Virus record (IMG/VR): IMGVR_UViG_3300021371_000072 | Coordinates: 1 to 30,465 of that record | Source: a virus | Length of the DNA: 30,465 bases | Direction: 5' to 3' (one strand) | Shown here: one piece after another, positions 1 through 30,465 of the stretch | Position numbering within the stretch: the stretch's first letter is position 1 | How the letters are laid out: each line of letters begins with the position of its first letter | The notes under the pieces: generated by a model | Told to the model about the DNA's origin: nothing | What the model saw: only the letters and a program-made list of their open reading frames with translations | The model's database searches: none | Made by a program: the position numbers and the translations under genes

Positions 1-145
1 TGTAGAGATATTTGTAGCTAGTGTGTAATGATAGCATTAGAACGATACTTAAATAGTTTCGGTAAGAGTGTTGTCAATAAAGCTAAAGGAATACTAAAAA
101 GAAAAAAAAAGGTAGTATCAGGTAAACTTCTTAATAGTATATCTT
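1..145. repeat. Terminal direct repeat, left copy (circular overlap)
   Basis: Matches 30321-30465 base for base except position 127 (C here, A at 30447). The repeat runs through the end of the preceding structural gene and the start of the next one, so it is not a coding boundary. Most likely it is assembler overlap of a circular or circularly permuted genome of 30,320 bp. A short genuine terminal redundancy cannot be excluded from sequence alone. Confidence 0.93.
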
Positions 146-549
146 ACAAACTTAAAAAAGACAATGATGGATTGACTGTTCAGTTTATGATGGTTGATTA
201 TGGTACGTTTGTAGATAAGGGAGTTTCAGGTACTAAGCAAAAAAGAACGTATGTAGATTATAAAGGGAAAAGAAAAGATACACCTTATGAGTTTGGTAAG
301 ACAAGAGATGGAGGTTTAACAAGAGGTTTAGATAATTGGATAGTACGAAGAGGTATAGCACCTAGAGATGCACAAGGTAGGTTTATATCTCGTAAGAGTA
401 TAAAGTTCTTAATAGCTAGAAAAATATATACACAAGGAATACAAGGTATTAGTTTTTTTCAAAAACCTTTACAAATAGGAATGAGAGATTTTTACAATCA
501 AGTAGGTAAAGCAATAAAAGAAGATATAGAAAACATAATAACAACATAA
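28..549 (+). CDS. HK97 gp10-like tail completion protein
   Basis: Protein of 173 aa. The N-terminus is basic (residues 13-33 are Lys-rich), and a central stretch around residues 57-66 (VDYGTFVDKG) resembles the YxxxVExGT signature of HK97 gp10-like proteins, which act at the head-tail or tail-terminator interface of siphoviruses. The ATG overlaps the stop of the upstream structural gene (TAATG, across the circular junction) and the stop overlaps the next start, so it lies inside one long tail operon. The assembly overlap shows a Leu34/Ile difference between the two copies. The family assignment comes from motif, size and position. The exact role (tail terminator or completion) is inferred. 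Confidence 0.6.
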   Translation: MIALERYLNSFGKSVVNKAKGILKRKKKVVSGKLLNSISYKLKKDNDGLTVQFMMVDYGTFVDKGVSGTKQKRTYVDYKGKRKDTPYEFGKTRDGGLTRGLDNWIVRRGIAPRDAQGRFISRKSIKFLIARKIYTQGIQGISFFQKPLQIGMRDFYNQVGKAIKEDIENIITT

Positions 550-1982
550 TGGCAATATTAATAGATCAAAAACCCTTATACAAGACACTACCAGTAGGTC
601 AAGATATAGTATTCTCAGTATCAGACAGTACAATAGTTGCAAATAATTATAATGTAAAATTTGTAGCTGAGGTATATGTAAGTAATAGTAATGCAAGTTT
701 AAATACCCAAAATAGAGTAGCAGTATTAAAAACAACTCCTAACAATGCAGGGGTTGGTATATTTTCTATGCAACCAGTATTAGAGAGTTTTGTAAAAGCT
801 GATAATAATGGTACTAATTTTTTAAATGGAAGTACATACAAGACAGTTACTTATTCTAATACAACTCCACATCCAATACACTTAATAGATAAATATGCAA
901 CCTCTGATAACTCTGCTAAATATTTTTTAGTAGAATTTTCTTTAGAATACTCTCCAACTATTGATGGTGTAGTTACTATAGATACTTCTAATAAAGTATT
1001 GTCAGAAATTTATTTATTTTATAATGGTTATTTAAACTATGATGATGTATTAAACCAAACAGGTAATGATTATGGCTATCCTTTGTCTGATTTAAACTAT
1101 GTTATGGATGCTGATAACGCATATTTTTTAAGTAATGCACCTACTACCCAATACGCAAGACTAACTGATTATGGTACACTACCTTTCTTTAATTTTTTAT
1201 CTACAGGAGATTATTCTTTTCAAACTGGTTCTGATACTTCTACAATAAATAAAGTACATTACTTTTCTATAAAATTATATGATAGTTCTAATACACAGTT
1301 AGTAGGTATAACTTCTTTCGTTAATTTTACTAATGGTTCTGCAACTACATCTAATCAATATTCAAATAGTAGATTAAATTACTTTGGTGCTTTTCCTGCT
1401 AACTTAGATGGTTGGAGTTCACAATGGGATGCACACAAAGCTAATACAAGCTATTACACTATTCAAGCATTTGATGATGACAATCAAATTATAAGTCAAT
1501 TATACAGAATAAATATTATAACAGATGACTGTAAAGGTTTTGAGGGTATTAGATTAACTTGGCTAAATCCTTATGGAGTTTGGGATTACTATACATTTAC
1601 TAAAAAGTCAGTAAGGTCATTACAAACTAATAGAACTTCTTACACACAGTTAGGAGGTACTTGGAATGAAAGCACATATAAGATAAATGGCTTTAGTGGT
1701 GGTAAGAAAAACTTTAGAGTAAACTCAAAAGAACTAATAACAGTAAATACAGATTATTTAGTAGATGCTGATGCTATTTGGTTTGAGGACTTAATAAATA
1801 GTCCTGAAGTTTATATACTAAATGGTTTTTCATCAGATGCTAATGGTATGGTAAATAAGTATGTAGAACCAGTTACAGTAGCAACATCAAGCTATACAAG
1901 AAAAACAAAGGCTAACGATAAACTAATACAATATACATTTGAATTAGAAAAGAGTAAAAATAAAAGAATACAATCTGCATAA
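549..1982 (+). CDS. Putative tail tip/baseplate structural protein
   Basis: Protein of 477 aa, rich in Asn, Ser, Thr and aromatic residues, with no predicted membrane segment and a composition typical of beta-rich virion proteins. A conserved-looking block near residues 330-352 (GIRLTWLNPYGVWDYYTF) precedes a basic C-terminus (KLIQYTFELEKSKNKRIQSA). It overlaps both neighbours by one base (TAATG) and sits between the gp10-like protein and a large tail-hub-like protein, which points to the tail tip or baseplate. I do not recognise a named family. The structural role is inferred from position and composition. Confidence 0.5.
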   Translation: MAILIDQKPLYKTLPVGQDIVFSVSDSTIVANNYNVKFVAEVYVSNSNASLNTQNRVAVLKTTPNNAGVGIFSMQPVLESFVKADNNGTNFLNGSTYKTVTYSNTTPHPIHLIDKYATSDNSAKYFLVEFSLEYSPTIDGVVTIDTSNKVLSEIYLFYNGYLNYDDVLNQTGNDYGYPLSDLNYVMDADNAYFLSNAPTTQYARLTDYGTLPFFNFLSTGDYSFQTGSDTSTINKVHYFSIKLYDSSNTQLVGITSFVNFTNGSATTSNQYSNSRLNYFGAFPANLDGWSSQWDAHKANTSYYTIQAFDDDNQIISQLYRINIITDDCKGFEGIRLTWLNPYGVWDYYTFTKKSVRSLQTNRTSYTQLGGTWNESTYKINGFSGGKKNFRVNSKELITVNTDYLVDADAIWFEDLINSPEVYILNGFSSDANGMVNKYVEPVTVATSSYTRKTKANDKLIQYTFELEKSKNKRIQSA

Positions 1983-4750
1983 TGAGTGTACAACTAATAT
2001 TATATCCACAAAACTATCAGGGTGTTTACGCATCTAACTCTAGTGTTATTACTACTAACTTAGTAGCAGATGGTGCTAGGTTTGGTACAGTAGCACTTCA
2101 TACTGGATATAGTTCTTCTGCTAATGATCCTGCTTTTGATGCAATAACTAATGATGCACCTTTTCCATCTTGGAAAAAGTTTAGGTCGCAAGGTAGTGGT
2201 TCTTTTGCAGATGTAGACTATCCTATTGTTATATCAGGTTTTGCACCTAAACTAAGATTTAGAGCAGCATCAGGAGGTGCTAATTCAAGTAGTGGTATAT
2301 ATCAAACAATAAACAACTTAGTAGTTGGTGCTACATATCAATTAAAATTTAGAGTAGTAAATGCAGCTACTGGAGGATTAATTATTATTGGTGCTAATGG
2401 TTATGGTAACAATTTAGGAGGAGGAGGAGTAACTGCTATATCAACTACAGGTACAGGGTTTAAGACATTTGATTTTACGGCAGTAAACTCATCAGAAGAA
2501 CTTATAATGGATTATCAAAATGATGGTGCTGATGCTATTGATATTAGGAGAGTAACTATAAAAGGTGCAGGTGCTACACCACCATTAGTATTTACAGATT
2601 TAGCAGATGGACAAGTTATATGCGACTTATATGAAGATGAAGATATACCATTAAGCTTATCTATTGATGATTTTAAAAATGTAGCTGAAAAAACACAGAG
2701 TTATAGTAAAGACTTTAACCTACCTGCTACTAAACGTAACAATAGAATATTTACACAAATATTTGAGATAACTAATTCTGTAGAAAGTAACGCAGAATCA
2801 TTTAATCCTTATGTACAAACACAATGCGTACTTAAACAAGATGGTAATGTTATATTTAAAGGTTTTCTTAAATTAATTGATATTGTAAATAAAGATGGAG
2901 AGATAAGCTATAACGTAAACTTATATTCTGAATCTATAATATTAGTAGATGTATTACAAAATAGATTATTTAGAGATTTAGATTTTGATGAATTAACTCA
3001 CGATTATAATAAAACAAATATAACAAATAGTTGGTATGATAGTACAGGTATTACATTAGTAGAACCACTAGGACTAAGTTCTTTTGCTTATGATTCAGCA
3101 TTAGGTGTAAATAATACTACAGTATTAAAATATCCTTTTGTAGATTGGACTGGTAATTTAAGTGTAGATAATACAACAAACTATCCTATACTTAATAAAT
3201 TAGAAGATGCTTTTAGACCTTTTATACAATGTAAATATATAGTAGATAAAATATTTAATGATGCAGGATTTACTTTTACTTCTACTTTTTTAGATAGTTC
3301 TACATTTACTGATTTATTTATGGACTTTAACTGGGGTGCAGGAGATATGCCAGTAGAGGTTAATAGTAATTCAGTTGTAGGTAATTACAATAATACTACA
3401 GAACATTATGCAGGATTATCTTATACTAATTTAAAATTAACATTTCCAACTACAAATTTAGCTTCTGTAAATTATGACACAAGCACAAACAAAATTACAT
3501 CTGTAAATAACAATTCAGAATTTGTAGTAGATTATGATTATGGAGTTGCAAATAGAAATGGACAACCAGTAGTTCAATTAAGATGGTTGCTTACAAGAAC
3601 TGATGGTACAACAGAAGAAATAGATGAAACAAACCCTACAACATTAAATCCATTTGGTGTAGGAAATTATGCAGGACAATTTACTAGAACTTTAGATTCA
3701 GGAGATACATTAGAAGCGCAGTTTAAATCTTCTATAGCTAGTATGTTCTATCAAGATTATGATATTTTAATTTCAAGTACTGCTACAGTAAACATAACAA
3801 GAAATATAGATGCAGTAACAGAATCTACTTTATTAAATAATTTAAGAGGAGATTTAGGACAATGGGAATTTATTAAAGGGTTTATTAATATGTTTAATTT
3901 AATTATTAGACAAGATGAAACAAATCCTACTAATCTATTAATAGAAACTTACGATACAGTATTTAATGATATAGACAAAGGATTGAGTTTATCAGAAAGA
4001 AATATTGTAAATGATTGGACTAATAAAATAGATGCTTCTGAAATAAAACTAACTCCTTTAGATTTAGCAAAAGAAACTATGTTTGATTACATAGAAGATG
4101 ATAAAGATTTTGCAGCTAACTTATACAAAAACACTTTTGTAGAACCTTATGGATCAAAAACATTTACTGCAAGAGGAAATACTATATTTGTAGAATCAGA
4201 GGAAGTAAGTGCTACTCCTTTTGCAGCTACTATTGTTAAACCTTTATTAGATTACACACCTCAGTTTTTAACTCCTGCTATTTACTCATCAGATGGTGGT
4301 GTTTACCAAAGTTTTGACAATAAACCTAGAATACTATACAAAACATCTGCTAGTCCGTTTACAATGACTGATGGAACTTCTTATGAGATACCTCAACAAA
4401 ATGGAGTGGTTGGTACTGGTGCAGAAACTAAGTATTTAAAGTTTAGTCATACAACAGACTTACCACCTTTATCTACATCATTAGATTTAAACTTTTCTCC
4501 TCATCTATTAATAGGTATTTCAGGAAATACTTTAAATAGTTTATATCAACAGTATTGGTCTAATTATTTTGATGAGTTATATAACTTTGATACTAAAACA
4601 ATGACAGTAAAAGTAAATCTTAACGCAGCAGATATTACACAATTTGATTTTAGAAATAAAGTAATGATACAAAACAGAGCATTTAGAGTAAATAAAATAG
4701 ATTATAAACCAAACGACTTATCTACAGTTGAATTTATACTTATACCATAA
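1982..4750 (+). CDS. Large tail hub/tip protein with N-terminal CBM-like domain
   Basis: Protein of 922 aa, the largest in the genome. Residues about 90-200 look like a jelly-roll carbohydrate-binding domain (a VGATYQLKFRV strand, Gly-rich turns, then IDIRRVTIKGAG), similar in style to the domains in the two fibre proteins. From about residue 205 a second region starts (LYEDEDIPLSLSID, then SYSKDFNLPATKRNN), a pattern I associate with the tail hub or tip of Bacteroidota phages. The C-terminus (QFDFRNKVMIQNRAFRVNKI) resembles a beta-barrel hub end. It lies in a tightly coupled operon before a fibre-like protein and the tape measure. The hub role is inferred; sugar binding is plausible from the fold-like pattern only. 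Confidence 0.5.
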   Translation: MSVQLILYPQNYQGVYASNSSVITTNLVADGARFGTVALHTGYSSSANDPAFDAITNDAPFPSWKKFRSQGSGSFADVDYPIVISGFAPKLRFRAASGGANSSSGIYQTINNLVVGATYQLKFRVVNAATGGLIIIGANGYGNNLGGGGVTAISTTGTGFKTFDFTAVNSSEELIMDYQNDGADAIDIRRVTIKGAGATPPLVFTDLADGQVICDLYEDEDIPLSLSIDDFKNVAEKTQSYSKDFNLPATKRNNRIFTQIFEITNSVESNAESFNPYVQTQCVLKQDGNVIFKGFLKLIDIVNKDGEISYNVNLYSESIILVDVLQNRLFRDLDFDELTHDYNKTNITNSWYDSTGITLVEPLGLSSFAYDSALGVNNTTVLKYPFVDWTGNLSVDNTTNYPILNKLEDAFRPFIQCKYIVDKIFNDAGFTFTSTFLDSSTFTDLFMDFNWGAGDMPVEVNSNSVVGNYNNTTEHYAGLSYTNLKLTFPTTNLASVNYDTSTNKITSVNNNSEFVVDYDYGVANRNGQPVVQLRWLLTRTDGTTEEIDETNPTTLNPFGVGNYAGQFTRTLDSGDTLEAQFKSSIASMFYQDYDILISSTATVNITRNIDAVTESTLLNNLRGDLGQWEFIKGFINMFNLIIRQDETNPTNLLIETYDTVFNDIDKGLSLSERNIVNDWTNKIDASEIKLTPLDLAKETMFDYIEDDKDFAANLYKNTFVEPYGSKTFTARGNTIFVESEEVSATPFAATIVKPLLDYTPQFLTPAIYSSDGGVYQSFDNKPRILYKTSASPFTMTDGTSYEIPQQNGVVGTGAETKYLKFSHTTDLPPLSTSLDLNFSPHLLIGISGNTLNSLYQQYWSNYFDELYNFDTKTMTVKVNLNAADITQFDFRNKVMIQNRAFRVNKIDYKPNDLSTVEFILIP

Positions 4751-5595
4751 TGGACTATAAAAGAGGATTTAATATAAAACCAAAAGAAATAACTGGCATA
4801 GGAGAAGTTATATTTACTGATGGAACTAATGATGTAGTGCCTAATCAATTATCTTGTGAAGCATACGGATATACTTACAATGCAGATACAGGAACTTGCG
4901 TAGCTTTTGAGTATAGCACACAGGTACAAGGTTTTTTTAATAACGTAACTAACAATAGGTTAGGATCAAACAACACAACAGAGAAAGCAACTAACAACAC
5001 TTTGATAAATGGAACTAACAATCTAACAAAGGGTAATAACAATAACTGCTTAGTAAATGGTAGACAACACGAACTAGGAAACGGACTAAATAACTCTGCA
5101 ATTTTATCAGGTAGGTATGGACAAGCATTAAATCAAGGAGAGGTAGTAATATCAGGTGGTGGTTTTAATGAGGAGTTAGCTATGTCGCAAATGTCCTTTA
5201 TACAACAATCAGGAAACACTACAGATGCAACTGAAACTGCTTTACTTACTCAGTATCTACCAACTACATATATACAAAAAGTAAAAAATTGTGTAATGGG
5301 TTTTGAAGCACACATTATAGGTGTTAATACTGGTATAGGAGATGGTAGTGCAGGACAGTATGGTTATTTACAAATTAATGGTGCAGTTAAGTTTACTAAC
5401 GGATTAGCATCAACATATTATCAAACATTATTGCACGTAGTAACATCAGGACATAGTGGTTTAAACGTAACAGCAGAGATGAAAGATGTAACTGCAACAT
5501 CATTTGGTGTTCACGTTACTGGATTAGCAGAAACCTATATACAATGGACTGCAAGTATAAAATTATGGCAAAATAGAATACAACAAACTTTTTAA
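4750..5595 (+). CDS. Tail fibre-like protein with Asn-rich beta-roll region
   Basis: Protein of 281 aa. Residues about 36-53 contain a Cys-bracketed block (CEAYGYTYNADTGTC). Residues 65-110 form an Asn/Thr/Gly-rich repeat series (TNN, GTNN, GNNNN spaced by about 7-14 residues), like the left-handed beta-roll of YadA-type heads and of phage fibres carrying self-cleaving chaperones. The C-terminal 100 residues are beta-rich and end in an aromatic, amphipathic segment (TYIQWTASIKLWQNR). It overlaps the upstream hub gene by one base and directly precedes the tape measure. It is probably a trimeric fibre or tip protein. Whether the C-terminal domain cleaves itself, as in peptidase G2 proteins, cannot be read from the sequence. 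Confidence 0.45.
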   Translation: MDYKRGFNIKPKEITGIGEVIFTDGTNDVVPNQLSCEAYGYTYNADTGTCVAFEYSTQVQGFFNNVTNNRLGSNNTTEKATNNTLINGTNNLTKGNNNNCLVNGRQHELGNGLNNSAILSGRYGQALNQGEVVISGGGFNEELAMSQMSFIQQSGNTTDATETALLTQYLPTTYIQKVKNCVMGFEAHIIGVNTGIGDGSAGQYGYLQINGAVKFTNGLASTYYQTLLHVVTSGHSGLNVTAEMKDVTATSFGVHVTGLAETYIQWTASIKLWQNRIQQTF

Positions 5596-5598
5596 GAT

Positions 5599-7002
5599 AT
5601 GGCAAAAGAAATTATAGAAGCAGAAGTAAAATCAAATATAGGCGAGGTAGCTAAAGAAACAGAACAACTAGCAGAAGCTACCAAAGATGCTGAGAAAGGA
5701 TTTAAAGGAATAGGTAGTACTATTAAAGGTATGGGTACTGCTTTAAAAGCAGCAGGTATTGGTCTAGTAGTAGGATTGTTTGCTAAGCTAATGGATGTCT
5801 TTAGACAAAACCAATCAGTAGTAGATATATTTAATACTGCTATGGAGTTTTTAAGTTTAACATTTAACGACTTCTTTAAATTTTTACAAAATAACATTAA
5901 TACTGCATCAGGATTTATGGATAAAATCTTTGGTAATGAAGCAGTACAAAATGTAATAGACTTTGGTAGGACTTTAAGTATTGAGGTTATTACTAGAGTA
6001 AAAAACTTAGTACAAGGTATTGGTGGTTTAGGTTCTGCATTAGTTAAGTTGTTTAAAAGAGATTTTGCAGGTGCTAGTGAAACTGCTAAAGCTGCAATAA
6101 CTGATCTTACAGAAGTTGTAACAGGTAACGTAGTGGAAACTGTAGAGATGGAAAAAACTATTACTAAAGTTACTGATAAGATAAAAGAATATGCTAAATC
6201 TACATATGATAGTGCTAAAGCAATAACTGAAATGAATAAAGCTGCTGAATTAGCAGCAGTTAAAAATCAACAAATAATAGAGCAGAAAGATAGAGAAGCT
6301 GAATTACAAAGACAGATAAGAGATGATGAAAGTAAGACATTTGAAGATAGAATAAAAGCTAACGAAAAGTTAGGAACTATATTAGAAGAACAAAAAAAAT
6401 TAATGCTTGAAAATGCAGATGCTATAGTAGTAGCAGCACAAGCACAATATGACAAAAATAAAAGTGATGAAAATAATATAGCTTTAATACAAGCTAAAAC
6501 AGAAAAAGATGCAGTATTAGCACAGATTACTGGTTTTCAATCTGAGCAGTTAGTAAATCAAGTAGCTTTAGAAAAAGAGAAAACACAACTAGCTATAGAG
6601 AACGCAGATGCACAGATACAAGCATATAGCGACCTCGCAGGTGCATTAAGTAGTTTAGCAGGAGATAATAAGGCATTAGCAGTAGCACAAGCAACTATAG
6701 ATACTTATGCAGGTGCTAACAAGGCATTTGCACAAGGTGGTGTAGCAGGTTTTGTAACTGGTGCAGCTATTGTAGCAGCAGGTTTGTCAAATATTAGAAA
6801 AATACTATCTACAGAAGTTCCAGGAGGTACAAATCCACCAACACCATCAACAGACACAGGAACTCCTGCACCTCAGGTACTTAGTGGTGCATTTACATTA
6901 GGTGGTGGAGAAGCACAACCAGTACAAGCATACGTTGTTACAGATGATATGACTAACAATCAAAATAAGTTAGCAAATATTCGTAGGAGAGCAACTATTT
7001 AA
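5599..7002 (+). CDS. Tail tape measure protein
   Basis: Protein of 467 aa. The N-terminus (residues 1-45) is charged and helical, followed by a hydrophobic segment (about 48-68, AAGIGLVVGLFAKLMDVF) and further hydrophobic helices to about 160. Residues about 210-345 form a long Gln/Glu/Lys-rich coiled coil, and a second Ala/Gly-rich hydrophobic segment (about 360-400) precedes a Pro/Thr-rich linker (PTPSTDTGTPAP). This layout is typical of siphovirus tape measures. At roughly 0.15 nm per residue it would fit a short tail of about 70 nm. It ends the tail operon; a late-promoter motif follows at once. It lies after the tip proteins rather than before them, which is the reverse of lambda order. 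Confidence 0.8.
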   Translation: MAKEIIEAEVKSNIGEVAKETEQLAEATKDAEKGFKGIGSTIKGMGTALKAAGIGLVVGLFAKLMDVFRQNQSVVDIFNTAMEFLSLTFNDFFKFLQNNINTASGFMDKIFGNEAVQNVIDFGRTLSIEVITRVKNLVQGIGGLGSALVKLFKRDFAGASETAKAAITDLTEVVTGNVVETVEMEKTITKVTDKIKEYAKSTYDSAKAITEMNKAAELAAVKNQQIIEQKDREAELQRQIRDDESKTFEDRIKANEKLGTILEEQKKLMLENADAIVVAAQAQYDKNKSDENNIALIQAKTEKDAVLAQITGFQSEQLVNQVALEKEKTQLAIENADAQIQAYSDLAGALSSLAGDNKALAVAQATIDTYAGANKAFAQGGVAGFVTGAAIVAAGLSNIRKILSTEVPGGTNPPTPSTDTGTPAPQVLSGAFTLGGGEAQPVQAYVVTDDMTNNQNKLANIRRRATI

Positions 7003-7004
7003 AA

Positions 7005-7036
7005 ATCAAATAAATTAATAAATAATCTATTATATA
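7005..7036 (+). promoter_or_regulatory. Late-promoter motif P3 (ATCAAA-N17-TATTATATA)
   Basis: ATCAAA at 7005-7010 and TCTATTATATA at 7026-7036, with TATTAT beginning exactly 17 nt after ATCAAA. The motif lies in a 50-nt gap between the tape measure and the protease module, 16 nt before the ATG at 7053. It is one of five copies in this genome, all ahead of structural units. Confidence 0.75.
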
Positions 7037-7052
7037 CTAAAAGAATTAGAAA

Positions 7053-7406
7053 ATGAATAATATAAATCCATTAGGTAAAACTTACAAAGAATATCAAGAA
7101 GAATTAGAAAAGGTAAACTTGACTAAAGCAGAAAAAATTGAATTAGGTTTAGTTGATGATTATAATACAAGAATTGACAAAGCTAATGATGAAAGAGCAA
7201 CTGCATCAGTAAATTATGCAAAAGTACGAGGAAGAATGAAAATAGCTACAAAACATCTTGAATTAGCAGTAGGAATAGCAGAAAAAGCAGAAAAAGCAGC
7301 AGATGAACTAGGAGTAAAATCTCCTATACCTTTAAAAAAAGTAAAACAAAAATATAGCGAATTTAAAAAGGTTACAGATGCTTTAGAAAATATGAAGATA
7401 AGATAA
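7053..7406 (+). CDS. Coiled-coil morphogenesis protein related to the protease tail
   Basis: Protein of 117 aa, highly charged and helical with no membrane segment. Residues 25-50 (KAEKIELGLVDDYNTR, then IDKANDERA) resemble residues 205-230 of the adjacent protease (KAEKIELGAIDDFEKQ, then FKKAMDDKTA). The C-terminal parts of both also share spacing around a Lys-Pro/Leu-rich helix. It is first in the protease-capsid block, directly after a late-promoter motif and one base before the protease ATG. I infer a head morphogenesis factor, possibly a stand-alone paralogue of the protease's C-terminal extension or a protease substrate. No named family is recognised. Confidence 0.55.
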   Translation: MNNINPLGKTYKEYQEELEKVNLTKAEKIELGLVDDYNTRIDKANDERATASVNYAKVRGRMKIATKHLELAVGIAEKAEKAADELGVKSPIPLKKVKQKYSEFKKVTDALENMKIR

Positions 7407-7407
7407 T

Positions 7408-8322
7408 ATGAAAAGAAAAGCAACTAAGATTGTAGAGTTAGTAATAGCAGATGATAGCGAAGAATTAACAATAGATGCTATCAGTTTAGTAACTTCTCCT
7501 GCAATAGAACAAGATTTTGTATTCTTTGGTAAAGAGAATAACAACTTGACACTAGCTAAGGTAGATGAGGAGAAACGTATGTTAGTTAGTCCTGCATTAA
7601 TACCTAACAAACAAATATTTAGATATGATCCTAATACTGATTCTAATTACTATGTATATTTCTCAAAAGAAACAGTAAGACAAGCTAGTGAGTTATATCT
7701 AAAACATAACAACCACCACAAAGCTACATATCAACACGAAGATAGAGTATCAGGTGTATTGACTATAGAGAGTTGGATTAAAGAGGGAGAACAAGACAAG
7801 TCTAAGCTATATGGCTTTGACTTACCTGATGGTACTTGGTTTGTTAAAATGAAGATAGAGAATGATGAGATGTGGAGTAAGATAACAGGTGGGGAATTGC
7901 GAGGTCTAAGTATAGAGGGCTACTTTATTAATAAAATGGAAAAAATGGGTAAACAACAATTTTCAAACGAAGAAATATTAGAAGCATTAAGCGAACTAAT
8001 AAAAGAAAAGACAGAACTAAAAGCTGAAAAGATTGAGTTGGGTGCTATAGATGATTTTGAAAAACAATTTAAAAAAGCTATGGATGACAAAACTGCTTTT
8101 AAATTAATAAGTGCTTTAAGAAAAGCTGAAGTAGGTTTTGAAAATAATATTAAAGAATTTTTAGAAGCATCAAAATTAGGTGGTAAAATAAACACACAAG
8201 CTAAAGATTTAGGAATAGATTTACCACAAACTATAAATAACAAAATTGATTCTTCTGAAGCTGAAATAAAAGAACATAGAAAATATTTATCTAAGATACA
8301 ATCTATGTATAATATGTTCTAA
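7408..8322 (+). CDS. XkdF-like prohead serine protease with C-terminal extension
   Basis: Protein of 304 aa. The N-terminus (TIDAISLVTSPAIEQDFVFF, residues 21-40), the YFSKETVRQASELYLK block, His110 in TYQHEDRV, Glu121-Ser-Trp, and Ser168 in LRGLSIEGYF match the XkdF-like peptidase family (S78-related) that cleaves scaffold and capsid precursors during head maturation. His110 and Ser168 are the likely catalytic residues. Residues about 175-304 are an added helical extension with an AEKIELG segment (206-212) shared with the preceding protein. It sits directly upstream of scaffold and capsid genes, as expected. The extension may serve as scaffold or as a self-processed tail; that is inference. 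Confidence 0.85.
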   Translation: MKRKATKIVELVIADDSEELTIDAISLVTSPAIEQDFVFFGKENNNLTLAKVDEEKRMLVSPALIPNKQIFRYDPNTDSNYYVYFSKETVRQASELYLKHNNHHKATYQHEDRVSGVLTIESWIKEGEQDKSKLYGFDLPDGTWFVKMKIENDEMWSKITGGELRGLSIEGYFINKMEKMGKQQFSNEEILEALSELIKEKTELKAEKIELGAIDDFEKQFKKAMDDKTAFKLISALRKAEVGFENNIKEFLEASKLGGKINTQAKDLGIDLPQTINNKIDSSEAEIKEHRKYLSKIQSMYNMF

Positions 8323-8330
8323 AAACAAAA

Positions 8331-8362
8331 ATCAAACAAACAATAATTAATTCTATTATATA
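8331..8362 (+). promoter_or_regulatory. Late-promoter motif P4 (ATCAAA-N17-TATTATATA)
   Basis: ATCAAA at 8331-8336 and TTCTATTATATA at 8351-8362, with the same 17-nt spacer before TATTAT as P1, P3 and P5. It lies in the gap between the protease and scaffold genes, 12 nt before the scaffold ATG, so it can drive scaffold and capsid as a separate unit. Confidence 0.78.
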
Positions 8363-8374
8363 AAAAAAAGACAA

Positions 8375-9025
8375 ATGGATTTAAAACAACAAATATTAGT
8401 AGCACTTGGTCTTGACAAACAAGAGGAAAGTGTTAATCTTGAATATCAAGCGAAACTAGAAGATGGTACTATAATAGTTTCTACTGCTGAATCTTTAGAA
8501 GCAGGAGTGGACATATCAGTTCTTACAGAAGATGGTACAACTATGTTACTTCCAGTTGGAGAATATAAGACTGAAGATGGTCAAGGATTCTCTGTTGAAG
8601 TAGAGGGTGTTGTAGCTGAAATCTACGAAGAAGAAGTAGAGGAGGAAGCAACAGAAGAAGTAGTTGAAGAAGAAGCATCTAAGGAAGATATGGAAGAAGA
8701 AACTATTGAAGAAACTGAAGCAGTAGAATTTGATTCAGTAGCTTTTATGGATGAAGTTAAGTCCGTAGTAGTTGATCTAATGAGTAATGTAAATACTGAG
8801 ATTGAAACATTAAAATCTGAGTTAGCATCTCTTAAATCAGACAATGAAGAATTATCTTCAGAAAAAGAAAAACTATCTGCACAAGTAGTAGAGTTATCAA
8901 ACGAACCTGCTGCAAAACCTGTAGATACAAACAAATTTAGTGCTTTAGGTAGAGAAAATACACAAAGAGATTTATCTAAAATGACTAAAAGAGAAAGAAT
9001 ATTATATAACATAACAAATAAATAA
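8375..9025 (+). CDS. Capsid scaffolding protein
   Basis: Protein of 216 aa. It has a beta-rich N-terminal part (residues 24-83, LEDGTIIVSTAES, later VGEYKTEDGQGFSVEVEGVV), a very acidic stretch (about 84-118, almost all Glu), a coiled coil (about 140-175) and a basic C-terminal tail (199-216, SKMTKRERILYNITNK). An acidic body, coiled coil and basic C-terminus are typical of phage scaffolds, where the tail binds the capsid subunit. Its position between the protease and the major capsid protein supports this. It ends 11 nt before the capsid ATG. Confidence 0.75.
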   Translation: MDLKQQILVALGLDKQEESVNLEYQAKLEDGTIIVSTAESLEAGVDISVLTEDGTTMLLPVGEYKTEDGQGFSVEVEGVVAEIYEEEVEEEATEEVVEEEASKEDMEEETIEETEAVEFDSVAFMDEVKSVVVDLMSNVNTEIETLKSELASLKSDNEELSSEKEKLSAQVVELSNEPAAKPVDTNKFSALGRENTQRDLSKMTKRERILYNITNK

Positions 9026-9036
9026 AATTAAAAATT

Positions 9037-9951
9037 ATGAGCTTATCGGTTAATTCAAACTATAGTGGAGGTGTATTTGGACAATACATTTCTGCTGCAT
9101 TAAAAGAAGCTAAATCCTTAGAGGGTTTAACTGTCTTAGAAAATATAAAATATAAACAATCAATCAGAAAAATGGCAGGAGCATCATTAGTAGCAGATGC
9201 AGAATGTAATTTTACACCAGCAGGTACTCTAGCTTTAACAGAAGCAGTTTTAGAGCCAAAGAATCTACAAATTAACGTAGACCTTTGTAAGAAAACTTTA
9301 TTATCAGGTTGGGAAGCAGAAGAAATGAAAGCAGGTGCTTTTAATAGAACTGCACCAACTTTTGACCAGTATGTATTAGCATACTTTGGAGAAATTATTG
9401 CTGATTCAGTAGAGGGTTCTATTTGGTCAGGTGCTGATGCAACGGCAGGTCAATTTGAGGGCTTTTTAACGGCTACTACAGGTGCTTTTGCAGTTAATGG
9501 TAACGTAGTACAAACTGACAACACAGGAGGTGCAGGAACGGCTTATACGGCTGCAAACATTATCTCTAACCTACAAACTTTAGTTGCAGGTATTCCTGCT
9601 AACGTATATGGTAGAGATGATTTAAGAATCTATATGAATATGAAAACTTACAGATTCTATATTTCTGCTATCTCTACATTAGGATATGTTAATGCTTACA
9701 ATATGCAAGGCGACTATGTACCAGTATTTGAGGGTATCACTATCCAACCTTGTCCAGGTATGCCAGATGATCAATTAGTAGCTGCTGAAACTTCTAACTT
9801 ATTCTATGGTACTGACTTACTATCTGATGATACAAATATCAAAATGCTTGATATGACTAGCTTAGATGGTTCAGACAATATGAGAGTTGTTGCTAAGTTC
9901 TCAGGAGGTGTTCAAGTAGGAATTGGTGCTGACGCAGTTCAACAAAACTAA
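9037..9951 (+). CDS. Major capsid protein (HK97-fold type)
   Basis: Protein of 304 aa with the size, composition and position of an HK97-fold major capsid protein: it follows protease and scaffold, and a stable hairpin comes after the stop. A short N-terminal arm (to about residue 30) leads into a long helical segment (QYISAALKEAKSLEGL). A central region with many aromatic and Gly residues, and a C-terminus rich in beta strands (MRVVAKFSGGVQVGIGADAV), fit the A- and P-domains. Its codons (for example CCAGGT and GGTGCT) look like those of an abundantly expressed gene. No long delta domain is seen, so scaffolding is supplied by the upstream gene. Confidence 0.85.
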   Translation: MSLSVNSNYSGGVFGQYISAALKEAKSLEGLTVLENIKYKQSIRKMAGASLVADAECNFTPAGTLALTEAVLEPKNLQINVDLCKKTLLSGWEAEEMKAGAFNRTAPTFDQYVLAYFGEIIADSVEGSIWSGADATAGQFEGFLTATTGAFAVNGNVVQTDNTGGAGTAYTAANIISNLQTLVAGIPANVYGRDDLRIYMNMKTYRFYISAISTLGYVNAYNMQGDYVPVFEGITIQPCPGMPDDQLVAAETSNLFYGTDLLSDDTNIKMLDMTSLDGSDNMRVVAKFSGGVQVGIGADAVQQN

Positions 9952-9964
9952 TAACTGATTTAAT

Positions 9965-9989
9965 GGAGAGAGGGTTTTTCCCTCTTTCC
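9965..9989 (+). terminator. Hairpin after the capsid gene (terminator or attenuator)
   Basis: A 10-bp stem (9965-9974 with 9980-9989, one G-U pair) closed by a five-T loop, 13 nt after the capsid stop. The downstream tract is short on T (CCTTAACTTTAAA), so it may attenuate transcription or protect the 3' end of capsid mRNA rather than terminate fully. Confidence 0.65.
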
Positions 9990-10009
9990 TTAACTTTAAA
10001 AAAAATAAT

Positions 10010-10576
10010 ATGTCTTGTAATTTAACAAAAGGAAGAAACATAACTTGTAGAGATACAGTTGGTGGAATCAAAGCAATTTACTTTGCACAGTTTGATGAAG
10101 TAGCTTCTTATATAACTGCTTCAGGAGAATTGACTGACTTTGACTTAGGTGCTTCTGATGACATATATAAATACACTTTAAAGAGGGGTACTGCTTCTTG
10201 CACAGAAACTTTAACAGGTTCTAGTGAGAATGGTACTGTATTTTATACACCATCAGTTAATATCAAACTACACAAATTAACAAAAGAAGATCAAAATCAA
10301 GTAAAACTATTAGCTTCTAATAGATTGGTTATCTTCTTAGAATTAAACGAAGTACTAACGGCTAACTCACATAATGTGTTATTAGCTTTAGGATTAGAGA
10401 ATGGAATGGAACTAAACGCAGGTACTAACGCAACAGGAACTGCATTTGGGGATATGAATGGTTACGACTGGACTTTTGATGGTATGGAAAGAGACCCTAT
10501 GCCAACAGTAGCTGACTATACTACAACTCCACTTGACAATTCTGCATTTACTTACCAAAGCATAGTAACTTCGTAA
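10010..10576 (+). CDS. Virion structural protein, candidate major tail tube protein
   Basis: Protein of 188 aa. The N-terminus (MSCNLTKGRNITCRDTVGGI, with Cys3 and Cys13) and the later blocks FYTPSVNIKLHKLTKEDQNQ and LALGLENGMELNAGT, then GTAFGDMNGYDWTFDGMER, match a protein family I know from Flavobacteriia phages beside the capsid gene. Alternating beta strands, small size and an abundant-protein codon pattern would suit a tail tube subunit or a head decoration protein. It follows the capsid gene after a hairpin and is closed by a strong terminator, so it is probably made in large amounts. The tube assignment is inferred. Confidence 0.5.
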   Translation: MSCNLTKGRNITCRDTVGGIKAIYFAQFDEVASYITASGELTDFDLGASDDIYKYTLKRGTASCTETLTGSSENGTVFYTPSVNIKLHKLTKEDQNQVKLLASNRLVIFLELNEVLTANSHNVLLALGLENGMELNAGTNATGTAFGDMNGYDWTFDGMERDPMPTVADYTTTPLDNSAFTYQSIVTS

Positions 10577-10600
10577 ACTATTGTTTTCATATTTCTTAGA

Positions 10601-10627
10601 GGGCTACTTCGGTAGTCCTTTTTTTTT
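10601..10627 (+). terminator. Strong intrinsic terminator with UUCG tetraloop
   Basis: Stem GGGCTAC (10601-10607) with GTAGTCC (10612-10618), one G-U pair, a C(TTCG)G tetraloop, and a run of nine T (10619-10627). It ends the protease-scaffold-capsid-tube unit; a new late-promoter motif begins one base later. Confidence 0.93.
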
Positions 10628-10659
10628 ATCAAACAAAAAAGACTTTTTTCTATTATATA
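10628..10659 (+). promoter_or_regulatory. Late-promoter motif P5 (ATCAAA-N17-TATTATATA)
   Basis: ATCAAA at 10628-10633 directly abuts the T-run of the terminator; TTCTATTATATA lies at 10648-10659, with a 17-nt spacer to TATTAT. The ATG of the next gene is 14 nt downstream. A terminator immediately followed by this motif is good evidence that a new transcript starts here. Confidence 0.8.
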
Positions 10660-10673
10660 GTAAGTAAACAATT

Positions 10674-11153
10674 ATGATACACGCAACAACAGATTCTAAT
10701 GCAGTTTTTATAGTAACTACAGAGGAGAAAAGAATTGATACTGGTGTACCATCTTCTCAGATAAGATATTTGTTTAAATTAACAAATGATATGTCTGAGA
10801 ATGTTGTTTATGCTTACGGACAAGGACAGTCAGTAAATGATAGATATACAAAGGTTGAAATTTTATCAGGTGCTAATGAAGTATATACAGGAACAGTAAA
10901 TTTTAGTCCTAGTGGTTATTGGACTTATGAAATATTTGAGGTGTCTTGGCAAGATTCTACAGTAACATTAGATGATAACCACGCACCTAAAACAGAAACA
11001 CAAGTATTAACTCCTCCTGCATCAGATAAAGGAGTAGTACAAGGAAGTATAGAAAAAGGAAAATTAAACGTAGCAGAAGCATCAGGATCAGAAGAAGTAC
11101 AATATACAGAACATTCTGCACCTACTGGTACGAATTACATATATGTTAGTTAA
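10674..11153 (+). CDS. Virion accessory protein, beta-rich
   Basis: Protein of 159 aa, mostly predicted beta strands (IRYLFKLTNDMSENVVYAYG, SGYWTYEIFEVSW), with an extended Pro/Thr/Glu-rich C-terminal tail. The layout resembles a small structural protein often found between capsid and portal genes in Bacteroidota phages. It is first in the transcript from the preceding promoter motif and is followed 13 nt later by another small structural gene. A head or tail accessory role is inferred from context; no named family is recognised. Confidence 0.5.
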   Translation: MIHATTDSNAVFIVTTEEKRIDTGVPSSQIRYLFKLTNDMSENVVYAYGQGQSVNDRYTKVEILSGANEVYTGTVNFSPSGYWTYEIFEVSWQDSTVTLDDNHAPKTETQVLTPPASDKGVVQGSIEKGKLNVAEASGSEEVQYTEHSAPTGTNYIYVS

Positions 11154-11166
11154 ATAAATAAAAAAA

Positions 11167-11430
11167 ATGGGAATAAAAAATACACAAGTTTTATTAAATG
11201 AACAATTAGGTCAGCAAAACGGAGTAGAAATATTTACAACTGCTGCACAGACAGGTAAAGATTACTATGCTATTTACTTTGTAAAAGATAGTGTTATATC
11301 TGCTATTACTATTACTGATTCAACAGGTTCTAGTAATTTACTTACAGATGTAGATGCAGGAATGACTTTGTTCGGTAAAGTTACTGCAATTACTCTTAGT
11401 AGTGGTTTAGCTATTGCATACAAAAACTAA
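11167..11430 (+). CDS. Small structural protein, possible decoration protein
   Basis: Protein of 87 aa with short beta strands and Gly/Ser/Thr-rich turns (DYYAIYFVKDSVISAITITD; GMTLFGKVTAITLSSGLAIA). Its composition suits a small capsid decoration or fibre-capping protein. It stands between two structural genes, with an A-rich leader (AATAAAAAAA) and no Shine-Dalgarno sequence. The function is not known; the structural role is inferred. Confidence 0.45.
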   Translation: MGIKNTQVLLNEQLGQQNGVEIFTTAAQTGKDYYAIYFVKDSVISAITITDSTGSSNLLTDVDAGMTLFGKVTAITLSSGLAIAYKN

Positions 11431-11433
11431 GAA

Positions 11434-11598
11434 ATGAAGTTATCATTAGGAATATCTTTACCAACTAGCAATAAGGGTGCTACACCTATTCAAAGACAAG
11501 CTAATGCCTTTAAAGCAAGAGTTATTGCTGATGGTGGAGTATTTGAAGCTAAGGCTTGTTTGATAGACCAATTAAAAATATTAAATAATATAGCATGA
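11434..11598 (+). CDS. Small 54-aa protein preceding the fibre genes
   Basis: Short ORF: ATG three bases after the previous stop and TGA overlapping the next ATG (ATGA), so it fills an otherwise unexplained 164-nt gap with coding-like codons. The C-terminal half (FKARVIADGGVFEAKACLID) resembles a short segment (RVxADGGxxEAxxCL) that I have seen at the start of Bacteroidota phage structural proteins. It probably works with the fibre proteins that follow, perhaps as a small assembly or attachment peptide. The role is unknown. Confidence 0.65.
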   Translation: MKLSLGISLPTSNKGATPIQRQANAFKARVIADGGVFEAKACLIDQLKILNNIA

Positions 11599-13241
11599 GT
11601 TTATTAGATGATGTAAGTATTGTAGTTACTCCAAATGGATATAAGGCAGGAACTTTGTATGGTGTTATACCTAGTAGTGGTGCTGCTGATATGGATGTTA
11701 CTAGAGCAACTGCTGGTACAAGAGTAGATGAGAATGGTTTAGTAAATTATGCTGAGGTTTTAGGAGGGGAAGAAGTAACTAATGGCGACTTTGCTACAGA
11801 TTTAAGTGGTTGGACTATTAATAATTGGGATTTATCTGAATGGACAAGTCAAGGATTACATTTACAAGAAGCAGCAGCAGGTCAATATGCAACTGCTACA
11901 CAAAACATACCTTTAGTAGTTGGTAAAACATATAATTACTCTGTAACTTTAGTGCAAAATGGTGCAGCTACAATATTATTACAACAAGGTAGTAACACTA
12001 CAATTTTAAGCATTAATTCATCAGGAACATATACAGGTACATTTGTTGCTAGTCAATCAGGAAATTTTGGTTTCAAAAATTTAGTTGATGTAAACAATGC
12101 AGATTGGTATATTTCTAATGTTTCATTAAAAGAAGTAAACAGAAACAACGTACCTCGTATAGACTACACAGGAGGAGGTTGTCCACATATATTAGCAGAG
12201 CCACAGAGGACTAATAGTTTTACTTATAGTGAAGATTTTAATCAGAGTTCTTGGTCTAAAATAGGAATTACAGTTACACCTAATTCATTAATAAGTCCTG
12301 ATGGCACACAAAATGCAGGTAAACTTGTCGCAACAAATGGTGCTTCAAATAAAATAATTTATCAATCAATATCTGCAAACACCTATACTGCTTCTGTATT
12401 TGCAAAAAAAGGAGAGTTTGAAGGTTTATTAATTGCAACTGGTACAACTGGTGCGTTTTTTAATTTAAATACATATGCTTACAGAACTCATTACACAAAT
12501 GCTCCAACAAGTTATAAAATTGAAAACTATGGTAATGGTTGGTATCGTTATAGTATAACTTTTACTCAATCATCTTCTGATAACCTATATATAGGTGTAA
12601 ACGACAATGTAAGCACAACTTTTGCAATAACTGGAAACGGAACAAGTGGTATTTATACATTTGGCGCACAATTAGAAGAAGGTTCTTACCCAACATCATA
12701 CATACCAACATCAGGAAGTACAGTTACAAGAAACGCTGACATCTTTCAAAGAGATGGTATAAGTAGTTTAATTAATAGTACAGAGGGGGTATTGTTTGCT
12801 GAAATGTCTGCTTTAGCTAATGATGGAACTTTTCGAATTATATCTTTGTCAGATGGCACTGGTTCTAATAGATTATGGTTATATTTTACAGTAGGAAGTA
12901 ATTTGATACAAGTTTTTGATGGCACTACTATTATGGCTCATACAATAGATGTTACAAATATGATAAAAGTAGCAGCAGTTTTTGATAGTAACGGAACGAG
13001 AATGTGGGTAAATGGCTCACAAGTAGGTTCAAATTCCTACGTTGGATTTAGTGGGTTTGACAGATTAAATTTTTCTTCTGAAAGTGGTAGTAATAATTTC
13101 TTTGGCAAAATAAAACAAGTACAAGTTTACGATACTGCATTAACAGATAATCAACTTATACAACTAACAGGAGAAGCAGGTACTCACTTTTTTGAATCTT
13201 ATTCAGAGATGGCAGAAACATTAACATATACAATACAATAA
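11595..13241 (+). CDS. Fibre/spike protein with CBM-like and LamG-like domains (paralogue 1)
   Basis: Protein of 548 aa. A short N-terminal anchor region (MDVTRATAGTRVDENGLV, about residues 34-51) is followed by a CBM-like jelly roll (about 55-195), a second beta-sandwich (about 205-375, starting HILAEPQRTNSFTYSEDF and ending in FGAQLEEGSYPTSYIPT) and a C-terminal concanavalin A/LamG-like domain (about 385-530, GKIKQVQVYDTALTD). This architecture is that of phage head-spike or fibre proteins that bind surface glycans. It is followed by a tandem paralogue with the same domain order. A placement on head or neck rather than tail tip is suggested by its neighbours (capsid unit and portal) but is not proven. 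Confidence 0.75.
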   Translation: MSLLDDVSIVVTPNGYKAGTLYGVIPSSGAADMDVTRATAGTRVDENGLVNYAEVLGGEEVTNGDFATDLSGWTINNWDLSEWTSQGLHLQEAAAGQYATATQNIPLVVGKTYNYSVTLVQNGAATILLQQGSNTTILSINSSGTYTGTFVASQSGNFGFKNLVDVNNADWYISNVSLKEVNRNNVPRIDYTGGGCPHILAEPQRTNSFTYSEDFNQSSWSKIGITVTPNSLISPDGTQNAGKLVATNGASNKIIYQSISANTYTASVFAKKGEFEGLLIATGTTGAFFNLNTYAYRTHYTNAPTSYKIENYGNGWYRYSITFTQSSSDNLYIGVNDNVSTTFAITGNGTSGIYTFGAQLEEGSYPTSYIPTSGSTVTRNADIFQRDGISSLINSTEGVLFAEMSALANDGTFRIISLSDGTGSNRLWLYFTVGSNLIQVFDGTTIMAHTIDVTNMIKVAAVFDSNGTRMWVNGSQVGSNSYVGFSGFDRLNFSSESGSNNFFGKIKQVQVYDTALTDNQLIQLTGEAGTHFFESYSEMAETLTYTIQ

Positions 13242-14845
13242 TGGCAAATGCAAGTTTACAAATAGGTAATGGTAATTGGGCAATAAAAGAAGATAATCTA
13301 TTAGGTTATAGTAAATCAGGTACAAGATTCTTACCAATACCAATAACAATGACTAGAGCAACATTAGGTACTAGAGTTAATCCTAGTGGCTTGATAGAAG
13401 ATGTAGCTTTGTTAGGTAGTGAGTTAGTTAGTTGTGGGGACTTTGCTTGTGCAGACCCTGATGCTGTTTGGAATAGGGGTACAGGTTGGACTATATCAGG
13501 AGGTTCTGCTAATTGTGATGGTAGTCAATCAAGTCAATCCAATTTATATCAAACAGGTATTGTTCCTATAAATATTTCTTATAAAGTAACATTTACTACA
13601 ACTGTTTCGGCAGGAGGAGTTACATTAGCAATAGGTGGTTCAAATGCACAAACTATTACAACAGAATCAGGAACTTATACTTTTACATCAAAAGCAACAA
13701 GTGGAGATTCTAATTTTTATTTTTCTGCTAATTCAGATTTTATTGGCTCAATATCTAACGTATCAGTAAAAGAAGCAACAATAGATGGTTTAGCAAGAGT
13801 AGATTATACAGATGGTACTGGTAGTTTATTAGTAGAACCTCAAAGGACTAATTTAGTTACTTATAGTCAAGATACAAGTCAATGGACAGATTCAGGTATG
13901 ACTTATTCAGTTGATTATATTATAAGTCCTGATGGAACTTCTAATGGAAGTAAAGCTATTATTAATGATACTATAACATCATCAAACACAAGACCAATGA
14001 CTTCTGTTGCAGTAACAAGTGGAACAAATTATGTTTTTTCTGTTTTTGGTAAAGCTGATGAGTTTGATATGATAAATTTAGATTTTTCAAATTCTGCTTT
14101 TAGTAGTGTATCTGTAGATTACAATTTAACAAATGGAACTGTAACAAGTTTTACAGGTTCTCCTGTAAGTCAAGGTGTAGAAGATTATGGTAATGGGTGG
14201 TATAGGTGTTATGTAGTAGCAACAGCAATAGCAACAACTACTACTGCATTAATAATAAGGTTAGATGACAATCCAACAGGAGATGGTACAAGTGGATTAT
14301 ATTTGTGGGGCGCACAAGCAGAAGCAGGCTCTTACCCAACTTCTTACATAAAAACACAAGGTTCATCAGTAACTAGAAACGCAGACCTATACGAAAAGAC
14401 AGGTATTAGTAATTTGATAAATAGTACAGAGGGGGTTTTGTTTGTTGAAGCAAAAACAATTTACGATAGTTCTACATCAAGAAGAATAAGTTTGTCAGAT
14501 GGAAGTATAAATAATAGAGTAATGTTGGAATTTGACGAAACTACAGAAAATACAATTAAAGCAGTTATTACTACAGGTGGTGTTAATTCTGCTATAATGA
14601 CTTTTGCAGCATCAGATTTATCTCAATACAATAAAATTGCTATAAAATATAAATTAAATGATTTTTCTATTTGGTTTAATGGAACGGAAGTGGTTACTGA
14701 TTCTTCAGGAGGTGTGCCAACAGGATTAACACAACTCGTATTAGATGGAGGAGATGGTAGTAATTTTTTCTATGGAGAAGTAAAACAACTACAAGTATTT
14801 AAAACAGCACTATCAGATTCAGAATTAGCAACACTAACAACATAA
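13241..14845 (+). CDS. Fibre/spike protein with CBM-like and LamG-like domains (paralogue 2)
   Basis: Protein of 534 aa, a clear paralogue of the preceding protein. Shared landmarks are MTRATLGTRVNPSGLIEDV at the anchor, SLLVEPQRTNLVTYSQD in the middle, AGSYPTSYIKTQGSSVTRNAD and LINSTEGVLF before the LamG-like domain, and EVKQLQVFKTALSDSE at the end. The first CBM-like region is the most divergent (including a Cys pair in SCGDFACADPD), which is what specialisation for a different glycan would produce. It overlaps the first paralogue by one base (TAATG). It is probably a second receptor-binding spike. That the pair arose by duplication is inferred from shared order and motifs. Confidence 0.75.
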   Translation: MANASLQIGNGNWAIKEDNLLGYSKSGTRFLPIPITMTRATLGTRVNPSGLIEDVALLGSELVSCGDFACADPDAVWNRGTGWTISGGSANCDGSQSSQSNLYQTGIVPINISYKVTFTTTVSAGGVTLAIGGSNAQTITTESGTYTFTSKATSGDSNFYFSANSDFIGSISNVSVKEATIDGLARVDYTDGTGSLLVEPQRTNLVTYSQDTSQWTDSGMTYSVDYIISPDGTSNGSKAIINDTITSSNTRPMTSVAVTSGTNYVFSVFGKADEFDMINLDFSNSAFSSVSVDYNLTNGTVTSFTGSPVSQGVEDYGNGWYRCYVVATAIATTTTALIIRLDDNPTGDGTSGLYLWGAQAEAGSYPTSYIKTQGSSVTRNADLYEKTGISNLINSTEGVLFVEAKTIYDSSTSRRISLSDGSINNRVMLEFDETTENTIKAVITTGGVNSAIMTFAASDLSQYNKIAIKYKLNDFSIWFNGTEVVTDSSGGVPTGLTQLVLDGGDGSNFFYGEVKQLQVFKTALSDSELATLTT

Positions 14846-14849
14846 TAAA

Positions 14850-15209
14850 ATGAATATATATAAATTACAATATACAGACAAAGCAACAGGAGATGCTGAC
14901 TTACTATCTAAAGGTACTTATGAAGTAGTAACTGAAGAAGGTGTTACTCAAGATGTTTACAGAAATGGTACACAAGCTATAGTTTACATAGGTAAGATAG
15001 TAGAGATACCTGCAACTTATGATGATGAAGGACACGAGATTACTCCTCCTGTTTATTATGATGGAGTATTCTACGACTTAATGACTACAGAAGAATTTGA
15101 CTTTGGAAATAATGAGATATTTCCAACAGATTGCGTACATTCGTTTGCAGGGTATGAGAAAAATGCTGAGGGTACTGACATTGATCCTGAAGAACTAGAA
15201 GAAATATAA
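14850..15209 (+). CDS. Conserved-type acidic phage protein next to portal
   Basis: Protein of 119 aa, acidic, especially at the C-terminus (NAEGTDIDPEELEEI). Visible blocks are YKLQYTDKATGDADLLSKG at the start and FPTDCVHSFAGYEKN near the end. I recall similar small proteins ahead of portal genes in Bacteroidota phages but know no function. It starts 4 nt after the second fibre gene and stops 3 nt before the portal ATG. A chaperone for the fibres or portal is possible but speculative. Confidence 0.5.
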   Translation: MNIYKLQYTDKATGDADLLSKGTYEVVTEEGVTQDVYRNGTQAIVYIGKIVEIPATYDDEGHEITPPVYYDGVFYDLMTTEEFDFGNNEIFPTDCVHSFAGYEKNAEGTDIDPEELEEI

Positions 15210-15212
15210 AAT

Positions 15213-17285
15213 ATGGAAAATATACTAAGTGTAGATTTATCAAGTGAAACAAGTCCTATCGTACAAGAAGTACGAGGTAGGGAATATATAGAGTATGGTA
15301 CTGAGGATTGGAGAAACCTTTACCCACAGTTCTTAATAGACCTCTACTATAATTCTAGTACACACGCAGCTATTATAAATACTACTTCTGAGATGATAGC
15401 AGGAGAGGACATAGTAGTAGAAGAAAGCGAAAACTTAGAACAATTTGTTAAACTTAAAAAATTCTTTGCAGAAGCTAATGGTAAAGAAACACTACACGAG
15501 GTAATTAAAAAACTTTCATTTGACTTTAAGCTACAAGGTGCATTTGCAATACACATTATTTGGAATAAAGCTAAAACAGAAATAGCTGAGATTTACCACG
15601 TACCAGTAGAAAGAGTTAGGGCATCACGACCTAATTCTATGGGCGTTGTAGATTGCTTTTATGTATGTTCTGATTGGAGTAACACAAGAACAAACAAACC
15701 AGTAAAGATAGCAGCATTTAATACTAAGGATAGAACTAATCCTAGTCAGTTATTATACTCAGGTCTTTACAGTCCTAATATGGACATTTACCATACTCCT
15801 GATTATCTTGCTGCAAACAACTGGGCATTAGTAGATCAAAGAGTTGCTGAGTTTCATTTAAACAATATATCTAATGGTTTTTCAGGAAGCTATATGATTA
15901 GCTTTGCAAATGGAGTACCTACACAAGAGGAGAGATTTCAAATAGAGAGAAGTTTAGCTGAGAAGTTTACAGGTGCTAGTAATTCAGGAAAGTTTGTATT
16001 AACTTTTTCAGATGATAAAACTAGAACTCCTGAGATTACACCAATTACTGTAAGCAACGCAGACAAGCAATATCTTGCGTTACAAGAACTTTTAGTACAA
16101 AACATACTAACAGGTCATAGAGTTACTTCTCCTATGCTTATGGGTATTAAAAACGATACAGGGCTAGGTTCTAATGTTGATGAGATGAACGCAGCATTTG
16201 AGATATACTTAAATACAGTAGTTGTACCTTATCAAAAACACATATTAAAAACATTATCTAAAATATTTGAGGTTAATGGTATGAACTTACCAATATCTTT
16301 TGTACAAGCTAAACCTATTACATCTAAGTTTACAATAGAAGATATGAAAGAGGTAATGACACAAGATGAAATTAGAGAAGAACTAGGTCTTAAACCTTTA
16401 GCAGAAGAAGAACTAACGGCAGAGGATGATAACTATAATTTAGAAAAAGTAGGTACAATAGTTTCTGATGGTAAAGAGTTACCTTTATTTGACACTATAG
16501 AAGAAGCTGAAGCTGAAGCAGAAAGATTAGGATGTAGTGGACATCACATACATACGCAAGATGGTAAAGAATACTTTATGCCGTGTGCAAACCACGATCA
16601 ACTAATAGATTTAAAAGATTGTGATTGTGGTAAGAACAAAGGTAAATGCAACAAAAGTTGTTACGAGAAAACTGAGTTAGATGCTTTCTTAGAAACTGTT
16701 GAGGATATACCTGAGGGTTGGGAACTAATAGATGAAGAAGTAGTAGATGGAGAACACGCAGATTTTGACTTTGAAGAAGAACTAAATCAGATAGCTTCTG
16801 AGAAGATAGAGTTAGCTACTACTGGAGTTGCTAGACCTGATAGTAAATCAGAGCAAGATGGTATATCTAAAAAGACATACGACTATTATAGAGTAAGATA
16901 TGTATATGCACAAGATAACTTCTTAACTAGAAAGTCAGGTAAACAAAGAGATTTTTGCAAAAAAATGTTAGAATCAAAAAAATTATATCGCAAGGAAGAT
17001 ATTTCTAGAATGAGTACAAAAAGAGTTAATCCAGGTTGGGGTAAAGGAGGTGCAGATACTTATGATATATTCTTATATAAAGGTGGTGGTAATTGTCATC
17101 ACTTTTGGCTAAGACAAATATACAGAACAGAACTAGGTATATCTGTAAGTACAAAGATTAAAGATGCAGATTTAGTAGGATATACTAAAGCTAGATCAGA
17201 GGGGTTTACTGCTAAGAAGAACGACAAAAGAGTAGCTATAGCACCTAAGAGAATGAAGAATAACGGATTTGTAAAAAAGAGATAA
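15213..17285 (+). CDS. Portal protein with Cys/His-rich and C-terminal morphogenesis-like extensions
   Basis: Protein of 690 aa. Residues 1 to about 400 look like an SPP1-type portal: YPQFLIDLYYNSSTHAAIIN near the start, a clip/wing region, and LTGHRVTSPMLMGIKNDTGL in the tunnel-loop area, followed by acidic helices. Two additions follow. Residues about 438-485 are Cys/His-rich (GCSGHHIHTQDG, MPCANHDQ, then CDCGKNKGKCNKSC) and look able to bind metal. Residues about 538-690 are basic and hold FLTRKSGKQRDFCKKML, YRKEDISRMS, VNPGWGKGGADTYDI and CHHFWLRQ. An ASEKIELA segment (about 528-535) links them. The ring forms the head vertex for DNA entry. The role of the extensions is unknown. Confidence 0.8.
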   Translation: MENILSVDLSSETSPIVQEVRGREYIEYGTEDWRNLYPQFLIDLYYNSSTHAAIINTTSEMIAGEDIVVEESENLEQFVKLKKFFAEANGKETLHEVIKKLSFDFKLQGAFAIHIIWNKAKTEIAEIYHVPVERVRASRPNSMGVVDCFYVCSDWSNTRTNKPVKIAAFNTKDRTNPSQLLYSGLYSPNMDIYHTPDYLAANNWALVDQRVAEFHLNNISNGFSGSYMISFANGVPTQEERFQIERSLAEKFTGASNSGKFVLTFSDDKTRTPEITPITVSNADKQYLALQELLVQNILTGHRVTSPMLMGIKNDTGLGSNVDEMNAAFEIYLNTVVVPYQKHILKTLSKIFEVNGMNLPISFVQAKPITSKFTIEDMKEVMTQDEIREELGLKPLAEEELTAEDDNYNLEKVGTIVSDGKELPLFDTIEEAEAEAERLGCSGHHIHTQDGKEYFMPCANHDQLIDLKDCDCGKNKGKCNKSCYEKTELDAFLETVEDIPEGWELIDEEVVDGEHADFDFEEELNQIASEKIELATTGVARPDSKSEQDGISKKTYDYYRVRYVYAQDNFLTRKSGKQRDFCKKMLESKKLYRKEDISRMSTKRVNPGWGKGGADTYDIFLYKGGGNCHHFWLRQIYRTELGISVSTKIKDADLVGYTKARSEGFTAKKNDKRVAIAPKRMKNNGFVKKR

Positions 17286-17286
17286 T

Positions 17287-17865
17287 ATGGCATACGTTTT
17301 ATTTATATCAGAAGATAAACTAAAAGACAGTACAAGTATATATGGTTCAGTAGATAGTTCACTATTACTCCCATATGTACGACAAGCACAAAGACTGTAC
17401 TGCGAAACTAAGCTAGGCACAAAACTAACGCAGAAACTTAAAGACTTAATAGTAGCAGGTACAATAAATGATGTAGGTAATGAATACTATAAAGAATTAC
17501 TTAACGATTACATAGGAGATTATTTACCTAACATGAGTCTATACATGGCTATTCCATTTTTAAGATTTAAAATAGAAGCAGGGAATATATACTCTAAGAC
17601 ATCAGAAACTGGAGTAGCTTTAACAACTGCTGAATCACAACACATAAGAAGTGAGATACTTAACACAGGCGAGTATTTTATAGAGAGAATGATAGACTTT
17701 ATAAAAAACAATATTAGTCGTTTTCCTGAATATAATCTTAATTCTGGAAGTGATGTATCTCCTGATTCAAATGGTTTTTCATATCTAGGAATGAATTTAG
17801 AAAGACCAAAAGGACAAGGAGATAAGATAACACTAAGAGATTTTCTAACTCCTGATTTAACATAA
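17287..17865 (+). CDS. Head-tail connector (DUF6712-like)
   Basis: Protein of 192 aa. The pattern of an N-terminal LLPYVRQAQRLYCETKLGTK helix, then LTQKLKDL and the later YKELLNDYIGDYLPNMSLY, matches the DUF6712-like proteins found after portal genes in Bacteroidota phages, probably the adaptor between portal and tail. The helical first two thirds and extended C-terminus fit that fold. It begins one base after the portal stop and its stop overlaps the next small gene (TAATG), so it is translationally coupled to both. Confidence 0.7.
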   Translation: MAYVLFISEDKLKDSTSIYGSVDSSLLLPYVRQAQRLYCETKLGTKLTQKLKDLIVAGTINDVGNEYYKELLNDYIGDYLPNMSLYMAIPFLRFKIEAGNIYSKTSETGVALTTAESQHIRSEILNTGEYFIERMIDFIKNNISRFPEYNLNSGSDVSPDSNGFSYLGMNLERPKGQGDKITLRDFLTPDLT

Positions 17866-17978
17866 TGAAGAAAAGATATAAAGTAAAAGAAGTTAATAAG
17901 ACAAAACTAAAATCATATTTAAAAAATGCCAATACAAAAAGCAGCTCAGGACACAGCAGAAATACTAGCAGTAAATAG
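17865..17978 (+). CDS. Small basic protein (37 aa)
   Basis: ORF starting in a TAATG overlap with the connector stop and ending inside the next gene. The product is Lys/Arg-rich (KRYKVKEVNKTKLKSYLK) with a Ser-rich tail. The coupled start and the fact that it fills the 60-nt gap support expression. The product is too short to assign, and overlap with the downstream holin-like gene lowers confidence. Confidence 0.4.
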   Translation: MKKRYKVKEVNKTKLKSYLKNANTKSSSGHSRNTSSK

Positions 17979-18117
17979 CACTATACTTAGTATTACTACT
18001 TTTACAAATTTAGAACTAGCTTTAAAAATTGTTCTGCTAGTGGTATCAATTTTATATACGATTGATAAATGGTATAGTCAAAAAAAGAAGTACAATGAAA
18101 AAAAGAAAACTAAATAG
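17926..18117 (+). CDS. Holin-like small membrane protein
   Basis: Protein of 63 aa with one clear membrane segment (about residues 31-47, LALKIVLLVVSILYTID) after a weakly hydrophobic N-terminal helix, and a strongly basic C-terminus (KWYSQKKKYNEKKKTK). A single membrane helix plus a charged tail resembles T7-type class II holins. It lies about 100 nt before the M15 peptidase, so a role in lysis is likely. The family call is from topology and context only. Confidence 0.6.
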   Translation: MPIQKAAQDTAEILAVNSTILSITTFTNLELALKIVLLVVSILYTIDKWYSQKKKYNEKKKTK

Positions 18118-18220
18118 TACAAATCCTCGTTATCAAAAGTTAGAAGAAGTAAAAAAGACTAACAAGAAATTAATCAAAGAAATCAAAGGGGTAAAAATCT
18201 ACGCAATATTTAATATATAA
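18095..18220 (+). CDS. Small basic coiled protein (41 aa) in the lysis region
   Basis: ATG at 18095 overlaps the end of the holin-like gene by 23 nt; the stop is 3 nt before the peptidase start. The product is Lys-rich with a predicted helix (QKLEEVKKTNKKLIKEIKG). It accounts for the 106-nt gap between holin-like and peptidase genes. No homologue or function is recognised. Confidence 0.5.
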   Translation: MKKRKLNSTNPRYQKLEEVKKTNKKLIKEIKGVKIYAIFNI

Positions 18221-18223
18221 ATT

Positions 18224-18592
18224 TTGAAGTATTTTAAAATATCTGAATTTGACAGTCCTGATTTAGAGGATAGTGGTAAGAATATGGATAAAGTATTCTT
18301 AAAACTACTAGACAAAGCGAGAGATAGAGCAGGAGTACCATTTAAAATACTAAGTGGTTACAGAACAAAAGAACACAATTTAAAGGTAGGAGGTAGAGTA
18401 GGATCAAGTCATTGTAAAGGATTGGCTGTTGATATCTTTTTGCCTAAGGGTTCAAGAGAAAGGTTTTTAATCATAAATTCACTTTTAGAAGTTGGATTCA
18501 ACAGATTGGGTATAGCTTTTAACAAAGGATTTATACACGTTGATATGGATAGGAGTAAAGATGAAAATGTCATTTGGACATATAATTATTAA
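18224..18592 (+). CDS. Endolysin, M15-family peptidase
   Basis: Protein of 122 aa. The motifs SGYRTKEHN (44-52), SSHCKGLAVDI with His63 and Asp70, and FIHVDMD with His105 give the full zinc-binding set of M15 peptidases (D-Ala-D-Ala carboxypeptidase or L,D-endopeptidase type), which cut peptidoglycan cross-links at lysis. The length fits a catalytic domain alone; there is no wall-binding domain and no signal peptide, so it needs a holin to reach the periplasm. The start is TTG at 18224; no ATG is better placed, and upstream in-frame codons add no family residues. The neighbours are two holin-like proteins. Confidence 0.9.
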   Translation: MKYFKISEFDSPDLEDSGKNMDKVFLKLLDKARDRAGVPFKILSGYRTKEHNLKVGGRVGSSHCKGLAVDIFLPKGSRERFLIINSLLEVGFNRLGIAFNKGFIHVDMDRSKDENVIWTYNY

Positions 18593-18607
18593 TTTAAAAC
18601 AATAAAA

Positions 18608-18790
18608 ATGAAAAATTATTTAATCTTAACAATGTTAAAGTCTAAAAAGGTATGGTACACAATAGCTGCAATCATTGTACCATTTATAGCTAGAAGTTTA
18701 GATGTAGATGAAGTACACGTTAGTGAAATGTTTTGGGCTTTAGTAGGATTAACTGGCGCACAAGGATTAGCTGATAGTGGAAAGAAGTAA
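18608..18790 (+). CDS. Second holin-like membrane protein
   Basis: Protein of 60 aa with a membrane segment at about residues 16-29 (WYTIAAIIVPFIAR) and a second, weaker hydrophobic stretch (about 41-54, MFWALVGLTGAQGL), ending in a charged SGKK tail. Two short membrane helices suit a holin or antiholin partner. An alternative start at 18632 (MLKSKK) would keep both segments. It overlaps the metallophosphoesterase start by 14 nt. The role is inferred from position. Confidence 0.6.
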   Translation: MKNYLILTMLKSKKVWYTIAAIIVPFIARSLDVDEVHVSEMFWALVGLTGAQGLADSGKK

Positions 18791-19499
18791 TAGATACAGA
18801 TTAAAACCACACGAGATACAAGTCATTCAAAAACTGCGAGAGCAAGAAATAAGTAACGTATTAGTCATTGGAGATTTGCACGAACCTTTTTGTCTTGACT
18901 CGTATCTTGACTGGTGTATAGAACAATACCATATCTATAATTGCACGGAGATAGTGTTTATAGGCGATATAATAGACAATCACTACTCCTCCTACCACGA
19001 GACCTCAGCAGATGGTATGGGTGGCTTAGATGAGCTAGAATTAGCTATTAAGAGAATATCTAGGTGGTACGAAGCATTTCCTAAAGCAACAGTCATAATA
19101 GGAAACCACGATAGAATCATAATGAGAAAGGCACAAACAAGTGCAATACCTAGTAAGTGGATCAAGTCTTATAAAGAAGTATTAGAAGTACCTGACTGGA
19201 ACTTTGTAGAAAGATACGAACTTAATGGAGTTCAGTATATACACGGAGAGGGAGGTACTGCAAGAACAAAATGTAGAGCAGATATGATGAATACTGTTCA
19301 AGGACATTTACATACTCAATGTTACACAGAACATTATGTTGGAAAAAACTTTAGAGTATATGGTACACAGGTAGGTTGTGGTATTAATCACAAGTCCTAT
19401 GCTATGGCTTATGCTAAATATGGAAAGCGACCTGCCGTAGGTTGTGCAGTTATTCTTAATAATGGACAAACTCCATTAAACCTTTTAATGCCCTTATAA
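18777..19499 (+). CDS. Calcineurin-like metallophosphoesterase
   Basis: Protein of 240 aa with all the metal-binding motifs of the family: GDLH (32-35), GDIID (63-67), GNHD (109-112), His156 in YIHGEGG and GHLH (176-179). Such enzymes hydrolyse phosphodiesters in nucleotides or nucleic acids using two metal ions; the phage substrate is unknown. The start is GTG at 18777, overlapping the holin-like gene, which puts it at the end of the late transcript rather than with replication genes. A role in DNA or nucleotide processing is possible but is not shown by the sequence. Confidence 0.88.
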   Translation: MERSNRYRLKPHEIQVIQKLREQEISNVLVIGDLHEPFCLDSYLDWCIEQYHIYNCTEIVFIGDIIDNHYSSYHETSADGMGGLDELELAIKRISRWYEAFPKATVIIGNHDRIIMRKAQTSAIPSKWIKSYKEVLEVPDWNFVERYELNGVQYIHGEGGTARTKCRADMMNTVQGHLHTQCYTEHYVGKNFRVYGTQVGCGINHKSYAMAYAKYGKRPAVGCAVILNNGQTPLNLLMPL

Positions 19500-19515
19500 T
19501 CAACACCTTACATAT

Positions 19516-19536
19516 ATTAACATTCTAATTGTTAAT
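19516..19536. promoter_or_regulatory. Operator-like inverted repeat upstream of the replication genes
   Basis: ATTAACA (19516-19522) and TGTTAAT (19530-19536) form a 7-bp inverted repeat with a 7-nt spacer. A further TGTTAAT lies at 19554-19560 and the palindrome TTAATTAA at 19568-19575, both between the two promoter elements. This could be a repressor or initiator binding cluster, or part of the origin; no repressor gene is evident. Confidence 0.35.
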
Positions 19537-19551
19537 AACTTATTTAATTAC

Positions 19552-19586
19552 TTTGTTAATTAGCGAGTTAATTAATTGTATATTTG
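19552..19586 (+). promoter_or_regulatory. Bacteroidota-type promoter for the replication genes
   Basis: TTTG at 19552-19555 and TATATTTG at 19579-19586, separated by 23 nt, match the Flavobacterium-type consensus (TTG, 17-23 nt, TANNTTTG) read by the host primary sigma factor. The start site would be near 19593, about 20 nt before the first replication-region gene. This contrasts with the five late motifs elsewhere. Confidence 0.7.
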
Positions 19587-19612
19587 TGCTATAATCAATA
19601 AATAATAATATT

Positions 19613-19831
19613 TTGAAAACACAGTATAGAGTAATTAACAGAGAAAACAGAAACGAATACACCTTAAATGCAGAAGAACTATCTAAGTTCTTTAAGAAAC
19701 AATTAATAAGAGATTATGCAATATCACGCATACCATCTAAAAAAGAAACTTGGTTAGAAGCATTAGGTTTGTCTTGTTTAGGTTTAGCTTTTATTATATG
19801 TATGACTAAAATTATAACTCAATGGATTTAA
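19613..19831 (+). CDS. Small membrane-anchored protein at head of early operon
   Basis: Protein of 72 aa: a charged N-terminal region (residues 1-45, with KTQYRVINRENRNEYTLN) then one membrane helix (about 50-68, LGLSCLGLAFIICMTKII). The start is TTG at 19613, the first plausible codon after the promoter. As the first gene expressed it may act on the host envelope, for instance to block superinfection, but nothing in the sequence proves that. No family is recognised. Confidence 0.6.
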   Translation: MKTQYRVINRENRNEYTLNAEELSKFFKKQLIRDYAISRIPSKKETWLEALGLSCLGLAFIICMTKIITQWI

Positions 19832-20076
19832 ACTATCAAGATTGGTATAATGGAACTTACCAAAATTATAATGATCCTAGATATAATATAAATACTCCTG
19901 AAAAAGAAAATTGTGTTATTTGCAATAGTGAAGATGAATGTGGTTGTGAAGAAGAATGGAGTAATAAAAGTAATTGCTGCGAAGCAAAGATGGACACAGA
20001 TTTAAAAATCTGTAGTAAGTGTAAAGAGCATTGTGAAAGTGCTTGGGAATATGATAATAATTTAATAAATAAATAA
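19822..20076 (+). CDS. Cys-rich putative zinc-binding protein
   Basis: Protein of 84 aa with cysteines at 31, 34, 40, 42, 52, 53, 64, 67 and 71 (CVIC, CGC, CC, CSKC and a final C). This could form two zinc ribbons. The N-terminus is Tyr/Asn-rich. It overlaps the preceding gene by 10 nt and ends 3 nt before the SSB-like gene. Binding of nucleic acid or protein is plausible but not established. Confidence 0.6.
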   Translation: MDLNYQDWYNGTYQNYNDPRYNINTPEKENCVICNSEDECGCEEEWSNKSNCCEAKMDTDLKICSKCKEHCESAWEYDNNLINK

Positions 20077-20078
20077 AT

Positions 20079-20543
20079 ATGAAAACGAGTAAAATCAAAA
20101 CTGTAGTTAGTATAAAACCACATCAAACAGAAAAATATGGTACAACTTTCTACCATAATTTAGAAATGGAAAATGGAGATAAGATTAACATAGGTAAAAA
20201 GAAAGAGCAAAAAGTAGGTTGGGAATTAACTTATGAAATTACAGAACAAGGACAACATGAGTATAATAAAGCTAGAGCAGTTGCACTTGAATCTTTTAAT
20301 AAATCTAATAACTATACTCCATCTAATTCTTCTAATGATGATAGACAATTACTTATTGTAAAACAGTCAAGTATAAAAGCAGCAGTTGAATTTGATAATC
20401 AATGTACTATTGAAGATTTGTTAAAAAATGCTGAAATAATTAAGGATTGGGTAATGGGTAATGATGTGCAAAAGAAAGTAGATAAAGTTGCTAAATCTTT
20501 TAACGATAAGTTTGAAGATGAATCTGATGACTTACCATTTTAA
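20079..20543 (+). CDS. Single-stranded DNA-binding-like protein
   Basis: Protein of 154 aa. Residues 7-55 have alternating strands fitting an OB-fold (TVVSIKPHQTEKYGTTFYHN, then WELTYEITEQ). A flexible Asn/Ser-rich linker (about 77-95) precedes a helical part, and the protein ends in an acidic tail with DDLPF. That ending is the hallmark of bacterial SSB C-termini, which recruit replication and repair enzymes. The tail therefore suggests that the protein coats ssDNA and recruits host partners. The OB-fold call is from pattern only. It sits directly upstream of the DnaA-like initiator. Confidence 0.6.
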   Translation: MKTSKIKTVVSIKPHQTEKYGTTFYHNLEMENGDKINIGKKKEQKVGWELTYEITEQGQHEYNKARAVALESFNKSNNYTPSNSSNDDRQLLIVKQSSIKAAVEFDNQCTIEDLLKNAEIIKDWVMGNDVQKKVDKVAKSFNDKFEDESDDLPF

Positions 20544-20545
20544 TT

Positions 20546-21061
20546 ATGACAGATAGAGAAAAATTTGAAACCATTTGCGACCTTACTACTCATACAGTAG
20601 GGTTGCAACAAGGTTCTTTAGCTTATAAGACTAGAAAGCAGGAGATATTAGTACCTAGAATGGTAGCTACTGTAATAGGTAGAATAAGTAAAGACATACA
20701 TCCTACTATAATTGCAGATATAATTAATAAGGATCGTACTTCTGTAATACATTATATGAAATATCACAAATCAAATTATGCAAGTTTTCCAGTTTATAGA
20801 GATACATTTAATAAAGTTTGGAAAGCATATAATGAACTAGAAAAAATAAAGATAGTATTTGCAGATAAAGAACAAATGATAAGACATTTATTAGATGCAG
20901 GTATTAAGATTGTTGCTAAACCACAAGTTAAGATTAAAGTATTGTGTGGTAAGTATAAATACTTAGTACATACTAACTATTTGGAATTTTCAAATAATAT
21001 TGATATTATTAAGAACTCATTAAAACATTATGATTACTCTATAGACATTATAACAATATGA
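20546..21061 (+). CDS. DnaA domain IV-like DNA-binding protein
   Basis: Protein of 171 aa. Residues about 18-72 follow the DnaA C-terminal DNA-binding pattern: a KTRKQEILVPRMVATVIGR helix, ADIINKDRTSVIHYMKYH as the recognition helix (compare the DHTTV signature, here DRTSV). No AAA+ domain is present, so it cannot act as a full initiator; it may bind origin-like boxes or compete with host DnaA. The C-terminal half (about 95-171) is uncharacterised. The start is the ATG after an A/T-rich leader; the stop overlaps the next ATG. The similarity is good in the helix-turn-helix only. Confidence 0.7.
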   Translation: MTDREKFETICDLTTHTVGLQQGSLAYKTRKQEILVPRMVATVIGRISKDIHPTIIADIINKDRTSVIHYMKYHKSNYASFPVYRDTFNKVWKAYNELEKIKIVFADKEQMIRHLLDAGIKIVAKPQVKIKVLCGKYKYLVHTNYLEFSNNIDIIKNSLKHYDYSIDIITI

Positions 21062-21675
21062 ACGAAACACCAAACTATTATGCAATAATACCTGCAAACG
21101 TAAGGTATGCTGATCTAAAACCTAATGCTAAACTTTTATACGGAGAGATAACTGCTTTAAGTAATAAACACGGATTCTGCTTTGCTTCTAACAAATACTT
21201 TGCAGAGTTATATAAAGTAAATAAAAATACTATTAGTTCTTGGATTTCTGATTTAAAAAATTACGGATTTATAACTGTAAAGATAGAACGTAATGTAAAT
21301 AACCAAATCACGAAAAGATGTATAGGTATTCTGAAAAAGATGGATAACCCTATACACGAAAAGCTGAAGTATAATAATACAAGTATTAATACTACAAGTA
21401 ATAATATATCTATAAAGGAAAAATTTGAAAATTTGGTTATGTTTTTTGATTATCCTAAAGAAATGAAATTAGACTTTATCAATTACTGGACAGAAAAAAG
21501 TTCTGATAGATTAAATGCTAAAATGAGGTATCAGAAACAAGCTACCTTTGATGTTAAGTTGCGACTGGATCGTTGGGCGAAAAATTCTGCTAAGTGGGAT
21601 AAACCAAAGAAAGCAGGTACATCTAAATTAGATGCACAGATAGATGAATGGCAAAAGGCAAAGAGTTTACTATGA
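21058..21675 (+). CDS. Winged-helix replication protein
   Basis: Protein of 205 aa. The N-terminal part (residues 1-100) is a winged helix: YYAIIPANVRYADLKPNAKL, FASNKYFAELYKVNKNTISS as the HTH, GFITVKIERNVN as the wing. This is the pattern of RepA/DnaD-like phage replication initiators. The C-terminal part holds FINYWTEKSSDRLNAKMRYQ and KLRLDRWAKN, a block seen in replication proteins of Bacteroidota mobile elements. It overlaps the DnaA-like gene by 4 nt. It probably binds the origin and recruits a host helicase. That role is inferred. Confidence 0.7.
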   Translation: MNETPNYYAIIPANVRYADLKPNAKLLYGEITALSNKHGFCFASNKYFAELYKVNKNTISSWISDLKNYGFITVKIERNVNNQITKRCIGILKKMDNPIHEKLKYNNTSINTTSNNISIKEKFENLVMFFDYPKEMKLDFINYWTEKSSDRLNAKMRYQKQATFDVKLRLDRWAKNSAKWDKPKKAGTSKLDAQIDEWQKAKSLL

Positions 21676-21875
21676 TAGATGAGTATAAGGAGAAACTATA
21701 CCTAGAAAAGTTATATAAAAAAAATACTATAGATTTGGATAACTATTTTAAGTATAGTGGTAAGTTAGAAGTAGGTAATAAATTTAAAAGAGTAACAGAG
21801 GAATATACTTATCAAGTAAGAACTTATATAAAAAATGATATGAGTAAGTATAAATTAAAAAACTATAGAAAATGA
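21672..21875 (+). CDS. Small charged hypothetical protein
   Basis: The start is placed at ATG 21672, overlapping the stop of the replication protein (ATGA), which gives 67 aa. An upstream in-frame ATG at 21648 would add eight residues but lies deep in the preceding gene. The product is Lys/Tyr/Glu-rich (MIDEYKEKLYLEKLYKKN) and helical, with no recognised family. The 4-nt overlaps on both sides support translation within the replication operon. Confidence 0.55.
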   Translation: MIDEYKEKLYLEKLYKKNTIDLDNYFKYSGKLEVGNKFKRVTEEYTYQVRTYIKNDMSKYKLKNYRK

Positions 21876-22234
21876 AAACACTACAAGAAGAAAACATTAA
21901 GGAACTAACAGAAAAAGTCTTAGACTTAGTAGCAAAGACATCAGTAGAGTTAGGACACAGAGCAGATGCTAAATCAATGGCTTCATTATCTAAAATATTT
22001 GCAGAGGACTTACAAAAAGAAAATAGATTTAGAAGAATGACATTCAATCAAATAGAGGATGCTTTTCACATAGGAGTTAGATACTCTGACTTTGATCCTT
22101 ACATAAACATTAGAACATTCTTTAAATTTATTATAAGTCATAAAAAGAAAATCAACGAAGCTATTTACAAAACAGAAACACTTAATCAAAAAAATGTAGA
22201 ATTTTATCAACCACCTTTAAAACAATTAAAATGA
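21872..22234 (+). CDS. Replication-module hypothetical protein
   Basis: Protein of 120 aa, helical and charged. The segment TFNQIEDAFHIGVRYSDFDP, then INIRTFFKFIISHKKK, resembles proteins found beside replication initiators in Bacteroidota phages and plasmids; the function is unknown to me. Coupled starts on both sides (ATGA) place it in the replication operon. A helicase-loader role would be consistent with the absence of any helicase gene but is speculative. Confidence 0.55.
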   Translation: MKTLQEENIKELTEKVLDLVAKTSVELGHRADAKSMASLSKIFAEDLQKENRFRRMTFNQIEDAFHIGVRYSDFDPYINIRTFFKFIISHKKKINEAIYKTETLNQKNVEFYQPPLKQLK

Positions 22235-22860
22235 AAATTTTAGAATTGTTTGCAGGTAGTAGGTCAATAGGTAAAGTAGCAGATGAATTAGGATATAAAG
22301 TTTTTTCTGTAGATATCAAAAATTTTGATAAGATAAATTTAGTAAAAGATATAGAATTTTTAAATGTAAAAGATATACCTTTTAAACCTGACATGATCTG
22401 GGCTAGTCCTCCTTGTACTACATATTCTATAGCAGCTATAAGTCATCATAGAGATATGGGGAGACCTAAAACAGATTTTGCTGCTAAAAGTGATAGATTA
22501 GTTTTAAATACTTTAAAATTAATTAAAGAATATAATTGTATATATTTTATAGAAAATCCACGAGGTTATCTAAGAAAAATGCATTTTATGTTAGGAATAC
22601 CAAAGACTACTATATGGTATTGTAAGTATGGATTTAAAAATGCTAAACCTACAGATATTTTTAGTAATCATATATATTCTTTATTTAATAATAATGGTTG
22701 GATACCTAGACCTAAATGTTATAATGGTAATATAAAATGTCATCACGAATTAGCACCTAGAGGATCAAAAACTGGAACACAAGGACTAAAAGGCAATTAC
22801 GAAAGAAGTAAGATACCTAAACAATTATGTGAAGAAATAATTAAATCAATAACAAAATGA
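22231..22860 (+). CDS. Short C5-cytosine methyltransferase-like protein 1
   Basis: Protein of 209 aa. Motif I is LELFAGSRSIG (4-14, cofactor binding), motif IV is WASPPCTTYS (57-66, with Cys62 as the candidate catalytic residue), and motif VI is FIENPRG (107-113). It is shorter than typical C5 methyltransferases (300 aa or more) and lacks an obvious target-recognition region, as do several phage versions. Methylating phage DNA would protect it from host restriction. A second enzyme with the same layout lies at 26004-26612. Activity is likely but not proven by motifs alone. Confidence 0.75.
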   Translation: MKILELFAGSRSIGKVADELGYKVFSVDIKNFDKINLVKDIEFLNVKDIPFKPDMIWASPPCTTYSIAAISHHRDMGRPKTDFAAKSDRLVLNTLKLIKEYNCIYFIENPRGYLRKMHFMLGIPKTTIWYCKYGFKNAKPTDIFSNHIYSLFNNNGWIPRPKCYNGNIKCHHELAPRGSKTGTQGLKGNYERSKIPKQLCEEIIKSITK

Positions 22861-23135
22861 AAACAATAACAATAAATGAAAATGAGATAAGTAGTTCTAT
22901 AGATGCAATCAAATGGCATTTAAAAAACTATGGACATATAACAAGTTTACAAGCTATAAAATTATATGGTGCTACACGACTAGCTGATATAATATATAAG
23001 TTAAAGAAACAAGGTTATACTATACATACAACTGATTTAGAATTTACTACTAGATTTGGTAGAAAAACAACAGTAGCTAAATACTTATACTTCAAACCAA
23101 AACCTCAGTTTGAACAGAAATTAATATGGGGTTAA
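22857..23135 (+). CDS. Helix-turn-helix protein (HTH_55-like)
   Basis: Protein of 92 aa. Residues about 14-75 (AIKWHLKNYGHITSLQAIKL, GATRLADIIYKLKKQGYTIH) fit the HTH_55-like family: a winged helix with LAD/RL contact residues and a short wing. It overlaps the methyltransferase gene by 4 nt. It is likely a DNA-binding regulator, perhaps of early genes. The target is unknown. Confidence 0.7.
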   Translation: MKTITINENEISSSIDAIKWHLKNYGHITSLQAIKLYGATRLADIIYKLKKQGYTIHTTDLEFTTRFGRKTTVAKYLYFKPKPQFEQKLIWG

Positions 23136-23156
23136 TAAATAATAATAAATAAATAT

Positions 23157-23354
23157 ATGAAAACTACAAAAATGTTCAAAATGTGCTTAGAAAGTGGAGA
23201 AGCTGAATTTAAACAAACTCCTGAATTTTATAACGAAGATCCTTTATTAAAATTAGATATTTTACAAGACTGGATAATTGCTCTACAAAATGCATATAAT
23301 AATACAATACCTAAATTTGAAAAAGATTTAGAAGAACGTGCAAAAGAAAATTAG
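23157..23354 (+). CDS. Small acidic hypothetical protein
   Basis: Protein of 65 aa, acidic, helical in its second half (LLKLDILQDWIIALQNAYNN). It follows a 21-nt AT-only spacer (AATAAATAATAATAAATAAA) and overlaps the NinG start by 17 nt. No family is recognised. Confidence 0.5.
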   Translation: MKTTKMFKMCLESGEAEFKQTPEFYNEDPLLKLDILQDWIIALQNAYNNTIPKFEKDLEERAKEN

Positions 23355-23745
23355 CAAACTTAAAAAAGAGTTAGATAGTTGGTTTTCTAAATACATTAGA
23401 CTAAGAGATGCTACAGATATGGGAGTTGCACAATGTTTTACTTGTGGTAAGATAGACCATTATAAAAAACTACAGAACGGACACTTTCAATCTCGTAGAC
23501 ATCACAACACAAGATGGGATGAAAAGAATTGTCAAGTACAATGTGTAAAGTGTAATATTTATTCTTCAGGAGAACAGTATAAATTCGGTATGTATTTAGA
23601 TGCAAAGTATGGATTAGGAACTGCTGAAGAACTAGAGTTTATGTCTAAGGTAAATGTAAAAATGATGCGTATAGATTATGTAGAAAAGATAAGTTATTAC
23701 AAAGACCTTGTTAATAAAATAAAAAAAGAAAAGAATATAGAATGA
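23338..23745 (+). CDS. ninG: NinG-like recombination nuclease
   Basis: Protein of 135 aa. After a helical N-terminus (ELDSWFSKYIRLRDA), zinc cysteines occur as CFTCG (33-37) and QCVKCN (68-73), with the HNH-like NGHFQSRRHH (47-56) between. This matches lambda NinG (Rap), which resolves branched recombination intermediates. The start is GTG at 23338; no upstream ATG is available in frame. It lies with other DNA-metabolism genes and a NinB-like gene about 1.9 kb downstream, so the nin pair is present but split. Confidence 0.85.
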   Translation: MQKKISKLKKELDSWFSKYIRLRDATDMGVAQCFTCGKIDHYKKLQNGHFQSRRHHNTRWDEKNCQVQCVKCNIYSSGEQYKFGMYLDAKYGLGTAEELEFMSKVNVKMMRIDYVEKISYYKDLVNKIKKEKNIE

Positions 23746-24122
23746 ATAATTTTCTATATTTGAATATGACCAAACCTATATTTGCAAATACCACACACCA
23801 AATAGTTGTTAATGATTATTTAAACTTAATGCTAACATTTGCAAAAGACATATCTACTAAAGCAAAGTTTGAAAATTTTAAAGAAGTTTTAGAATGTGTT
23901 TTAGAATATCACAACAGTTACGGAGAAGATGTAAATGGTGGTAACTGGAACGATTGGTTAATGATAATACCTATTAATACTTCTGTAATGGTTAATGGAT
24001 ATTTTGCAGGAATACAAAGTAAAGGCAATTTAAAAATAGTTAGGTCTTACAAAGTTTTGTTAGATAATGCATTAGAGGTTTTAGTTAATGATTTGCGAGA
24101 AATAGAATACAATAATGAATAA
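23742..24122 (+). CDS. Hypothetical protein in the recombination region
   Basis: Protein of 126 aa, mainly helical in the first half (LNLMLTFAKDISTKAKFENF) then mixed. No family is recognised. Two TATATTTG words occur near its start (23755-23762 and 23777-23784), and an internal ATG at 23766 (MTKP) could be an alternative start. It overlaps NinG by 4 nt and the sigma-like gene by 8 nt. Confidence 0.55.
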   Translation: MNNFLYLNMTKPIFANTTHQIVVNDYLNLMLTFAKDISTKAKFENFKEVLECVLEYHNSYGEDVNGGNWNDWLMIIPINTSVMVNGYFAGIQSKGNLKIVRSYKVLLDNALEVLVNDLREIEYNNE

Positions 24123-24678
24123 AGTTTATGAAGCAGTAGCAGATTGTAGAAAGACATTTATAGAAATGTCTTACACCTACTCGCAAGATATAAACGAAAT
24201 AGAAGAAGCAGTACAAGAGTGTCTAATGTATTTTTTGCAAATGAATCCTACAGTATTAAAAGACATATATGAGAAAGATGGGCAGAAAGGATTAATAAGA
24301 TATGGTGCAGTAGTATTAAGAAGAAGTTTTACATCAGTAAGAAGTCCTTATTATTATAAGTATAAGAAATACTACACTAACTTAGATGCACAAGCAAGTA
24401 CATTAACTTACGACATAACAGAAACTGGAGAAACATCTAATGAAAAGAATTTATATAACATACCTAATTCTGAAGAATATAAACAATGGCAAAAGCTCGA
24501 ACTTATTGATCAAGCTCTTGAAGAAATTTATTGGTACGATGCTTCAGTATTTAAGTTATACTACTACGAGGGTAACACATTAACAGGACTAGCAAAAAAG
24601 ACAGGCATAAGTAGAAACAGTCTGTTTACGACTATAGACAAAGTAAGAGAACAACTTAAAGAATTGTTAGATGAGTAA
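24115..24678 (+). CDS. Sigma-70-like factor, candidate late-gene activator
   Basis: Protein of 187 aa. Residues about 24-70 (SQDINEIEEAVQECLMYFLQ) fit sigma region 2, and residues 145-185 (LYYYEGNTLTGLAKKTGISR, NSLFTTIDKVREQLKELL) fit the region 4 helix-turn-helix that reads the -35 element. A Tyr/Lys-rich linker (about 78-90) separates them. Small two-domain factors of this size are ECF-like. Late structural units carry a shared ATCAAA / TATTATATA motif unlike the host promoter, so this protein is the obvious candidate to recognise it. That link is inferred. It overlaps the next gene by 8 nt and has no promoter motif of its own. Confidence 0.75.
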   Translation: MNKVYEAVADCRKTFIEMSYTYSQDINEIEEAVQECLMYFLQMNPTVLKDIYEKDGQKGLIRYGAVVLRRSFTSVRSPYYYKYKKYYTNLDAQASTLTYDITETGETSNEKNLYNIPNSEEYKQWQKLELIDQALEEIYWYDASVFKLYYYEGNTLTGLAKKTGISRNSLFTTIDKVREQLKELLDE

Positions 24679-25072
24679 CTTCTTTGTCAAAGATGAGGTG
24701 TATCAAGAACGTATAGCATTATGTAGGGAATGTGTATATTACTTTAAACCTACAGGTACTTGTAAGGTATGTCTTTGTTTTATGAAAGTAAAAGCTAGGA
24801 TAGGAGTAATGGAATGTCCACAGAAGTATTGGGGTAAGACAACAAAAGTAGAAAGACCTGATGACATACCACAAGAACTAATAGAAGAATGTTTTTTAAT
24901 TTGGGAAGATGTAAAGACAGGAGTAGCAAAAAACGTAACAGTAAAAAAGAAAATGATAGAATTATATAATACTATATATAATGCAAACTATAAAACTACA
25001 AGTAACTGTGGTTCTTGTTTAAATAGTTGCTATCACGGAATAAGACAAATAGTAGAAAAATATAAAACATAA
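24671..25072 (+). CDS. Cys-rich zinc-binding protein
   Basis: Protein of 133 aa with C18, C21, C31, C34, C36 and C49 (CRECVYYF, CKVCLCFMKV, ECPQKYW), plus C113, C116 and C120 (CGSCLNSC). The first group matches a small zinc-finger pattern of the DUF6171 type seen in phages. The central part (51-95) is helical with acidic residues. It is coupled to the sigma-like gene by an 8-nt overlap, so a partner role in transcription is possible but untested. Confidence 0.6.
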   Translation: MSNFFVKDEVYQERIALCRECVYYFKPTGTCKVCLCFMKVKARIGVMECPQKYWGKTTKVERPDDIPQELIEECFLIWEDVKTGVAKNVTVKKKMIELYNTIYNANYKTTSNCGSCLNSCYHGIRQIVEKYKT

Positions 25073-25075
25073 AAG

Positions 25076-25315
25076 ATGAAAAATAAGATACCTGATTATT
25101 ATATAGGAAAGAATTATAAATACGAAGCTAGAAAAGTAATATCAGATTGGGAACTAAACTGGAATGTAGGTAATGCAGTAACATACTTACTAAGAGCAAA
25201 CTTTAAGCATAATTCTCCTGAGGAATGTATAAAGAAAGCTATACACCATTTAGAGTTTGAGTTAGAGGAGTTAGATCAACAGAAGAAAAAAAATGTTAGA
25301 TTAAATCATATATAA
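25076..25315 (+). CDS. DUF3310-like protein
   Basis: Protein of 79 aa. KYEARKVISDWELNWNVGNA, VTYLLRANFK, and the final KKAIHHLEFELEELDQQ give the YExxxVIxxWxLxxxxGNAxxYLxRA pattern of DUF3310, common in phages near nucleotide-metabolism genes. The function is not established. Its stop lies inside the left arm of a long hairpin (25312-25371). Confidence 0.75.
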   Translation: MKNKIPDYYIGKNYKYEARKVISDWELNWNVGNAVTYLLRANFKHNSPEECIKKAIHHLEFELEELDQQKKKNVRLNHI

Positions 25316-25375
25316 AGGAGGGTAGGCATATTGCCATAATAATTATTAAATGTTTTTATACTCTCCTTTATTTTT
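25312..25375 (+). terminator. Long hairpin with internal stem-loop, likely terminator
   Basis: Left arm 25312-25324 pairs with right arm 25359-25371: 13 bp with one G-U pair. The 34-nt loop contains its own small hairpin (GGCA-TAT-TGCC, 25325-25335). TTTTT follows at 25371-25375. The large structured loop is unusual for a simple terminator, so a short structured RNA is also possible. Confidence 0.7.
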
Positions 25376-25387
25376 AAAACAAAAACT

Positions 25388-25624
25388 ATGTTAATATATC
25401 AATGTAATAAATGTGAAATACAAAAAGAACTAAGCAAAGTAACTATGAAAGTAATAGATGGTAAGGTTGTAAACTTAGGAACTGAGTGTTCAAACTGTGG
25501 CGAGTATATGCAAGAGATAGCTAAAGAGTTTAACGGCTTTCCTCAATTACGCAGAACAGAACCATCACTAAGTAAAAGACAAGATAGAATGTGGAAAGAC
25601 ACTAAAGAAAAACTAACAAGCTAA
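25388..25624 (+). CDS. Zinc-ribbon protein
   Basis: Protein of 78 aa with CNKC (6-9) and CSNCG (34-38) as a zinc ribbon, then a conserved-looking FPQLRRTEPSLSKRQD tail. Similar small proteins are frequent in Bacteroidota phages; the function is unknown. It is the first gene after the hairpin at 25312-25375, and its stop overlaps the NinB-like ATG. Confidence 0.65.
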   Translation: MLIYQCNKCEIQKELSKVTMKVIDGKVVNLGTECSNCGEYMQEIAKEFNGFPQLRRTEPSLSKRQDRMWKDTKEKLTS

Positions 25625-26007
25625 TGAAGTTTGTAATACACGATAACAAAGACAAGATGCAATTAGTAAACTATTTAAAAGATATAGAAAGTCCTTACAC
25701 AGTAGATGTAAAGAAACACAGAAACACAAGGTCTAACGTACAGAACAATTACTACTGGAAGTGTATAGTACAAGTATTAGCACAAGAGTTAGGTTACTTT
25801 AATGATGAGATGCACGACATACTAAGAGCAAAGTTTTTAAACGAGTGGGAGATGGTAGAGATAAACAATAAGAAGATAGGACTAAACAAGATAGTAAGTA
25901 CAACATCTCTAAACACAAAAGCATTTGAAGTATATGCAGACCAAATAAGAATATGGGCATTGTCTGATTTAGGGATAAGACTAATGCTACCAAATGAATA
26001 CAAATGA
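25624..26007 (+). CDS. ninB: NinB-like recombination mediator
   Basis: Protein of 127 aa. The pattern RNTRSNVQNNYYWKCIVQVL, MHDILRAKFLNEWE, TTSLNTKAFEVYADQIRIWA and LGIRLMLPNEYK follows lambda NinB (Orf), which binds ssDNA and helps load recombination proteins. It fits with the NinG-like gene upstream and an SSB-like protein. The stop overlaps the next methyltransferase start by 4 nt. Confidence 0.8.
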   Translation: MKFVIHDNKDKMQLVNYLKDIESPYTVDVKKHRNTRSNVQNNYYWKCIVQVLAQELGYFNDEMHDILRAKFLNEWEMVEINNKKIGLNKIVSTTSLNTKAFEVYADQIRIWALSDLGIRLMLPNEYK

Positions 26008-26612
26008 AGATATTAAATTTATACGCAGGAATAGGTGGTAATCGTAGCTTATGGGGTAATAAGCACGAAATAACATCCGTTGAACATAATGAAAGCATTT
26101 CTAAAATTTATCAAGATTTATATCCTAATGATAAAGTAATAGTAGCTGATGCACATTTATATTTACAAGATAACTTTAAAGACTATGATTTTATTTGGAG
26201 TAGTCCACCTTGCCCTTCACACTCAAGAATGAGATTTAAAGCATATTGTAATGGTAAAGGAAAGGCATTATTTCCTGATATGAAACTTTATGAAGAAATA
26301 CTTTTTTTACAACAATATACTAAAAATACTAATATTAAATATGTTGTAGAAAATGTCAAAGGTTGGTATAAGCCATTAGTTGAACCACAAAATATGGGTA
26401 GGCACTATATATGGTCTAATTTCAAAATACCAAATATTAAAATTAAAAGCAATTCTACAGGTAATAATAAAGGTATGACATTACAAAAGAAAATGCAACT
26501 TAAAGGTTATGATATAAAAGAATGGCATAACTACAAAGGAGATAAAAGAACTTTAATAAATAATTGCGTTGAAAAACAAATAGGAATAGAAATATTAAAT
26601 GCTATCAAATGA
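26004..26612 (+). CDS. Short C5-cytosine methyltransferase-like protein 2
   Basis: Protein of 202 aa. Motif I is LNLYAGIGGN (4-13), motif IV is WSSPPCPSHS (65-74, Cys70), and motif VI is VVENVKG (114-120). A GRHYIWSNF block (about 132-141) is in the place of the later structural motifs. It shares size and layout with the first copy but not flanking sequence (PPCPSHS against PPCTTYS), so the two may recognise different sites. The ATCAAA of late motif P1 lies inside its last codons. Confidence 0.75.
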   Translation: MKILNLYAGIGGNRSLWGNKHEITSVEHNESISKIYQDLYPNDKVIVADAHLYLQDNFKDYDFIWSSPPCPSHSRMRFKAYCNGKGKALFPDMKLYEEILFLQQYTKNTNIKYVVENVKGWYKPLVEPQNMGRHYIWSNFKIPNIKIKSNSTGNNKGMTLQKKMQLKGYDIKEWHNYKGDKRTLINNCVEKQIGIEILNAIK

Positions 26613-26635
26613 ATATCAATAATTTCTATTATATA
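26604..26635 (+). promoter_or_regulatory. Late-promoter motif P1 (ATCAAA-N17-TATTATATA)
   Basis: ATCAAA at 26604-26609 and TTCTATTATATA at 26624-26635, with a 17-nt spacer. It lies in the only gap before the terminase genes; the small terminase ATG is 32 nt downstream. A 14-codon frame (ATG 26609) passes through it but is probably incidental. Confidence 0.75.
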
Positions 26636-26667
26636 AAAGAATCAGTTAACTAATTTAAACTAATTAT

Positions 26668-26940
26668 ATGGATGGCAGAATAAACAATAAAGGTACAAAA
26701 GGAAACAAAGGTGGTAGACCATCTAAAGCAGAAGAACAAAAGCTAATAGAAAACCTTACACCTATGAACGCAGATGCTTTAAAGTCTTTACAGATAGGTC
26801 TAAAGAATAAAGAACAATGGGCAGTTAAATTATTCTTTGAGTACTTCTATGGTAAACCACAACAGAGAGTTGATGTTACGAGTAATAGCGAAACACTAAA
26901 CATACCTATAATAAACTTTGTTGAATCCGAAACTGAATAA
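26668..26940 (+). CDS. Terminase small subunit-like protein
   Basis: Protein of 90 aa. The GNKGGRPSKAEEQKLIENL start and the LFFEYFYGKPQQRV block match small terminase-like proteins found ahead of TerL in Bacteroidota phages. It would bind phage DNA and start packaging. It overlaps TerL by 23 nt, in a different frame. It is shorter than many small terminases, with no separate oligomerisation domain visible. Confidence 0.7.
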   Translation: MDGRINNKGTKGNKGGRPSKAEEQKLIENLTPMNADALKSLQIGLKNKEQWAVKLFFEYFYGKPQQRVDVTSNSETLNIPIINFVESETE

Positions 26941-28129
26941 AAAATATAGTGCATTATTTTCATCTAACTGTAGATACTATATAATTACAGGTGGTAGAGG
27001 ATCAGGTAAGTCCTATGCAGTTACAGTATTTCTAACATTACTTACAATGACACAAGGTATAAGAGTGTTGTTTACAAGATACACTATGGTATCTGCTCAC
27101 TTATCTATTATACCTGAGTTCTTAGAAAAGATAGGACTATTAGGATTTGATTCTATATTTAGCATTAACAAGTCAGAGGTAGTCAATACATCAACAAAGA
27201 GTGATATACTATTTAGAGGTATAAAGACATCATCAGGAAACCAAACTGCTTCTCTTAAGTCATTACAAGGCATATCGTGTTGGGTACTTGATGAAGCAGA
27301 AGAACTTATAGATGAAAATATATTTGACACTATAGACCTTAGTATAAGACAGAAAAGCATACAGAATAGAATTATACTTGTCTTAAATCCAGTAACAAAA
27401 GAACATTGGATATATAAACGATTCTTTGAGGAGAGAGGGGTTAGGGATGGTTTTAACGGCATTAAAGACAATGTCTGCTATATACACTCCACATACTTAG
27501 ATAATAAAGCTAACCTATCTAAAAGTTTCTTAGAAAGGATATATAGATTAAAAGACATTAACTTTAAAAAGTATCAACATAAGATTTTAGGAGGTTGGTT
27601 AGATAAAGCAGAGGGTGTAGTATTTGATAACTGGACAATAGGAGAATTTAATCCTGATAACTTACAGACATCTTGTGGAATGGACTTTGGTTTTTCTGTT
27701 GATCCTGATAGTCTTACTGAGGTTGCTATAGACAAAAAGAAAATGAAGATATATATCAAAGAGCATATATATCGTAATGGTTTAAAATCACACGAGTTAG
27801 CTAAGATAGTATTAGCAAAGGTAGAGAACAAACTAATTATAGCAGATAGTGCAGAACCTAGACTGATAGAAGATTTAAGACATTTAGGAGTAAACATAAA
27901 GCCAGTAAAGAAAGGAACTATAGAAAGTGGTGTAACTCGTATGCAAGATTATCAGTTAGTAGTTACTTCTGAATCAACAAACATAATTAAAGAGTTAAAC
28001 AACTATGTCTATGCAGATAAAGGAAGCAAGTTATATGTAGATAGTTATAACCACGCAATAGATGGTATTAGGTATAACGTAATATATCACTTAGACAATC
28101 CAAACGCAGGTAGGTATTTTGTTCAATAA
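26918..28129 (+). CDS. terL: Terminase large subunit
   Basis: Protein of 403 aa. Walker A is GGRGSGKS (25-32), Walker B is WVLDEAEE (122-129), and the coupling motif is VLNPVT (155-160). The nuclease residues are Asp256 in CGMDFGFS, Asp310 in IIADSAEP and Asp382 in HAIDGIRY, so ATPase motor and RNase H-like nuclease are both complete. It belongs to the Terminase_3 type. The start is TTG at 26918 (a second TTG follows at once); no ATG lies before Walker A in this frame. It cuts and pumps genomic DNA into the head through the portal. Confidence 0.93.
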   Translation: MLNPKLNKKYSALFSSNCRYYIITGGRGSGKSYAVTVFLTLLTMTQGIRVLFTRYTMVSAHLSIIPEFLEKIGLLGFDSIFSINKSEVVNTSTKSDILFRGIKTSSGNQTASLKSLQGISCWVLDEAEELIDENIFDTIDLSIRQKSIQNRIILVLNPVTKEHWIYKRFFEERGVRDGFNGIKDNVCYIHSTYLDNKANLSKSFLERIYRLKDINFKKYQHKILGGWLDKAEGVVFDNWTIGEFNPDNLQTSCGMDFGFSVDPDSLTEVAIDKKKMKIYIKEHIYRNGLKSHELAKIVLAKVENKLIIADSAEPRLIEDLRHLGVNIKPVKKGTIESGVTRMQDYQLVVTSESTNIIKELNNYVYADKGSKLYVDSYNHAIDGIRYNVIYHLDNPNAGRYFVQ

Positions 28130-28131
28130 GA

Positions 28132-28160
28132 AAAGGTGCAACTATGAAAGCTACACCTTT
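28132..28160 (+). terminator. Weak hairpin after terminase
   Basis: AAAGGTG (28132-28138) pairs with CACCTTT (28154-28160), with a 15-nt loop. No T-run follows, so termination would be partial. It lies just after TerL and ahead of late motif P2. A 20-codon frame from 28144 overlaps it but shows no coding features. Confidence 0.35.
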
Positions 28161-28202
28161 AACTAAACAAAAACTAATTGAAAACTCAGCAAATGTACGA
28201 TT

Positions 28203-28234
28203 TTAAACTAAATAACAATAAATTCTATTATATA
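28203..28234 (+). promoter_or_regulatory. Late-promoter motif P2 (degenerate -35, TATTATATA)
   Basis: TTCTATTATATA at 28223-28234 is identical to the other copies. The upstream element is degenerate (TTTAAA at 28202-28207, within one base of the expected place). The motif ends 2 nt before the ATG of the tail chaperone. With TATTAT at 28226-28231 the start site would fall on or near that ATG, which suggests a leaderless or nearly leaderless mRNA. Confidence 0.6.
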
Positions 28235-28236
28235 TT

Positions 28237-28881
28237 ATGCAGGTAAACATTAAGAAAGATGGTAAGCAAAACACTTACAATCTAATTAACAGTTGGGATG
28301 ATGTAACACTTGACAAATGGGCTAAACTTATAGATAGTAAAAGTAAGTCAAAGACCAAAGAAGCATTAGATACAATTAGCTTGTTATCTGATATACCTAG
28401 AAAACTCGTAAAAGAGTTGAGTATAAATGATGTATCTAATATCTTAAACAGAGTAGCTGCGTTGCAGAACAAAGCTAGTAGTAGGTTAAAAAGAATAATA
28501 AAGGTAGATGATGTAGAGTACGGCTTTCATCCTGATCTATCAGAAATTACTCTTGGAGAATATGCAGATATTGAAACCTACATACAAAACGGAATGGAAA
28601 AGAACTTAGCTAAGTTAATGGCAGTTCTTTACAGACCAGTAGTAGAGAAGAATGGTAAATACTATTCTATAGAGAAATATAATGGTAGTGGTGTACGGAT
28701 GAGAGCAGAGAAGTTTAAGAAGATGAAAGCAGCAGATGTAAATAGTTCATTGGTTTTTTTTTGGACTTTAGGCAACGAACTATCGACAATTTTGCCGTTG
28801 TATTTGATGGAACGGATGGAGGAAGTGAAACAATCACTACTGATGAAAAGTTCGCAACAAAGTGGTCTTGGTTCGGAGTGA
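28237..28881 (+). CDS. Tail assembly chaperone (gpG-like), with programmed -1 frameshift
   Basis: Protein of 214 aa in the main frame. It is helical and charged, with blocks LINSWDDVTLDKWAKLIDSK, FHPDLSEITLGEYADIETYI and LAKLMAVLYRPVVEKNGKYY, a pattern I associate with tail chaperones of Flavobacteriia phages. Codons 173-175 (GTT TTT TTT) carry a T TTT TTT heptamer at 28755-28761. A -1 slip there continues into the overlapping frame to 29006 and gives a 256-aa fusion. This matches lambda gpG/gpGT, where the longer form helps load the tail tube onto the tape measure. The main-frame tail after the slip site is 39 aa. Confidence 0.75.
   Translation: MQVNIKKDGKQNTYNLINSWDDVTLDKWAKLIDSKSKSKTKEALDTISLLSDIPRKLVKELSINDVSNILNRVAALQNKASSRLKRIIKVDDVEYGFHPDLSEITLGEYADIETYIQNGMEKNLAKLMAVLYRPVVEKNGKYYSIEKYNGSGVRMRAEKFKKMKAADVNSSLVFFWTLGNELSTILPLYLMERMEEVKQSLLMKSSQQSGLGSE
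28755..28800 (+). other. Candidate programmed -1 ribosomal frameshift site
   Basis: Slippery heptamer T TTT TTT at 28755-28761 in phase with the chaperone frame, inside a run of nine T (28754-28762). About 9-11 nt downstream, GGCAA (28771-28775) can pair with TTGCC (28792-28796), or CAACG (28773-28777) with CGTTG (28796-28800), either of which could stimulate slippage. The open -1 frame starts at exactly this point (TTG 28761). Confidence 0.75.
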
Positions 28882-29006
28882 TGTATAATTTGACAGGAGG
28901 TAGTATAGTAAACTTAGAGAGAATAACTAAATTAAGTTTATATGAATGTTTAACTTGGCTTACTTATGAGGTTGATTTAAACGAAACAAAAAAGGTTAAA
29001 AGATGA
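28761..29006 (+). CDS. Frameshift extension of tail chaperone (gpT-like part)
   Basis: Eighty-one codons in the -1 frame, overlapping the chaperone by 121 nt. It has no good start of its own; the first codon, TTG, lies in the slippery T-run. The segment KWSWFGVMYNLTGGSIVNLE and ITKLSLYECLTWLTYEVD looks like the second domain of tail chaperones (a Trp-rich helix followed by LxxCLxxLxYE). It is probably made only as a fusion with residues 1-175 of the chaperone. The stop overlaps the next ATG by 4 nt. Confidence 0.7.
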   Translation: MDFRQRTIDNFAVVFDGTDGGSETITTDEKFATKWSWFGVMYNLTGGSIVNLERITKLSLYECLTWLTYEVDLNETKKVKR

Positions 29007-29497
29007 CACATTTTAAGAATTACAATAATACAATAGATACCTTAAAACAATTAGGAGCTAATCAGTTACAAATAAAAACTGTAACTACTGGAGACATATA
29101 CGAGATAGACTTAGAGAAGAATACTTTATATCCTTTAATGCACATCAATCCTGTTAATGCAGTAGCACAGAATAATCAAATGACTTTAAACTTTCAAGTG
29201 TTTATTATGGACTTAGTATTTCCTGATGAAAGTAATGAACAAGAAGTTCTGTCTGATTGTCTTAGTATTTGTAATGACTTAATAGGTACACTAAAGAACG
29301 GAGAGAGTTTGTACTTGTCTAACGCAGATCAAGGAGAAAGTCCTGCATACTTTACAGAGGGAGATATAACAATAGAACCATTTACAGAACGATTTGACAA
29401 CTCAGTAAGTGGTTGGGTGTTTACACTACCAATAGTAATAGAGAACGACTACAACACTTGTATAGCACCACAACTAACAACATACGCAGGTAAATAA
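29003..29497 (+). CDS. Virion protein, candidate tail terminator or head-tail joining
   Basis: Protein of 164 aa with mixed alpha/beta character. Blocks are YPLMHINPVNAVAQNNQMTL, VFIMDLVFPDESNEQEVLSD and FTERFDNSVSGWVFTLPIVI, ending NDYNTCIAP. Similar proteins occur between chaperone and tail completion genes in Bacteroidota phages. The size and fold pattern would suit a tail terminator. It is coupled to the chaperone by a 4-nt overlap. The role is inferred. Confidence 0.5.
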   Translation: MTHFKNYNNTIDTLKQLGANQLQIKTVTTGDIYEIDLEKNTLYPLMHINPVNAVAQNNQMTLNFQVFIMDLVFPDESNEQEVLSDCLSICNDLIGTLKNGESLYLSNADQGESPAYFTEGDITIEPFTERFDNSVSGWVFTLPIVIENDYNTCIAPQLTTYAGK

Positions 29498-29565
29498 TGT
29501 TTAAAATAAAAATAGGAAAATTAACAATACAACTAATACCACCAAAGATAAGTTATGAATTATGA
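29497..29565 (+). CDS. Possible 22-aa peptide between tail genes
   Basis: ATG in a TAATG overlap with the preceding stop; the stop lies 11 nt into the next gene. The product (MFKIKIGKLTIQLIPPKISY plus two residues) is basic and hydrophobic. The coupled start and the filling of a 57-nt gap favour expression; the very short length argues against. It may be the remnant of a longer gene. Confidence 0.35.
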   Translation: MFKIKIGKLTIQLIPPKISYEL

Positions 29566-29902
29566 AGATGTAATAGAGAAGCTAGAAGAAATAAGCATAA
29601 ACTTTGAAAGCTATAATGACTATCCTGATAGTGCTAGTAACAATGCTAAAAGAGCAATAGAATGGAAAGAGGAGAACGGAAGTGATTGTGGTACTAGAGT
29701 TGGTTGGACAAGAGCAGGACAATTAGCAAGAAAAGAAAATATAAGTAGAGATACTATAGCAAGGATGGCTTCATTTAAAAGACATCAACAAAATAAAGAT
29801 GTACCTTACTCAGAGGGTTGTGGAGGTATTATGTGGGATGCTTGGGGTGGAACTTCAGGAATAGAATGGGCAATTAATAAATTAAAACAAATAGATAAAT
29901 AA
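29555..29902 (+). CDS. Phage protein with conserved Cys/Gly/Trp domain
   Basis: Protein of 115 aa. The blocks YPDSASNNAKRAIEWKEENG, DCGTRVGWTRAGQLARKENI, RDTIARMASFKRHQ, SEGCGGIMWDAWGG and IEWAINKLKQ form a domain I recall from Bacteroidota phages, often fused to protease or portal proteins and here standing alone in the tail region. Its function is unknown. The precise arrangement of Cys, Gly and Trp suggests a compact functional domain rather than a scaffold. Confidence 0.6.
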   Translation: MNYEDVIEKLEEISINFESYNDYPDSASNNAKRAIEWKEENGSDCGTRVGWTRAGQLARKENISRDTIARMASFKRHQQNKDVPYSEGCGGIMWDAWGGTSGIEWAINKLKQIDK

Positions 29903-29904
29903 TT

Positions 29905-30348
29905 ATGGCAGATTTAACAACAACCTTATCTGAATCAGTAACACTAAATGGTGCAGTAAGAGGTACAACAAACACAGTAACAACTACAGGAATTAATAAC
30001 GTATATGAAAGAATTGTAACTTGTACTATAGATGAAACAACACATCTAGCAACTTTTGATTCTGATTCTTTTGGTTCAGCAGTTCAGATAGATAAAGAAG
30101 ATGTTAGATATATTAGAGTAACTAATCTTGATGCTACTGACAGTTTAGAATTAGCAGTAGTTGGTGCAGCTACTAATTATCAAGTATTACTAAAAGCAGG
30201 TCAATCACATATACTATGTGCAGCAGAAGATGTTATGTTAGCAGAAGCTGATACATCTCCTAGCTTTGGCACTATGGCTGACTTAACAAGCATACAAGTA
30301 CACCCTGTTGCTACATTAGATGTAGAGATATTTGTAGCTAGTGTGTAA
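29905..30348 (+). CDS. Beta-rich virion structural protein
   Basis: Protein of 147 aa, nearly all predicted beta strands (SESVTLNGAVRGTTNTVTTT, DVRYIRVTNLDATDSLELAV, LTSIQVHPVATLDVEIFVAS), with no Cys cluster and no membrane segment. It lies 2 nt after the preceding gene and its stop overlaps the gp10-like start. A tail tube or tail-associated protein is possible; if this is the tube, the protein at 10010 would be something else. No named family is recognised. Confidence 0.5.
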   Translation: MADLTTTLSESVTLNGAVRGTTNTVTTTGINNVYERIVTCTIDETTHLATFDSDSFGSAVQIDKEDVRYIRVTNLDATDSLELAVVGAATNYQVLLKAGQSHILCAAEDVMLAEADTSPSFGTMADLTSIQVHPVATLDVEIFVASV

Positions 30349-30465
30349 TGATAGCATTAGAACGATACTTAAATAGTTTCGGTAAGAGTGTTGTCAATAA
30401 AGCTAAAGGAATACTAAAAAGAAAAAAAAAGGTAGTATCAGGTAAAATTCTTAATAGTATATCTT
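30321..30465. repeat. Terminal direct repeat, right copy (circular overlap)
   Basis: Copy of positions 1-145 with a single difference at 30447 (A instead of C). Joining the copies restores the TAATG coupling between the beta-rich structural protein and the gp10-like gene. Confidence 0.93.
30348..30465 (+). CDS. Partial second copy of the gp10-like gene start
   Basis: The first 39 codons of the gene at 28-549, present again because of the circular overlap. Codon 34 is ATT (Ile) here and CTT (Leu) in the left copy. It is not a separate gene. Confidence 0.9.
   Translation, partial: MIALERYLNSFGKSVVNKAKGILKRKKKVVSGKILNSIS

Follow-up and report, generated by a model that had tools for sequence, protein, structure and literature searches.

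Two phages with enterobacterial hosts provide the closest described systems. In phages 7-11 and phiEco32, a phage-encoded sigma factor (SaPh711_gp47 and gp36, respectively) works on the host core RNA polymerase, and host-type early promoters are combined with phage-type late promoters. The early/late sigma scheme of phage 7-11 has been demonstrated experimentally, and its late promoter is bipartite, GTAAtg-(16)-aCTA (PMC8948821). Factors of the phiEco32 type have been termed an outlying ECF subgroup (PMC7881722). The 187-aa protein studied here is encoded in a 30,465-base virus record (referred to as the window, meaning the whole stretch of DNA analysed) and is predicted to act in a comparable scheme, with its use of the host core polymerase being inferred. 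The window phage differs from these two systems in its longer -10 element (TTCTATTATATA) and in that a natural residue-to-base switch is visible. A tblastn search of the window protein against 50,697 cultured-phage records at a threshold of E 0.01 gave no match, either to gp36 and gp47 or to any other protein.

Nonlabens phage P12024S is a second point of comparison. Gene 33 of P12024S/L (annotated as 'Sigma-70 region 2', with a clear Sigma70_r2 match) occupies the same position just upstream of the terminase, and P12024S also has a conserved motif, AAACAAA ... TTTCCGTTAATATA, near the ATG of late genes. There, as in the relatives of P12024S, the matched core starts 13-16 nt from the ATG. Gene 33 has no BLAST homology to the window protein, and a profile comparison yields only E 0.001 and a probability of 20% over 45 residues. 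No TTCTATTATAT site was found in P12024S and its relatives, and their -10 element differs from that of the window; a different sigma factor goes with a different late motif. In P12024S itself (L202), five plus-strand sites at 1085, 3466, 22015, 23255 and 24855 read TTTC(C/A)CGTTAATA or TTTTCGTTAATATA, 13-14 nt before a late-gene ATG. These sites have an AAACAAA-type -35 element, are conserved in two further records (L281 and L282), and are candidate promoters, of a CCGTTAATATA type, for the distinct sigma factor P12024S_33.

Bacterial ECF sigma factors (SigL, SigE; TIGR02937) share with the window protein a two-domain size (region 2 plus region 4), the fold and an AAC-like -35 element. In contrast to these, the window protein has a diverged region 2 and falls below curated cut-offs, its proposed targets are phage late genes, and no anti-sigma gene was identified: the neighbouring genes at 23742-24122 and 24671-25072 gave no informative anti-sigma match. 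In the open-access literature, to which our search was limited, no description of the promoters served by a phage-encoded sigma factor turned up for any Bacteroidota phage. The window sigma factor is a new family, and its unusual value lies in a readable specificity residue.

Because the last 145 bases of the window (30321-30465) repeat the first 145 (1-145) with one mismatch, we read it as probably a complete, circularly assembled genome of ~30.3 kb, in which the end repeat is an assembly overlap. Every assigned gene is on the plus strand. The genes for replication and recombination, among them those for the replication initiator, NinG and NinB, are located at about 19.6-26.6 kb, and the remainder encodes terminase, capsid and tail proteins, the latter two called from position and size. 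The early genes include those for a replication initiation protein (21058-21675; PHROGs 9.8e-26), a NinG/Rap-like endonuclease (23338-23745; PHROGs 3e-28) and a NinB/Orf-like recombination mediator (25624-26007; PHROGs 2.3e-16). Two short C-5 cytosine methylase-like genes (22231-22860 and 26004-26612) flank the sigma gene. The late gene terL, encoding the terminase large subunit, is at 26918-28129 (PHROGs 4.9e-44). The host is inferred to be probably a member of the Flavobacteriia, since the terminase is closest to that of P12024S (61% identity) and next to those of Riemerella phages. One contig of the same phage group (PAPR01000004.1, L082) was binned in a Pseudooceanicola MAG; its relatives indicate Flavobacteriia, and mis-binning is likely.

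A putative host-type promoter, TTTG-N23-TATATTTG, precedes the early/replication operon (which includes the sigma gene) on the plus strand at 19552-19586. It is of the Bacteroidota primary-sigma type (TAnnTTTG), and a TATATTTG-type box is kept upstream of the orthologous gene in five relatives (G003, G005, G006, G007 and G009). A promoter of this kind ahead of the replication genes, the sigma gene among them, had been proposed in a preliminary description of this DNA, as had late promoters with a non-host pair of -35 and -10 elements. Both proposals hold up, the late motif being unlike the host TAnnTTTG box. The early-to-late order itself is an inference that rests on the kinds of promoter and the arrangement of the genes, without expression data.

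The gene for the ECF-like phage sigma factor is an intact open reading frame at 24115-24678 (plus strand), and the protein has 340 relatives in IMG/VR. The NCBIfam profile TIGR02937 (sigma70-ECF) matches 40 of 40 family members (best E 5.4e-12). The window protein aligns to this profile with E 5.6e-9, residues 12-185 corresponding to profile positions 11-165 of 165, but the score of 35.8 bits is below the curated cut-off of 42.9. Pfam curated cut-offs are not reached either; taken alone, the window protein gives only weak region 4 matches in Pfam (E 0.02-0.04). Across the 40 family members, the Pfam Sigma70_r4 and r4_2 models match 27-29 proteins (best 8.6e-5), and Pfam recognizes the region 2 part only weakly. 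Sigma families in PHROG match up to 39 of the 40, and a PDB sequence search with the family profile found chance-level matches only.

An AlphaFold2 model run on the family alignment (pLDDT 78) comprises two helical domains and a disordered linker, with regions 1.1 and 3 absent. The N-terminal helical domain covers residues 1-95, a low-confidence linker residues 91-118, and a C-terminal helix-turn-helix domain residues 119-187. We delimited the region 2-like domain (residues 1-90; 24115-24384) by predicted secondary structure and confidence and by the TIGR02937 alignment from residue 12; the helices in this part are predicted at 2-10, 12-19, 26-42, 45-55, 57-73 and 78-95. The region 4-like helix-turn-helix domain (residues 119-187; 24469-24675), the proposed reader of the -35 element, is supported by Sigma70_r4 / r4_2 and by structural matches. 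Foldseek and VIA-align place the ECF sigma factors SigL and SigE among the top matches of the model, and the match to 6dv9_F has a Foldseek E of 1.3e-3 and a VIA Z of 10.6 over 155 residues, with an rmsd of ~16 A. This full-length superposition is poor because the linker is unstructured and the two domains are set differently, and the fold match therefore counts domain by domain. Region 4 alone superposes at 1.8-1.9 A over 62-63 residues on the region 4 domains of SigF (8jzt_C) and Mycobacterium tuberculosis SigD (3vfz_A); domain-wise superpositions of region 4 range from 1.8 to 3 A, and the structural match of region 2 is weaker. Since no Foldseek match of the model reaches E 0.001, and helical proteins commonly give middling Z scores, the sigma assignment rests on sequence profiles and structure jointly.

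Judged by these profiles and the predicted model, the 187-aa protein is a diverged ECF-type sigma-70 protein, for which core binding and transcription are inferred. On the profile matches, its region 2-like part is real but diverged. The preliminary description had distinguished region 2-like and region 4-like parts in this protein, and both the profile matches and the resemblance of the model to ECF sigma factors bear it out. It had also called the protein the only recognizable transcription factor of this type. This needs a slight correction, since the gene at 20546-21061 encodes a DnaA domain IV-like protein and that at 22857-23135 a small winged-helix protein; neither of the two is sigma-like.

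The late motif, (T/C)AAA(C/T)NAA-N10/11-(T/A)TCTATTATATA, occurs exactly five times in the window, always on the plus strand and never on the minus strand; 300 first-order Markov simulations gave a mean of 0.0 and a maximum of 0. All five sites are directly upstream of virion genes, and the distance from the first base of the 12-mer to the start codon is 14-44 nt. The first, CAAATAAA-N10-ATCTATTATATA (7007-7036), is 17 nt before the ATG of the gene at 7053. The form CAAACAAA-N10-TTCTATTATATA occurs twice, at 8333-8362 (ahead of the gene at 8375, just upstream of a major capsid protein-like gene) and at 10630-10659 (ahead of 10674). Next to the terminase genes are CAAATGAA-N10-TTCTATTATATA (26606-26635), ahead of terS (26668) and terL (26918), and TAAACTAA-N11-TTCTATTATATA (28204-28234), which follows terL and precedes the gene at 28237; here the 12-mer starts 14 nt from the ATG. 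A site orthologous to that at 8333-8362 is present in nearly all related records compared. The CTATTATATA core alone, with one mismatch allowed, is not enriched in the window (16 matches versus 14.2 expected); the late-promoter signal is the exact core combined with the -35 element and position.

Equivalent promoters occur at orthologous genes in 20 relatives with sigma factors that are 50-96% identical. In 21 near-complete genomes, all 83 bipartite sites are on the gene strand, and the offset from -35 to -10 is 18 or 19 only. In 35 of these 83 sites (window example, 28223-28239), the distance between the first base of the 12-mer and the ATG is exactly 14 nt. From this distance we infer that late transcription starts close to the ATG and that the 5' leader of late mRNAs may be absent or very short, in contrast to the majority of flavobacterial mRNAs (5.5% are leaderless in Flavobacterium psychrophilum; PMC9723704). 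A scan of IMG/VR that permitted spacers of 7-13 returned 120 stretches, with a single identical spacing among the matches listed. A looser pattern, TCAAA-N15-22-core, was dropped in favour of tighter ones, as it had many matches without a sigma gene or TerL.

We searched 50 motif-bearing IMG/VR records with the family profile and found the sigma gene in 17 of the 17 that are at least 25 kb long, as would be expected if, as had been suggested, gene and motif occur together across related genomes. The shorter records without the gene that were opened (G047, G057) are fragments that end before its position. A 23-kb record without the gene (G075) comes from an unrelated virus, in which the motif matched once by chance. 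Two phages, G040 (L559+L560) and G041 (L561+L562), encode a diverged sigma factor (46-51% identical) and have the standard late motif, and no terminase homologous to that of the window was found in them; sigma factor and motif stay paired where the terminase differs. Co-occurrence alone is nevertheless weak evidence because the phages are related. Three other genomes, G118, G090 and G093 (L661-L664, L676), were set aside as chance, having a single motif match with no ATG behind it. The distant region 4-like protein that they encode is 195-198 aa long (profile E about 1e-11), and the genomes contain long AT-only stretches.

Starting from the observed gene, fold class, motif, placement, co-occurrence and the co-variation detailed below, we consider it highly probable that the ECF-type phage protein replaces the host primary sigma factor on host core RNA polymerase and directs the enzyme to the late promoters, with core binding, promoter opening, the contact by residue 76 and the temporal order inferred. 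The host holoenzyme would first use the promoter at 19552-19586 to transcribe the early/replication operon, which extends from 19613 to about 26600 and contains the sigma gene. Newly made phage sigma factor would then take over host core RNA polymerase at the late promoters, its region 4-like domain reading (T/C)AAA(C/T)NAA at -35 and its region 2-like domain reading TTCTATTATATA at -10. The terS/terL genes and the virion genes would be switched on in this way from the five promoters.

The same protein could instead be a late activator of the RinA/ArpU type or a Q-like antiterminator that acts together with a host sigma factor. Its gene lies between ninG and ninB, ahead of the terminase, a location that late activators or Q occupy in other phages, and PHROG 36, a 'transcriptional regulator' family, matches 39 of 40 members (best 2.5e-7). 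The Q-like phrog_79 matches 6 of 40, weakly (best E 0.019) and less well than the sigma families, and the poor recognition of the region 2 part by Pfam could also fit such a role. However, the TIGR02937 alignment is nearly full length and includes the N-terminal half with region 2, and the motif has a fixed-spacing -35/-10 layout that reaches close to the start codon. The late -10 element is also unlike the host TAnnTTTG box, which an activator-assisted sigma-A would still need. In addition, residue 76, in the region 2-like part, varies together with the base that immediately precedes the -10 core, as is expected of a sigma factor and not of an activator that binds upstream. We regard an activator or antiterminator as unlikely.

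The strongest evidence is that the sigma factor and its proposed promoters vary together. The late promoters of some relatives read TTATATTATATA or TTACATTATATA, and an alignment of both kinds of sigma factor revealed that Arg76 is replaced in exactly these phages. Its codon is at 24340-24342 (plus strand), and the residue lies just past the region 2.3/2.4-like helix; an assignment to the ECF 'L3' loop was withdrawn, as the position is after this helix. Base 3 was tallied for non-redundant sigma factors, with corrected labels where TTCTATTATATTATAT shifted the pattern match by 5 nt. By site, the counts are 332 C, 2 A and 2 T for Arg76, and 0 C and 48 A for Asn, His or Tyr at this position. By genome, they are 154 C and 1 A for Arg76 (n=155) and 0 C and 30 A for the replacements. 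The one exception is G037 (TTTRS lineage), which keeps Arg76 and has an A-type terS promoter and a C-type promoter after terL; one extra A-like site occurs in L477. A further scan of IMG/VR used the A-type motif as its query and took no account of the protein. Every record recovered with a full family sigma factor has Asn, His or Tyr at residue 76, including a previously unsampled clade (TSKYS).

It is chemically reasonable for arginine to read the G of a C:G pair and for asparagine to read A. Arg76, at the C-terminal end of the 2.3/2.4-like helix, is the proposed specificity residue and would read position 3 of the -10 element (about -13), a C:G pair; phages with Asn, His or Tyr in its place have A there in their late promoters. 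Direct contact between residue 76 and base 3 is inferred. No comparable switch was seen in region 4 columns, which is expected because the -35 element is conserved.

It remains conceivable that motif and gene co-occur by common descent only, and that residue 76 and base 3 each mark lineages without being linked. All members are related, and a tree-based paired sign test is not significant (p 0.25-0.5), a level it cannot reach with three independent switches only. However, a tree of the sigma factors that omitted columns 19 and 73-76 requires at least three independent origins of this pairing. The third clade retains ancestral-type residues at 19 and 73, so that residue 76 is the sole column following base 3, and it is located where a reader of the -10 element is expected. 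It is the only invariant column altered in all three switch sets and also the only fully disjoint column; the simulated probability that an otherwise invariant column is common to all three sets by chance is 0.005. Shared ancestry also does not readily account for the scan from the motif side, which gave only sigma factors without Arg76, one clade of them new to the sampling, and we regard it as improbable. The co-variation goes beyond co-occurrence and points to the 187-aa protein as the putative reader of the late motif, a role that had earlier been no more than proposed for it.

The least credible alternative, that a host alternative sigma factor reads the motif and the phage protein has another role, is compatible with motif conservation alone and with the lack of an identified host and of a host genome scan, but we consider it very improbable, because base 3 changes in concert at all late promoters within one phage and does so only when residue 76 of the phage protein changes too, and because none of the six sigma motifs mapped in F. 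psychrophilum, which include sigma-A TAnnTTTG variants, a sigma-54 type, TAnnTTGY and a CGT box, resembles TTCTATTATATA or includes the late motif (PMC9723704).

With the phage protein as the reader of the late promoters, it is probable, with somewhat less assurance than its role as a sigma factor, that the private sigma factor of a large marine phage lineage was re-coded at least three times by one residue (Arg76 to Asn, His or Tyr), with late promoters changing from C to A in step. This would constitute a natural orthogonal series of sigma factors and promoters for Bacteroidota RNA polymerase, and such compact pairs could serve as tools for Bacteroidota. Sequence alone yielded the factor, its set of promoters and a specificity rule based on a single residue. 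They explain how a small phage, in a host with unusual TAnnTTTG promoters, could separate early from late genes, and they permit automatic calling of late operons for hundreds of genomes from uncultured marine phages.

Inside the early operon of the window, an intergenic stretch (25312-25376) contains an inverted repeat, AAAGGAGGGTA ... TACTCTCCTTT, and is possibly a terminator or a small RNA. G+C-rich hairpins followed by T runs are present at 9968-9992 and 10598-10625, directly upstream of the genes at 10010 and 10674, and many relatives have these hairpins with an altered stem sequence.

Follow-up and report, generated by a model that had tools for sequence, protein, structure and literature searches.

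Known phage sigma factors and late promoters

Phage sigma factors that direct late genes and have diverged together with their promoters are known from the phages phiEco32 and 7-11 (PMC8948821). The Salmonella phage 7-11 encodes the sigma factor SaPh711_gp47, with late promoters of the form GTAAtg-(16)-aCTA and transcription starts 6–9 bp from the aCTA element, i.e. 9–12 nt from its C; the closest homologues of SaPh711_gp47 include sigma24 of Winogradskyella, a flavobacterium (PMC8948821). In its relative phiEco32 the sigma has diverged, and another promoter occupies similar genome positions; the phiEco32 protein gp36, a sigma70-superfamily member directing middle and late genes, is without region 4 and uses the single-element promoter tAATGTAtA, which has no upstream element (PMC8948821).

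The DNA considered here, called the window, is the whole of virus record IMGVR_UViG_3300021371_000072, one strand of 30,465 bases from an uncultured marine phage. As in these systems, one motif precedes several late units and no early gene, and a sigma-like gene is encoded. The window resembles 7-11 in combining a small, putative phage sigma carrying region 4 with bipartite promoter-like elements before late genes; 7-11 differs in phage group, host phylum and motif, and the available part of its description reports no 12-nt rule to the ATG. With phiEco32 the window shares a candidate sigma of the sigma70 superfamily, but its elements are bipartite and its protein has a region-4-like helix-turn-helix (HTH).

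The closest cultured relatives by terminase (61%) are the Nonlabens phages P12024S and P12024L (Inhavirus), which encode a PF04542 sigma-region-2 protein (gp33/gp35) directly before the terminase unit and whose late genes are preceded by AAAACAAA...CGTTAATATA, 12 nt from the ATG. Their -10 word differs from that of the window and their sigma is too diverged for sequence-level comparison; their records label the sigma gene as hypothetical and mark no promoter. Small genes on the minus strand of P12024S point away from late promoters (L205:2700-3040, 5100-5420 and 24830-25210). Read on the opposite strand, the late upstream element includes the host-like TATATTTG, which suggests that early and late promoters overlap in this phage.

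On the host side, TAHHTTTG is the consensus of the Bacteroidota primary promoter (TTTG/TANNTTTG; PMC6847099), which is present before the early cluster of the window and absent from its late elements. The sigma-ECF promoters of Flavobacterium psychrophilum (SM6, PMC9723704) serve host stress genes and contain CGT, where the window clade has CTAT instead.

Probable late promoter elements of the window

The exact word TCTATTATATA occurs five times in the whole window, always on the + strand, and nowhere else (Table 1). The initial annotation had located each copy correctly, had placed the word always 2–32 nt before a virion gene, which the measured distances bear out, and had seen no copy in the replication region, where exact search finds none. 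The longer word TTCTATTATATA is present in four of the five elements, and the bipartite form ATCAAA-N15-TCTATTATATA is exact in P1–P4 at the spacing first proposed; in P5 the upstream half is replaced by TTAAAC, with three mismatches. The TAAAC variant of P5 is kept before the same gene in relatives, where a counterpart of P4 also precedes the terminase unit.

In Markov shuffles of order 1–3 the exact 11-mer appears 0.17–0.23 times per genome on average (at most 3 in 300 shuffles, against five observed) and the bipartite form never (four observed). A position weight matrix (PWM) scored against shuffled sequence, a check suggested with the initial annotation, gives 24.9–30.6 for the five elements and 11.9 for the next-best window site; the best shuffle score averages 11.5 and reaches 19.4. 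The 11-mer alone with one mismatch is only mildly in excess (9 observed, 4.6 by chance), so the strength of the motif lies in its exact recurrence, its fixed spacing and its location ahead of genes. The spacers between the halves are unlike one another, and the five elements are therefore not a recent duplication of a single block. Confidence that they represent a real promoter-like element is very high.

Table 1. Positions of the predicted promoters and of the genes and hairpins around them in the window.
Feature	Position	Strand	Description
Predicted late promoter P1	7005..7036	+	ATCAAA-N15-TCTATTATATA, word at 7026-7036; ends 16 nt 5' of ATG of ORF 7053 (117 aa), then head-maturation protease
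Head-maturation protease	7408	+	Profile search
Predicted late promoter P2	8331..8362	+	Word at 8352-8362; ends 12 nt 5' of ATG of ORF 8375 (216 aa, scaffold-like position), then ORF 9037 (capsid position)
Terminator-like hairpin	9965..9989	+	After capsid-position gene
Terminator-like hairpin	10598..10621	+	T-run adjoins upstream element of P3
Predicted late promoter P3	10628..10659	+	Word at 10649-10659; ends 14 nt 5' of ATG of ORF 10674; must also serve tail, portal and endolysin genes
Tail proteins	11595, 13241	+	Profile search
Portal	15213	+	Profile search
Endolysin	18224	+	Profile search
Host-type -7 element TATATTTG (TAHHTTTG)	19579..19586	+	Gap before early cluster
Early/replication cluster	19613..26612	+	Co-directional; genes mostly overlapping or close-set
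Replication initiation	21058	+	Early cluster; profile search
NinG	23338	+	Early cluster; profile search
Putative ECF-like sigma factor, 187 aa	24115..24678	+	Early cluster; sigma2-like domain ~1-74, disordered linker, sigma4-like HTH ~119-187
NinB	25624	+	Early cluster; profile search
C5-methylase-like	26004	+	Early cluster; profile search
Predicted late promoter P4	26604..26635	+	Word at 26625-26635; ends 32 nt 5' of ATG of ORF 26668 (90 aa), then terminase large subunit
Terminase large subunit	26918	+	Profile search
Predicted late promoter P5	28203..28234	+	TTAAAC variant upstream element; word at 28224-28234; ends 2 nt 5' of ATG of ORF 28237

The elements precede 26668, 28237, 7053, 8375 and 10674, the heads of the terminase, tail-side, protease, capsid-side and tail/portal/lysis groups; all point into virion gene groups and none lies in the early cluster, in keeping with the dedicated late promoter first proposed, and there is little doubt, judged from sequence and position, that they act as late promoters. 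The same promoters stand ahead of the same gene groups in all 10 relatives examined in full, the comparison with related phages that had been suggested. The wording that every structural transcription unit is marked went too far: the genes at 11595-18592 (portal, tail fibre and lysis) are without an element of their own, and must be read through from 10648. The description of ATCAAA and TATTAT as an ideal -35/-10 pair stands for the spacing, but an ECF-type register fits rather than a sigma70 one: compared with related clades, the window shows CAAA or TAAAC followed by C-T-A-T where relatives show C-G-T-T or C-G-T-A.

The window ends repeat (1-146 equals 30320-30465 with one mismatch), so that the record, although not flagged as complete, represents all or nearly all of a circular or circularly permuted map of ~30.3 kb; all genes used in the analysis are on the + strand. 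The late gene 28237-28881 contains a nine-T run at 28753-28761, after which the -1 frame is open for 80 codons (ORF 28761-29006); 22 of 23 relatives, with identities as low as 49%, keep a T9 or T10 run at this position, which is probably a programmed -1 frameshift site of the tail-assembly-chaperone kind. The genes 22231-22860 and 26004-26612, the latter matching C5-cytosine methylases, begin alike (MKILELFAGSRS, MKILNLYAGIGG).

A putative host-type promoter before the early cluster

The initial annotation had judged that the elements do not fit the Bacteroidota consensus; that consensus occurs instead ahead of the early cluster. The -7 element TANNTTTG has no + strand match in the five late gaps and one in the early gap 19500-19612, and of all intergenic gaps tested just this one has a TAHHTTTG on the + strand, as TATATTTG at 19579. 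In most relatives TAHHTTTG, mostly as TATATTTG, follows the homologous upstream gene, and the copy at 19579 fits a putative early promoter for the host primary sigma. A sigma70-type promoter scan of the window gave matches at or below shuffle level and is thus uninformative.

The sigma-like protein

ECF (group 4) sigma factors consist of sigma2 and sigma4 domains joined by a flexible linker, in ~150–200 aa, and their promoters combine an AAC-like -35 with a CGT-like -10 element ~16–17 nt apart. The product of 24115-24678, a gene overlapping its neighbours within the early cluster, has this architecture, its 187 aa holding helical domains at 1-74 and 119-187. The promoters of the window clade read AA[AC]-N16-CTAT; those of clades C, D and E pair CGTT or CGTA with an A-rich CAAA/ACA element.

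Of the 34 family members, 33 match Sigma70_r4 (PF04545), with E 3.5e-4 at best, and the window protein gives E ~0.02 (0.022), below the curated cut-off; Pfam sigma70 region 2 is matched weakly, by 2 of 34 members of the window clade. The AlphaFold model, built on an alignment of 34 relatives, has two helical domains and a linker of pLDDT <50 (pTM 0.42). All of the top 50 PDB fold matches listed are sigma factors or sigma-containing complexes, led by ECF sigmas matched over the full length (SigL, SigE, RpoE; best E 0.004); none of the matches listed has E <0.001, modest values that are to be expected where a flexible linker joins two domains. Named matches to viral models include RpoE/sigma24 homologues and the ECF sigma of phage GAP52, and ECF sigmas again match first when the clade C sigma is modelled separately.

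A tblastn search of the window sigma against 50,697 phage records gave no match, and thus no cultured relative in that set has a close form of it; the clade C and clade D sigmas gave none in the same records either. Profile searches that covered the six largest ORFs and part of the small ones matched no RNA polymerase family of the phage's own, and a single-subunit phage RNA polymerase was discarded as the reader of the elements within that scope. One record (G004) holds two unlike sigma copies, L212:701-1252 and L213:9145-9708, 57% and 58% identical to that of the window. A scan of genome contigs returned one locus (L204), an 83% identical sigma on the MAG contig PAPR01000004.1 named Pseudooceanicola, which is probably phage DNA placed in the bin of a wrong host.

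Association of the motif with the sigma gene

A scan of IMG/VR by motif alone returned at least 119 stretches and 26 records, and 45 of 119 loci among the matches listed have two or three full motifs; the backward motif, as control, returned 35 in all with one motif each. Among the matches listed, 141 of 165 motif copies lie ≤45 nt from a start codon (8/35 in the backward control). The sigma gene is present in all 11 motif-bearing records of 27–33 kb and in 0 of 22 backward-motif records. The records G001, G005 and G011 (73, 47 and 37 kb), with one motif each and no sigma, look like chance matches and were set aside.

In the opposite direction, 58 loci were picked by the sigma gene alone and 2.5 kb of downstream sequence was searched; the exact 12-mer is present in 50 (0.09% in shuffles), the 12-mer with at most one mismatch in 55 (4% in shuffles) and the backward word in none of the 58. 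As these phages are related, co-occurrence with the motif is expected of any core gene and does not single out the sigma gene; it is singled out by its protein class and by the changed motif in related sigma clades. A perfectly palindromic promoter, TTCTATTATATAATAGAA, stands before the terminase unit in seven loci (L015, L027, L028, L030, L041, L045 and L052), and being a perfect palindrome could fire both ways.

Sigma clades and their -10 words

Clade A' sigmas, 46–51% identical to that of the window, go with the same motif as the window's. At the matching position the word is ACGTTATATAA in clade C, TCGTACATATA in clade D and CGTTAATATA in clade E, which comprises P12024S, P12024L and their relatives. 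Counts of words before start codons are diagonal, with the A word in A genomes only, the C word in C and the D word in D; the E word, which is shorter, precedes genes in E and in addition 3 genes in A loci and 11 in C loci, at its chance level by the backward control and in no case at the 12-nt register. A scan by the C motif alone found a clade-C-type sigma in 12 of 15 records, and these sigmas match the window-family profile with E 1e-11 to 1e-15, from which the A and C sigmas are homologous. Profile comparison of the A and E sigmas, both alignments being shallow, gives a probability of 4.8%, which is not significant, so homology between these two rests on architecture and position; the region 2 profile is above cut-off in clade E (E 1.4e-5 and 1.3e-8).

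Clade B (45% identical) offers weak evidence: manual inspection gave two candidate sites whose geometry matches, CCTTTTTATA and CCTTTCTATT, and a guessed word, TTTTTATAG, did not hold; no motif was found for clade F. A home-made EM motif finder brought out the D word and recovered the motifs of C and E at scores higher than in shuffles; on clade A it missed the known motif (window log-likelihood ratio, LLR, 34.8, within the shuffle range of 27–37), which makes its null results worthless, and all clade motifs were checked by exact counts with backward controls. CGT is kept in the -10 words of C, D and E and not in A and B, whose sigmas share a longer stretch, rich in aromatic residues, behind the first sigma2 helices; the correlation of CGT loss with this stretch is suggestive only.

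Distance to the start codon

Measured between the first C of the -10 word and the A of the ATG, 12 nt is the commonest distance in every clade with enough sites: in A it holds for 41 of 65 distinct contexts, in C for 7/11 (87/129 in a larger set partly selected for 12 nt), in D for 2/2 and 3/4, and in E for 13/17. In the window this distance, from the C of CTAT, is found only at 28237, one site of five. Taken with the start spacing of 7-11, it predicts transcription starts at or next to the AUG at 12-nt sites, where messages are probably leaderless; the four other late promoters of the window would give leaders of ~10–30 nt. Such hosts rarely have leaderless mRNAs, which make up 5.5% in F. psychrophilum (PMC9723704), and leaders exceed 10 nt in 87% of predicted transcripts in F. 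johnsoniae (PMC6847099).

Proposed mechanism and alternatives

Very likely, the five elements are late promoters read by the host core polymerase with the ECF-like sigma encoded at 24115-24678. The host sigma-A holoenzyme would start early transcription at TATATTTG (19579) and read the early cluster including the sigma gene. The phage sigma would then bind host core; going by protein class and promoter geometry, its sigma4 HTH would read the A-rich upstream element, ATCAAATAAA or TTAAACTAAA, and its sigma2 domain would read and melt TTCTATTATATA. Transcription would then start before the terminase, tail, protease, capsid and tail/portal/lysis groups; at genes 12 nt from their element, such as 28237, it would begin at or next to the AUG and leave the mRNA leaderless or nearly so.

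Flavobacteria have several ECF sigmas, and F. psychrophilum has a promoter class with a CGT -10 box (PMC9723704) like the phage motifs of C, D and E, so the host polymerase could read the elements with a host alternative (ECF) sigma, the phage protein being accessory or unrelated; this is considered unlikely, as the window word CTATTATATA is without CGT, the motifs shift from one phage sigma clade to the next, and every near-full-length motif-bearing record tested has the sigma-like gene. Slightly less probable is that the elements are operators for a phage activator recruiting the sigma-A holoenzyme to late genes. Many phages make the late switch by an activator, and the early cluster encodes other small uncharacterised proteins, e.g. 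that at 20546 with a DnaA-like C-terminal domain; yet the conserved word occupies the -10 position relative to the predicted start, modally 12 nt from the ATG, in place of the host -7 box, which would remain under an activator, and TANNTTTG is missing from the + strand of the five late gaps.

The nearness of the elements to start codons could also indicate a translation enhancer or a packaging or recombination site, acting in mRNA or DNA and not in transcription initiation; this is very improbable, since the two halves keep a fixed spacing while their offset from the ATG ranges from 2 to 35 nt or more, some copies would, with starts where predicted, not be transcribed beyond their first half, and the elements are always co-directional with late genes. 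Chance or composition is next to inconceivable as the source: the genome is AT-rich, the word is AT-only save one C and one-mismatch counts are mildly raised, but the gap in PWM score (24.9 vs 11.9), the shuffles and the backward-motif control refute it, and the motif is conserved across phages whose sigma proteins are 46–60% identical.

Significance for Bacteroidota phages

No earlier description of sigma/late-promoter pairs in Bacteroidota phages was found in the open-access library searched; as far as the searches go, what is new is a large, mostly uncultured Bacteroidota phage group with several matched pairs, the loss of CGT from the -10 word of one clade, and the constant spacing to the start codon. 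A wider reading, which may prove right or wrong with about equal ease, is that in a widespread group of Bacteroidota phages the late genes are run by an ECF-like sigma family in which sigma and -10 word have changed together time and again; the window lineage, with a remodelled region 2 (RYGAVVLRRSxTS...YYYKYKKYY), would have left the ECF CGT core for CTATTATATA, and the promoter would be tied to the start codon in all lineages, many late mRNAs being leaderless in hosts that seldom have such mRNAs.

The early-to-late switch is largely undescribed in phages of Bacteroidota, which are among the commonest marine bacteria, and the library searched yielded no paper on it. Since the sigma gene and the motif can each be found from the other, early and late genes could be annotated in many uncultured phages, and the matched pairs form a data set for learning which ECF sigma residues choose the -10 word. 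Several orthogonal AT-rich promoters might serve as Bacteroidota expression tools, and the 12-nt rule predicts leaderless translation in hosts without Shine-Dalgarno sequences.

Follow-up and report, generated by a model that had tools for sequence, protein, structure and literature searches.

How the two overlapping reading frames that meet at a run of nine T's downstream of a terminase gene are expressed, and which machine would join them, is the question raised by a marine phage locus in the viral record IMGVR_UViG_3300021371_000072 (IMG/VR). The whole 30,465-nt stretch of DNA that was analysed (positions 1 to 30,465 of that record) is hereafter called the window. The locus comprises the following features.

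26918-28129, plus strand: terminase large subunit gene (TerL), directly upstream of the chaperone candidate (Terminase_3, E 5.6e-33)
28237-28881, plus strand: 0-frame ORF of 214 codons (214 aa), with a putative gpG-like product that belongs to the phrog_32199 family, for which no function is given there
28754-28762, plus strand: T9 tract, the candidate slippery site, from the sequence and its relatives
28755-29006, plus strand: -1 frame extension, 81 codons after the shift (FFLDFR...KWSWFGVMYNL...), a putative gpT-like domain with a weak match to phrog_38404
28762-28881, plus strand: dual-coding overlap, in which the 0 and -1 frames are both open
28879-28883, plus strand: TGATG, in which the 0-frame stop overlaps an in-frame ATG of the -1 frame; a possible reinitiation site, disfavoured below

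Slippery site and overlapping frames

The run lies within the sequence GTT TTT TTT TGG (28753-28764). A preliminary description of this DNA had placed a T TTT TTT heptamer in the correct phase near the end of the chaperone frame, followed by a -1 frame open for 81 codons, and both statements were confirmed. The heptamer occupies positions 28755-28761, spans codons 173-175 of the 214-codon ORF and ends with codon 175. The -1 frame contains a TAG about 9 nt 5' of the heptamer and is then open up to the TGA at 29004-29006. A conceptual -1 shift gives the fusion junction peptide ...VNSSLVFFLDFR in the window. The further statement that the -1 frame has no convincing start was nearly right. Only two in-frame start candidates exist, a TTG at 28761, which is a by-product of the T-run and is missing in relatives where an A comes after the run, and the ATG at 28881, from which translation would leave out the conserved KWxW part of the -1 domain. 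Neither is usable for the whole domain.

We propose that two proteins are made from one start, a short gpG-like product of 214 residues and a gpGT-like fusion of about 256 residues, in which a -1 slip at the T9 would join the first 175 codons to the 81-codon C-terminal domain. If RNA polymerase is the agent, the U-tract being synthesised on the T9 would re-align, so that a fraction of the transcripts would gain one extra U and would then be translated normally into the fusion. Ribosomes may contribute at the in-phase U UUU UUU. By analogy with phage lambda, we infer that numerous copies of the short form and a few of the fusion would together load the tape measure protein and bring in subunits of the tail tube.

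Conservation of the arrangement and selection on both frames

A viral contig collection was searched with either frame, which returned more than 500 loci and, once duplicates were removed, 288 distinct sequences. These relatives come from many independent metagenomes and assemblies as well as from cultured phages, and form 120, 53 and 17 clusters when the identity between clusters is held below 90%, 70% and 50%, respectively. The comparison of the slippery site and of both frames in related phages, which had been suggested earlier, showed that the arrangement is kept in all of them. The T-run and both frames were present in 288 of 288 distinct relatives, and the run was nine T's long in 271 and ten in 17, with none shorter or longer. 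In none of the relatives does a stop interrupt the -1 frame between the run and the end of a conserved FFLxFR...KWGW...LxYE domain, which makes an accidental overlap of frames untenable. For the same reason, it is scarcely conceivable that an assembly or sequencing error in the T-run splits what is in reality a single ORF. Homopolymers are error-prone, but the run has 9-10 T in all 288 distinct sequences, which stem from many assemblies, as well as in the isolate genome of P12024L, and the 0-frame tail is itself under selection.

The cultured relatives are the Nonlabens phages P12024L and P12024S (JQ823123, JQ823122), at about 26% identity. P12024L has the same T9, from which the -1 frame is open into gp41. 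The homologous pair gp40/gp41, which matches phrog_32199 and phrog_38404, is annotated in these phages as two separate hypothetical proteins, with gp41 starting from an ATG at the stop-start overlap; the present reading would correct this gene model to a fusion. In Flavobacterium phage 6H, what seems to be the corresponding site reads T TTT TTC and is immediately followed by a stop in the -1 frame, so that the scheme does not apply to this phage. Its protein R9VW65 (L368, KC959568; 10047-10927, minus strand) is a weaker structural relative that was identified by length, and about 300 nt lacking annotation after the R9VW65 gene hold an open frame resembling a second chaperone domain, with a frame linkage that looks different. 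Among MAG contigs, a scan matched just three, assigned to hosts that are implausible, and these are probably binned phage.

Substitution patterns by codon position were evaluated on nearest-neighbour pairs within the group of relatives to which the window belongs. Upstream of the run, changes in the 0 frame amounted to 0.093, 0.056 and 0.215 at positions 1, 2 and 3, respectively, and past the 0-frame stop those in the -1 frame amounted to 0.056, 0.054 and 0.192, with a third-position excess in each case. The overlap region showed a mixed pattern, as of two simultaneous frames. When the -1 codons were resampled at fixed protein, the 0 frame was found to be open longer than expected. For most members of the group that includes the window, P was about 0.02-0.16, with 0.0065 for a single one, and several distant lineages gave P <=0.0005. 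Judged from these patterns, the 0 and -1 frames are both under purifying selection. The short product with its own 0-frame tail is maintained as well, because the 0 frame stays open beyond the resampling expectation. In another group of relatives (L246-L290; e.g., L259:56-819), the 0-frame tail overlaps nearly the entire -1 domain, which gives about 240-260 nt of dual coding, and this overlap evolves much more slowly than upstream third positions.

Could the second ORF be translated separately, as a 41-aa protein, by termination-reinitiation at TGATG or TAATG? Of 59 cluster representatives, 40 have a TRATG where the 0 frame ends, and gp41 of P12024L is annotated from such an ATG. However, the residues VM (GTR ATG) of the -1 frame alone force the stop-start overlap. 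Reinitiation cannot generally make the conserved domain, because no ATG precedes the conserved KWxW in 50 of the 59 representatives, and in seven of these 50 the -1 frame lacks an ATG altogether. Moreover, the residues between FFLxFR and KWxW are conserved though a reinitiated product would lack them, and in several relatives the ATG has been lost without loss of the -1 domain. Reinitiation is in our view very unlikely. That the two frames are fused by -1 recoding we hold, from these comparisons, with high confidence, and this part of the programmed -1 frameshift put forward in the preliminary description, namely the -1 fusion of chaperone-like domains, is strongly supported.

Polymerase or ribosome as the slipping machine

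The run measures nine or ten T's across about 14 residue contexts, with V, L, I or F before it and W, Y, S, F, L, V or A after it. Three sequences have GTT or GCT as the codon that follows the heptamer, so that no T is supplied from that side, and TTT as the codon that precedes it; in these the run is shifted by two bases and is still nine long. Avoidance of long runs was assessed in the coding sequence of eleven of these phages (other genes), with the expectation taken from codon shuffling. No run of T>=9 was seen against 4.8 expected, and T8 runs were seen twice against 10.7 expected, while complete in-phase T7 heptamers were tolerated more readily (23 seen, 34 expected). A-runs in the coding sequence of the 11 phages showed a similar length threshold. 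A conserved A/T run of about nine or more at the frame junction, with such runs avoided elsewhere in the same genomes, is the pattern looked for in transcriptional slippage. The RNA polymerase of Escherichia coli slips on T7-T8 at 5-10%, with a poly(T) bias and none below 7 T (PMC6260861), and the RNA-DNA hybrid measures 9-10 bp (PMC5009743). A/T runs of nine are a recognised mark of genes prone to slippage, and coding sequence that is rich in AT avoids them; transcriptional slippage on about nine A or T joins or splits frames in Shigella mxiE and Thermus dnaX, although these are not phage genes and slippage was measured there, whereas we infer it here (PMC1088944). RNA polymerase is our most likely candidate for the slipping agent, with about an even chance. 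The corresponding statement for the whole clade related to the flavobacterial phages P12024L/S, that it makes its tail chaperone fusion by programmed polymerase slippage on an obligatory T9-T10, is likewise one that may equally well prove right or wrong.

The same two products could be made purely by -1 ribosomal frameshifting, if the P- and A-site tRNAs re-pair one base upstream at a few percent without a strong RNA stimulator. An in-phase T TTT TTT, of the X XXY YYZ form, is present in all 288 relatives. This route is used by the tail chaperones of lambda, HK97-like and P2-like phages (PMC5009743; PMC3711429, 6-7% measured; PMC3931495), and a bare heptamer can supply the low ratio needed. 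Yet the heptamer requires only seven T's and the run is never 7 or 8 long in the 288 relatives, its length is kept when the register moves, and in-phase T7 heptamers are tolerated in other genes. Downstream structure is missing too. The alternative 5-bp stems that had been noted downstream of the heptamer exist in the window (GGCAA/TTGCC and CAACG/CGTTG), but among relatives they pair in 70% and 57% of cells, without covariation, and downstream folding energy did not differ from that of shuffled sequences in 27 lineages (mean z 0.01 and -0.19). A stem-loop stimulator was rejected on the lack of conservation, of folding excess and of any conserved downstream structure in the relatives; such structure is common in -1 ribosomal frameshifting but not obligatory. 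A silent TTC at the second Phe codon of the site was seen in 0 of 59 representatives against 17% elsewhere, a weak test, as TTC was equally absent (0 of 59) from a control Phe codon within the overlap.

To our knowledge, the tail-chaperone recoding studied so far is all ribosomal. This prior speaks against polymerase slippage, and it extends to the T-rich sites of P2-like tail chaperones (T6G; T7G predicted in Smp131; PMC3931495). Every T9 necessarily holds an in-phase U UUU UUU, so that phase cannot discriminate between the two machines. The two T's outside the heptamer fall in codons for one aliphatic and one aromatic residue, so that selection on the protein sequence may account for some of the constancy in run length. 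Replication slippage is another possible cause of the scarcity of long runs, and the published slippage rates are those of the E. coli polymerase, not of that of Bacteroidota. The run-length data nevertheless favour transcriptional slippage over purely ribosomal -1 frameshifting, while comparative data alone cannot settle the agent. The ribosome, which the wording of the preliminary description implied, is a serious possibility that we place somewhat short of even, and polymerase slippage is the reading that we prefer.

The recoding itself is of a known kind, found here in an unannotated clade; the run-length rule of 9-10 T is new. P2 gpE/E+E' and Smp131 orf27/27.1 also slip on a T-run in a tail chaperone gene (T6G, T7G, T7C; PMC3931495), but with 6-7 T rather than 9-10, in unrelated proteins and in myophages. 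If polymerase slippage is true, a different machine would stand behind one of the most conserved phage recoding events. In bacteria, dnaX is a known example of one role being filled by ribosomal frameshifting or, in its place, by polymerase slippage. The present clade would provide a natural case, with a cultured phage-host pair, in which to ask whether phages can make the same exchange.

Protein identity and gene context

The AlphaFold (AF2) model of the 0-frame product had a pLDDT of 79.7, and its best VIA-align match was 2ob9_B, the HK97 tail assembly chaperone, with a modest Z of 4.8 (75 residues aligned, rmsd 3.6; next match 2.8). Foldseek of this model against the PDB gave no significant match. 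BFVD matches were mostly unnamed phage proteins, with P12024S high up and named tail assembly chaperones lower. A Pfam search with both frames gave no match, a PDB sequence search returned nothing relevant, and the PHROGs that were matched (phrog_32199 and phrog_38404) are of unknown function. The -1 domain alone yielded a weak model (pLDDT 68) with no clear structural match.

The arrangement shares with lambda gpG/gpGT a short product and a -1 fusion with a second domain, made from one start, with the shift placed close to where the first frame ends (PMC5009743), and a conserved -1 overlapping frame is joined here at a slippery site near the 3' end. In contrast to lambda, the site is a homopolymeric T9-10, a 0-frame tail of 17-80+ codons overlaps the -1 domain, no sequence similarity was found, and the gene adjoins TerL, whereas that of lambda lies just before the tape measure gene. 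Two further genes of the window bear on this comparison.

5599-7002, plus strand: probable tape measure protein, 467 aa, helical with hydrophobic segments, assigned from reading the sequence
10010-10576, plus strand: probable tail tube protein, 188 aa, which we take to be tail-tube-like from its resemblance to such proteins

Because tape-measure-like and tail-tube-like genes are present, a tail chaperone is expected in this genome. The candidate does not lie between them: it comes directly after TerL, at a distance of about 7 kb from the probable tape measure gene, and this post-TerL position is common to the window, P12024L and the relatives checked. For this reason we say that the pair works like gpG/gpGT, which is the best reading, and that membership in that family is only probable. 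The gpG/gpGT-like tail chaperone proposed earlier thus receives moderate support from the 2ob9 fold match, the BFVD names and the tape-measure- and tail-tube-like genes, against its location away from the tape measure.

The recoding could also be real in a protein that is not a tail chaperone, such as an unknown assembly factor linked to packaging. Its place beside TerL and some 7 kb from the tape-measure candidate would fit, as would the missing Pfam match, the modest fold match (Z 4.8) and a second domain without a clear match. Against this, the top structural match is the HK97 chaperone, with 4.8 well above the next 2.8, a -1 fusion architecture is typical of tail chaperones, tail chaperones are among the BFVD matches, and no other chaperone candidate was recognised next to the tape measure. 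We consider such a protein improbable. The tail chaperone reading would give a likely function to the unannotated families phrog_32199 and phrog_38404 and to the P12024 gp40/gp41 pair.

The first and last 145 bases of the record (window positions 1-145 and 30321-30465) coincide apart from a single mismatch, C at 127 against A at 30447, and the window is therefore probably a complete genome, circular or terminally redundant, with a size of about 30.3 kb. The probable tape measure protein (5599-7002) is filed by PHROGs as a head protein (phrog_21537). This candidate has 467 residues in the window and 627 in a relative (L143, 9944-11827), which would predict differing tail lengths. The tail-protein genes at 11595-13241 and 13241-14845 (phrog_5939) are tandem paralogues with 38% identity over 538 residues, and a single site in the same relative matches both. 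A 115-aa ORF at 29555-29902, a fragment of phrog_2859, lies between genes of 164 aa and 147 aa and is absent from the corresponding place in a near-identical relative (L142). Within 7408-9025, one ORF matches the protease-like half of phrog_24921 and a separate ORF matches its other half, and relatives show the same division.
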